Source of the DNA: Campylobacterales bacterium
GTDB taxonomy: Bacteria > Campylobacterota > Campylobacteria > Campylobacterales > QNZT01
Assembly (NCBI GenBank): GCA_027023405.1
Contig: JALVVN010000018.1
Location: 1-44,259, forward strand
Direction of reading: 5' to 3'
DNA length: 44,259 nt
Shown piece by piece: positions 1 through 44,259 of this stretch; the stretch's first letter is position 1, and every line of letters starts with the position of its first letter. The notes beneath the pieces are model-generated. The model ran no database searches and was not told where the DNA came from. It was given only the letters and a program-made list of their open reading frames with translations. The translations under genes and the position numbers were made by a program.

Positions 1-615
1 GTGATGAGGAAAGAGAAAGTAGGAAATTACAGAAATAATTTTGAGCAAGCAAAAATTTCACTTATGTTTCCAAAAAATCGAGAAGAATATATACAAAAAC
101 TTTTTGGCATCTTTCTGCTAATGTTATTTTTGTGGTGGTTAATCATTTTTAAAATTGAACAAGATAATATTTTTCTATTTTCAATGGCTGTTTTAATGGG
201 TGTTTTATCAGTTTTTGTTTTACTGGAGAAGATACTATTTCTTTTAAAAGTTGATAAGATAGTAGCAACATCCGAATCTCTTCAATTGTACTATCAAAAT
301 AGAATAACCCAAGCATATCATTTTGAAAAAATTGGACTTAAAATGGTTTCAGATATTAGTGATAAATTTGAAATATCTTTCTATGATTTATCTAAAAAGA
401 AGAAAATATTTCATTGTAAAGAGAATGAAGTTGAACAAAGCGAATTGCAAACATTGTTAGAGCATCTTGAAAAAGTAACAACAATAGATACCAATATTAT
501 CAAATATGGAACTTATGGAGAAGTTGTTCCGCTTGTGCTAGGTTCAAGTGACTCATCAAAAAGTATCGATATGACAAGATATTATAGTAAGGACTATTTT
601 TATACCACCCGATAA
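1..615 (+). CDS. Two-TM hypothetical membrane protein (possibly 5'-partial)
   Basis: I do not recognise a family. The 204-residue product has a basic cytoplasmic N-terminus, two adjacent hydrophobic helices at about residues 34-50 and 57-82, and then a soluble C-terminal domain of about 120 residues with alternating strands, reminiscent of a small PH-like domain. The reading frame opens at the first base of the window with GTG followed at once by ATG, so the ribosome binding site lies outside and the true start could be upstream. Two 60-base lines counted by hand were 30% GC, against 57% in a gmhA line, so composition differs clearly from the neighbouring housekeeping genes and suggests recent acquisition or a poorly constrained orphan. 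The next gene is convergent, with 19 bases between the ends. Function unknown. Confidence 0.6.
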   Translation: MMRKEKVGNYRNNFEQAKISLMFPKNREEYIQKLFGIFLLMLFLWWLIIFKIEQDNIFLFSMAVLMGVLSVFVLLEKILFLLKVDKIVATSESLQLYYQNRITQAYHFEKIGLKMVSDISDKFEISFYDLSKKKKIFHCKENEVEQSELQTLLEHLEKVTTIDTNIIKYGTYGEVVPLVLGSSDSSKSIDMTRYYSKDYFYTTR

Positions 616-634
616 GAGATGTTGAGTTGCACAT

Positions 635-1312
635 CTAACCTGACACCTGAAGCTTAGCCAATGCAAAGTTCGCAAACAGGATCAACAAAAAGAGATAACT
701 AAAGAGTCCGACAAAGGGGATGAAGAGCGTGATTGCTCCAAATAGGGCAAGTAGGCGGAACTCTTTTTTGTGGGTTTTAAGCAATTGTTTGAAACGCTTT
801 TTATCGGCGTAAAAGGCACAGGCGTCATAAAAGAGGGGCATTTTGAGCATCGTCATCCAGAGGAGGATGTGGATGGGGATATTGAGATAGGGGAGAAAGA
901 GCAGGGGTGAGAGGATGAGTAGGAGGAAAAGGTAGAGCATCGTTGAGCGTAGTGCCGTAAGGATCGAGCCGACAGCTGTGCCGAAGCCCTCTTTGGGAAG
1001 TCGGTAGTGCTTTTGGTTGATGCGATCGACGACGCGTTCGCTCACCAGTCCGACAAGCAGTAGTGCAAATGCGGTTGTAAGTTCAAAAAAGATCACAAAG
1101 CCCATAAATTTGTCGGTGAGTGTATCGATCCAGCTTGAGGGTACCCATGGAATATGAGAAAGTAGGGTGACTAGAAGAGAGATCAAGCTAGATTCGAGCA
1201 GATAGATCAGACCGCCAAGTATGGCACCCGCTAGGAGGATCGGCAAAAGTGCTCTCTTTAGAATGACGGGATCGAGAAAATCCTTGAAAGATTTTTGAAA
1301 AAGTGCTAACAT
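635..1312 (-). CDS. EI24-domain integral membrane protein
   Basis: The product of about 225 residues is a polytopic membrane protein of the EI24/CysZ-like type: hydrophobic segments alternate with short basic loops, in a pattern common in Campylobacterota genomes. No substrate can be assigned; CysZ-type proteins have been linked to sulfate uptake, but family membership alone does not prove that here. The frame is open upstream to 1408, which would place the N-terminus inside gmhA on the other strand. I prefer the ATG at 1312 because the protein then begins naturally just before the first helix. There is no Shine-Dalgarno sequence before this ATG, but a perfect extended -10 box (TGCTATAAT) ends only seven bases upstream, so the transcript may be leaderless. 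It is divergent from gmhA with 29 bases between the start codons. Confidence 0.75.
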   Translation of the reverse strand: MLALFQKSFKDFLDPVILKRALLPILLAGAILGGLIYLLESSLISLLVTLLSHIPWVPSSWIDTLTDKFMGFVIFFELTTAFALLLVGLVSERVVDRINQKHYRLPKEGFGTAVGSILTALRSTMLYLFLLLILSPLLFLPYLNIPIHILLWMTMLKMPLFYDACAFYADKKRFKQLLKTHKKEFRLLALFGAITLFIPFVGLFSYLFLLILFANFALAKLQVSG

Positions 1313-1319
1313 AGCAGTT

Positions 1320-1328
1320 ATTATAGCA
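1320..1328 (-). promoter_or_regulatory. Extended -10 promoter of the EI24 gene
   Basis: On the minus strand this reads TGCTATAAT, a full-consensus extended -10 element. Seven bases separate it from the ATG at 1312, so the predicted transcription start falls on or next to the start codon. No -35 hexamer is evident, as is usual for sigma-70 promoters in this phylum. Confidence 0.55.
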
Positions 1329-1341
1329 TAAGGAAATCGAA

Positions 1342-1908
1342 ATGAAATTGATGATAGGACAGGAGTTGCGATCGCATCAGGAGATTTTTGAAAGAACGGT
1401 TGAAGCATTGGAAAATCATATCTATACCGCTACCATCATTGTGACAGAGACACTCAAAAAGGGAAATAAGATTTTGCTTTTTGGAAATGGTGGTAGTGCG
1501 GCGGATGCGCAACATATTGCGGCAGAGCTGACAGGGCGTTATAAGGTAAATCGTCGCGGATTGCCGGCGATTGCTTTGACGACCGACACTTCGGCATTGA
1601 CAGCGATAGCGAATGATTTTGGGTTTAAGCATATCTTCTCTCGGCAGGTGGAGGCGTTGGCAAAGGAGGGTGATCTGCTCATCGGTATTTCCACTAGCGG
1701 AAACTCCAAAAATGTGATCAAAGCGCTCAAACTCGGTAGAGAGATGGGGTGCAAGACGATCGGTCTCAGCGGTCACGACGGAGGGAAAATGAATGCTTTT
1801 TGTGATCTCAATATCGTTGTACCCTCTGAAAATACACCGCGTATTCAAGAGATGCATATTATGATCGGACATATACTCTGCCAGGCGGTTGATCGGGTTA
1901 ATCTATAG
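1342..1908 (+). CDS. gmhA: Sedoheptulose-7-phosphate isomerase
   Basis: GmhA converts D-sedoheptulose 7-phosphate to D-glycero-D-manno-heptose 7-phosphate, the first step of ADP-heptose synthesis for the lipopolysaccharide inner core. The 188-residue length matches the family. It is a single SIS domain: the phosphate-binding loop [11 protein letters not shown] is at residues 48-58, the STSGNS loop is near 118-122, and the active-site acid and histidine expected from the E. coli enzyme fit E62 and H177, with H58 and H172 nearby. The ATG at 1342 is preceded by AAGGAA. The other heptose genes (hldE, hldD, gmhB), often adjacent in relatives, are not in this window, so gmhA stands alone here. kdsB, for the Kdo part of the core, is at 42672. 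Confidence 0.95.
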
Positions 1909-1920
1909 CTAATCTGTTTG

Positions 1921-1929
1921 TGTTAGAAT
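1921..1929 (+). promoter_or_regulatory. Extended -10 promoter of the outer-membrane barrel gene
   Basis: TGTTAGAAT is an extended -10 element whose expected start point (about 1936) leaves the AAAGGA ribosome site at 1941-1946 inside the leader. A second box, TGTTATAAA at 1930-1938, is less likely because transcription from it would start inside or beyond the ribosome site. Confidence 0.45.
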
Positions 1930-1951
1930 TGTTATAAAACAAAGGAAAATT

Positions 1952-2458
1952 ATGAAAAAGATTTTATGGACACTCTCATTGATCGCCTCTATGCTTGGGG
2001 CAGATATGCTAGGAAATATCGGTCTAGGATACTCAAGAGGAGAGAATGACGGTAACTATGTCACCGGATTTGGTACGCTCAATGCGATCGCCGGGATTGG
2101 TTTACGGCTGGAGTACACGAAAAATATCGATGAACATAAAGCCTTTAGCAAAGAGGATGTGAGTCGTTACGGCTTCTTCTTTACCTATGCATTGCCGATC
2201 TTACCTTCATTGACGGTGACACCAAAAGCAGGTTTTGTCAAAACGGATGGGGATTTTACACTCAAAGAGGTAGCGACTAAAGTGACCGATTCAAAGACCC
2301 GTTTTACCTACGGGCTTGAAGTGGACTACTTCCTCAATTCTCAATTTTCTCTCTTTTTGGGATATACCGACTATGGGAAAAAGTTAGAGTTAAATCATAT
2401 CAACAGTAGTGATCTTGATCGTTCTAACTATCTTTTGGGATTGAAACTTCATCTGTAA
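1952..2458 (+). CDS. Small outer-membrane beta-barrel protein
   Basis: The 168-residue product has a Sec signal peptide (about residues 1-17, ending at an A-D junction) followed by alternating amphipathic strands rich in aromatic and Gly residues: FGTLNAIAGIGLRLEY, YGFFFTYALPILPSLTVTP, FTYGLEVDYFLNSQFSLFLGY and the terminal YLLGLKLHL. This fits an eight-stranded OmpA/OmpX-like barrel. The specific role is unknown; it could be an adhesin-like or structural porin-type barrel. The start ATG has AAAGGA at 1941-1946. Its last 35 bases overlap the 3' end of the convergent hotdog gene, so the stop codon of each lies inside the other. Confidence 0.75.
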   Translation: MKKILWTLSLIASMLGADMLGNIGLGYSRGENDGNYVTGFGTLNAIAGIGLRLEYTKNIDEHKAFSKEDVSRYGFFFTYALPILPSLTVTPKAGFVKTDGDFTLKEVATKVTDSKTRFTYGLEVDYFLNSQFSLFLGYTDYGKKLELNHINSSDLDRSNYLLGLKLHL

Positions 2459-2867
2459 GTTTGACCAGTACCCATTCACCCTCAAAGAGGGTGATCTCAT
2501 TCATGCTCGCATCTATTTTTACAATTTTTTTGATTTTTCCGTCAATGATCAAGGTTGCTTTGATCAAGATTTCACCATCCTCTTTAATAGGATTGAGAAA
2601 ATCGTGATGGATTTGTATGAGCGTAAATTCAGGATCATTAACACAGGCGTGTGCACAAAAGGCTCCCGCTGTTAAAAACTCACCACTAAAGATGTAACCA
2701 CTCTCTTTGAGATGGACGAGTTGTTGTGAGAGTAGTTTGAGTGTGATACTCTCCTGAGTATGTGTTAGAATATGATAACCGTGCGCATGCAATACATCTG
2801 AATGTGTTCTAAGCTCTACTTGTTCTTCTAGCGATTCAACATCCTCGTCTAAAACTGCCTCTTCCAA
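2424..2867 (-). CDS. Hotdog-fold (thioesterase-like) protein
   Basis: The 147-residue protein has a leading acidic stretch, then a pattern typical of a 4HBT/hotdog domain: a central helix (GEFLTAGAFCAHACVN, about residues 61-76) followed by long strands (FTLIQIHHDFLNPI; EILIKATLIIDGKIKKIVKIDA; ITLFEGEWVLV). The canonical thioesterase motif with HGG is not obvious, so acyl-CoA thioesterase activity is not supported beyond the fold. The start appears to be TTG at 2867 with AAAGGA upstream (2875-2880). It is the last gene of the bamD-lon-lipoprotein-cmoB operon, 52 bases after cmoB, and overlaps the convergent barrel gene by 35 bases. Confidence 0.65.
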   Translation of the reverse strand: MEEAVLDEDVESLEEQVELRTHSDVLHAHGYHILTHTQESITLKLLSQQLVHLKESGYIFSGEFLTAGAFCAHACVNDPEFTLIQIHHDFLNPIKEDGEILIKATLIIDGKIKKIVKIDASMNEITLFEGEWVLVKLTDEVSIPKDS

Positions 2868-2919
2868 TCTGCTTTCCTTTGTGCGTACTGCTCATATATC
2901 GGAGCAAAAGAGTGAAGTT

Positions 2920-3816
2920 TTAGCGTATGGCGTGAATATAGGCGCGTTTTGGTGCAGGATATCCTTCAACTGTGTAGTTTTGGTTACTCGGATCTAAGAA
3001 ACTCTCCAAGCTCTCTCCTTTGATCCACTCTGTTTTTCGCTGTTCGTCTAGTGTTGTTTGTTTGATCTGAAGTAGCTTCACCTCTTTAAATCCGGCACGA
3101 TAACACCAGTTTTTTAGAGCTGAAACGGTTGGTATAAAGTAGATATTTGGGATTTTGGAGTAGCGATCTTTCGGGGTGAGGGCGATATCATCTTCGCCGT
3201 CGATGATAAAGGTATCCAAGAAGAGTTCCCCTTCGGGATTGAGCGATCGTTTGAGTGCTTTCAGTGATCCGATGGGATCGCTACGATGGTAGAGTACTCC
3301 TAGACAAAAGAGGGTATCAAAGGTGTGTTCGTAGTAGGGTAGGTGCTCAATTCCCAAGAGTTCATATGCAATGTCACTTTGGATAAAGTGATTGATAAAA
3401 TCAAATTGGCTTTTATAGATCGCCGAGGGATCAAAGCCAACGATTTTTGTCGGGTTCTCTTTGAGAAATCGAAACATATAGTAGCCGTTGTTACAGCCTA
3501 TATCGCCGACCACTTTTCCTTCAAGATTAAAGTAGGGTTGTAGAAGGTTATATTTGATCGCACTATTCCATTCGGTGTCGATAAAGGTACCAAATAGTTC
3601 AAAAGGTCCCTTTCGCCACGGTTTAAGCATGAGAGCCAGATCATTGATTTGCTGAAGTTGTGAGTCACTGACGATGCCTTGAATCGTAACGACATCATCA
3701 AGTGTATAAGTAACTTCATAGCGTGGGAGTGCCTCTAAAGCACTTCGAATGGGTGCGATATCTTTCCATCCCATCCACTTCTGTCGCTCTTTGCGAATCT
3801 GATCTAGTGCTATCAT
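2920..3816 (-). CDS. cmoB: tRNA U34 carboxymethyltransferase CmoB
   Basis: CmoB transfers a carboxymethyl group from carboxy-S-adenosylmethionine to 5-hydroxyuridine at the wobble position of certain tRNAs, giving cmo5U. The 298-residue protein contains the class I methyltransferase core: the SAM-type loop DIGCNNGYYM, the acidic residue in VGFDPS, then FCLGVLYHRSDPIGSL and the characteristic C-terminal RKTEWIKGESLESFLDPSNQ, all CmoB hallmarks. No cmoA is present in this window. Its ATG overlaps the TGA of the small lipoprotein gene (ATGA), so the two are translationally coupled. Confidence 0.93.
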   Translation of the reverse strand: MIALDQIRKERQKWMGWKDIAPIRSALEALPRYEVTYTLDDVVTIQGIVSDSQLQQINDLALMLKPWRKGPFELFGTFIDTEWNSAIKYNLLQPYFNLEGKVVGDIGCNNGYYMFRFLKENPTKIVGFDPSAIYKSQFDFINHFIQSDIAYELLGIEHLPYYEHTFDTLFCLGVLYHRSDPIGSLKALKRSLNPEGELFLDTFIIDGEDDIALTPKDRYSKIPNIYFIPTVSALKNWCYRAGFKEVKLLQIKQTTLDEQRKTEWIKGESLESFLDPSNQNYTVEGYPAPKRAYIHAIR

Positions 3817-3992
3817 TTGGCGTCAAAATCACTATAATTGACAAGATTTTTAGGGCACTCTTTGACATAGTTACCCTTTGCGTCATAGTACTCTTTGCAG
3901 TCATTGTAGTAGCGTGTCGATACGCCTGTCTCTCCAAAATAGAGACACCCTTGTATGATGAAGAGAAGTAAAAGGAGCAATAGATATTTCAT
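3813..3992 (-). CDS. Small lipoprotein (59 codons), unrecognised family
   Basis: This short gene is easily missed. Reading the minus strand from the ATG at 3992 gives 59 residues: a leucine-rich signal sequence ending in a lipobox (FIIQGC, Cys at residue 16), then a short tyrosine-rich mature part with two further cysteines (C32 and C46), including NDCKEYYDAKG and YVKECPKNL. The start is preceded by GAGGAG with 8 bases of spacing, directly after the lon stop codon, and its TGA overlaps the cmoB ATG in an ATGA arrangement. Ribosome site, signal sequence, lipobox and coupling together make this a real gene. The mature protein is about 44 residues with two cysteines that could form a disulfide in the periplasm. 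The biological role is unknown. Confidence 0.8.
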   Translation of the reverse strand: MKYLLLLLLLFIIQGCLYFGETGVSTRYYNDCKEYYDAKGNYVKECPKNLVNYSDFDAK

Positions 3993-4007
3993 CCGAAAAA
4001 CTCCTCT

Positions 4008-6425
4008 TTAGACCAATGCCACATCAAGTACCTCTTTGATCTCCGTAGCGGGGATGATCTCCAGTGCATCAAGTACCTCTTGTGGGATATCCTCAAGATC
4101 ATTTTCATAATTTTTCTTGGGAATGATGACGGTTTTCATTTTGGCAGTGTAGGCGGCGATGAGCTTCTCTTTGAGTCCACCGATCGGTAGCACTTTACCC
4201 CGAAGTGTGACTTCGCCGGTCATCGCGACATCGCTTCGCACCTTTTTCTCACTCAGGATTGAGGCTATTACCGTCACCATTGCGATACCGGCACTTGGTC
4301 CATCTTTGGGTGTGGCGCCTTCAGGTACATGGATATGCAGATCGTATCGGCGGTAGATATCGCTCGGTTTGGGTGTGCGTTTCTCCTCTTTTTCTTTGAG
4401 TGTTTGGGGAATCTTTTTGGTATCGATCGGGAGCTTTTTGGTGTCGATGAGTGCCTTGACAACACTAAAGGCGATGCGAGAGGACTCCTTCATGACATCT
4501 CCGAGATTACCTGTGAGTTGCAGTGCCCCTTTGCCCTCGATCTTGAGCGCTTCAATCTTGAGGACATCCCCACCGACACTGGTCCACGCTAGACCGTTGA
4601 CGACACCGACTTGATCTTTTTTTTCTCTCTCATCGATGGAGAAGACCTCTTTTTCAAGGTAGTCGGGAAGATTTTTGACGGTGATACTCACCTTTTTCAG
4701 ATCACTATCTAGCAATATCTGCTTAGCGATCTTTCTCAATATCTCGGCGATACGACGGCGTAGGTTTCTCACGCCCGCTTCTCTGGTATAGTTGGCGATG
4801 AGTAGCTCTAAAGCTCCTTTGGTAAAACTTACCTCACTCTTTTTGAGTCCATGTTTCTTGATCTCTTGAGGGATGAGATACTTTTTGGCAATCTCGAGCT
4901 TCTCTTGTGGCGTGTAGGAGCTAAGGAAGATAAACTCCATACGATCGCGAAGCGGTGCGGGGATGTATTGTACCTGATTTGCCGTAGCGATAAAGATGAC
5001 ACGACTGAGATCAATGTTGAAGTTGAGGTAGTAGTCGCGAAACTCTCGATTTTGTTCAGGATCAAGTATCTCTAAGAGTACAGCGGTGGGATCTCCTCGA
5101 TGGCTTCGTGCCACTTTATCGATCTCATCGAGTACGATGACGGGATCCATCTCTTTGGCTTCGATGAGCCCCTGTACGATACGCCCGGGCATCGCACCGA
5201 TATAGGTGCGACGGTGCCCTCGTAGTTCATTGACATCTTCAAGACCACCCAGTGCGATACGCACCAACTTTCGCTTGAGTGCTTTGGCGATAGAGTTGGC
5301 AAGAGAGGTCTTGCCTACACCCGGAGGACCTGCAAAGCAGATGATCGCAGCTTGATTCTCCTCCTGTTTGATACCGCGAAGCTCCATCAACTCCTTGACG
5401 GCAAAATACTCTTCGATTCGCTCCTTGGGTTTTTGGAGTGAGTAGTGATCCGCTTCGAGTTGATTTTTGACCTCATTGATGTCGAGCTTCTTTTTGGAGT
5501 AGCGCCCAAAAGGAATTTCTAACACCCAATCCAGATACCCCTGTATCACATTGGCATCGGCAGAGTCGGGGTGCATACGGGCATAGCGGTCGATCTGCTT
5601 TTTGATCTCTTTGTAGGCATCCTCTTTGAGAAACTTTTTTATCTTTTCAAGTTTTTGACGATACTCTTCAATCTCCTCATCTCGTTGATTGTCATCTCCA
5701 AGCTCTTGTTGGATCTGTTTGAGTTGCTCTTTGAGGAAGTACTCTTTATTGACCTGCTCAATTTTTGAGTGGACTTTGGATTTGATCTCTCTTTGGAGTG
5801 TGCTTGCTTTGATCTCTTCGCTGATGTGAGAGATGATTTGAAGGAGTCGTTGCTCTAAATCGGTTTGGCTAAAGAGGCGATATGCCTCCTCTTTTTTTAG
5901 TTTGAGTGTACTGGAGATCAGATCGGCAAGGCGAGTGGGATCATCATTTTCCTCAATCGTCTTGAGGAGATCGGGATGAAAGATATCGCTGAGTGTAGAG
6001 AGGGTTTTGACCTTCTCTTTGAGAATCTCCAGTGTCGCTTGGATTTTGAGCGTATCATAGGGTTCGTTTTGAAGTAGATCGACAACTGCCGTCAGCGGAT
6101 CTTCGCTAAGCGCTTCGACAATTTTACCCTTTGCAAGTCCTTGAAAGAGAATTTTGACCTTGCCGTCGTTTAGATCGACTCTTCGCATAATGGAACCGAT
6201 AACACCGGTATCGTAAATATGCGCAAAGTCTCGCTCACCTTCGCTACCGGGTTTACTTGGAACAATCATCACCAAAGAGTCTTTGCTGAGCGCTTGATTA
6301 ACGGCACTGATATCTGGCTCTTTGGTTAAAAAGATCGGTGAGATCATAAAGGGGTATAAAAAGAGTTCATCTTCGACTACGATAGGTAGTTTGGTCGGGA
6401 ACTCTCCATAATTACTCAGTTGCAT
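4008..6425 (-). CDS. lon: ATP-dependent protease Lon
   Basis: Lon is the cytoplasmic AAA+ serine protease that degrades damaged and regulatory proteins. The 805-residue product has the N-terminal LON substrate domain, a long coiled region, an AAA+ module with Walker A GPPGVGKT and Walker [10 protein letters not shown], and the C-terminal protease domain with the catalytic serine in KDGPSAG and lysine in GGLKEKL. The frame is open upstream to 6569, but I choose the ATG at 6425 because the family N-terminus ([16 protein letters not shown]) begins there and AAGGAA precedes it; the upstream residues lie inside bamD in another frame and look random. It follows bamD by 16 bases, and its stop is directly followed by the ribosome site of the small lipoprotein gene. 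Confidence 0.96.
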
Positions 6426-6441
6426 CGATTTCCTTTTGAAA

Positions 6442-7089
6442 TTAAAATATGTTGAGCAATCCGCTCTTGGGTTGATTGATCTTGACGCCGTGCAACCACG
6501 AGTGGTCGACTTTATCTTGGTAGATTTTGGCTGCTTTGAGCTTGCCTGTTTTTCGATAGAGTGCGGCAATATTTTGGTTAAGCAGTTGATTACTTAGATA
6601 GAGTCTTGTAAGGATTGTCTGTACTTCGGGAGTAAAATCGGAATTTTCATACTCCTTTAGGTATCCTTCCGCTTCAGAAATAGTATCGAGTAGAAGTTTT
6701 TGATCGCGGTTAAGTCGCTTAAAGGAGAGAAAATTGGAACGAATCTTGAGATATTTGAGATAGGCGATATTTTGCATGTTTGCATATCGCTTAATATACT
6801 CATCAAGATAGTAGTTTGCCATCAGATACTCTTCATTTTTCATATGTGCCTTAGCAAGGAGCATCATCGCCTCTTTGAGTAGTGGGCTTCGTACATGTTC
6901 GCTGGCTAATGAAGTATATGCCTCGTCTGCTTTATCCAGTGCATCAATTTTGATATCTTTGGTGAGTTCTTTGTACCAGTAGGTATCTGATTTATTGAAA
7001 GTCGTTTCGTTTTTACTTTGTTTGGAGGCACAACCTACCATGAGTGCAATCATCGGCACCATTAATAAAAAAACGGGCAATCTCTTCAC
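6442..7089 (-). CDS. bamD: Outer-membrane assembly lipoprotein BamD
   Basis: BamD is the lipoprotein partner of BamA in the complex that inserts beta-barrels into the outer membrane. The 215-residue product has a signal peptide with lipobox (LMVGC, Cys20) and then TPR-like helical pairs, for example EAMMLLAKAHMKNEEYLMANYYLDEYIKRY and the C-terminal AALYRKTGKLKAAKIYQDKV, matching BamD/YfiO in size and layout. Translation starts at GTG 7089, supported by AAGGAG just upstream. It heads the minus-strand operon with lon. A possible TAAAAT -10 box lies at 7131-7136 on the minus strand. Clients in this window would include the barrels at 1952 and 32581. Confidence 0.88.
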   Translation of the reverse strand: MKRLPVFLLMVPMIALMVGCASKQSKNETTFNKSDTYWYKELTKDIKIDALDKADEAYTSLASEHVRSPLLKEAMMLLAKAHMKNEEYLMANYYLDEYIKRYANMQNIAYLKYLKIRSNFLSFKRLNRDQKLLLDTISEAEGYLKEYENSDFTPEVQTILTRLYLSNQLLNQNIAALYRKTGKLKAAKIYQDKVDHSWLHGVKINQPKSGLLNIF

Positions 7090-7176
7090 ATTTTCTCCTT
7101 CTGCACGCGTCTATGTAATAAATAGAAACTATTTTATCCAAGTTTTTGTTAAAAAAACCGATGTTAATTAAACAGA

Positions 7177-7185
7177 TGATAGAAT
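7177..7185 (+). promoter_or_regulatory. Extended -10 promoter of fliW-proC
   Basis: TGATAGAAT, an extended -10 element, lies 30 bases before the fliW ATG, with the ribosome site GAGAGG at 7201-7206. The expected start point is about 7192. No clear sigma-54 or sigma-28 motif was seen. Confidence 0.5.
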
Positions 7186-7215
7186 GCGTATGAATATGAA
7201 GAGAGGCAAATAAAT

Positions 7216-7590
7216 ATGTATTTGAAAGTAACTTCCCCTATATTTGGCTTTGAAGCGATTAAAAGTGTTGATTTTGTAAAGATAGATGACTATTTTAGCC
7301 GAATTGAGAGCGAGAATATCTCTTTCACACTACTCAATCCCTCTCTTGTAAGACTTTATGAGATTGAGATACCTGATGCCCATCGTACACTGTTAGAGAT
7401 AGAGGAGGGGGATGAGATCGGTGTTTATAGTATCGTGATATTGCAAAACCCTATTGAAAACTCTCTTGTGAATTTTGCTGCACCGATTGTCATAAACCAT
7501 TCAAAAAAGAGACTTGTACAGTTGGCATTGGATGAGCGATCCTATCCGGAGTTTGGTTTAAGCGAACCGATCTCAAACTATCTTGAATAA
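7216..7590 (+). CDS. fliW: Flagellar assembly factor FliW
   Basis: FliW binds flagellin and the translational regulator CsrA; when flagellin is secreted, freed FliW antagonises CsrA and lets flagellin mRNA be translated. The 124-residue sequence matches the family: an N-terminal FGFEAIKSVDFVKI segment, then the conserved FTLLNPSLV and SIVILQNPIENSLVNFAAPIVIN, the region involved in CsrA binding in studied homologues. csrA is not in this window. It is followed by proC with 10 bases between the genes, a pairing I recall from Campylobacter. Presence of fliW implies a flagellated organism. Confidence 0.9.
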   Translation: MYLKVTSPIFGFEAIKSVDFVKIDDYFSRIESENISFTLLNPSLVRLYEIEIPDAHRTLLEIEEGDEIGVYSIVILQNPIENSLVNFAAPIVINHSKKRLVQLALDERSYPEFGLSEPISNYLE

Positions 7591-7600
7591 GGAGCGTATT

Positions 7601-8353
7601 GTGCGAATAGTGGTTATAGGTACCGGTAAGATGAGCGAGGCGATCCTTGCGGGGATCGCACCAAAATATGAGGTGGAAATTGTCGGAAGGGATGCCCAAA
7701 AAGTTCGACAACTCAAAGAGAAATATCAGCTTCAATATAGTGCACTACTGGATTCTCCTGTGGACATTGAGGGAAAGATCATCGTGCTTTGTGTCAAGCC
7801 CCATGCCCTTGAGAGTATCAGTATTTTTCTCTCCGGTGAGGCACAGCTAGCGATCTCGGTTTTGGCAGGCGTGAAACTTGAAGAGTTAAAAAATCGTATC
7901 AAAGCACACACCTATGTCAGAGCAATGCCAAATCTTGCCGCCATGTACGGCAAGTCGATGACGACACTCTGTGGTGATGGGGATGCAAAAGAACTCTCCC
8001 TTGAGATAGCGGGTAGTTTCGGCGCTACACTCTGGGTGGGAAGTGAAAAGGAGATCGATATCGCGACGGCAGTTGCAGGGAGTGGTCCGGCATTTCTAGC
8101 GCTTGTGGCAGAGGCGATGGCGGATGGTGCCGTTCACGAAGGATTGAAACGAAACGATGCGCAACGATTGGTTGAAGGACTTTTTGCCGGAATGTCGAAG
8201 TTACTTGAGAATGAGCATCCCGCATTGTTGAAAGATGGTGTCATGAGCCCCGGAGGTACAACGGCTGCCGGTTACAGTGCATTGGAAGAGGGAAGTGTCA
8301 GAAGTGCCTTTATGAAAGCAATTCAAAAGGCGTATGAGCGAGCCAAAAGATAA
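7601..8353 (+). CDS. proC: Pyrroline-5-carboxylate reductase
   Basis: ProC reduces 1-pyrroline-5-carboxylate to L-proline with NAD(P)H, the last step of proline synthesis. The 250-residue product begins with the Rossmann motif VVIGTGKMSEAIL, contains the conserved VRAMPNLAA segment, and ends with the substrate-binding dimerisation domain VAGSGPAFLALVAEAMADGAV and the signature MSPGGTTAAGYSALEEG. The start is GTG at 7601: AAGGAG at 7588-7593 is correctly spaced, and the Rossmann strand follows immediately. An in-frame TTG at 7583 inside fliW is less likely. Co-transcribed with fliW. Confidence 0.95.
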   Translation: MRIVVIGTGKMSEAILAGIAPKYEVEIVGRDAQKVRQLKEKYQLQYSALLDSPVDIEGKIIVLCVKPHALESISIFLSGEAQLAISVLAGVKLEELKNRIKAHTYVRAMPNLAAMYGKSMTTLCGDGDAKELSLEIAGSFGATLWVGSEKEIDIATAVAGSGPAFLALVAEAMADGAVHEGLKRNDAQRLVEGLFAGMSKLLENEHPALLKDGVMSPGGTTAAGYSALEEGSVRSAFMKAIQKAYERAKR

Positions 8354-8367
8354 TCGAACCAACTCGA

Positions 8368-8389
8368 CTAAAAAAAGGGGGCTTTTTAG
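8368..8389. terminator. Possible bidirectional terminator between proC and the DUF465 gene
   Basis: CTAAAAA (8368-8374) and TTTTTAG (8383-8389) form perfect inverted arms around a G-rich 8-base loop, between two convergent genes. The right arm contains the stop codon of the DUF465 gene. The stem is AT-rich and weak, so confidence is modest. Confidence 0.4.
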
Positions 8390-8604
8390 AGATTGTGCTC
8401 TTTTTTATAAGCTAAAATCTCAGCATAGATTGCATCTTTGAGTGCAAGCTTCTCTTTTTTCTTCTTCTCAATCTCGGCATCTGTTAAAAGTGACGCTTTG
8501 TTTTCAAGCTCATCATCCAATGCATTATGCTTTTCAAATTGCTTTGCAAAGTGGACATTTTTTTGTTTGAGCTCTGATATGATATCTCGGTACTCTTCTA
8601 GCAT
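8386..8604 (-). CDS. YdcH-like DUF465 protein
   Basis: This 72-residue, highly charged, all-helical protein matches the small DUF465/YdcH family: EEYRDIISELKQKN, then FAKQFEKHNALDDEL, and a lysine-rich KKKKEKLALKDAIYAEI helix near the end. Family members are cytoplasmic and of unknown function. It lies downstream of argJ on the same strand with a 44-base gap, and its stop is in the putative terminator shared with proC. Confidence 0.85.
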   Translation of the reverse strand: MLEEYRDIISELKQKNVHFAKQFEKHNALDDELENKASLLTDAEIEKKKKEKLALKDAIYAEILAYKKEHNL

Positions 8605-8648
8605 ATAAGTTTTCCTTTATCAGTTTTCGTAGGTTCACATTTTAACAT

Positions 8649-9836
8649 TTAAGTTCTATAATCTGCATTAATCTTCACATAATCATAGCTGAGATCACAA
8701 CCGTAACAGGTCGCATCTTCACTGCCCATTCCTAAATCGCAAATAATCTTGAAACTGCTTTGTTGCATGATTTTCATAGCTTGCGCCTCTTTTTTAGCAT
8801 CAAGGATGGGAGATTGTGCGGAGTAGATGAGCAGATCGTCATAATAGATTTGGAGTTTCTCTTCATCGCAGGAAATCCCACTTGCGCCGATTGTGGAGGC
8901 AATGCGCCCCCAATTGGGATCTTCACCAAAGAGTGCTGTTTTAACCAAAAGAGAGTTGCTGAGATTTTTTGCCGCTTTGAGTGCTTCAGCCTCTGTCGTT
9001 GCATTTTTGACCTCAAACGCGACTACTTTTGTAGCACCCTCTCCATCTTGGAGAATTTGCATGGAAAGCTCTTTTGTGATGAGATTGAGCGCCTCTTTGA
9101 AGGCTCGTTTATCGTAGTATGCTCTAGCGTGATTGGCAAGAAGCATCACCGTATCGTTGGTAGAGGTGTCACCATCGACACTAATACGGTTAAAGGAGTG
9201 TTCCGTTGCCTCTTTGAGAAGGGTATCCATATCCTCCTTGGGGATATCTGCATCGGTGATGATAAAACAGAGCATCGTTGCCATGGCAGGATTAATCATA
9301 CCCGCCCCTTTTGCAATGGCTGCGATATGAAAGTAGTTACCATCACTGAGCTCTATACGAAATCCGATCTGCTTTTCAAAAGTATCGGTCGTCATGATGG
9401 CGCGTGCAGTCTCTTTACTGTTTTTGCCATGAAAATCAAACTTCTCAAATGCGGAGGTGATTTTGGGGATATCGAGTGGATACCCAATCACACCCGTTGA
9501 ACTCATGATGGGGTTTTGGATAGAGAGGTCGGAAGGAAGTGATTGAAAGATGGTGTCGATATCAGCAATGCCTCTTTCTCCTGTCATCGCATTGGCATTT
9601 TTCGCATTCATTAGAAGAAAATTAGTTTGAAAATTTTTCGGATAACGAAAAAAGTGCTTGATGGGTGCTGCTTGAAAACGGTTGGTTGTAAATTGTGCAC
9701 TCACATCACAAAGTGCATCGGATCGGATAAATGCAACATCGGGATCATTGCTTGGTCGCAATCCAACATGAACACCGCCGCAATAAAATCCCTCTACCTG
9801 TTCCAAGGGGTTTTTGATTGAGATAAGATTAAACAT
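8649..9836 (-). CDS. argJ: Glutamate N-acetyltransferase / amino-acid acetyltransferase ArgJ
   Basis: ArgJ transfers acetyl from N-acetylornithine to glutamate in the cyclic arginine pathway, and in bifunctional forms also makes N-acetylglutamate from acetyl-CoA. The 395-residue precursor is expected to cleave itself at the Ala-Thr bond in KGAGMINPAMATML, giving alpha and beta chains with Thr187 as the new N-terminal nucleophile. Other conserved parts are the early VHVGLRP, the oxyanion-type STGVIGYPL, DGDTSTNDT, and the C-terminal FGEDPNWGRIASTIGASG. Sequence alone does not settle mono- versus bifunctionality. Its ATG overlaps the end of the upstream K+ channel gene by 8 bases. Confidence 0.95.
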   Translation of the reverse strand: MFNLISIKNPLEQVEGFYCGGVHVGLRPSNDPDVAFIRSDALCDVSAQFTTNRFQAAPIKHFFRYPKNFQTNFLLMNAKNANAMTGERGIADIDTIFQSLPSDLSIQNPIMSSTGVIGYPLDIPKITSAFEKFDFHGKNSKETARAIMTTDTFEKQIGFRIELSDGNYFHIAAIAKGAGMINPAMATMLCFIITDADIPKEDMDTLLKEATEHSFNRISVDGDTSTNDTVMLLANHARAYYDKRAFKEALNLITKELSMQILQDGEGATKVVAFEVKNATTEAEALKAAKNLSNSLLVKTALFGEDPNWGRIASTIGASGISCDEEKLQIYYDDLLIYSAQSPILDAKKEAQAMKIMQQSSFKIICDLGMGSEDATCYGCDLSYDYVKINADYRT

Positions 9837-10959
9837 ATTTTAGCTCCCGTGGTTTCTCTTGCTTTCTGACAATCTTTTTGGCTTGGCGGATGCTTACCCC
9901 ATTGCCAATCACCAAAAGCTTGCTCCCTTGCGTGATGATGGTATCAGGTTCTGGCATAGGGAAAAATTGTCCTTTATCGTCACGAATACCAACAATATTT
10001 ACCTTGACATAGTGATCGAGACGAATATCTTTGAGCTTTTTGAAAAGTACCCACGAATAGCTAGGGATCTTCACCTCTTCGATATCGAGTGGTGTATCTT
10101 TCTTATAGAGGAACTCTTCTAAGATATTTTCCATCTCCGGTCGCTGGCTCACGGCAGAGATGCGTTGTGCCATTAATTTTGTGGGAGAGATGACGCTGTC
10201 AGCCCCAAGTTTTTTGAGTTTTTCAATATCACTTTGTGTAGAGGCATTGGTCATGATAAAGTAGGGTCGTCGGCGCTTAATCTCCTTTTCGTAGAGCCTT
10301 GCAGAAGCGATAATCGCAATGTTGTCCGGAATATTGTCACTAAGTGTGATGATCCCTTTGGCACTAGAGAGGTGCGACTTTGCCAAGGCGATCTCCGTGT
10401 GAGGTTCCTCCTGGATGTAATAGGGGTATTTAAACTCTTTGGCAATCTCCTCAAGATTTTTAGCGGGATCGACAACGACGAAGGGGATTTGATTTTGTCG
10501 AAACTGGTGAGTCAGTTCAATCGTATATTGATTGTGGTGACAGATGACATAGTGGTTTTTAAGTCGTGCGACATTATAAAGCATCTTTCTCTCCTTGATA
10601 ATTCGTATCAAATCTCCGCGATTAAGCACTTCGACCAAGATACCCACGGCAAATGAGAAGACTCCAAACCCCAAAATAATCAGTGTGATCGTAAAGATTC
10701 GACCCGCTTCCGAGATGGGAGCGATTTCACCAAAACCGACCGTTGTAAAAGTAATGCCGGTTTGGTAGATGGCATCACTGAGTGAAAAACCGTCAATAAC
10801 AATATAACCGAGCGTGCCGACAAGCATCATTAAGACGGTTAATATGATAGGAAGTCTAAAAGGGGCAAGGTGGGTATAGAGTTCAGTATTGAGATTGATT
10901 TCAGGCTTGGCGCTTTTACGCCAGTGGAGGAATTTTTTGAGCTTTTTTAGCATCTGCAT
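9829..10959 (-). CDS. Two-TM potassium channel with RCK/TrkA-type domains
   Basis: An inner-membrane K+ channel of the MthK/Kch type. Residues 36-56 form the first membrane helix, the pore loop follows with the selectivity filter TTVGFGE (filter residues 73-77), and a second helix spans about 85-110. A cytoplasmic Rossmann-like RCK N domain begins near residue 135, and a TrkA-C-like domain ends the 376-residue protein (VKVNIVGIRDDKGQF...TIITQGSKLLVIG). The position of the normal glycine-rich nucleotide loop reads VICHHNQYT, with no glycines, so standard NAD(H) binding is doubtful. Translation starts at ATG 10959 with GGAGG five bases away. It lies between rpmB and argJ on the same strand. Confidence 0.9.
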   Translation of the reverse strand: MQMLKKLKKFLHWRKSAKPEINLNTELYTHLAPFRLPIILTVLMMLVGTLGYIVIDGFSLSDAIYQTGITFTTVGFGEIAPISEAGRIFTITLIILGFGVFSFAVGILVEVLNRGDLIRIIKERKMLYNVARLKNHYVICHHNQYTIELTHQFRQNQIPFVVVDPAKNLEEIAKEFKYPYYIQEEPHTEIALAKSHLSSAKGIITLSDNIPDNIAIIASARLYEKEIKRRRPYFIMTNASTQSDIEKLKKLGADSVISPTKLMAQRISAVSQRPEMENILEEFLYKKDTPLDIEEVKIPSYSWVLFKKLKDIRLDHYVKVNIVGIRDDKGQFFPMPEPDTIITQGSKLLVIGNGVSIRQAKKIVRKQEKPRELKYV

Positions 10960-10994
10960 CGATTCCTCCGCTTAAACTTAGTCGATCTATTGAC

Positions 10995-11189
10995 TTAGAT
11001 TATCCCCTTCTTTCTCATCGTTCGAAGCTCTTTGGCTGAAACTCTCATCTTTTTTGTTGTTCCATCCTCTTGTTGGATTCTGACTGTTCTGAGGTTTGGT
11101 AAGAATCTTCTTTTTGTTTTGTTGTGTGCATGCGAAACATTGTTTCCTGTCATAGGACCTTTTCCGCTAATTTGGCATTTTCTTGACAT
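10995..11189 (-). CDS. rpmB: 50S ribosomal protein L28
   Basis: The 64-residue sequence is typical bacterial bL28: start [21 protein letters not shown], then the basic [10 protein letters not shown] segment and the [13 protein letters not shown] tail. It is a structural protein of the large ribosomal subunit. The gene stands apart from other ribosomal genes, between yggS and the K+ channel gene, with 44- and 35-base gaps. Confidence 0.96.
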
Positions 11190-11233
11190 CTGTTTTATCC
11201 TTCAAAAAATTTGTCGCTTATTTTAGCTTTTGG

Positions 11234-11905
11234 TTACTTAAAAAGCACTGATCCAAGCCGTAACATATTGGAACCGCAGGCGATCGCCAGTTCAAAGTCA
11301 TTGCTCATACCCATTGAGCAGTAGCGTGCACCGGCAGGTTGTAGTTTTTCATAAATTGTATAGGTGGTTTCAAAGCTTTTGGCGATTACTTTTTCATCTG
11401 TGGTATGTGCACCGATACTCATCACACCTTCTAATTTAATAGAGGGGCAACTCTCTTGGATTTGTTGGTAGAGTTCAATTGCTCGATCAGGAGAACACCC
11501 CGCTTTACTCTCCTCATTTGCACTGTTGATTTGTAAAAGCATCGGGAGTTTCATCTCTTTGGTTTTGGCGCGTTTGTCGATCTCTTTTGCCATCTCCAAA
11601 CTCTCCAGAGATTGTACTAAAAAGGGATCGAGATCGAGTAGGGCGTTAATCTTGTTGGTTTGGATGCGTCCGATGTAGTGCCACTCGATAGGTAGGCTCT
11701 CAAGTGCGTGTGACTTCTCTTTGAGATCTTGGACACGATTTTCACCAAAGGATCGCTGTCCTATCTCATACATCTTTTCAATCGCATCGCTATCGACATA
11801 TTTACTGGCGACGACAATTTTGATAATGCGATGTTCATTGGCATGGAGTCGTGCTTTCTCAATGCGTTGCAATACTTCATCAAAACTCTTTGTATAATCA
11901 CTCAT
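11234..11905 (-). CDS. yggS: YggS/PLPBP-type pyridoxal-phosphate homeostasis protein
   Basis: Members bind pyridoxal 5'-phosphate on a lysine but have no known enzyme activity; they buffer PLP and amino-acid pools. The 223-residue single-domain TIM barrel shows the family features: the PLP lysine in IVVASKYVD near residue 30, FGENRVQDLKEK, WHYIGRIQTNKI, the central QINSANEESKAGC segment, and the C-terminal CSMGMSNDFELAIACGSNMLRLGS. Two bases separate it from the upstream rseP gene, so it belongs to the long minus-strand run from murJ. Confidence 0.93.
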   Translation of the reverse strand: MSDYTKSFDEVLQRIEKARLHANEHRIIKIVVASKYVDSDAIEKMYEIGQRSFGENRVQDLKEKSHALESLPIEWHYIGRIQTNKINALLDLDPFLVQSLESLEMAKEIDKRAKTKEMKLPMLLQINSANEESKAGCSPDRAIELYQQIQESCPSIKLEGVMSIGAHTTDEKVIAKSFETTYTIYEKLQPAGARYCSMGMSNDFELAIACGSNMLRLGSVLFK

Positions 11906-11907
11906 TT

Positions 11908-12978
11908 TTATCCTTTTGTCATGCGTAATATATCGTTATAGGTGGTAAATGCCATCAGGCTCAGTAGTAACACCCATCCTCCTACGGTCATATAGTAAAA
12001 GACCTTTTCACTCGGAGCTCTACCTGTGATGATTTCATAGAGGTTGAACATGATGTGTCCGCCGTCAAGTGCCGGTATGGGGAGGAGGTTGAGAACACCT
12101 AGATTGACTGAGATGAGTGCCATGAGAGCAAAGAGTGTGGTGATACCGACCGCACTCGCTTTAGATGTAACATCGACGATAGAGACGATACCACCCATAT
12201 CTTTGGCAGGAACAACCCCCTCAACAAGTTTTTGCACACTACGCACAATGAGCTGTGTCGCCCAAACTGTTTTATCGTAGGCATATTTGAGGTGTTGTGA
12301 AACGGAGTCAAACTTGCGTGTGATAAACTCCCCAAGCGGTGCGATTCCGATGAGGCGCTTTTGAATTTTCTCTCCAAAGATCGACTTTGAGGCTGCGATA
12401 TGTGGAGTTACCCTTAGCTCTACCTTTTTTCCATCTCGCAAAACGGTGATGAGCAAACTACCTTCAGAGTGTTCAATCGCTTTTCCCATTTCATCCCAAG
12501 TATAAATGGGGTGATGATTGATAGCGACGATTCTATCTTTGAGGTGCAAGCCCGCTTGTTGAGCCGGCGAATCTTTGCCGATAGCACCGATGGAGGGGGC
12601 TAGCTCCTCCGCACCCAAAAAGGTGATGGCAAGATAGAGTAAAAATGCCAGGAGAATATTTGCAAAGGGACCTGCAAGTAGAATGATGATCTTTTGCCAC
12701 GGTTTTTTAGATTGGTAACTGTCGGGATCGTCGCTCTTTTTACTGAGATCAAAGTCATCCTGTCCCTTCATGCGGACAAACCCGCCCAAAAGCATCGGAT
12801 AGAAGGAGTAAGTGGTGGCACCCATCTTTTTTTTCAAGAGAGGTTTGGTGAAGATAATAGGCATGCCGAGTCCAAACTCCTCTACCTTGACTCCAAAAAA
12901 TCGTGCAGCAAGAAAGTGCCCCCACTCATGAAAAATGATGAGTACGGAAAGTACCAGCAGTGAAGTTAAAATTCCCAT
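11908..12978 (-). CDS. rseP: Site-2 intramembrane zinc protease RseP
   Basis: A membrane-embedded metalloprotease that cuts anti-sigma factors or remnant signal peptides within the membrane. The 356-residue protein has the zinc site FHEWGH in the first helix (H17, E18, H21), a periplasmic PDZ domain in the middle (IGAIGKDSPAQQAGLHLKDRIVAINH), and the third zinc ligand motif NLLPIPALDGG before the final helices. It starts one base inside the pgsA stop codon (TAATG), so the genes are coupled. Its local substrate is not in this window. Confidence 0.94.
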   Translation of the reverse strand: MGILTSLLVLSVLIIFHEWGHFLAARFFGVKVEEFGLGMPIIFTKPLLKKKMGATTYSFYPMLLGGFVRMKGQDDFDLSKKSDDPDSYQSKKPWQKIIILLAGPFANILLAFLLYLAITFLGAEELAPSIGAIGKDSPAQQAGLHLKDRIVAINHHPIYTWDEMGKAIEHSEGSLLITVLRDGKKVELRVTPHIAASKSIFGEKIQKRLIGIAPLGEFITRKFDSVSQHLKYAYDKTVWATQLIVRSVQKLVEGVVPAKDMGGIVSIVDVTSKASAVGITTLFALMALISVNLGVLNLLPIPALDGGHIMFNLYEIITGRAPSEKVFYYMTVGGWVLLLSLMAFTTYNDILRMTKG

Positions 12979-13505
12979 TATTCTAAATATCCTTTTACAT
13001 ATTCAAATCCGGAGTAGAGAGTGAGTGCAACGGCAATCCACAGTAGAACTTCTCCCCCCTGCCAATTCATCGTCAAAAATCCGATAGCAAACATTTGTGA
13101 AACGGTTTTCGCTTTACCGGCAAAACTTGCAACGACCGAACGGTTTTCACTTGCCGCCACGACACGCATTCCCGTGATAAAAAATTCGCGTGCCAAAATC
13201 AAAAAGATCGCCCAGGGATTGGCGCGATGCAGAAGCATCAAGCCTAAAAAGCCGGCAAGCATTAGGAGTTTATCCGCCAAAGGATCGAGAATACCGCCGA
13301 GTCTGGTAATCTGTTCCCAACTGCGTGCAATATAGCCGTCAAAAAAATCGGTTACCGATGCGATAACAAAAGTGAGCGCCGCAAAGTAATCAAGCCAGCT
13401 AGGATCAATCCCCTCAAAGAGGGAGTTGTCGCGATCGATAAGTAACCAAAACATCAATGGTGCCAGTGCAATCCGAAAGCTTGCCAAGAGATTGGGCAAA
13501 TTCAT
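12978..13505 (-). CDS. pgsA: CDP-diacylglycerol-glycerol-3-phosphate phosphatidyltransferase
   Basis: PgsA makes phosphatidylglycerol phosphate, the committed step to phosphatidylglycerol and cardiolipin, at the inner membrane. The 175-residue polytopic protein carries the CDP-alcohol phosphotransferase signature spanning DFFDGYIARSWEQITRLGG and ILDPLADK, with the metal-binding aspartates. It lies directly before rseP and 14 bases after the SDR gene on the minus strand. Confidence 0.94.
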   Translation of the reverse strand: MNLPNLLASFRIALAPLMFWLLIDRDNSLFEGIDPSWLDYFAALTFVIASVTDFFDGYIARSWEQITRLGGILDPLADKLLMLAGFLGLMLLHRANPWAIFLILAREFFITGMRVVAASENRSVVASFAGKAKTVSQMFAIGFLTMNWQGGEVLLWIAVALTLYSGFEYVKGYLE

Positions 13506-13519
13506 GCAAATGACCGGAC

Positions 13520-14293
13520 TTAATTGGTGTTAAAGGTGGTGCCACCCTCTACCAAAAGTGTTTGTGCCGTGATCCAACTTGCTTTATCAGAGCAGAGGAA
13601 GAGACACGCACCTGCTATATCTTCCGGTTGTCCGATACGGTTGAGCGGTGAGAGTTCAATCGTCTTTTGCTTAACCTCCTCATAATTGACAAACGCCTTG
13701 AGTGCATCGGTATCGATAGGTCCACCACTGACGGCATTGACTCGAATATTTTTCTCTCCAAGCTCAATAGCCGCATAACGCACCATTGCTTCAACCGCCG
13801 CTTTATTTGTTCCATGCCCGGCATAGTTGGGAATATAGGTGATATTTCCGGTGGAGCTCATCGAGATGATTGATCCACCGCCAACCTTTTCCATCCGTTT
13901 TGCCGCCTCTTGCGCACCGACGACAAAGGCATTGACCGTTGCGGTGTAGATGTTGTTGAGTCCGCGTGGTTTGAGTCGCATAAACTTCCCATATCCGCCG
14001 ACTACCGGTCGTCCGTAGATCATTGCATTTGAGATAAAGAAATCGACACGATCGAAATCCTCATCGATTTTCAAAAAGAGCTCTTTATAGGTTTCAGGCT
14101 CTAAAACATTAAAAGGGTAGTATCTTGCCTTGACGCCATACTTCTCTTCGATATCTTGGGCTATCTCTTTTGCCAGATCTTCGTTGGAGTTGTAGGTGAA
14201 AGCGACATTGACACCCTCTTGGGCAAATTCATAGACAATCGCCTTACCAATCCCTTTGGTTCCTCCGCTAATGACTAATGTTTTCCCTTTCAT
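13520..14293 (-). CDS. Enoyl-ACP reductase-like short-chain dehydrogenase (FabL type)
   Basis: A 257-residue Rossmann-fold SDR. The nucleotide motif GGTKGIGKAI is at residues 10-19. The active-site pair is Y157 and K164 with six residues between them (YAGHGTNK), the spacing typical of enoyl-ACP reductases such as FabI and FabL; ordinary SDRs have YxxxK. This supports a fatty-acid synthesis role, reducing trans-2-enoyl-ACP, although the substrate is not proved. Two start codons are possible; the ATG at 14293 is preferred because AAGGA is five bases upstream, whereas it almost touches the ATG at 14299. The gene follows dapA and precedes pgsA, an order I recall from Campylobacter. Confidence 0.85.
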   Translation of the reverse strand: MKGKTLVISGGTKGIGKAIVYEFAQEGVNVAFTYNSNEDLAKEIAQDIEEKYGVKARYYPFNVLEPETYKELFLKIDEDFDRVDFFISNAMIYGRPVVGGYGKFMRLKPRGLNNIYTATVNAFVVGAQEAAKRMEKVGGGSIISMSSTGNITYIPNYAGHGTNKAAVEAMVRYAAIELGEKNIRVNAVSGGPIDTDALKAFVNYEEVKQKTIELSPLNRIGQPEDIAGACLFLCSDKASWITAQTLLVEGGTTFNTN

Positions 14294-14295
14294 TT

Positions 14296-15183
14296 TCATC
14301 CTTTTATGGCGTACTCTTTGAGTACGGTTTCAATCTTTTTCATATTCTTTTTACTCGGTGCAACCAACGGCAGTCGATACTCCAATGTGGGTATCAAACC
14401 TGCGATATGCATAGCTGCTTTGATAGGTATCGGGTTGCTCTCGCAAAAGAGTGTCGTGTTTATAGCATAGAGTTTATCATTTATTGCTTTGGCTTTTGTA
14501 AATTCTCCCTTAAGCGCAAGGTGAACCAGTTCACTCTTGAGATCAGGTAGGAGATTTGCCGTGACCGAAGTAATACCCGCTCCTCCGTTTGCGAGGATCG
14601 GGTAGTCGATGGCATCATCTCCACTGAGAAGTACAAGATCTGGTGCTTGAGAGAGGAGGGCGACACAGCGCTCCAGCGATCCGGTCGCCTCCTTGATACC
14701 GTAAATATTTTTGACATCTTTGAAGAGTCTCAAAACAGTTTCGGTACTGATATCGACCCCAGTTCTACCGGGTACATTGTAGAGCATTACCGGGATATCA
14801 ACTGCCTCTGCGATCGCTTTGTAGTGTTGATAGAGACCTTCCTGAGAGGGTTTATTGTAATAGGGAGAGACGGAGAAGATGGCATCCACACCGCTTTTTT
14901 GTGCATGTTGAGCGATATCGATCGCTTCATGTGTAGCGTTGCTTCCTGCTCCTGCGAGCACTTTTGTTTGGGTTCCCTTGCATACCTCCACAGCAATCTC
15001 GATACACTGTTTGTGCTCATTGTGGCTGAGTGTCGCACTCTCTCCCGTCGTACCGACCGGGCAGATGGCATCGATGCCGTTATCGATCTGTCGTTGTATC
15101 AGTTTAGCATAAGTCTCTTCATCAATTTTTTGATTTTTGAAGGGGGTGATGAGAGCAGTAGTAGCTCCTTGTGGATGACTCAT
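14296..15183 (-). CDS. dapA: 4-hydroxy-tetrahydrodipicolinate synthase
   Basis: DapA condenses pyruvate with aspartate semialdehyde on the way to diaminopimelate and lysine. The 295-residue TIM barrel shows VGTTGE (T45 and T46), the catalytic tyrosine Y135 in LYNVPGRTG with R140, and the Schiff-base lysine K164 in GIKEATG. The late GGAGITSV segment is also conserved. Its ATG overlaps the stop of the M16 protease gene (ATGA), and it is followed at once by the enoyl reductase gene. Confidence 0.97.
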
Positions 15184-16487
15184 TTCTCTTCCTTTTTTAA
15201 GATCAGTGTGGTTTGATTATCTTTGGTGAAGTAGCGTTGTGCAACCTCTTGAATCATTTTTGGGGTAAGTTTTTTGAAACGCTCTTCATACTCTAGGAGC
15301 GGTTTGATATCTCCTCGCGCAAGATAACTTCCAAAGATAGAGACGATATTTCGTGAATCCTCCATCTGATAGATAAAGTCCGCTTTGGCATTGAGTTTGA
15401 TCTTCTCAAGCTCTTTTTGGCTGATAGGCTCTTTTTGGAGCTTGGTAATCTCCTCTAGGATCTCCTTTTGTACCTCTTGGGCTTTGACACCAGGGTTGCA
15501 GACAGCCAAAAAGAGGAAGATACCGGGATCGCGATTCTCCATATTGTAAGCACTAATGGAGTTTACAAGCCGCTTTTTATCGATGAGTTTTGCATTGAGG
15601 CGGGAGCTTTTGCCACTGGTGAGAATATCGCTGATAGCGGTAAGTGCTACCTGATCCGGATGTTTAAAATCGGGAATATGGTACGCAATCGCCAACATCT
15701 CTACTTCACTCTCTTTGTGGACGACAAGATGCTTCTCTCCATCCTGTTTCGGTTCGATTTGGTGCGGTTGCGGGATGGTTTCGACGCTATTCTTTATTGC
15801 ACCGAATTTTGCTTCCGCCTCCTTAAAGACGGTATCAGGATCGATGTCACCTGCAACGACGAGGATGGCATTTTTGGGTTGGTAATAGGTAGCGTGGAAC
15901 TTTCGAATATCATCGATCGTCCAGTGTTTGATATCCTCTACAAATCCTATCGGTGTCCAGTGGTAGGAGTGGTAGAGATAGACATTATTGAAAAGGCGAA
16001 AGTAGAGATATCCCATCGGACTGTTGTCAGTACGCCATCTTCGCTCTTCTAGTACCACATTTCGCTCCGGTTGAAACTCCTCATCTTTGAGGTTGAGATT
16101 TTGCATCAATTCAGCAAAGAGTTCGAGTGACTTGGGAAGGTTTTGCGCGGAGGATTTGATGAAGTATTGGGTGTAGTCGAAGCCGGTTGAAGCATTGTTG
16201 ACTCCACCAAAACCTTTGACAATCTCATCAAACTCACCTGCTTTGAGGTGCTTAGTCGATTTGAAATTGAGATGCTCAAGCATATGTGCAATTCCGCTTT
16301 TGCCCATCACTTCGTTGCGACTGCCGACTTTGTAGAAGATATCGGTCGTAATGACATTTGAGTCGTTTTTCATCGGAATAACGACGACCTCTAAACCGTT
16401 TTTGAGTGTTTTGGTGTAGTGTTTTGGCAAAATGGAAGCCATAAGAACTCCTGTCACTGTCAATAGTGTTATTAAAATTTTTTTCAT
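15180..16487 (-). CDS. M16-family zinc peptidase, periplasmic
   Basis: The 435-residue protein has a Sec signal peptide (about residues 1-17) and an M16 N-terminal domain with the inverted zinc motif HMLEH at residues 68-72 and a downstream glutamate in [11 protein letters not shown] second, non-catalytic M16-like half follows. It resembles the pitrilysin/PqqL-type proteases conserved next to dapA and pyrD in Campylobacterota. It probably degrades peptides in the periplasm; the substrate is unknown. Both ends overlap neighbours by four bases (pyrD upstream, dapA downstream), giving a translationally coupled chain. Confidence 0.9.
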
Positions 16488-17542
16488 CTTCGATCACTCC
16501 CTACCGCTTCACTAATATGAGAAAAGCCATCTTTTTCAAGTTCTTGAAGAAGTGTGCGATTGATATCATGTGCCAAAGAGGGACCTTGATAGATTAGTGC
16601 TGTGAGTATCTGTATCAAGTTGGCACCCGCTTTGATCCGACGGTACGCCTCTATACCGCTGTCAATACCGCCGACACTGATGAGTGTTGTTTGAGCAAAA
16701 AATGCTTTGGCAATCTCTTCAAAGAGTGTGAAGCTCTTTTCTTTGAGTACTTTACCGCTCAGACCGCCGAAAGTTTTGGCATGGGGTAGTAATGAATAGT
16801 CGATAGTTGTATTGGTGGCAATGATACCTTCAGCACCGTAATCAAGTGCTGTTTGAGAGAGTTGCAATGCGGTATCTATGTGCAAATCGGGAGCAATTTT
16901 TAAAAGGACCGGTTTGGTTGTTTTCCTTTTTGCCATTTCGAAGATCGCCTGTATAAAGGCTTCATTTTGGAGATCCCGAAGTCCGGGGGTATTGGGTGAG
17001 GAGATATTGATCACCAGATAGTCACTCCAGCTCTCAAATGCACTGATAAGCTTCTCATAATCTTCAAGTGCATCCTCCTCCCCGGTGATTTTATTTTTGC
17101 CAATATTTGCCCCAAGAGGAATGTCGTAGGGATAGAGCGCTTTGACGCGTTTTAAAATTGCTTCCATTCCATCATTGTTAAAGCCCATCGCATTTTGCAA
17201 ACTCTCCTCTTCAACGAAGCGAAAGAGTCTAGGTTTAGGATTGCCGGCTTGTGAAAGCGGTGTGAGGGTGCCAAATTCAACGGCACCGAAACCGAGTGCA
17301 TTTAGAAGTGGGATCATTGTCGCATTTTTATCAAAACCGGCACCGATACCGACAGGGTTTGGGAAAGTGGTACCAAGTAGGTGTTGAACGAGTCGTTTAT
17401 CATGGACTTGATATGTTTTTGCAAGTTGCTTCTGTAATAGAGGCACATTTCCTACAAGCTTTTTGGCAATCCATTCCACCAAACGGTGTGCTTGCTCAGG
17501 ATCGAGTCGGAAAAGTAATGGACGAATTGTCTGATAGTGCAT
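16484..17542 (-). CDS. pyrD: Dihydroorotate dehydrogenase, quinone-dependent (class 2)
   Basis: PyrD oxidises dihydroorotate to orotate in pyrimidine synthesis and passes electrons to membrane quinones. The 352-residue FMN barrel has the class 2 N-terminal amphipathic extension (PLLFRLDPEQAHRLVEWIAKKL), the FMN segments NPVGIGAGFDKNA and GFGAVEFGTLTP, the catalytic-serine region INISSPNTPGLRDLQ, and the C-terminal ISVGGI and phosphate-binding GANLIQILTALIYQGP. The start is the ATG at 17542, preceded by a 39-base gap after the AT-rich hypothetical pair. Confidence 0.96.
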   Translation of the reverse strand: MHYQTIRPLLFRLDPEQAHRLVEWIAKKLVGNVPLLQKQLAKTYQVHDKRLVQHLLGTTFPNPVGIGAGFDKNATMIPLLNALGFGAVEFGTLTPLSQAGNPKPRLFRFVEEESLQNAMGFNNDGMEAILKRVKALYPYDIPLGANIGKNKITGEEDALEDYEKLISAFESWSDYLVINISSPNTPGLRDLQNEAFIQAIFEMAKRKTTKPVLLKIAPDLHIDTALQLSQTALDYGAEGIIATNTTIDYSLLPHAKTFGGLSGKVLKEKSFTLFEEIAKAFFAQTTLISVGGIDSGIEAYRRIKAGANLIQILTALIYQGPSLAHDINRTLLQELEKDGFSHISEAVGSDRR

Positions 17543-17581
17543 TATGCTCCATTGTTTCGTTTTTGATCAATTATAGCAAAA

Positions 17582-18214
17582 CTATTTTAACGCATCACCA
17601 TTTTCTTCACTTTTTTTCTTCTTGAGAGTGGGGTTCTGAATTGTTTTATGAATTTTTCTAAGCTCTTTTTTAGCACGCTTAAGGTGTTTTTTGATCTGTT
17701 TACTCTGTTGTGTTGAGAGTGGTTCTGTATTGGAGTCAAGGTAGTGATTGGTGTGCGTTAATTGATCGGCTATTTCAAGTCGAGAGATGAGCTTCTCCTT
17801 CTCTTTTTCAAAATCTTTTAACTCCTCTTGTAGAAGTGCATTCTCATTCTTAAGATAACGATATTCAGCGATTTCTTCTTTCAAACTATTATTTTCTATC
17901 AGAAGTTGTTCATTATCAGATGAAGATAGTGAACCCTTTTCACACTCTTCAAGATCGAGATTTTTCATCATTAATTCTTTTTGTGACTGTTGATAGAGTT
18001 TATGAAGATGCTCTAACTCCTTCTCTTTTGCCTCCAAGTCGCTATAAGTTTGATTCATCTGTGCTTTATGGTTATTAAACTCATCTTGTAAAAGTGCATA
18101 TTTTTGTTCTTGTTTTTCATTTCGAACCAGTGATGAGAATATCCAACCAAATATGAAACCAAATACTCCTGCTGCTAACATACACAGTATAAACTTTGTG
18201 ATTATCCATAACAT
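17582..18214 (-). CDS. Membrane-anchored coiled-coil protein, unknown function
   Basis: No family recognised. The 210-residue protein has a single hydrophobic helix at about residues 5-27 (AAGVFGFIFGWIFSSL), then a long region with strong heptad character and many Glu, Lys and Leu from about 35 to 150 (EKELEHLHKLYQQSQKELMM; ENNSLKEEIAEYRYLKNENALLQEEL), and a very basic tail. A Gly-rich anchor followed by a coiled coil suggests an oligomeric scaffold. The gene follows the 248-residue partner by six bases and is AT-rich (one line counted 28% GC) relative to pyrD and msbA around it. Confidence 0.65.
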   Translation of the reverse strand: MLWIITKFILCMLAAGVFGFIFGWIFSSLVRNEKQEQKYALLQDEFNNHKAQMNQTYSDLEAKEKELEHLHKLYQQSQKELMMKNLDLEECEKGSLSSSDNEQLLIENNSLKEEIAEYRYLKNENALLQEELKDFEKEKEKLISRLEIADQLTHTNHYLDSNTEPLSTQQSKQIKKHLKRAKKELRKIHKTIQNPTLKKKKSEENGDALK

Positions 18215-18220
18215 AATGCT

Positions 18221-18967
18221 CTATTTCCTCTCTTTTAATTGAATTGTAATCGCTTTTTTATCGCTACTTTGCTTGAATAGAAAGTCCTTGTCTGCGATAC
18301 CGCGACGCATAAAAATCTTTTTAACCTGTTGTGCGATGTTGTGATTGGGTGCTGTAACAACAATAACAGTATCGGGGTAAATCACATATTTGAACGCTAT
18401 CTTATTAAGTTTATTACTCTCATGCCTCTTATGAAAAATAGCTGCAATTTCATATTTTGAAAAACGAGACTCTAAGAGTGTTTTACCCAGTTTGATAGGG
18501 GCTTTTTTATTTGTTGATTTCGCTTTTTTAGGTTTAGCGATATCCTTTTTGTGACCGGTGTGCGTTTTCTCTTTTTTTGTCTCTTGCTTCTGAACCTCTT
18601 TGGTTTGAGGTTTATGATTCGTTTGATTCATATGAAATGTATTGGGTAGCGTGAAGTCGTTTTTGGGAGTTTCTTGCGTTGTTGAGACATTTGCTTCAAT
18701 ATGTAGCGTATCAACCTTTACCTCTTGCGTACCTTTGTTGCTCTCTTGTTGTTGCGGTACTTTGATGATTGTAACATCTTTGACAAATGGTGTTGGAGTG
18801 ATTTTGTTTTGAGTTGTGTTATCAGATACTTGTGTTCTCTTCTCCGATCTAATTTGTGATGTCATAAAATTAGGGTTGAGATCATCAAGATGTCTGGTAA
18901 CACAAAAAGTGATAAGCAACAGTGAAAAGAATGAACCAAGCCATAGGGCATTTTTGCTATCTAACAT
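18221..18967 (-). CDS. Single-TM protein with Lys/Pro linker and C-terminal domain
   Basis: No family recognised. The 248-residue protein has an N-terminal membrane helix (about residues 8-24), a long low-complexity stretch rich in Thr, Gln, Lys and Pro (about 40-160, for example KEVQKQETKKEKTHTGHKK), and a compact C-terminal domain of about 85 residues with alternating helix and strand (SRFSKYEIAAIFHKR; AFKYVIYPDTVIVVTAPNHN; QQVKKIFMRRGI). This layout resembles TonB-like or TolA-like proteins that span the periplasm, but no TonB sequence signature is present. It lies directly upstream of the coiled-coil gene, so the two may act together at the envelope. Confidence 0.6.
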   Translation of the reverse strand: MLDSKNALWLGSFFSLLLITFCVTRHLDDLNPNFMTSQIRSEKRTQVSDNTTQNKITPTPFVKDVTIIKVPQQQESNKGTQEVKVDTLHIEANVSTTQETPKNDFTLPNTFHMNQTNHKPQTKEVQKQETKKEKTHTGHKKDIAKPKKAKSTNKKAPIKLGKTLLESRFSKYEIAAIFHKRHESNKLNKIAFKYVIYPDTVIVVTAPNHNIAQQVKKIFMRRGIADKDFLFKQSSDKKAITIQLKERK

Positions 18968-19040
18968 CTTTGTGTATACTCCCGATAAGATTAAAAATGT
19001 AACTTATATTATCTTTTAAAGCTTATTGTACACAAAAACT

Positions 19041-20774
19041 TTACTTTTGTAAACCGTTTAGTGCCATAAATTCATCACATTGTTTCAAAAGTTCCCGCTT
19101 TTTGCCGATACACGCAATTTTCCCAGCTTTTAATACAACTATTTTATCTGCATTTTCTATCGTTTTTAAGCGATGAGCAATGATAAAGGTGATTTTATCT
19201 CGGCTGACTTGCTCTAAAGCTTGGGTAATTTGCTCTTCACTTTGACTATCGAGTGCGGAGGTGGCTTCATCAAAGATCAGAATTTGCGGACGGCGGTAGA
19301 TCGCTCTAGCGATAGCAATGCGCTGTCGCTGACCGCCGGAGAGATTACTACCGTACTCACTAAGAGGGGTATTGATCCCCTCCGGTAGTTTGGAGACAAA
19401 CTCCCACGCATTGGCTTGTGTGAGCGCATCGATGACGCGTGATTCGTCGATCTTCTCTCCATAGGCGACATTAGCACTGATGGTGTCATTGAAGATATAG
19501 ATGCGTTGGGTGACGATGGCGATATTGCGACGCAGGGAGGCGAGGGTGAAGTGTGAAAGGGGTGTGCCGTTGATGGTGATTTCGCCGCTGCTTGGATCGT
19601 AGAAACGGAGCAGGAGATTGACCATCGAGCTTTTCCCGCCTCCGCTGTTGCCCACAAGTGCGATTCGCTCTCCTTTGTGGGCACAAAAGTTGATATCTTG
19701 GAGCGCTTGGGTTTCACCGTAGGAGAGGGAGAGATGCTCAAAACAGATCTTTTCGATAGTTGGATGCTTTTGAGCGAGGTCGATCTCTCCCTCTTGAATC
19801 TTGGGTGTGCGATCGATGAGGCTAAAGATTCTCTCTGTTGCGGCGATGGCGTCTTGCATCTGATTGTAGAGTTTGGAGACGCGCTTGATAGGGGTGTAGA
19901 GCATAAAGAGTGCGGCTAAAAAGGAGAAGAAACCACCGACGCTCATCTCATTGTGGATGACGGCATTTCCGCCGTAGATGATGACTAGTGCGACTGCCAA
20001 AGAGCCTGCGACCTCCATCAAGGGGGAGACCAGTTCATTGGTTTTGGTTGCTTTGAGGTTAAGTTCGAAAATCTGCCTATTCTCTTTGGAGAAGCGATCC
20101 TGTTCAAATTTTTGGGTGTGATAGGCTTTGATGATCTCGATATTGTTAAAGATTTCACTCAATCGCGCACTCAGATCGGAGAGTTTCTCTTGGGAGGAGT
20201 GGGAGAGCTTTTTCATCCGTTTGGCAAGCATCGAGAGCGGTTTTGCTGTTAAGGGGATAAAGATCAGCGCCAAAATAGCAAGTTTGGGATCGAGATAGAT
20301 GATATACGCCAAAAGCGCGACAATCGTCAAGATCTCCCGTGTAAAGATCGGCAGTGTGCTTGAGACCACACTGCGCACTCTCTCGATATCGTTAATTGAT
20401 CGGCTCATCAACTCCCCGCTTCGACTCTTGTGAAAAAAGTCCATCTCAAAAGAGAGGATTGTGCCCAAGAGCCTGTCTCGAATTTTGCGAATGATATCCT
20501 GTCCGATGTAGGCGGAGTAGTAACTTTGCAAAAAGGTACCGCCCCCTTTGATGGCATAAACCAAAACGACGGCAAAGGGGAGGATATGTAAAAGGTTGAC
20601 ATTTTTGTTGATAAAAATTTTATCGAGAACCGGTTTGATGATATACGCAGAGGCGGTGGTACCGATCGCCACCATCACCATACCGGTGATCATGAGCGTA
20701 AATTGTACTTTGTACTCACCCATATAGGGTTTGAATTTGGTGATGAGGTATTGGAGATTAGAGAAGAGTTTCAT
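19041..20774 (-). CDS. msbA: Lipid A exporter-type ABC transporter MsbA
   Basis: A 577-residue half-transporter that flips lipid A-core or related lipids across the inner membrane as a homodimer. Six transmembrane helices occupy about residues 1-310, followed by the nucleotide-binding domain with Walker A GNSGGGKSS, signature LSGGQRQR, Walker B ILIFDEATSALD and the switch histidine in FIIAHRL. The frame is open upstream to 20999, but the ATG at 20774 is chosen: GGGAG precedes it and the family N-terminus starts there, whereas upstream residues lie inside cysS in another frame. The overlap with cysS is 17 bases. Confidence 0.93.
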   Translation of the reverse strand: MKLFSNLQYLITKFKPYMGEYKVQFTLMITGMVMVAIGTTASAYIIKPVLDKIFINKNVNLLHILPFAVVLVYAIKGGGTFLQSYYSAYIGQDIIRKIRDRLLGTILSFEMDFFHKSRSGELMSRSINDIERVRSVVSSTLPIFTREILTIVALLAYIIYLDPKLAILALIFIPLTAKPLSMLAKRMKKLSHSSQEKLSDLSARLSEIFNNIEIIKAYHTQKFEQDRFSKENRQIFELNLKATKTNELVSPLMEVAGSLAVALVIIYGGNAVIHNEMSVGGFFSFLAALFMLYTPIKRVSKLYNQMQDAIAATERIFSLIDRTPKIQEGEIDLAQKHPTIEKICFEHLSLSYGETQALQDINFCAHKGERIALVGNSGGGKSSMVNLLLRFYDPSSGEITINGTPLSHFTLASLRRNIAIVTQRIYIFNDTISANVAYGEKIDESRVIDALTQANAWEFVSKLPEGINTPLSEYGSNLSGGQRQRIAIARAIYRRPQILIFDEATSALDSQSEEQITQALEQVSRDKITFIIAHRLKTIENADKIVVLKAGKIACIGKKRELLKQCDEFMALNGLQK

Positions 20775-22167
20775 CTCGCTCCCATTGTGTACCTTGGGGG
20801 GTATCCATGAGTTTGATTCCTTGTTTAAGGAGATCGTCGCGAATGCGATCCGCCTCTTGATAATCTTTGGCTTTTTTGGCTTCATCTCGTTTGGCAATCT
20901 GTGCTTGGATCTGTGCGATCTGTTCATTTGAAACACCGAGTTGAAAATAGGCGACGGGATCCATTCCTCCGATTCCAAGCAGTTGATTGATGAGTGCAAT
21001 ATTGCTATTGATACTATATTTAAAGGCTTTATCTTTAGGGTTTTGATCGAGCGCTTCGTTGGCGTCTTGGATCATTTTGTCGATGAGGCTCAGGGCTTTG
21101 GAGATGTTGAGATCGTCGCGCATCGCTTCCAGGAGATCTTCTTTGAATGCCTTTTGGGGTGCGCTGGTTTTGAGAGTCGCAAGGCGCTTTTTGAGACGGT
21201 AGAGTTTGTCGAGACGCTTTTTACTCATCTGCAGATCGACTTCGTTAAAGTTGAAGTTGGCACGGTAGTGAGTGGAGAGGAGGTAGAAGCGAAGAATCTC
21301 TCCATCATAGACCTTGAGGGCATCTTTGAGAAAGAAGGAGTTGCCCAGTGATTTGCTCATCTTTTCCCCGTCGATCTGCACAAAGCCGTTGTGCATCCAA
21401 TATTTGGCGAGATTGATACCGCTGTGGCAACGAGACTGCGCGGCTTCATTTTCGTGATGTGGAAAGAGCAGATCGGCGCCCCCGCCGTGGATATCGATCT
21501 GATAGGGGTGATCGGAAAGGGCGAGATGTTTGTCGATCATTGCGGAGCACTCGATATGCCATCCCGGTCTTCCTCTCCCCCACGGAGAATCAAAGGCTAC
21601 CTCCGCATCCTCATCCAATTTCCACAGGGCAAAATCTCGTGGATCTCTCTTTTCTGAGCTCCCCTCTACCCGTGCCTGCTGACTCTCAAGATCGACGGCA
21701 CGATGCGAGAGTGAAAAGTAGTCGGGATCTTTGGAGACATCAAAATAGATCCCTTCTGAAATGGTGTAGGCATACCCCTTTTTGATCAGTTGATCGATAA
21801 AAGTGATGATGCTTTCCATATCTTCACTCACTTTAGGTTCGATATCGGCATCGGCGATCCCCAAAGCGTGCATGTCTTCTTTGTAGCGATCGATATAGTG
21901 TGTGGTGAGTTCAGAGAGTGTTTGGGAACTGTTTTGGAGTTTTTGCAAAATCTTATCATCAATATCGGTGAAGTTTTTCACAAAGATGACGCGATAGCCC
22001 AGCATCGTGAGAGTACGCCGTAGAAGATCAAACGCCAACGCACTTCTTGCGTGCCCCAAATGTGCCTCATCATAGACGGTCGGTCCGCAGACATAGATGC
22101 GCACGACTCCCTCTTGAAGCGGTATAAATTGCGCTTTGGAGCGCGATTGGGTATTATAGATATGCAT
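20758..22167 (-). CDS. cysS: Cysteinyl-tRNA synthetase
   Basis: CysS charges tRNA-Cys. The 469-residue class I synthetase has the zinc- and substrate-binding start VYVCGPTVYDEAHLGHARS-type motif with the HIGH variant HLGH, the zinc-ligand region WHIECSAM and GGGADLLFPHHENE, and the KMSKS loop (GEKMSKSLGN). The C-terminal anticodon-binding helices end near MDTPQGTQWERDE. Its start overlaps the murJ stop by 14 bases, so murJ, cysS and msbA form a tight operon. Confidence 0.97.
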   Translation of the reverse strand: MHIYNTQSRSKAQFIPLQEGVVRIYVCGPTVYDEAHLGHARSALAFDLLRRTLTMLGYRVIFVKNFTDIDDKILQKLQNSSQTLSELTTHYIDRYKEDMHALGIADADIEPKVSEDMESIITFIDQLIKKGYAYTISEGIYFDVSKDPDYFSLSHRAVDLESQQARVEGSSEKRDPRDFALWKLDEDAEVAFDSPWGRGRPGWHIECSAMIDKHLALSDHPYQIDIHGGGADLLFPHHENEAAQSRCHSGINLAKYWMHNGFVQIDGEKMSKSLGNSFFLKDALKVYDGEILRFYLLSTHYRANFNFNEVDLQMSKKRLDKLYRLKKRLATLKTSAPQKAFKEDLLEAMRDDLNISKALSLIDKMIQDANEALDQNPKDKAFKYSINSNIALINQLLGIGGMDPVAYFQLGVSNEQIAQIQAQIAKRDEAKKAKDYQEADRIRDDLLKQGIKLMDTPQGTQWERDETLL

Positions 22168-23560
22168 GCAAGAACTCCTTTAGATAGATGAGTGCGACAC
22201 TCAGTAGCGCCGTAAAAATGAGTAGCGCTACAAGATATTTTACGCGGATTATATCGAAAAAGGCTTTGGTGCCAAAAGCTCTCACGGTGAGTCCAAAGAG
22301 TAAAAATCCGCTCAGACTCGACGCTAGTGCCAAGCCGGCTGCTTTGAATGGGTAGATGAGTAGGAGTGAGAGGGCGATATTGAGTCCGAGTGCGTAGGCG
22401 GAGATCTTTGCCGCCTCCTCTTGGCGTTTGGTGGCATAGAGCCAAAGGGAGAAGATACGACTCAGACCAAAGGGTAAGAGTCCGATGAGATACATCGTCA
22501 GGATACGGGCAGTTTGGGTGCTGTCTTGGGTGCTAAAACTGCCTCTTTGGTAGAGAAGCCAGACAATCTCATCACTCAAAATCGACCCTACGAGTGTTGC
22601 CACAAGCAGGATACTCAAGAGAAACCAAAAGCTCTTTTGCAGTATCTCTTGGGCTTTTTGGGTATTGTTTTGGTGGAGATAGCGGGAGACTTTGGGAAAG
22701 ATAGCGACGGAGGTGGCGATGGAGAAGAGGGCGAGGGGAAATTGGAAGATGCGATTGGCATAGTAGAGATAGGAGATGGAGCCGGCAAAGAGAAAGGAGG
22801 CGAGCCAACCATCTAAAAAGGCGGAGATTTGCGCCGTGGAGCTTCCGAGTGTGGAGGCGAAAAATTTGGTTTTGAAACTCTTGATATCCTCTGTGAGATC
22901 GGCAGGGTGACGATCTTTGCGTTTGAAGCTTGCGAGTAGGAGGCGGTGCAGACCATACTTTTTAATCGCGATTAGGTGGACGAGTACCTGTAAGATTCCC
23001 CCAATCACCACGGCAATACTGAGATTATAAATCATACTATATTTGTCGAGATCTTTGGAGTAGAGGAGCGCCGAGATGAGAGCGATATTGAGCAGTGCCG
23101 TGGCAAAAGCGGTGGTGGCAAAGTGGTTTTTGTACTGAAGCAGAGAGGCGAAAAAGGTGACGATAAAGATCAGCAAGAGATAGTAGAAGTTGATAGCTAC
23201 CAAAGGTGCGGCAAGTTCGATACTTTTAGGGCTAAATCCCGTAGCAATGAGCTTTGTGAGGAGCGTGGGGAAAAGTGTCACAAAAATCGAAAGGATCAGT
23301 AAAAAGAGGGTAAAGCGCTTGAAAATTGCAACACTAAAGAGCCCTTTTCGCCGTGTCTGAGTAAAGGCGGGAAGAAAACTCTGCACAAACGCACCCTCGG
23401 CAAAGATACGACGAAAGAGATTAGGGAGTTTGAAGGCGACGATGAAGATATCGGTATAGATATTGGCACCCAAAATCGAGGCTTGGAGCATATCGCGAAT
23501 AAATCCTAAAATACGAGAGAAGAGAATGCCGAAACTGTTGGTGAAGATTGCCTTGAACAT
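22154..23560 (-). CDS. murJ: Lipid II flippase MurJ
   Basis: MurJ moves lipid II to the periplasmic face for peptidoglycan synthesis. The 468-residue polytopic MOP-family protein has the MviN signatures near its start (GFIRDMLQASILGANIYTDIFIVAFKLPNLFRRIFAEGAF and QSFLPAF) and about 14 hydrophobic segments. The ATG at 23560 is not preceded by a Shine-Dalgarno sequence; a TATACA-like box lies nine bases upstream, so its leader could be very short. It is divergent from pelD and is the first gene of the long minus-strand run. Confidence 0.93.
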   Translation of the reverse strand: MFKAIFTNSFGILFSRILGFIRDMLQASILGANIYTDIFIVAFKLPNLFRRIFAEGAFVQSFLPAFTQTRRKGLFSVAIFKRFTLFLLILSIFVTLFPTLLTKLIATGFSPKSIELAAPLVAINFYYLLLIFIVTFFASLLQYKNHFATTAFATALLNIALISALLYSKDLDKYSMIYNLSIAVVIGGILQVLVHLIAIKKYGLHRLLLASFKRKDRHPADLTEDIKSFKTKFFASTLGSSTAQISAFLDGWLASFLFAGSISYLYYANRIFQFPLALFSIATSVAIFPKVSRYLHQNNTQKAQEILQKSFWFLLSILLVATLVGSILSDEIVWLLYQRGSFSTQDSTQTARILTMYLIGLLPFGLSRIFSLWLYATKRQEEAAKISAYALGLNIALSLLLIYPFKAAGLALASSLSGFLLFGLTVRAFGTKAFFDIIRVKYLVALLIFTALLSVALIYLKEFLHAYL

Positions 23561-23587
23561 AGGGGAAGTGTATAGAAAATGTGGTTA

Positions 23588-23596
23588 AGGACACCT
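23588..23596. repeat. First copy of the AGGACACCT element
   Basis: AGGACACCT here lies within a short dyad (AAGG-ACA-CCTT) 28 bases upstream of the murJ start. The same nine bases recur at 23795-23803, at the predicted pelD transcription start, making a possible paired operator. Confidence 0.35.
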
Positions 23597-23779
23597 TTTC
23601 TTCAATGTGCCCATATGTAACAAGAAGTAACCAGCATCTTATATCATTCAAAATAGTTGGTTGGTGATAATTCTTAAGGTTATTGTATCAAATTTTATTA
23701 AGATGGAATATATAACACATATTACATAAATTCATACTCTCTAGCTTACATGGTGTGACTTCCTTTCTCCTCTCTGTTT

Positions 23780-23788
23780 TGTTATGAT
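23780..23788 (+). promoter_or_regulatory. Extended -10 promoter of the pel operon
   Basis: TGTTATGAT matches the extended -10 element seen elsewhere in the window. The expected start point is near 23795, leaving a leader of about 33 bases with GAGGAG at 23817-23822 before the GTG start of pelD. The 267-base gap between murJ and pelD is AT-rich; apart from this box and the AGGACACCT repeats I see no gene in it. Confidence 0.5.
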
Positions 23789-23794
23789 GAATAT

Positions 23795-23803
23795 AGGACA
23801 CCT
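23795..23803. repeat. Second copy of AGGACACCT at the pel start point
   Basis: This copy overlaps the predicted transcription start of pelD and lies in an imperfect dyad (TATAGG-ACA-CCTGTA, five of six arm positions paired). A protein bound here would be placed to block initiation. Confidence 0.35.
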
Positions 23804-23827
23804 GTAAATATAAGATGAGGAGTATGC

Positions 23828-25045
23828 GTGAAAAATGTTGCGCAAAGGCTATTGGAAAGTATCACGATTACGCTTTTATATATTCTTATAGGATTTTATT
23901 TTTTTCCTTCTGATCCATTACTCATAGATAGCAAAATCCCATTAATAGTCATTTTACTTACGATTATCACACTCTTTCACGGTACAAAGTATGGGTTAGT
24001 TGCACTTTCTTTATTGGGGAGCGTATCCTATTTTTTGTACCATCCTTACCCCATCGTTCAACTCCTTTCCTACCTTATTTTGGTACTTATTTTAGGTCAG
24101 TTTTATCACTATTGGTTTAAAACGAGAGAGAGTATGCAGGCAGTTGCCACCTATACGCAAAGACGACTCAATGAACTCAATCACGCGTTTTATACGCTAA
24201 AGCTTTCGCATGACACCATGAAAAATAGTTATGTACTTAAATCGATGAGTATGAGGAGTGCTTTTGAGGAGATTCAAAATTTTTATGCCAAAGATGGTTC
24301 TCACTATCAAAGGTTTCTACATTTATTGACACATGCCTATCGCGTAGAGGATGGAACGATTGCTCTCTTAAAAGATGATGATTATTATATAGTCGCCTCT
24401 ATAAAAAAAGAATCAACGCTTGATTCGATAAAGCAGCAAACTTTGGATTTAGATGATCCGTTGATCCAACATACATTGGAGTCAGGAGAAACATCATATG
24501 TCAGTCAATTAGATGATAAAAAAACACCTTATCTTGCTGTAATACCGATGACAAATCAAAATCGTACAGTAACGGCACTACTTACGATTGAAAAGATGCC
24601 TTTTTTGGAATTTAATGATGATAATATGATTGCAATATCTATACTCTTTTCCTACTTTATCGATCAAGTGACACTACATACTCGAATGAGTCAACATAAT
24701 ATGCGTAGAGAGCAACTGTTCGCCTATCGTTTTAATGAATTATATTCTCTGAAAAAGCGTTACAACATTGACTCTACTATGATAATTTTAAAAATAGATG
24801 ATGAACTGATTTTAAAGAGAGTAAAAGAGGTATTGGAGGGATCTCTTAGGGCATTAGATGAGTATCAAGTTTCAAAAGAGCCGAATCAATTTATCGTATT
24901 CATCCTTTTACCTCTTACGCCTATTGACTCTTCAATAGTGATTGTAGATAAATTGAAACAAGCGTTAATGCATAAAAAATTTGAATACATGGGCTTTGAG
25001 ATTCAACAAAAACCACTCATGCTACGATATATTGAGGAGTCTTAA
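23828..25045 (+). CDS. pelD: Pel regulatory subunit PelD, c-di-GMP receptor
   Basis: PelD is the inner-membrane protein that senses c-di-GMP and switches on Pel polymerisation. The 405-residue protein has four hydrophobic segments (about 11-27, 37-51, 55-70, 76-95), a helical stalk, a GAF domain (about 150-285), and a degenerate C-terminal GGDEF domain. The position equivalent to the GGDEF active site reads KEPNQF, so it cannot be a normal cyclase, but the inhibitory-site motif RxxD is intact as R341-A-L-D344 at the expected spacing, matching the c-di-GMP-binding site known from Pseudomonas PelD. Start GTG 23828 with GAGGAG five bases away. It is the first gene of the pel operon. Confidence 0.9.
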   Translation: MKNVAQRLLESITITLLYILIGFYFFPSDPLLIDSKIPLIVILLTIITLFHGTKYGLVALSLLGSVSYFLYHPYPIVQLLSYLILVLILGQFYHYWFKTRESMQAVATYTQRRLNELNHAFYTLKLSHDTMKNSYVLKSMSMRSAFEEIQNFYAKDGSHYQRFLHLLTHAYRVEDGTIALLKDDDYYIVASIKKESTLDSIKQQTLDLDDPLIQHTLESGETSYVSQLDDKKTPYLAVIPMTNQNRTVTALLTIEKMPFLEFNDDNMIAISILFSYFIDQVTLHTRMSQHNMRREQLFAYRFNELYSLKKRYNIDSTMIILKIDDELILKRVKEVLEGSLRALDEYQVSKEPNQFIVFILLPLTPIDSSIVIVDKLKQALMHKKFEYMGFEIQQKPLMLRYIEES

Positions 25046-25960
25046 ATGTCAAAATACATCATGATACATGTTTTACTCTCATTTGTTATCGCTTTCATAG
25101 CGACTTTACTACTGATAAAAGATGAAAGAAAATCATACAAACGAATGTTTCTATTTTTATTACTCTTTAATCTATCTTTACCGTTTCTAGCTTATGTTGT
25201 AACTCTACTATTTGCTCCAATCATTGCATTTGCAAACAAAAAGAGTTATATTCACGGGATCAAAACTTTTAATAAAGAGGAGTTTTTAAAAAGCCCTTAT
25301 CCAAAAGTGCGTAGATTTTTTGGTGAGGGAGGAGTGACCTTTTTGGTAAAAGATAAAAGTCACAACTCACCACATAAGATGAAGAGTCTCGTATTTATGA
25401 CGAAAAATCCCAATAAAGAGAGTAATGCACTCATTAGAGGACTTTTATCGGATCATGATTATGAAGTGAGACTCTATAGCTTCTCTTTTTTAAATGGACA
25501 AGAGGAAGCGTTAAACAAAAAGATTTCTCATCTATTACAAGAGCTCGACAAAACGCATTCAGATACACACAGAGCTACCGTACATCGTGAGATAGCACTT
25601 TTATATTGGCAATTTATTGAGTCCGGTCTTATTGAAGTCAAAAATGCAAACATGATGTTAGACAAAGCTACTTTTCATGCAAATCAGTCACTTGGATTGA
25701 GTCTAGATCGACCATCTCCAGAACTTTTGTACTTGCTTGCAAAAATCTATTTTAAGAAGAGTGAGTATCGGAAAGCGACGACTTATTTTGCTGAAGCAGT
25801 CAAAAAAGGGTTATCAAAGGATGTTGTGATGCCCTATTTAGCCGAAATTGCCTATGAAGAGAGAGATTTTGAAACCGTTCAACATCTGATACAAGCGTAT
25901 CGTCCCAAAGATATCTCATATCCTTTAGAGGCAGTCTATTTGCAATGGAGAAAGTCATGA
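25046..25960 (+). CDS. pelE: Pel inner-membrane TPR protein PelE
   Basis: PelE is a small inner-membrane component with a TPR-like cytoplasmic domain, thought to help assemble PelD, PelF and PelG. The 304-residue product has two membrane helices at about residues 7-24 and 34-60, a loop, and C-terminal helical repeats (PELLYLLAKIYFKKSEYRKATTYFAEAVKKG; VMPYLAEIAYEERDFETVQHLI). The ATG immediately follows the pelD stop with GAGGAG six bases upstream. Identity rests on position and architecture, because PelE is poorly conserved in sequence. Confidence 0.82.
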   Translation: MSKYIMIHVLLSFVIAFIATLLLIKDERKSYKRMFLFLLLFNLSLPFLAYVVTLLFAPIIAFANKKSYIHGIKTFNKEEFLKSPYPKVRRFFGEGGVTFLVKDKSHNSPHKMKSLVFMTKNPNKESNALIRGLLSDHDYEVRLYSFSFLNGQEEALNKKISHLLQELDKTHSDTHRATVHREIALLYWQFIESGLIEVKNANMMLDKATFHANQSLGLSLDRPSPELLYLLAKIYFKKSEYRKATTYFAEAVKKGLSKDVVMPYLAEIAYEERDFETVQHLIQAYRPKDISYPLEAVYLQWRKS

Positions 25961-27453
25961 GATTGCCTCAAAGTGATCATGTAGATATTATGCTAGTTGC
26001 GGAAGGAACTTATCCTTTTATTCGAGGTGGGGTATCTTCTTGGATTGATCAGCTGATTGCAGGATTACCGATGTATACCTTTGGCATTATCTTTATCGGC
26101 TCATCCAAAGATGACTATGGTGAACCACTCTATACTTTCCCACCAAACTTGAAACATATTGAGGTGCATTATCTGTTTGAAGAGAAGAGCTATCTTCCTA
26201 AAAAGCGTAAAGGTAATAAGAGAGCATTTACTGTTTTGAGGCACTTTTATCAAGAGATGAGAAAAGAGAATCCTGAGATTCCTGAAGCTATGAAAAAAAT
26301 CTCCTTTTTTACGAAAGAGATGACCATGGAAGATTTTTTATACTCGAAAGAGTCATGGCTTTTTATGAAAGAGGTGTATGAGAAAAATTGTCCTGATGTT
26401 CCTTTTATTGATTATTTTTGGACACTCAGAAATATGCATGCACCTATTTGGAAAATCGCTTCGATTGTCGAGAATATGCCAACCTGCAAACTGCTTCATT
26501 CACCTTCGACCGGTTATGCCGGTTTTTTATCATTTTTGGGGTCGCAAGTCAGAGATATTCCTTTTTTATTAACGGAACACGGTATCTATACGAGAGAGCG
26601 AAAGATCGATATGATGTCAGCGAAATGGATAAGCTTTCATGTTCCGACATTGTTAGAAGATTCTCCTAAAGAGATGAATTATGTCAAAGAGATGTGGGTT
26701 CAATTTTTTGAAAAAGTTGGATTATTGAGTTATCGTTCAGCGAAACAGATTATCTCCTTGTATCCAGGTGCTAGAGAGATACAGATTCAACATGGTGCTC
26801 AAAAGCACAAAACAGAAGTGATACCCAATGGTGTCGATATGAAAAGATTGAATCGGCTTGTAGAGAAACGATCTGATCCGATTCCTAAAGTTGTTACCTT
26901 AATTGGTCGTGTTGTCTCTATTAAAGATATCAAAACATTTATTCGTGCAATAGCCTTCGCAAAAGAGAAAATTCCTGAAATCCAAGGATGGATTGTTGGT
27001 GACATGGATGAGGAACGCACTTATGCAGATGAGTGTGTCGCAATGGTCGAAGCTTTTTCATTACAAAAAAATGTCCTATTTTTAGGTTTTCAAAAAATCG
27101 ATGACATTCTTCCCAAAAGTGGTCTCTTGACATTGACATCTATCAGTGAGGGGATGCCGTTAGTTATTTTAGAGGGGTTTGCCGCAGGGCTTCCTTGTGT
27201 AAGTACAGATGTGGGTAGTTGTAGAGATTTGATTAATGGGGCATTGGATGATGACGATATTGCAATAGGTTCTGCCGGTGCAGTGACCGATATTGCAAAT
27301 GCCAAAGATCTTGCGAAACACTATATTCACTATTTGACAGATGCACAATTATGGAAAAAGGCGCAAGAGAGTGCACTCAAACGAGTTACAAAATATTATA
27401 GGCAAGAGCAGTTTTTAGAGCGTTATCAAGCACTCTATGAGAGGATGATGTAA
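25957..27453 (+). CDS. pelF: Pel glycosyltransferase PelF
   Basis: PelF is the cytoplasmic GT4 glycosyltransferase that polymerises the Pel sugar chain from UDP-linked precursors. The 498-residue protein begins with ADIMLVAEGTYPF-like sequence and the diagnostic RGGVSSWIDQLI, contains TEHGIYTRERKI, the donor-domain start EVIPNGVDM, TLIGRVVSIKDIKTFIRA, and the GT4 EX7E motif E398-GMPLVIL-E406. The ATG at 25957 overlaps the pelE stop (ATGA) and has GGAG six bases upstream; an in-frame ATG at 25945 is the alternative. The stop overlaps the pelG ATG. Confidence 0.95.
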   Translation: MRLPQSDHVDIMLVAEGTYPFIRGGVSSWIDQLIAGLPMYTFGIIFIGSSKDDYGEPLYTFPPNLKHIEVHYLFEEKSYLPKKRKGNKRAFTVLRHFYQEMRKENPEIPEAMKKISFFTKEMTMEDFLYSKESWLFMKEVYEKNCPDVPFIDYFWTLRNMHAPIWKIASIVENMPTCKLLHSPSTGYAGFLSFLGSQVRDIPFLLTEHGIYTRERKIDMMSAKWISFHVPTLLEDSPKEMNYVKEMWVQFFEKVGLLSYRSAKQIISLYPGAREIQIQHGAQKHKTEVIPNGVDMKRLNRLVEKRSDPIPKVVTLIGRVVSIKDIKTFIRAIAFAKEKIPEIQGWIVGDMDEERTYADECVAMVEAFSLQKNVLFLGFQKIDDILPKSGLLTLTSISEGMPLVILEGFAAGLPCVSTDVGSCRDLINGALDDDDIAIGSAGAVTDIANAKDLAKHYIHYLTDAQLWKKAQESALKRVTKYYRQEQFLERYQALYERMM

Positions 27454-28826
27454 TGGCGGGAATTAGTTTTGAATTACGAAAGATGTTAAAAGAGGATTCC
27501 ATCACTTCCCTGGGAAAAACATATGGGTACTCCGCACTCTTAAGTTCCGGACCTTGGGTAAGCTCGATTATTGCGATACTTATTATCGGTTTTTTCTCTT
27601 TAAATCTTCATAGGAACCACAATGAGCATAGAGCATATGAACTCGTTATTACCTATGCATTTGCATTTGCTTCAAGTATTATGTTGACAGGTTTGATTCA
27701 ATTACCGTTTACGCGCTATGTTGCAGATAAGATTTATGAAAAGAGAGAAGATCTCATCTTGCCTTCATATATCGGTGCACTCTTAGTGAGTACCATTTTG
27801 GGAACGATTTTGATTTTACCTCTCTCCTTTTATGTATTTCATGGTGTTTCGACACACTATATTATTATTGTATTTTATATTTTTATTACGATGACATGGA
27901 TCTGGCTTGCAAATATTATCGCTTCTAGTCTAAAATTTTATAAAGAAATATTTTATGCATATTTTATTATCTATGCGTTCATGGTGATCTTTTCTTATCT
28001 GTATGGTCACAATAGTGAGACACTCTTACTTATATTTTTAATTGGAAATCTTTTACTTTTTGCCATATTGAGTAGTTTTATTGTTTTGAGCTACCCCTCG
28101 GATAAATTGATATCATTTGATTTTTTTAAAATGAAAAATTTCTATTGGTTTTTAGCTTTATCAGGCTTGTTTTACTCGTTAGCGATTTGGATCGATAAAT
28201 TTATATTTTGGTATCACCCTCTTACCGGTAGTGTAGTTTTGGGAAAGCTTCATAGTTCTGTTGTCTATGATATCCCGATCTTTTTGGCATATTTGACCAT
28301 TATTCCGGGTATTGCTATCTTCTTCTTTCGATTAGAGGCACATTTTGCCCCAAAATATGATCTCTTTTTTGATGCTGTTAAAAACGGCGGTACTTTAAAG
28401 ATACTAGATGATTACAAAAATGATATGATTAGAGTTGTGCGTCAGGCAATGAGAGAGACGCTTTATGTTCAAACGATTATCACGATTATCCTCTATATAT
28501 ATACCAAAGAGATATTTTCATTTTTATACATACCGCAACTCTATGCAGAACTTTTTCATATAGATATGGTCGGTGCGCAATTACAACTGGGTTTTATGTC
28601 TGCGCTTGCACTATTATACTATTTAGATAGAAGACGAGCAACAATGTGGCTATCTCTACTCTTTCTTCTACTTAATGGGAGTTTATCTCTCCTCACTATC
28701 TACTTGGGACCTAGCTTTTTTGGATACGGTTATACATTTTCACTCTTAATCGTTTTTATTATCAGTTTATGGGTGATTAACAAAACATTGGAGGATATAG
28801 AGTATGAAACTTTTTTACTTCGTTAG
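27453..28826 (+). CDS. pelG: Pel MOP-type transporter PelG
   Basis: PelG is the polytopic inner-membrane protein of the MOP superfamily that, with PelD, PelE and PelF, makes up the Pel synthase/translocation complex. The 457-residue protein starts with the typical PelG N-terminus MAGISFELRKMLKED and YSALLSSGPWV, and shows about 12 hydrophobic segments. The short LFYSLAIWIDKFIFWYHP and the FRLEAHFAPKYDLFF segment are characteristic. The ATG shares a base with the pelF stop (TAATG). One line counted by hand was 25% GC, the lowest sampled in the window. Confidence 0.94.
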   Translation: MAGISFELRKMLKEDSITSLGKTYGYSALLSSGPWVSSIIAILIIGFFSLNLHRNHNEHRAYELVITYAFAFASSIMLTGLIQLPFTRYVADKIYEKREDLILPSYIGALLVSTILGTILILPLSFYVFHGVSTHYIIIVFYIFITMTWIWLANIIASSLKFYKEIFYAYFIIYAFMVIFSYLYGHNSETLLLIFLIGNLLLFAILSSFIVLSYPSDKLISFDFFKMKNFYWFLALSGLFYSLAIWIDKFIFWYHPLTGSVVLGKLHSSVVYDIPIFLAYLTIIPGIAIFFFRLEAHFAPKYDLFFDAVKNGGTLKILDDYKNDMIRVVRQAMRETLYVQTIITIILYIYTKEIFSFLYIPQLYAELFHIDMVGAQLQLGFMSALALLYYLDRRRATMWLSLLFLLLNGSLSLLTIYLGPSFFGYGYTFSLLIVFIISLWVINKTLEDIEYETFLLR

Positions 28827-31551
28827 GGTGCTGATAACCATCTTTTTGATGAAGAGTACTCTTGTTGCGGGATTAAATGATAAATCCGCTTTTGTCTATT
28901 ATGGAAATGATATCTCTTATCCTATGGCAGGTATTCATGATTACATTATCGTCGAGCCGAATAATATAGAGGTCTCTGCACCGGGGTTTAAAAAGTATAG
29001 AAACAATATATATGCATATATGAGTGTGAATGAGATATCCAAAAATGGTGCCCACGCCAAAGAGATAAAACGAGATTGGATTATAGGCGATAATCCTAAT
29101 TGGGGTAGTTATGTCATGAATATTACAAATAGAAATTATCAAAACTACTTACTAAAGCGCTTACAAAAACTTCAAAGCAGAGGGTTCAAGAATTTCTTTT
29201 TTGATACACTAGATTCCTATCAACTTGCTCCTGTTTCAAAAGAGGAGAAAGAGCAACTACGACAAGGACTGATTCAGTTTATTCATCGCTTTTCACAACA
29301 ATTTCCCAAGGCTAAGCTGATTATCAATCGCGGTTTCGATATTATCGATGCGGTGCATAGCAATATTGAAGCAGTGCTTTTTGAGTCTTACTATAACGGC
29401 CTAGATAGTAGCACAATGCGTTATAAAAAAATGAGTCAAGAAGATCGTGCATGGCTCGATACACAACTCAAGAAAGTAAAAGCATATCATATTCCTATTA
29501 TCGCGGTTGATTATCAGGATTTAAATGACAAAAAAGCGATTAAGCAAAATATTCTCAAGCTCCAGAAAAAAGGTTTTATCCCTTATATCGCTGAAAAAAC
29601 ATTGACTTATACGGGCTACAGTTCCAAAAATGCGTTTAAGCGGGAAGTGCTTATCATCTACAACGGGCGTCATCTTGAAAAAAATTTAGTAGCCTCTACT
29701 TATGCCCATCTGTTTGCTTCAATGCCTTTGGAACATATGGGTTATATTCCAGTTTTAAAAGATGCCAATCAAGCTCTGCCTGCAATAGAATCGAGTCGCT
29801 ATGCGGGAATTATTATATGGCTTGAAAATGCAGACTTGAATATGAATCATCTTATGAGATGGGTCAAAGGGGCTATAAAGAGTGGTGTAAAAGTGCTTTT
29901 TTTAGGAGATAATTCGCTCAACCTCAAGCACCCTTTGGCAAAAGAGCTTGGGCTATTTGCTGTGAAAAATCGTGCTACAAAAGGTTCAAAAAACCACATT
30001 GTACACGCATCAAACATCATGAATTATGAGATCAAACCCTCCATAAAATATCATAAATTATTTATTGATTTACATCAAAAGAGTACCCCCTATTTAGTGT
30101 ATAAAAATAGTCAAAATCAAACCTCTACGATTGCCGCTAAAACAGCTTGGGGTGGATATGTGAGAAGTGATGCGTTAATCAGTGATTTTTTTGGTGACGA
30201 TGCGATGTGGGTCATTAATCCATTTCAACTTTTTCGAGAGACGCTACGATTAGCCTATTTCCCCGCTCCCGATCCGACCACAGAGAATGGAAAGCGCTTA
30301 GCTTTTATACATATTGACGGCGATGGGAGTATGAATAAAGTAGAGAACAACACACAACTCATGTCCATGGAACTCATTGAAAGAGATTTCATAAGAAAAT
30401 ATAAATTTCCACAATCGGTTTCTGTCGTTGAGTCTGAAACTGCACCCTATGGTAAATATCCGCAATATTCAAAAAGATTAGAAGCCGCAGCAAGAAAAAT
30501 GTATGCGCAACCTTATGTCGAGGGCGCAACACATACATTTACACACCCCTATCAATGGCGCGCATTGGAAAAAGATCCCGGCAATCCAAAGTATAGGACA
30601 AATTTGAAAAGGCACTATACTTATACGACAAAAAGAGAGATAAGTGATTCGCTTGACTATATTAACCGTAGGCTTATGCCAAAAGGTAAAAAGGCGCGTA
30701 CCATATTTTGGTCAGGAGACTGTTCTCCTAGCCAAAAGGTGATTAAATATACTTATGCGCATCATATTCTGAATATCAATAGGGGAGATACGACGATTAC
30801 CAATGATCAACCATGGTTATTGCATATTCAACCTTTTGGTATTAAGTATGGAAACTTTTATCAAATCTATGCAGGCGCAGAGAATGAAAATGTTTATACC
30901 AATGATTGGCATGGTCCATTTTGGGGATTTAAAAAAGTGATACAAACATTCAAGTTGACAGAAAATCCGAGAAGAATCAAACCTATCGACATCTACTACC
31001 ATTTTTACGCCGCATCCAAGAAGGCATCTTATACGGCTCTCAAGGAGGTTTATGATTGGGTTGCAAAACAGGATGTGATGCATATTTTCACCTCTGATTA
31101 TATTAAAAAGGTCATAGATTTTTACAATGTATCTATTGCACAAGAGGGGAACCGCTGGTTATTGAAAGGTTTTTCAAATTTAAGAACAGTGCGTATTCAC
31201 AAAAGTTTAGGATTACCGGATATAGAAAAGAGTATCGGTGTTGTCGGATATAAGAGAAAAGGGGATGAGCTCTATGTACATTTAGATGAGAAAAAAAGAA
31301 AGGTGCTGACACTCACATATCAACATTTTGCGCAAAACTATTTAATCTCTTCCAATGCGAGATTGGTTTCAAAGAGGAAAAATCACTACCATTTTATAGG
31401 AGAAATGCCAGTTACTTTAGATTTTCATCTCAAAAAAGGTTGTGTTATCAAGACACAGCCTAAAGTAGATCGCATCCACCATAAAGCCGATAGGGTCTCT
31501 TTACAATTTACGCATGCAAAGGATGTCTATGTTACGACGATATGTAAATAA
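28804..31551 (+). CDS. pelA: Pel bifunctional hydrolase/deacetylase PelA
   Basis: PelA is the periplasmic enzyme that deacetylates Pel, making it cationic, and also cleaves it. The 915-residue protein has a signal peptide (about 1-22), an N-terminal GH114/GH166-like barrel with the catalytic glutamate position E194 in VLFESYYNGL, a middle reductase-like Rossmann region (about 280-400), and a polysaccharide deacetylase domain with the metal/catalytic set D505 and D507 in FIHIDGDG and H577/H581 in GATHTFTHPY. A beta-rich tail ends the protein. Both catalytic centres seem intact. It starts 23 bases inside pelG, with GGAGG nine bases before the ATG. In Pseudomonas pelA comes first; here it follows pelG. 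Confidence 0.93.
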   Translation: MKLFYFVRVLITIFLMKSTLVAGLNDKSAFVYYGNDISYPMAGIHDYIIVEPNNIEVSAPGFKKYRNNIYAYMSVNEISKNGAHAKEIKRDWIIGDNPNWGSYVMNITNRNYQNYLLKRLQKLQSRGFKNFFFDTLDSYQLAPVSKEEKEQLRQGLIQFIHRFSQQFPKAKLIINRGFDIIDAVHSNIEAVLFESYYNGLDSSTMRYKKMSQEDRAWLDTQLKKVKAYHIPIIAVDYQDLNDKKAIKQNILKLQKKGFIPYIAEKTLTYTGYSSKNAFKREVLIIYNGRHLEKNLVASTYAHLFASMPLEHMGYIPVLKDANQALPAIESSRYAGIIIWLENADLNMNHLMRWVKGAIKSGVKVLFLGDNSLNLKHPLAKELGLFAVKNRATKGSKNHIVHASNIMNYEIKPSIKYHKLFIDLHQKSTPYLVYKNSQNQTSTIAAKTAWGGYVRSDALISDFFGDDAMWVINPFQLFRETLRLAYFPAPDPTTENGKRLAFIHIDGDGSMNKVENNTQLMSMELIERDFIRKYKFPQSVSVVESETAPYGKYPQYSKRLEAAARKMYAQPYVEGATHTFTHPYQWRALEKDPGNPKYRTNLKRHYTYTTKREISDSLDYINRRLMPKGKKARTIFWSGDCSPSQKVIKYTYAHHILNINRGDTTITNDQPWLLHIQPFGIKYGNFYQIYAGAENENVYTNDWHGPFWGFKKVIQTFKLTENPRRIKPIDIYYHFYAASKKASYTALKEVYDWVAKQDVMHIFTSDYIKKVIDFYNVSIAQEGNRWLLKGFSNLRTVRIHKSLGLPDIEKSIGVVGYKRKGDELYVHLDEKKRKVLTLTYQHFAQNYLISSNARLVSKRKNHYHFIGEMPVTLDFHLKKGCVIKTQPKVDRIHHKADRVSLQFTHAKDVYVTTICK

Positions 31552-32584
31552 AACAGACAAGCCGTATGTCTTAACAATGTATGAGCTTCTTTTTATTTTT
31601 GTGGCGTTTTTAGGTGTTCTATATCTATTGTATCCCAATAAAAAAAGTTTAGAAAAAAAAGTCTTATCAGAAACTGCTAATTATGATTTAACAGCTATGT
31701 ATCTGAAAAACTTAATCACTGTTAATCCAAAAGATAGTGAACTGGTTTTTGCAATGGCGAAAACACTCTATCAACAAGATAAGCTTGATCTGTCTAAAAA
31801 ACTACTAAACATACTGGAGTCAAATCCCAGTGATGCCATGAAGGTCAAAGCAACACTCTTGCACTTAAATCTTAATGAACTTATATTACAAAAACCGATT
31901 TCACAGGATGAGTATAGTGCTGTGACGCAAGAGAGTAGGGAGTTGCTCTCTTCAATATCTCACATTACGAATATCGATAAGAGGAGTGAAGAAAAACTCT
32001 ATAATAAAGCGATTTCATTCGGAGAGAAAAAGGCGGCGTTGACATTTAGCCTGGATTTGGCACTCAAACATAAAAATGATAAAAAGTATCTTGTTTGGTT
32101 AAAAAATACACACTATTTAGCATCTCAGTTGGGGGAAAAAGATGTCGATATTGAAGTCTTGAAAAGGCTGATCTTGCATGATAAAAACAATGCTTATATA
32201 TGGCTCAATGCGCTTTTCCCTCAACTAGCCAAAGGGATAGATCTCAAAGCACTCGCAGTTGAGTTAAAACTTGATGATCTTACGCTTGCAAATCTTTATA
32301 TTCTTAATCATGAACCATTAAAAGCCGCAAGTGTATATATGGCACTCTTGCATCAAACAGTAGATAAAAAAGAGAAAAAAGAGCTACTGATTAAAATCTT
32401 GACAATACTCCAATCTCACAGTCGCATGGATGACATAGTCTCATTAATTCAAAAGTATGAGGATAGCTATATCCATGATCGAGAGATGAGACAAAGATTT
32501 TTACAATTGTATCTTTTAGCAAACAGGGCTGACTTGGCAAATAAATTCTCACTTAAAATTCTTCATACAAGGGGGCTAAAGTGA
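31529..32584 (+). CDS. pelB: PelB N-terminal-like protein: inner-membrane-anchored TPR scaffold
   Basis: This 351-residue protein has a short basic N-terminus, one hydrophobic helix (about residues 18-36), and then helical repeats with TPR periodicity (DSELVFAMAKTLYQQDKLDLSKKLLNILESNP; LTLANLYILNHEPLKAASVYMALLHQ). This is the layout of the N-terminal part of PelB, the periplasm-spanning export protein, which in Pseudomonas is one chain of about 1,190 residues. Here the barrel half is a separate gene downstream. The start is taken at ATG 31529 because AAAGGA lies five bases upstream; ATGs at 31514 and 31523 are in frame. It overlaps pelA by 23 bases and shares GTGA with the next gene. Confidence 0.75.
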   Translation: MLRRYVNKTDKPYVLTMYELLFIFVAFLGVLYLLYPNKKSLEKKVLSETANYDLTAMYLKNLITVNPKDSELVFAMAKTLYQQDKLDLSKKLLNILESNPSDAMKVKATLLHLNLNELILQKPISQDEYSAVTQESRELLSSISHITNIDKRSEEKLYNKAISFGEKKAALTFSLDLALKHKNDKKYLVWLKNTHYLASQLGEKDVDIEVLKRLILHDKNNAYIWLNALFPQLAKGIDLKALAVELKLDDLTLANLYILNHEPLKAASVYMALLHQTVDKKEKKELLIKILTILQSHSRMDDIVSLIQKYEDSYIHDREMRQRFLQLYLLANRADLANKFSLKILHTRGLK

Positions 32585-35343
32585 AAAAACTCCTCATTGT
32601 ATTTGTGCTCTTTCATACCATTTTATATGCAAAAAATGACCGTTTGGATGATGAAGATCTCAGACTGATGTATCAGTCATTTATCTATTCCAAAAATTTA
32701 TCGCATGCTTATGCTATCGCTAAAGATGCGCTAAAACGCTATCCTCACTCCTTATATTGGCATCAAAAACTTTCAGATGTAGCTTTGTGGAGCGGGAAAA
32801 ACAGTGTGGCAATGGATCATATGATCTATATCTATCGGCACACACATGATCCTGCAATTGTTAAAAAAATTATCAAACAAATGGTTGCTTCTTATCAGTA
32901 TGAAAAGGCACTGCCTTACATCAAGCAGGAATTTAAAAAAAGTGCTCATCATTCAGAAAATAGTATCAAAGAGATCATTACGGCATATAGTAGAACCGGC
33001 AGACCCGAAGATGCCATCAAGACTTTACAAGAGCAGTACAAAAAAGATCCATCCGCGAAATATCTCTCTGCGATATTAGCCTTGCAAATGGAGTTGGGGG
33101 ATATCAAAAATGCGCAAAAAAGTGTGGCACTTTTGAGTCACTATCAGGACAATAGCCCACAAACAGCCCTGGCGCTATCCAAATACTATTTTTTAAAGAA
33201 GGATTTACACAAAGCGTATGCTGCATTATTGAGAGCTAAGCGGACAGATGAATGGAATCATAGTGAATATTTTAAGAGACTCAGTGATCTTGCCTGGTAT
33301 TTGAATGATCAAGATACGGCACTCTATGCATCACTGGTGCTTTACAGAAATCACCATGCAAGAATGGTCGATTTGGATCGTATTAATAAAGTCTATAAAG
33401 CCACAAATGTTTCACTACTACGAGATGTCTCCCAAGTCGCTTTAAAAAAGTTCAAAAAGCCTACACTTCTTTTGGAGAATATCAATGAAAATTTAGAAAA
33501 AAAGAATTTCAAAGAACTCAAATTACTCATGCGTAGGGTTTTGGCAGATAAGGAGAGTCGAGCGTTGGTTGAAAAAAATGGGCAATTTTGGTTTGCAAAA
33601 GCGATGACGGATGACCATTTTGGTAAGAAGGCTTTAGCAAGAGAAGAGTTTCAAAAAGCAATGAAGTTAGCAACCAATTCCGGTAGAACGCAAGCTGCGA
33701 TCCTATGGTATTTAATCAATCACTATCACTATGATGCTTTAGCAAAAATGGTTCATCATATCGAACAAGAAAAAAGTGTACCTGAAGAGCTCTACTATCC
33801 GCTCTCAGCCGCATATCTTGCTCTACAAAAAAGGGATAAAGCACTTTCATATTTTCATAAAGCATTTAAGCGGGAGCCGGATAATATCTCCCTGCAATTC
33901 CTCTATACTGAAATTCTAGCGTCGTTGGGAGAAGAGCAGAAAAAGAGAAAAATCCTCAAATTGATTTTCGATAAACTGGATAAACAAAGTACACAGCACC
34001 CCGAACACTTAAAAGATAAGCAATTTATGCGAGAGTACCTGCAATCCTCTTTTGCGGTTTTCTCACCTAAAAAAGTTGATATGATGATTGAAACAGCAAA
34101 AAAAAGATTGCGTAAAAAAGATTATTTAGAGTTAAAAATGCTTGTAGCACTTAAGGAAAAAGATTATCAAAAAGCGAAAAGAATATATAGTCACTATCCC
34201 CATAAAAATCCAAATATTGAGCTTGAAATTGCTACATTAAGCCATAATACGCAAATGCAAAAAAAGTTAATGCAAAAATTATCTTTCGCTGCTCCAGATA
34301 CGCTGAAAATCAAAATATTGGAAGATGCAAATAAGATGGATCAAGCAATCAATATTGCTAAAGATTCTCTTAAAGAGAATCGTAGGGATCGAGTATTGAT
34401 AGATAAATTAGCATCACTGCAAAAAGAGTATGGCAATAAATTTGGTGCTCATATGAAGTATGAAAAACGGGGGGATATCAGTGTTTCCGCTACTGCTCTT
34501 GAAGATTTTTATTATGTTGCCAATGGCTACGGTCTGATTTCTAAGATTGAATACTACCACTATAAAAATCGTAATAAAATGCGTTTAGCTTTCAAGCACA
34601 GAGATGAAACTGTATACCATCTTGGATTAAGAAAACATATCAAAGATGGCAAAGTCGAAGCGACTCTACACTATCGAGATGCTCAAAAAAGTAGTATCGG
34701 TTTTTCTATGAAAGCAGTAAAATCATTCTCACAACGCTTCACACTCTCAACGACTGTTCAAAAAAATAGTCCGGTAAGAGATGAGAGTGACATTCTGATG
34801 ATAGGTGCAAAAAAAGATTCTATATCTATGCGTGCAAATTATAAGATTAATCAGAAGCAACAACTCTCAGTAAGAGCGGAGAGACTGAATCTGTATGCGC
34901 TTGATAATATCAAGGTTGGAAGTGGAACACGAGCTGATTTGAGTTGGGATTACGCCTTTATCAAAGAACCAAATATCGCTATGAGAGTGATGTATCGTTA
35001 CGGTAAATATCAAGTAGGAGAGAAGAGTCCTCTTCTTCGTAAGTTATTGACAAAATCATCTCAAAAAGAGAGATTGGTATCGAATGATTATAGAAGTGTA
35101 GGAGTCGGTATCTCTTATGGCGATATCTATCGAGGATATGGTAGAGGATTTTCTCCCTATTTGGATGCCTCCCTTATGTATGATCAGATCGCAAAAGGTG
35201 CATTTGGAGATCTCTCTTTAGGGGTTACGAACTCATTTGGTAAAAAGAGCTTTTATCAATTAGGTCTCAATTATCAAAACAGTATGAGTGTCCAACACTC
35301 TGAAAATTATGGGATTGATTTTCATTATAGTAAGCTCTATTAG
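32581..35343 (+). CDS. pelB: PelB C-terminal-like protein: TPR plus outer-membrane barrel
   Basis: The 920-residue protein has its own signal peptide (about 1-17, ending before KNDRL), a long run of TPR-like helical repeats (for example PEELYYPLSAAYLALQKRDKALSYFHKAFKREP), and, from about residue 640, beta strands typical of an outer-membrane barrel (KVEATLHYRDAQKSSIGFSMKAV; RADLSWDYAFI; FSPYLDASLMYDQI) ending in an aromatic C-terminus (FHYSKLY). It matches the TPR-barrel part of PelB, the export pore for Pel. The start is GTG 32581 with a G-rich ribosome site upstream; the stop of the preceding gene overlaps it. Together with the preceding product the length is close to one-chain PelB. Confidence 0.85.
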   Translation: MKKLLIVFVLFHTILYAKNDRLDDEDLRLMYQSFIYSKNLSHAYAIAKDALKRYPHSLYWHQKLSDVALWSGKNSVAMDHMIYIYRHTHDPAIVKKIIKQMVASYQYEKALPYIKQEFKKSAHHSENSIKEIITAYSRTGRPEDAIKTLQEQYKKDPSAKYLSAILALQMELGDIKNAQKSVALLSHYQDNSPQTALALSKYYFLKKDLHKAYAALLRAKRTDEWNHSEYFKRLSDLAWYLNDQDTALYASLVLYRNHHARMVDLDRINKVYKATNVSLLRDVSQVALKKFKKPTLLLENINENLEKKNFKELKLLMRRVLADKESRALVEKNGQFWFAKAMTDDHFGKKALAREEFQKAMKLATNSGRTQAAILWYLINHYHYDALAKMVHHIEQEKSVPEELYYPLSAAYLALQKRDKALSYFHKAFKREPDNISLQFLYTEILASLGEEQKKRKILKLIFDKLDKQSTQHPEHLKDKQFMREYLQSSFAVFSPKKVDMMIETAKKRLRKKDYLELKMLVALKEKDYQKAKRIYSHYPHKNPNIELEIATLSHNTQMQKKLMQKLSFAAPDTLKIKILEDANKMDQAINIAKDSLKENRRDRVLIDKLASLQKEYGNKFGAHMKYEKRGDISVSATALEDFYYVANGYGLISKIEYYHYKNRNKMRLAFKHRDETVYHLGLRKHIKDGKVEATLHYRDAQKSSIGFSMKAVKSFSQRFTLSTTVQKNSPVRDESDILMIGAKKDSISMRANYKINQKQQLSVRAERLNLYALDNIKVGSGTRADLSWDYAFIKEPNIAMRVMYRYGKYQVGEKSPLLRKLLTKSSQKERLVSNDYRSVGVGISYGDIYRGYGRGFSPYLDASLMYDQIAKGAFGDLSLGVTNSFGKKSFYQLGLNYQNSMSVQHSENYGIDFHYSKLY

Positions 35344-35360
35344 AGATATCCTTAAAAATA

Positions 35361-35401
35361 TTACATTTATGACGATAGTAGGCTAATAACTATAAATGTA
35401 A
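35361..35401. repeat. Perfect 10-base inverted repeat downstream of the pel cluster
   Basis: TTACATTTAT (35361-35370) and ATAAATGTAA (35392-35401) are exact inverted copies with a 21-base spacer, between the last pel gene and fapA. There is no T-run after it, so it is not a standard terminator; it could be an operator or an mRNA hairpin just ahead of the fapA ribosome site. Confidence 0.6.
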
Positions 35402-35414
35402 AGGAATTGGGCGG

Positions 35415-37271
35415 ATGTTAAAACTGTTTGGACAGAAGCAGAACAAGAGTGATAAGGGTGTTTTGACACCTGAAGTCAATTTTGATAAAGTCGTTGTGAC
35501 AACGACGGATCTGCTCACTACCATTCAAACGATAGCCAAAGAGCATCAAATATCACCTAAAAGGCTAGATTTTAAGATACTCTCCTATAAAACTTTTCGA
35601 AAAAAAGAGGGTAGTAGTGAGGAGATTACGACACCGGCAAAAGAGGATATGCTTGATCCCAATGTCAAATTTGAGCAAGAGTTGCGTATCGAAATCTTTC
35701 TCAAAGAGGAGAGAGCCTCTTTCCCCATACCGATTTCGTTAAGTGCCAATAGTGATTTTACAACGATTCGTGCTGTTGTCAAGCCTCAAGAGAATATATC
35801 CTATTTTGAAGGGTTAGAGGCAGAGATAATTGCTGAAATCGATCGAAGAAAAGCGAAGGCGGGGATATTGCTTGGCTTGCAAGATGAGATGATGCGAAAG
35901 AGTGTCAAAAAGTTGGTGGCAATTATTCGTGTCAATGGGGCACTTTCCAAGCAGACATCTTTTGTGGTTTGTGAAGGTATTCCCATGAAAGAAGCTGTGA
36001 CCAATCAACTCATTGAACACTATATCGACGAAGAGAATAAACAGAGTAATACGATGCATGTGGTATCTAAAGGAGAGTTGGTTCTTGAGGTAATCAAAGC
36101 TCAACCCGGAGAAAATGGTCGAAACTGTAAAGGTGAAATGTTAATCCCCAATCAAGTGGAGTTGAGCGAAAGCGGGATTGATATTAAGGTGAGTGAAGAT
36201 TTTGAAATCAAAGAGGAGGAGGATCGTATCCTCTATTATGCGAAAACGGCGGGTCACATTAGCCGTGGGGTCGATAACAGTTTTGAGATCAAAGAGGAGT
36301 TGGTAGTCGATTCGGTGAGTGTCAAGACGACCGGTGATATCAATGGAGGTGAAGAGAGTGAAGTGAGTGTGACCATCCGAGAAGATGACTCTGTTGTAGA
36401 TGCGGTTGGACCAGGGGTTGAGATCGATACTTTTGAGATTAACATTGCCGGAAGTGTGGCAAACAATGCCAAGATTAAGGCACAAAAAGCCCAAATCAAA
36501 GGGCAGACACACCAGAGTTCCTATGTGGAAGCAAACTCATTGCAGATACATTTGCATAAAGGAAAAGCTGAAGGTGATATTGTAGAGATCGATATTTTGG
36601 AGGGAGGTATTGTTTATGCTGACAGTGTGCGTGTAAAGCAGTTTAACGGGGGTGAAGTGCATGCGCAAAGAGTCTATATCGGTGAAATCACCAACAATGC
36701 AAAAGTGTATGCTTCTCACCATATTGAGATTGACAAGATTACCGGAAATGGGAATCTTTTTGTGGTAGATGCAGCGGCTCAGAGAAATTTTCAAGAAAAG
36801 TTTGAAGTATTGAGTCAAAAACTTTCTGATGTTAACTATAAATTAAAAAAATTGCCTAAATTACTTAAAAATAAAAAGCATAAGATCAAAACAGAATCAG
36901 AGAGTATCGCAGAGATACAAAAGGTGTTGGCGGAGATGAAAAAGTATGGTAAAACACCGTTGGCATCGATGACGATGAAGCTCAAAGATCATCAAAATAG
37001 AATTAAAGAGTTTAATTCATTGCTTCAAGAGCTAAAAGATGCTAAACTGCAAGCAGAAACTCTCAAAGAGGAGCTAGCAGAGCTCAATACCAGTGTACTC
37101 AAAGCCAAAGTGATTCATAAGTCACCGTGGAAAGAGTTTAACGAGGTGAAGTTTAAGCTCATTGAACCGCCGATAGAGGTCTCATTTTTACCCAAAGAAG
37201 GTGAGGTCACTAGAGAATTGGCTCTTGCAGATACAGATGAAGGAGAGTATCAAATCAAACGAGGAGCGTAG
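35415..37271 (+). CDS. fapA: FapA-family (DUF342) protein
   Basis: The 618-residue cytoplasmic protein has an N-terminal region of about 170 residues, then a central FapA/DUF342 domain predicted as a right-handed beta-helix with repeating short strands (VDSVSVKTTGDINGGEESEVSV; FEINIAGSVANNAKIKAQKA; GGIVYADSVRVKQFNGGEVHAQRVYIGEIT), and a C-terminal coiled coil (about 460-570). In Vibrio, FapA is linked to polar flagellar assembly; in other bacteria the family is uncharacterised. In Campylobacter a relative lies between ruvA and murJ, as I recall. The ATG at 35415 follows AAGGA with nine bases of spacing. Whether it acts with flagella (note fliW) or with Pel is not known. Confidence 0.85.
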   Translation: MLKLFGQKQNKSDKGVLTPEVNFDKVVVTTTDLLTTIQTIAKEHQISPKRLDFKILSYKTFRKKEGSSEEITTPAKEDMLDPNVKFEQELRIEIFLKEERASFPIPISLSANSDFTTIRAVVKPQENISYFEGLEAEIIAEIDRRKAKAGILLGLQDEMMRKSVKKLVAIIRVNGALSKQTSFVVCEGIPMKEAVTNQLIEHYIDEENKQSNTMHVVSKGELVLEVIKAQPGENGRNCKGEMLIPNQVELSESGIDIKVSEDFEIKEEEDRILYYAKTAGHISRGVDNSFEIKEELVVDSVSVKTTGDINGGEESEVSVTIREDDSVVDAVGPGVEIDTFEINIAGSVANNAKIKAQKAQIKGQTHQSSYVEANSLQIHLHKGKAEGDIVEIDILEGGIVYADSVRVKQFNGGEVHAQRVYIGEITNNAKVYASHHIEIDKITGNGNLFVVDAAAQRNFQEKFEVLSQKLSDVNYKLKKLPKLLKNKKHKIKTESESIAEIQKVLAEMKKYGKTPLASMTMKLKDHQNRIKEFNSLLQELKDAKLQAETLKEELAELNTSVLKAKVIHKSPWKEFNEVKFKLIEPPIEVSFLPKEGEVTRELALADTDEGEYQIKRGA

Positions 37272-37273
37272 TA

Positions 37274-37831
37274 TTGATAATAGCTATCAGTGGAGAGGTC
37301 ATTCATAAGGAGCCTACGCAAATCTATCTCAAAACTGCTGCCGGTTTGACTTATGCGCTACGCATATCGCTCCATTGTAGTGCCGAACTTGAGGAAAAAT
37401 TTGTCTCCTTACATACGACATTACTGATAAAAGAGGATTCTCACACACTTTTTGGTTTCATGGATCGACTCGAAAAAGAGCTTTTTGATCGATTGCTCAA
37501 AATTAACGGTGTAGGTCCCAGTACGGCACTGGCTATCTGTTCAACCTTTACGCCCCAATCCTTCTCCAAAGCCGTGCTCAATCAAGATGTCAATGCCATT
37601 AAATCAGTTCCGGGTATTGGTCCTAAAAGCGCTAAGCGAATTTTGGTAGAATTAGGAGATTTTGATTTGGGTCTTGCAGATCAGCAGGGTGGTGCGTCCA
37701 CACAAGAGGCGATGATGGCGCTAGAGTCACTCGGCTTCAAAAAAGAGGCGATCTCCAAAGCATTGGGCAAATGCGAAGGGGAAGATACACAGTCGCTGAT
37801 CAAACAAGCACTCAAAATTTTGGCAAAATAG
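37274..37831 (+). CDS. ruvA: Holliday junction branch migration protein RuvA
   Basis: RuvA binds Holliday junctions and loads the RuvB motor. The 185-residue protein has the N-terminal OB-fold (MIIAISGEVIHKEPTQIYL start), the helix-hairpin-helix domain (LLKINGVGPSTALAI and IKSVPGIGPKSAKRILVEL), and the C-terminal RuvB-contact domain (EAMMALESLGFKKEAISKAL). Translation starts at TTG 37274, preceded by GAGGAG seven bases away; only two bases separate it from fapA. ruvB and ruvC are not in the window. Confidence 0.97.
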   Translation: MIIAISGEVIHKEPTQIYLKTAAGLTYALRISLHCSAELEEKFVSLHTTLLIKEDSHTLFGFMDRLEKELFDRLLKINGVGPSTALAICSTFTPQSFSKAVLNQDVNAIKSVPGIGPKSAKRILVELGDFDLGLADQQGGASTQEAMMALESLGFKKEAISKALGKCEGEDTQSLIKQALKILAK

Positions 37832-37840
37832 GGAGAAAAG

Positions 37841-38875
37841 ATGAGAGTCGCACTACTCTTTGGCGGGGTGAGTTATGAACATGAAATTAGTATCGTAAGT
37901 GCGGTGACGCTCAAAGGGGTCTTGGAGATGCCCAAGGTCTATATCTTTTGTGATGCAAATCGGGAGTTTTATCTCATCGATGAGGCGGATATGAAATCTA
38001 AAACTTTTGCGAGTGGTGCCTATAAAAAATCTCCCAAGCTCATCTTGAAAAACGGTGGTTTTTATCAAAAGAGTTTGATGAAAGAGAAAAAAGTCCCTTT
38101 TGACACGCTTATCAATGTCGTACACGGCGGTGACGGAGAGGATGGTGTGCTGGCATCGATGTTGCACTTCTATCAAGTTCCCTTTATCGGTCCGAGAGTC
38201 GATGCGAGTGTGCTCAGCTTCAATAAACTCTACACCAAGCTCTATGCCAAAGAGATCGGTATTGATGTACTCGACTATGAGGTGCTCAAAAAGGGTGCCT
38301 ACAAGATTTCACTTCCCTATCCGGTCATTATCAAGCCACTTAGGCTCGGTAGTAGTATCGGCGTGAGTATCGTGCGCAATGAGGATGAACTGGAGTATGC
38401 GTTGGATGTGGCGTATGAGTTTGATGATGAGGTGTTGGTAGAGCCGTTTGTCGCGGGTGTGAGGGAGTACAATTTGGCAGGTTGTAAAACCAAAGAGGGC
38501 TTTATTTTTTCGATTGTTGAGGAGCCACAAAAGAGTGAATTTTTGGATTTTGAGAAGAAGTATCTCGATTTTTCCAGAGAGGAACAGGTACAGGCAGCTT
38601 CGTTAGATAGCTTTTTGGAAGAGAAGCTCAAGGTTGCTTTTCAAGCTATCTACGGAACGCTTTTTGAGGGGGCACTGATCCGCTGTGACTTTTTTGTGAT
38701 TGACGCAAAAGTCTATCTCAATGAGATTAACCCGATCCCCGGTAGTATGGCAAACTACCTCTTTGATGATTTCAACGGCGTGATTCACGCCCTTGCACAA
38801 CATCTTCCACGCGTAAAACAGATCCCGATAGAGTACCAGTATATTGATTCGATCCAAAAAGCAAAAGGGAAGTAG
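37841..38875 (+). CDS. ddl: D-alanine-D-alanine ligase
   Basis: Ddl joins two D-alanines with ATP for the peptidoglycan stem peptide. The 344-residue ATP-grasp protein has the N-terminal VALLFGGVSYEHEISIVSA, the HGGDGEDG loop, the lysine and serine loop VIIKPLRLGSSIGVSIV, and the catalytic metal-binding tail LNEINPIPGSM. With murJ on the other side of the pel cluster it belongs to cell-wall synthesis. It follows ruvA by nine bases and is followed by a probable terminator. Confidence 0.96.
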   Translation: MRVALLFGGVSYEHEISIVSAVTLKGVLEMPKVYIFCDANREFYLIDEADMKSKTFASGAYKKSPKLILKNGGFYQKSLMKEKKVPFDTLINVVHGGDGEDGVLASMLHFYQVPFIGPRVDASVLSFNKLYTKLYAKEIGIDVLDYEVLKKGAYKISLPYPVIIKPLRLGSSIGVSIVRNEDELEYALDVAYEFDDEVLVEPFVAGVREYNLAGCKTKEGFIFSIVEEPQKSEFLDFEKKYLDFSREEQVQAASLDSFLEEKLKVAFQAIYGTLFEGALIRCDFFVIDAKVYLNEINPIPGSMANYLFDDFNGVIHALAQHLPRVKQIPIEYQYIDSIQKAKGK

Positions 38876-38917
38876 GGTAACACCTCTATTTAAAAGTTCA
38901 CTTTTTTTACCCTTTTT
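38874..38917 (+). terminator. Probable intrinsic terminator after ddl
   Basis: AGGGTAA (38874-38880, including the ddl stop region) pairs with TTACCCT (38907-38913), followed by TTTT. The long loop holds a second small stem, AAAAG/CTTTT around TTCA. Together they make a composite hairpin with a T-run. Confidence 0.5.
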
Positions 38918-38941
38918 AAAGCTGTTTCTCTAACTCTATTC

Positions 38942-38947
38942 TATAAT
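38942..38947 (+). promoter_or_regulatory. -10 box of the PEBP lipoprotein gene
   Basis: A consensus TATAAT lies 32 bases before the chosen ATG, after the ddl terminator. There is no clear -35. The ribosome site is AAAAGGA ending at 38971. Confidence 0.5.
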
Positions 38948-38979
38948 CTATGTATAAGTTTAATAAAAGGAATAGAGAT

Positions 38980-39516
38980 ATGAGTCAGAGAGTGAAAATT
39001 GTCAGTACGCTTTTAGTCGCTTCAATCATTTCCGGATGCGGTTCAAACCATAAAGCCAAGGATGCAAGAGAGGCGATGGTTGAGAGTCAAAAAGGGAGTA
39101 TGGTTTTGCGTTCGATGAAATTTATTCCCAAAGAGGGCTCTCCACAACTCTCATGGTCGGGTGAGCCGAGAGGCACAAAGAGTTTTGCCATTATTATCGA
39201 TGATTTTGATGCCAATGATAGTGTCCACTGGAGTGTGATGAATATCGACAGCTCTATTCATGAGGTGGATGCCCAAAATGTCCCGATCGGTTCACTGGTG
39301 ACGACACCCTACCAAAATCCGTCATTCTCTGATAGGCATCGCTATGTCGCGCACCTTTATGCACTTGATATCGACGATGTGACACATGTGGAGGGGAAAG
39401 ATATCAACAACCTACTCAACAAAAGCTATGATCATGAGCAGTTTGTACATGACTTTAGGGTGCATATTCTTGCGAATACGATTTTGGTTTCAAAACCAAA
39501 AACTAAGGGGCTTTAA
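38980..39516 (+). CDS. PEBP-like (YbhB/YbcL) lipoprotein
   Basis: The 178-residue protein carries a lipoprotein signal with lipobox (SIISGC) and then a phosphatidylethanolamine-binding-protein fold: [26 protein letters not shown], the conserved VHWSVMNI (HW in place of the family's usual W/H pair region), and a C-terminal [13 protein letters not shown] strand. Bacterial YbhB/YbcL proteins bind small ligands but have no assigned activity. The ATG at 38980 is chosen because AAAAGGA is eight bases upstream and the signal sequence starts there; an upstream in-frame ATG at 38950 would overlap the promoter. The last 14 bases overlap the convergent trpC gene. Confidence 0.82.
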
Positions 39517-40288
39517 GTGCTTTGACACTTGTGGTGATGTCGGATTGGCGCATAAAGTGTTCACCGATCAAGAAGGCATCGACCCCCTCTTGACTCAAAG
39601 CATGGATTGTCTCTTTGTCATTGATTCCGCTTTCGGCGACAATGATTTTTCCGTTTGGAATAAGAGGCATCAGTTTTTGGGTGAGGCTCATGTCCATCTC
39701 AAAAGTTTCCAAATTTCGATGGTTGATCCCGATAATATCCGCACCTGCAAAGATCGCCTTTTTGAGATCCTCTTTGTCGTGTATCTCTACGAGCGCATTC
39801 ATCCCCAAGTGCCAAGTGTAGTTAAGCAAATCTTTGAGCTCTTTTTTGCTCAGCGCTTTGGCGATAAGCAGGACAAAATCAGCACCATAGACCAATGCTT
39901 CGACCAGTTGATACTCACTCACGATAAAGTCTTTTCGCAAGAGTGGTGTCGGCACATAGCGACGAATACCCGTGAGATACTCTAAATCTCCCTGAAAAAA
40001 GTGGGGCTCTGTCAAGACGGAGATGGCATCGACACCCGCCTCAGCATAGGCTTGTGCAATTTGAAGCGGATCAAAATCTTCGCGGATCACCCCTTTACTG
40101 GGGCTTGCCTTTTTGACTTCGGCGATAATTCGATAGGGATTGTCAGGCGTACTGGTGAGAGCGGTTTTGATATCTCGTGGCGGATAGGGGTTGTAAGCAA
40201 GCGATCGCCCAAGCCACTCCAAGGGGAACTCTTTCTCTCTTTTTGCGAGATCTTCTTTGGTTTTTTTGAGGATGTCATCTAATATCAT
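39503..40288 (-). CDS. trpC: Indole-3-glycerol phosphate synthase
   Basis: TrpC closes the indole ring in tryptophan synthesis. The 261-residue TIM barrel shows the conserved [20 protein letters not shown] with the catalytic lysines, [42 protein letters not shown] and IVAESGI. The ATG at 40288 overlaps the stop of the upstream TPR lipoprotein gene (ATGA) and is preferred over the GTG two codons earlier. No other trp genes are nearby, so it is unlinked from the pathway. Convergent overlap of 14 bases with the PEBP gene. Confidence 0.96.
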
Positions 40289-41580
40289 TGGCACTCTTTT
40301 ATTTTGGTATAGTGTTCAGTAATCTCAGGAATTTTTGAATCCTTGGCAATGGGTTCAATCGTTTGGAGCGCTTTCTTGCACTCTTTTTTCTTATAGTAAC
40401 CCCATGCCAATGAGTCCAAAAAGTAGATCGATTTAGGACGCTTTTGGAGGGCGCGTTTGACAAGTCTAATACCGCGATCAGGATCGAGACCTTCGTCGAT
40501 CAAGATATAGCCGTAAAAGTTATCATAGACGGGATCATTAATCTTTTTGACAATTTTATCAAATTCATTGCGGATGCGATTGAGAAAAGATTTTTTGAGT
40601 TTAGGATTTTTTGCTTTGGCACTCTCATACTCGATCATTTGGATTTGTGCAAGCATGTGGATATCGTGATCTTGGTTATAGAGACGGTGTGCGAGTGCTT
40701 TGGCTTTCTCATACATCTTTTGGTTGAGATAGAGATCGAGGAGGAGACGATCGTTAAAGTGGCTCTGTTTCAAAAAGGCAATCGCGCGATCTTTGTCATC
40801 GATATACCGATAGAGATCGAGAAGCATATTGGCATAGGAGGCTTTATGGGTTGTTTGATAGAGTTTTTTGGTGAGTTTGATGATAGGTTCTACCTCATTG
40901 CGCTCTTTGTAGAGGGCGATGAGATTGATGCAGATCTTTTCATCACAACCGATAAAATCCGTATGATTTTGCAGGAGGGCGATCGCCTCATCCTCTTTGC
41001 CGACTGAGAGTAGGAGTCGAAAGAGCGTGAGGGCATTTTGGGTGCTTTTTTCTTTTTCGTAGCGTTTTCGAAAGAAGTGAAGTGCCTCTTTGGTCTTTCC
41101 TAGCCCCAAAAGCGTAGATGCGCGAAGTGCTTCATCGGCATTGGCGATATCCTGCTGGGATGATTTGGGTATCGATTTGAGAAGTTGATTTGCCTCTTTG
41201 TAGTGTTTGGTATCGATATAGTAAGCGGCTAAATAGCGTTTGAGATTGAGATCTTCAGGATGATCTTTACCGGCTTGCTCCAAAAGAGAGTAGAGTTTTT
41301 TGTATGCTTTGATCGCACCGTAATCTCGTATCGCTTCATAGGCAAAGTTGGGATTTCTGGTATCGAGATAGAGTTTGTGAAAGTACTTTGCTGCAGTGTA
41401 AGGATCACCGCGATATTTGGCATCAAGTGCAAGAATGGCATAGAGGTCATCTTTGTTGGCATTGATCTTTGTACCGATTTGTACCATTTTAAGCGGTACT
41501 CGCTGCCCCTTTTGGATACGCTTCATACCGCATGAGCCCATAAAGAGTAAAACTATGATAAGGGTAAGATTCCTGGACAC
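40285..41580 (-). CDS. TPR-repeat lipoprotein
   Basis: The 431-residue protein starts with a lipoprotein signal (LLFMGSC, Cys17) and then consists almost entirely of TPR-like helical pairs ([75 protein letters not shown]), suggesting an outer-membrane-anchored periplasmic scaffold. No specific family is recognised. Translation seems to start at GTG 41580, inside the end of the YkgJ-like gene (28-base overlap); a later methionine would remove the signal peptide. It is coupled to trpC downstream. Confidence 0.78.
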
Positions 41581-41939
41581 TCTTTTTCTACCTCTCTTCT
41601 ATTATTGATAAAGTGTTCCCAAAACGGGAATGTGCGACACTGTGACGGGCGTACTTCATAGATCGTACATCGTTTCGATGCCAGATCGAAAAACTCACAT
41701 AGATAATTTGCCTCATCAAGCTGAATCTCTTTGAGGGATCGCTTAAAGCGCACCTTGCGGGTATGTTTTTCGACAAATGTTGCTTGATCAAGTTGCAAAA
41801 AGTTTGCAATCGCTTCGATCTCCTCCGGTTTGACCCAGACATAACCGCTCTCACCGATGCAACAGTTGCCTTCACAGCTTGCACATGCGCTTGGATCAAA
41901 GGCAAAACTAAACCCCTCTTTTTTTACAATATCTCGCAT
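41553..41939 (-). CDS. YkgJ-type cysteine-cluster protein
   Basis: The 128-residue protein has the YkgJ/DUF cysteine cluster: CASCEGNCC near residue 18-26 and then CEFFDLASKRCTIYEVRPSQCRTFPFW toward the C-terminus, with eight conserved cysteines that could bind zinc or an iron-sulfur cluster. The biochemical function of the family is unknown. Its start overlaps the end of the trmN6-like gene by 16 bases, so it is translationally coupled to it. Confidence 0.85.
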   Translation of the reverse strand: MRDIVKKEGFSFAFDPSACASCEGNCCIGESGYVWVKPEEIEAIANFLQLDQATFVEKHTRKVRFKRSLKEIQLDEANYLCEFFDLASKRCTIYEVRPSQCRTFPFWEHFINNRREVEKECPGILPLS

Positions 41940-42619
41940 TTTATACTATATGTCCTTGTTGTTTGGTAAATTTTTTTGCACTCTTGGCTCATCTCTCCCG
42001 CTTCAAAATGGATCAAAGGTGGAAGGATCTTGGTGAGTGCTTTGGAACTTTTTTGGGCATGTACCATCACCAAATGTGCCGGTTTGTCGATCGTACCATG
42101 CACAAAGCGTAGATCGTTAATAGGAAATTTATAGCGTTCCAAAAGCGTTGTGATAGCGCTAATCTGCTTGGCATCGTAACAGAAAAAGAGTGATCCTCGG
42201 GGTGCAATGATTCTATTGACTTGGGCGATAAAGGCTTCAAGCGGTAGGGCGGTGTTGGATTTTGAGAGGGCGACGGAGGAGTTGGCGCTTTTTGTAGCTC
42301 CTGTGTGGTAGTAGGGTGGGTTGGAGAGGATGATGTCAAACTTCTCTTCACTCTTAAAGTGAAGAAAATTACCCTCAATAAAAGTGGCGTCGAGTCGGTT
42401 CGTGACGGCATTTTGCCGGCTCAATAGCACATTGTGTGATTGTAGATCGATACCGGTTAGTGTGACGGGGAAATCTCGTTTAAGCAGGAGTCCGATGATC
42501 CCACATCCGCACCCGACATCCAAGAGTTTGCCTTTAGGGTGGAAGCGGGCGACAAAATCGTACAAAAAATGGGCATCGGAGTTAAAGAGAAATCCGTTGG
42601 TTTCTTGGTAGAGTAACAT
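41924..42619 (-). CDS. TrmN6-like tRNA (adenine-N6) methyltransferase
   Basis: The 231-residue class I methyltransferase has the SAM motif LLDVGCGCGIIGLLL (about residues 32-46), the acidic residue in LTGIDLQ, and the N6-adenine catalytic motif NPPY at residues 100-103. Layout and length fit TrmN6/YfiC, which methylates A37 of tRNA-Val, but related enzymes (HemK, RsmC) share the motif, so the substrate is inferred. There is no Shine-Dalgarno sequence before the ATG at 42619; an extended -10 box (TGCTACAAT) ends six bases upstream, which would start transcription at the A of the ATG. Confidence 0.8.
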   Translation of the reverse strand: MLLYQETNGFLFNSDAHFLYDFVARFHPKGKLLDVGCGCGIIGLLLKRDFPVTLTGIDLQSHNVLLSRQNAVTNRLDATFIEGNFLHFKSEEKFDIILSNPPYYHTGATKSANSSVALSKSNTALPLEAFIAQVNRIIAPRGSLFFCYDAKQISAITTLLERYKFPINDLRFVHGTIDKPAHLVMVHAQKSSKALTKILPPLIHFEAGEMSQECKKIYQTTRTYSIKCEIL

Positions 42620-42625
42620 AGCGAT

Positions 42626-42634
42626 ATTGTAGCA
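42626..42634 (-). promoter_or_regulatory. Extended -10 promoter of the trmN6-like gene
   Basis: On the minus strand this is TGCTACAAT. Counting the usual -12 to -7 positions, the first transcribed base is the A of the ATG at 42619, so a leaderless message is predicted. The arrangement closely mirrors the EI24 gene promoter. Confidence 0.5.
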
Positions 42635-42643
42635 ACTCTAAAG

Positions 42644-42649
42644 TATAAT
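42644..42649 (+). promoter_or_regulatory. -10 box of kdsB
   Basis: Consensus TATAAT in the 52-base divergent gap; expected start near 42656, followed by AAAAGGA at 42658-42664 and the kdsB ATG at 42672. Confidence 0.5.
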
Positions 42650-42671
42650 TGAGCAAAAAAAGGAAAATTTG

Positions 42672-43379
42672 ATGATATTGATTCCCGCGCGACTGGCATC
42701 GAGCCGTTTTGAGCGAAAAATCGTCTGTGATATTTTCGGTACTCCTATGGTAATCGCAACGGCAAAACGGGTGGCGGAGGTGGATCGTGTCGCGATCGCT
42801 ACCGATAGTGAAGAGGTGATGGAGATCGCCAAAGCGTATGGGATCGAGGCGGTATTGACAAGAGAGGATCATCAAAGCGGTACGGATCGCATCAATGAAG
42901 CGGCGGATATTTTGGGATTGAAACCAGATGAAGTGGTGCTCAATGTCCAAGCAGATGAACCCTTTATAGAGCCGAGTGTGGTACAAGCGGTCTATGATCG
43001 CACTTGTAAGATCGAGGATGAGATGATGGTTTCATGCTATAAGCGGGTCGATCCGAAGGTGGTCGAAGACCCCAATCTTGTCAAAGTGATTATCGATAAC
43101 AATGCAAATGCAATCTATTTCTCTCGTAGTAAAATTCCTTACGATAGAGAGCCTTATGGTGACTATTTCGGGCATTTGGGTATTTATGGATTTCGGAGAT
43201 CCACGCTAGAAGCCTTTTGTGCACTGCCTCCCGCACCGCTGGAACAGATCGAGAAGTTGGAGCAGTTGCGTGCTATCTATCACGCACAAAAAATTGCGAT
43301 GGTTGAGGTGAAAAGCAAAAGTTTCGGTATCGATACGGTGGAAGATTTGGAAAAAGCTTTGAAAGTTTTTGGGAGATAA
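42672..43379 (+). CDS. kdsB: 3-deoxy-manno-octulosonate cytidylyltransferase
   Basis: KdsB activates Kdo with CTP to CMP-Kdo for lipid A-core assembly. The 235-residue nucleotidyltransferase starts with the family motif ILIPARLASSRFERK, then HQSGTDRINEAA, VVLNVQADEPFIEP, and the C-terminal HLGIYGFRRSTL and LEQLRAIYH, EVKSKSFGIDTVEDLEKA. The ATG at 42672 has AAAAGGA upstream; a TTG one codon earlier is also in frame. With gmhA and msbA it supports a Kdo/heptose-containing lipopolysaccharide. Its stop codon lies inside a long inverted repeat. Confidence 0.96.
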   Translation: MILIPARLASSRFERKIVCDIFGTPMVIATAKRVAEVDRVAIATDSEEVMEIAKAYGIEAVLTREDHQSGTDRINEAADILGLKPDEVVLNVQADEPFIEPSVVQAVYDRTCKIEDEMMVSCYKRVDPKVVEDPNLVKVIIDNNANAIYFSRSKIPYDREPYGDYFGHLGIYGFRRSTLEAFCALPPAPLEQIEKLEQLRAIYHAQKIAMVEVKSKSFGIDTVEDLEKALKVFGR

Positions 43380-43437
43380 AGCTTTGGAGACGCTGAAAAA
43401 GAGGAGGAAAAAACAGCGTCTCCCAAAGCCTTATCTC
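43373..43437 (+). terminator. Long imperfect hairpin at the kdsB 3' end
   Basis: The left arm (43373-43395) and right arm (43414-43437) are near-perfect inverted copies of 23-24 bases, including GAGATAA, GCTTTGG and AGACGCTG, with one bulge and one mismatch, around a purine-rich 18-base loop. The kdsB stop is in the left arm. There is no immediate T-run, although a long T-run follows about 40 bases later. It may terminate transcription, protect the 3' end, or be a processing site. Confidence 0.6.
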
Positions 43438-43718
43438 TAAATCGGCAACTTTCGTGACTACAATAGAGAAAATTAATCTTTTTTTTTAACTTCTCACTGT
43501 GAAAAAGGGTGTAAAATAAAGATAGTTTTTTTAATTTTTCAGAAATAGTAATAGTTTTTAGTTTTGTTAATCTATTTTAAACTTTTGGCAATTTTGTAAC
43601 ACTTTTGTAAAATTAAATAAAAAAGTATAAATTAACTTAACAAAAAAAACAAAACTCCGATACTTCTTTTGAAGCGACAGAACAAGCGTCGCAAAAAAAG
43701 AGTAAAAAGGATAAGAGA
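43438..43718 (+). other. AT-rich leader region of the GGDEF gene with two small hairpins
   Basis: No gene is seen in this gap. It is strongly A+T rich with repeated TTGTAA-like words (around 43594-43611), which probably contain the promoter, but I cannot pick one -10 box with confidence. Just before the coding region are two adjacent hairpins: CTTC-TTTT-GAAG (43663-43674) and GCGAC/GTCGC (43674-43678 with 43688-43692), followed by a run of seven A and the ribosome site AAAGGA. Confidence 0.45.
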
Positions 43719-44216
43719 ATGGTCGGGAAAAAAATGTTTTTTTTAAAGGCGCTGTTGCGTTCGGACAAATTGAGAGATCAGGTGAGTTTTGATGACTTTC
43801 TAGCTACCTATACGAAGGAGAAGCTGACAGCTTTTGCCAACTCCGATATTCACAATGATCGAGAGGGTGAAAAGGAGCTCAGCGGTGTGCTTTTTCATAT
43901 TGAGTGGAGTCGTGACGATCCGTTTTTTGTGAGAGAAGCAACTGATAAATTGGTTGAGAGTATCGGTTTTGAGATTCGCGAGCATGATGTCTTGGCAAAG
44001 TGGAGTGATGATGAGTTTTTGCTTATTTTACCAGAGTGTTCACTGGAGTCTGCAGACAAGATTGCCCATTTGATTAAAAGTATTGTAGAGAGTAAAAGTT
44101 TTGTCAATATGAGAGCAAAGCTGGAGTATGCAACGACGCAACACGAGAGTGATGATACACCGGATAGCTTTACTTCACGCCTCGAAAGAGAACTACACAA
44201 AGAGCAGGCGGCATAG
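43719..44216 (+). CDS. Stand-alone degenerate GGDEF-domain protein
   Basis: The 165-residue protein is a single GGDEF-like domain without sensor or membrane segments. The core shows the familiar pattern (IREHDVLAKW then SDDEF then LLILPEC), but the active-site motif reads SDDEF (residues 96-100) in place of GGDEF, and the usual early metal-binding D-x-D region is replaced by HIEW (about residue 60), so it is probably not an active diguanylate cyclase. The inhibitory-site motif RxxD is intact (R87, D90) five residues before SDDEF, so it could bind c-di-GMP as a receptor. The ATG at 43719 has AAAGGA upstream. It is 8 kb from the pel cluster, whose PelD has the same combination. Confidence 0.75.
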   Translation: MVGKKMFFLKALLRSDKLRDQVSFDDFLATYTKEKLTAFANSDIHNDREGEKELSGVLFHIEWSRDDPFFVREATDKLVESIGFEIREHDVLAKWSDDEFLLILPECSLESADKIAHLIKSIVESKSFVNMRAKLEYATTQHESDDTPDSFTSRLERELHKEQAA

Positions 44217-44217
44217 G

Positions 44218-44231
44218 GTAGGGGAACCTAC
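44218..44231 (+). terminator. Small hairpin after the GGDEF gene
   Basis: GTAGG/CCTAC with a GGAA (GNRA-type) tetraloop, beginning one base after the stop codon and followed by TTTG. The five-base stem is short, so this is only a possible terminator. Confidence 0.3.
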
Positions 44232-44259
44232 TTTGTGCTGTTTAGAAGTTTTCATCGGT

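Follow-up and report, generated by a model that had tools for sequence, protein, structure and literature searches.

Pel, a biofilm polysaccharide, is a partly deacetylated alpha-1,4-GalNAc polymer. In Pseudomonas aeruginosa (pelABCDEFG), PelB is believed to connect the two membranes as one chain, and PelC, an outer-membrane ring lipoprotein, is essential and a hallmark of Gram-negative Pel; the ring is held by the TPR/stalk region of PelB and by arginines of its periplasmic barrel loops, which hold PelC Asp119 (PMC12141448). The c-di-GMP site of PelD consists of R367, D370 and R402, and an R402A substitution abolishes binding of the nucleotide (PMC2170427). Other arrangements have been described. 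Fission of pelB and rearrangement of pelA/pelB were published in 2020, as a class, for pel clades of aquatic thermophiles (Bundalovic-Torma 2020, PMC7112194, Fig 5iii); the part of that article available to us mentions neither PelC loss nor the host group studied here. An epsilonproteobacterial PelA is also on record (PMC12022489). The Gram-positive Bacillus cereus carries pelDEADAFG, a Pel locus without PelC that combines the synthase genes with a PelA-type deacetylase in a cell that has no outer membrane and no PelB (PMC7112168). The latter source also tells of a previous pel operon survey for which PelC served as the query; surveys of this kind miss PelC-less clusters.

We analysed a stretch of 44,259 nucleotides from a Campylobacterales bacterium (assembly GCA_027023405.1, contig JALVVN010000018.1), hereafter the window, in which positions 23828-35343 hold seven plus-strand open reading frames that overlap or lie a few bases apart. 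With matches far beyond chance, this region is confirmed as a Pel cluster that reads pelD-E-F-G-A and ends in two genes for one split PelB (Table 1), and no other polysaccharide system fits it better. It shares with P. aeruginosa PelA, D, E, F and G, both parts of PelB, the active sites and the RxxD of PelD, but differs in that pelA-pelB follow pelG, PelB is encoded by two genes, PelC is missing and the residue at PelD R402 is Lys. In contrast to the B. cereus locus, it encodes a predicted outer-membrane barrel.

Table 1. Features of the pel region and its flanks (positions in the window)
Feature	Position	Strand	Description and evidence
pelD	23828..25045	+	Inner-membrane c-di-GMP receptor with degenerate GGDEF domain; GTG start; PF16963 1.9e-6; PDB 4euv 8e-11
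pelE	25046..25960	+	Inner-membrane protein with TPR; assigned by position and homology
pelF	25945..27453	+	GT4 glycosyltransferase; NF038011 5.7e-187, PF11997 5e-89
pelG	27453..28826	+	Inner-membrane Pel transporter; PF16933 1.3e-126
pelA	28804..31551	+	GH114 hydrolase and CE21 deacetylase; PDB 9cgy 4e-136; residue alignment
pelBn	31514..32584	+	N-terminal half of PelB: predicted inner-membrane anchor helix (22-39), TPR scaffold
pelBc	32581..35343	+	C-terminal half of PelB: hydrophobic signal-like N-terminus, TPRs, 16-strand outer-membrane barrel (620-919)
pelC-less gap	23561..23827	.	267 bp, non-coding, up to divergent murJ; usual pelC site
murJ	22154..23560	-	Left flank of the insertion site
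FapA-like gene	35415..37271	+	Borders the insertion site on the right; ruvA and ddl come next

Gene identities, gene order and the split of PelB

The original prediction had read a plus-strand pelD-E-F-G-A run in this region from the letters alone, and the open reading frames and profile matches bear it out: PelF, PelG, PelA (GH114), the PelD GGDEF domain and the PelB barrel all match their models. Failure of PelF and PelG in such searches had been put forward as the result that would speak against Pel; instead, PelF covers the full NF038011 model and PelG positions 1-452 of the 452 of PF16933. PelE is homologous to the pelE product found between pelD and pelF in 20/20 clusters of the phylum, its TPR matches being weak. 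PelA aligns over residues 43-872 to the solved PelA, and its GH114 domain has a Pfam match at 9e-14.

The key residues, also anticipated by the original prediction, are kept in the alignments. The EX7E of PelF is E402-x7-E410, the hydrolase pair of PelA is D134 and E194, and the PelA deacetylase residues H503, D505, D507, H577, H581 and H733 correspond to H526, D528, D530, H600, H604 and H761 of the P. aeruginosa protein, their catalytic and metal roles being taken from PMC12022489. The RxxD I-site of PelD is R341-A-L-D344 (RALD). At the third c-di-GMP contact, P. aeruginosa R402, the window has Lys; this position is Arg in 89 of 108 aligned sequences and Lys or Asn in the window clade (the window and three relatives, see below) as well as in its PelC-bearing sister. 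With twelve GGDEF matches in the window genome, c-di-GMP signalling is likely present in the host. The earlier view that the pathway looks functional needs qualifying because pelC is missing and one PelD contact with c-di-GMP has changed, neither of which the original prediction had noted.

Between the window and its relative G412, pN is well below pS and pairwise dN/dS is about 0.08-0.2, with dS near saturation, and all pel reading frames are intact in four diverged species (in one of them, at locus L075, the last gene runs off the contig). The low dN/dS together with the intact, overlapping reading frames points to selection on function; pelC aside, the cluster appears complete and is apparently maintained. 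A decaying, non-functional remnant, in which genes drift after pelC loss, would account for that loss, for PelD R402K/N and for the erosion of rim motifs described below. Such decay is nevertheless very improbable given the dN/dS values, reading frames intact in four species, PelA and PelF catalytic residues that are kept, and a cluster that appears to have moved to a new site and been retained there.

The last two genes had been described as two pelB-like genes. Both are indeed related to PelB, but they are the two halves of one protein: the PelBn-type profile matches residues 1-310 of fused PelBs and the PelBc-type profile 311 to the end. Duplication into two paralogues is thus rejected, since Bn and Bc align to opposite ends of a single PelB. 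The AlphaFold (AF2) model of PelBn (pLDDT 91.6) has a helix at 22-39, by sequence a probable inner-membrane anchor, followed by TPR helices; in that of PelBc (pLDDT 89.4) a TPR solenoid leads into a 16-strand barrel, and Plug-I, Plug-O and Plug-S are predicted to lie in the loops that carry them in P. aeruginosa PelB. PelBc matches PelB 9h80 both by sequence and by fold (Foldseek TM 0.83, target length), and its barrel matches PF24604 (1e-25). All parts of a Gram-negative PelB (inner-membrane anchor, TPRs, 16-strand barrel) are present, distributed over two proteins; with PelB cut in two genes, the membrane bridge must therefore be built by two proteins here.

Gene order was surveyed in ~110 clusters, 80 of which are named loci of bacterial genomes. 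Among the 397 Campylobacterota sampled, 25 gave a PelG match, strong and full-length in 21 of them, and all 20 campylobacterotal clusters retrieved read D-E-F-G-A and then PelB or a PelB-like gene. Among assignable campylobacterotal clusters, pelA-pelB come after pelG in 43/43, window included, as they do in Aquificota and in a few MAGs of other groups, whereas nearly all clusters of Pseudomonadota have A-B first. The usual campylobacterotal order, pelC-D-E-F-G-A-B, is the Pseudomonas order A-B-C-D-E-F-G circularly permuted. A split PelB occurs in 32/36 campylobacterotal clusters versus 12/44 others, and split PelBs outside the phylum include those of Geobacteraceae and Alcanivorax, in Pseudomonas order. 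Order and split are therefore ordinary for the host. The D-E-F-G-A-B order that led the original prediction to speak of a rearranged cluster is real, but the word misleads: this order is the norm of the phylum rather than a peculiarity of the window genome, and rearrangement of this kind is published (PMC7112194). The permuted order and the split PelB add little beyond that work. The closest counterparts, the pelCDEFG-A-Bn-Bc clusters of Campylobacterota and Aquificota (among them those of Sulfurimonas, Sulfurovum, Nautiliaceae MAGs and Hydrogenothermaceae), have an identical order and usually a split PelB too, but they keep pelC directly upstream of pelD, whereas the window clade has no pelC.

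Absence of PelC and the insertion site

What is new is that PelC has been lost, a point that the reader of the sequence alone had not noted. With a first PelC profile, built from three annotated canonical operons, pelC was located immediately before pelD in 19 of 21 campylobacterotal genomes that bear pel genes, the exceptions being the window genome (G000) and G248, a member of the same family. Across clusters with enough upstream sequence pelC occupies this place in 37 of 41, and the other four are the window clade. A second, stronger profile (20 sequences) was used in six-frame searches of 22 genomes of the family, which are drafts (44 contigs for the window genome). Genome-wide, it found no PelC in G000 (99.9% complete), G248, G398 or G412, whose pel loci are the window, L044, L076 and L075, respectively, and it matched PelC at E<1e-39 in seven other genomes of the same family. 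A pelC hidden upstream of pelD is ruled out, as only 267 bp without a profile match separate pelD from the divergent murJ. For a PelC moved elsewhere, the search gave nothing above noise: the top hit in G000 has E 0.11 and is confined to the N-terminal portion of the profile. Recognisable PelC is thus absent both from the operon and genome-wide, while positive controls match, and there is no extra gene inside the operon in the four PelC-less clusters.

Because PelC is essential in P. aeruginosa, a system without it could either have had PelC replaced or have ceased to function. In the former case, a lipoprotein from another part of the genome, unrelated to PelC or highly diverged from it, would form a periplasmic collar on PelBc. 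The essentiality of PelC and its assembly on PelB (PMC12141448) favour such a substitute, as do the fast divergence of small lipoproteins and the weak resemblance, by sequence, of PelC to LpoB-like lipoprotein folds. We nevertheless consider replacement unlikely, as it is at odds with the noise-level G000 match, with operons that hold no additional gene and with a PelB rim that has lost its conserved PelC-facing motifs.

In a PelF+PelG tree (FastTree local supports), the four PelC-less campylobacterotal clusters form one clade (support 1.0) nested among PelC-bearing clusters, and its sister, L081 (G397), has pelC; most simply, the window lineage would thus have lost PelC once. Further PelC-less loci occupy separate places on the tree, in Nitrosospira (L153/L157/L169) and in Thiothrix/Leucothrix (L144/L147/L161/L177). 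In these seven clusters PelC was found neither in the operon nor in the genome, as in the window, while three positive controls matched. They differ from the window in that most have the Pseudomonas order, with a fused or divergent PelB and, in Thiotrichales, a short PelA.

The window cluster sits between murJ and fapA, which are directly adjacent in G398 and in G409, a 92% complete genome of the same genus in which no PelG was found. Core genes put G398 nearer to the window than G412 (ddl 78 vs 72%, fapA 48 vs 41%), whereas the pel genes reverse this (G398 vs G412, PelF 70 vs 78%, PelBn 35 vs 51%), and in the tree the window pairs with G412 (support 1.0), even though G412 and G248 are of the same genus. 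This discordance fits transfer of a PelC-less cluster within the family, suggesting that the cluster reached the murJ-fapA site laterally. GC content dips at the pel cluster (35.9% vs 43.2%), with GC3 of 0.31-0.35 in pel genes versus 0.40-0.58 in flanking genes. The dip alone was set aside as proof of transfer, since pel clusters of other genomes are also 3-7 GC points poorer than their flanks. No meaningful flanking repeats were found at the insertion site. Beside the cluster, L044, L075, L076 and the PelC-bearing sister L081 carry a GH114 gene that is divergent and encodes a single domain; in the window genome there is, apart from pelA, just one GH114 gene, on a different contig.

The periplasmic rim of the PelBc barrel

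The AF2 model places the periplasmic turns of PelBc at 2-3, 4-5, 6-7, 8-9, 10-11, 12-13 and 14-15. In PelC-bearing relatives, turns 10-11, 12-13 and 14-15 carry GYPD, YTRVWRP and QDHL, motifs that are partly kept even in Aquificota and Geobacter. The same turns read AFIKEPNIA, GYGRGFSP and GKKSFY in the window, and the motifs of L044 and L076 have similarly diverged. Asp798, invariant in 24 references, is Asn, Asn and Leu in these three PelC-less barrels. When the three were compared with the references, conserved turn residues were kept at 0.29 vs 0.45 for other conserved barrel residues (OR 0.51, p 0.025; related sequences, uncorrected p values). A similar deficit was seen in the PelC-less Thiotrichales (0.08 vs 0.21, OR 0.33, p 0.016) and in 0/7 PelC-bearing control groups at p<0.05. 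Loss of rim motifs is only in part a convergent rule, as the Thiotrichales keep the near-universal Asp of turn 14-15 and the Nitrosospira barrels did not align. Given related sequences and uncorrected tests, we grade the rim change as suggestive: the PelC-docking rim of PelBc may have eroded in the PelC-less clade.

On the opposite face of the barrel, each of the three PelC-less proteins has extracellular turns with a net charge of +5 to +9, whereas those of most relatives are neutral to negative. As positive charge would repel a cationic polymer, the product might be related to P. aeruginosa Pel but unlike it in sugar, length or deacetylation, so that PelC is not needed. PelF, PelG and PelA, however, closely resemble those of relatives that have PelC, and PelA retains both active sites, which makes a different polymer improbable.

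A probable Pel exporter without the PelC ring

Altogether, we infer Pel activity, a Pel product and PelC-free export, and think it probable that the locus is a c-di-GMP-controlled Pel system of the campylobacterotal type that lost PelC once and exports without the PelC ring. The ancestral cluster would have been pelC-D-E-F-G-A-B with a split PelB. PelF would polymerise the chain, and PelD, PelE and PelG, controlled by c-di-GMP, would carry it over the inner membrane. PelBn, with its inner-membrane anchor, may join PelBc in forming a TPR path that spans the periplasm, on which PelA would trim and deacetylate the chain; exit would then occur via the outer-membrane barrel of PelBc without a PelC ring, the PelC-docking rim having eroded. 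On the broader proposal, that a natural Gram-negative Pel exporter free of the PelC ring, with a remodelled rim, arose one or more times in Campylobacterota and, as separate events, in Nitrosospira and in Thiotrichales, we lean neither for nor against.

PelC has been treated as essential and as a signature of Gram-negative Pel. PelC-less clusters offer a natural experiment on the role of the twelve-subunit PelC ring, and thanks to the coupled change in the PelB rim the contact between PelB and PelC can be tested directly. If export indeed proceeds without the ring, PelC would be a dispensable assembly or efficiency factor rather than a required part of the channel.

PelC-less clusters outside Campylobacterota

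PelC is also missing from Thiotrichales clusters (loci L161, L177, L147 and L144), where PelA, when complete, is ~385 aa long and the PelD c-di-GMP site motif RxxD is replaced by RGAN, RSAN or RGGN. PelB reaches 1404 aa in two of these loci (L161 and L177). Nitrosospira clusters (L153, L157 and L169) follow the order pelA-B-D-E-F-G, again without pelC, and the C-terminal part of their PelB-like protein gave no alignment to the barrel motifs of other clusters.

PelB and PelD variants in Campylobacterota

In Nautiliaceae-type clusters (L031 and L032), a single protein of 700-723 aa is encoded 3' of pelA and matches the profile of the N-terminal PelB half (PelBn), not that of the barrel-bearing C-terminal half (PelBc); the outer-membrane export part may be another protein. 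A campylobacterotal subgroup (L043, L123, L124, L128 and L130) carries a PelD in which RxxD lacks the first Arg (e.g. LFEILD).

PelA copies and GH114 genes

Single-domain GH114 genes, transcribed divergently, adjoin the PelC-less clusters L044, L076 and L075 and the pelC-containing sister cluster L081 (table). The window itself also holds an ordinary housekeeping gene run.

Single-domain GH114 genes and the housekeeping run of the window
Feature	Location	Orientation	Remark
Single-domain GH114 genes	L044:14280-15952	divergent to cluster	two in tandem
Single-domain GH114 gene	L076:14494-15267	divergent to cluster	
Single-domain GH114 gene	L075:3373-4164	divergent to cluster	
Single-domain GH114 gene	L081:8299-9045	divergent to sister cluster	
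Single-domain GH114 gene	contig C25:32305-32958, window's own genome (G000)		different contig from the window's pel cluster
Alanine-racemase-like PLP protein, M50 protease, CDP-alcohol phosphatidyltransferase, enoyl-ACP reductase	window, within 11234-17542	-	
DapA, M16 peptidase, dihydroorotate dehydrogenase	window, within 11234-17542	-	

Another pel cluster type occurs within the window's family (L077, L079 and L080, in genomes G402, G415 and G404), with a PelA of only ~295 aa that matches GH114 (checked in L079) and is too small to hold the deacetylase domain; two PelG genes are present in three genomes. In a Sulfurimonas-like genome group, the cluster ends with another pelA, full or partial, 3' of pelBc (L036, L039, L033, L034, L040, L108, L110, L112 and L114), which is a duplication of PelA inside the operon.
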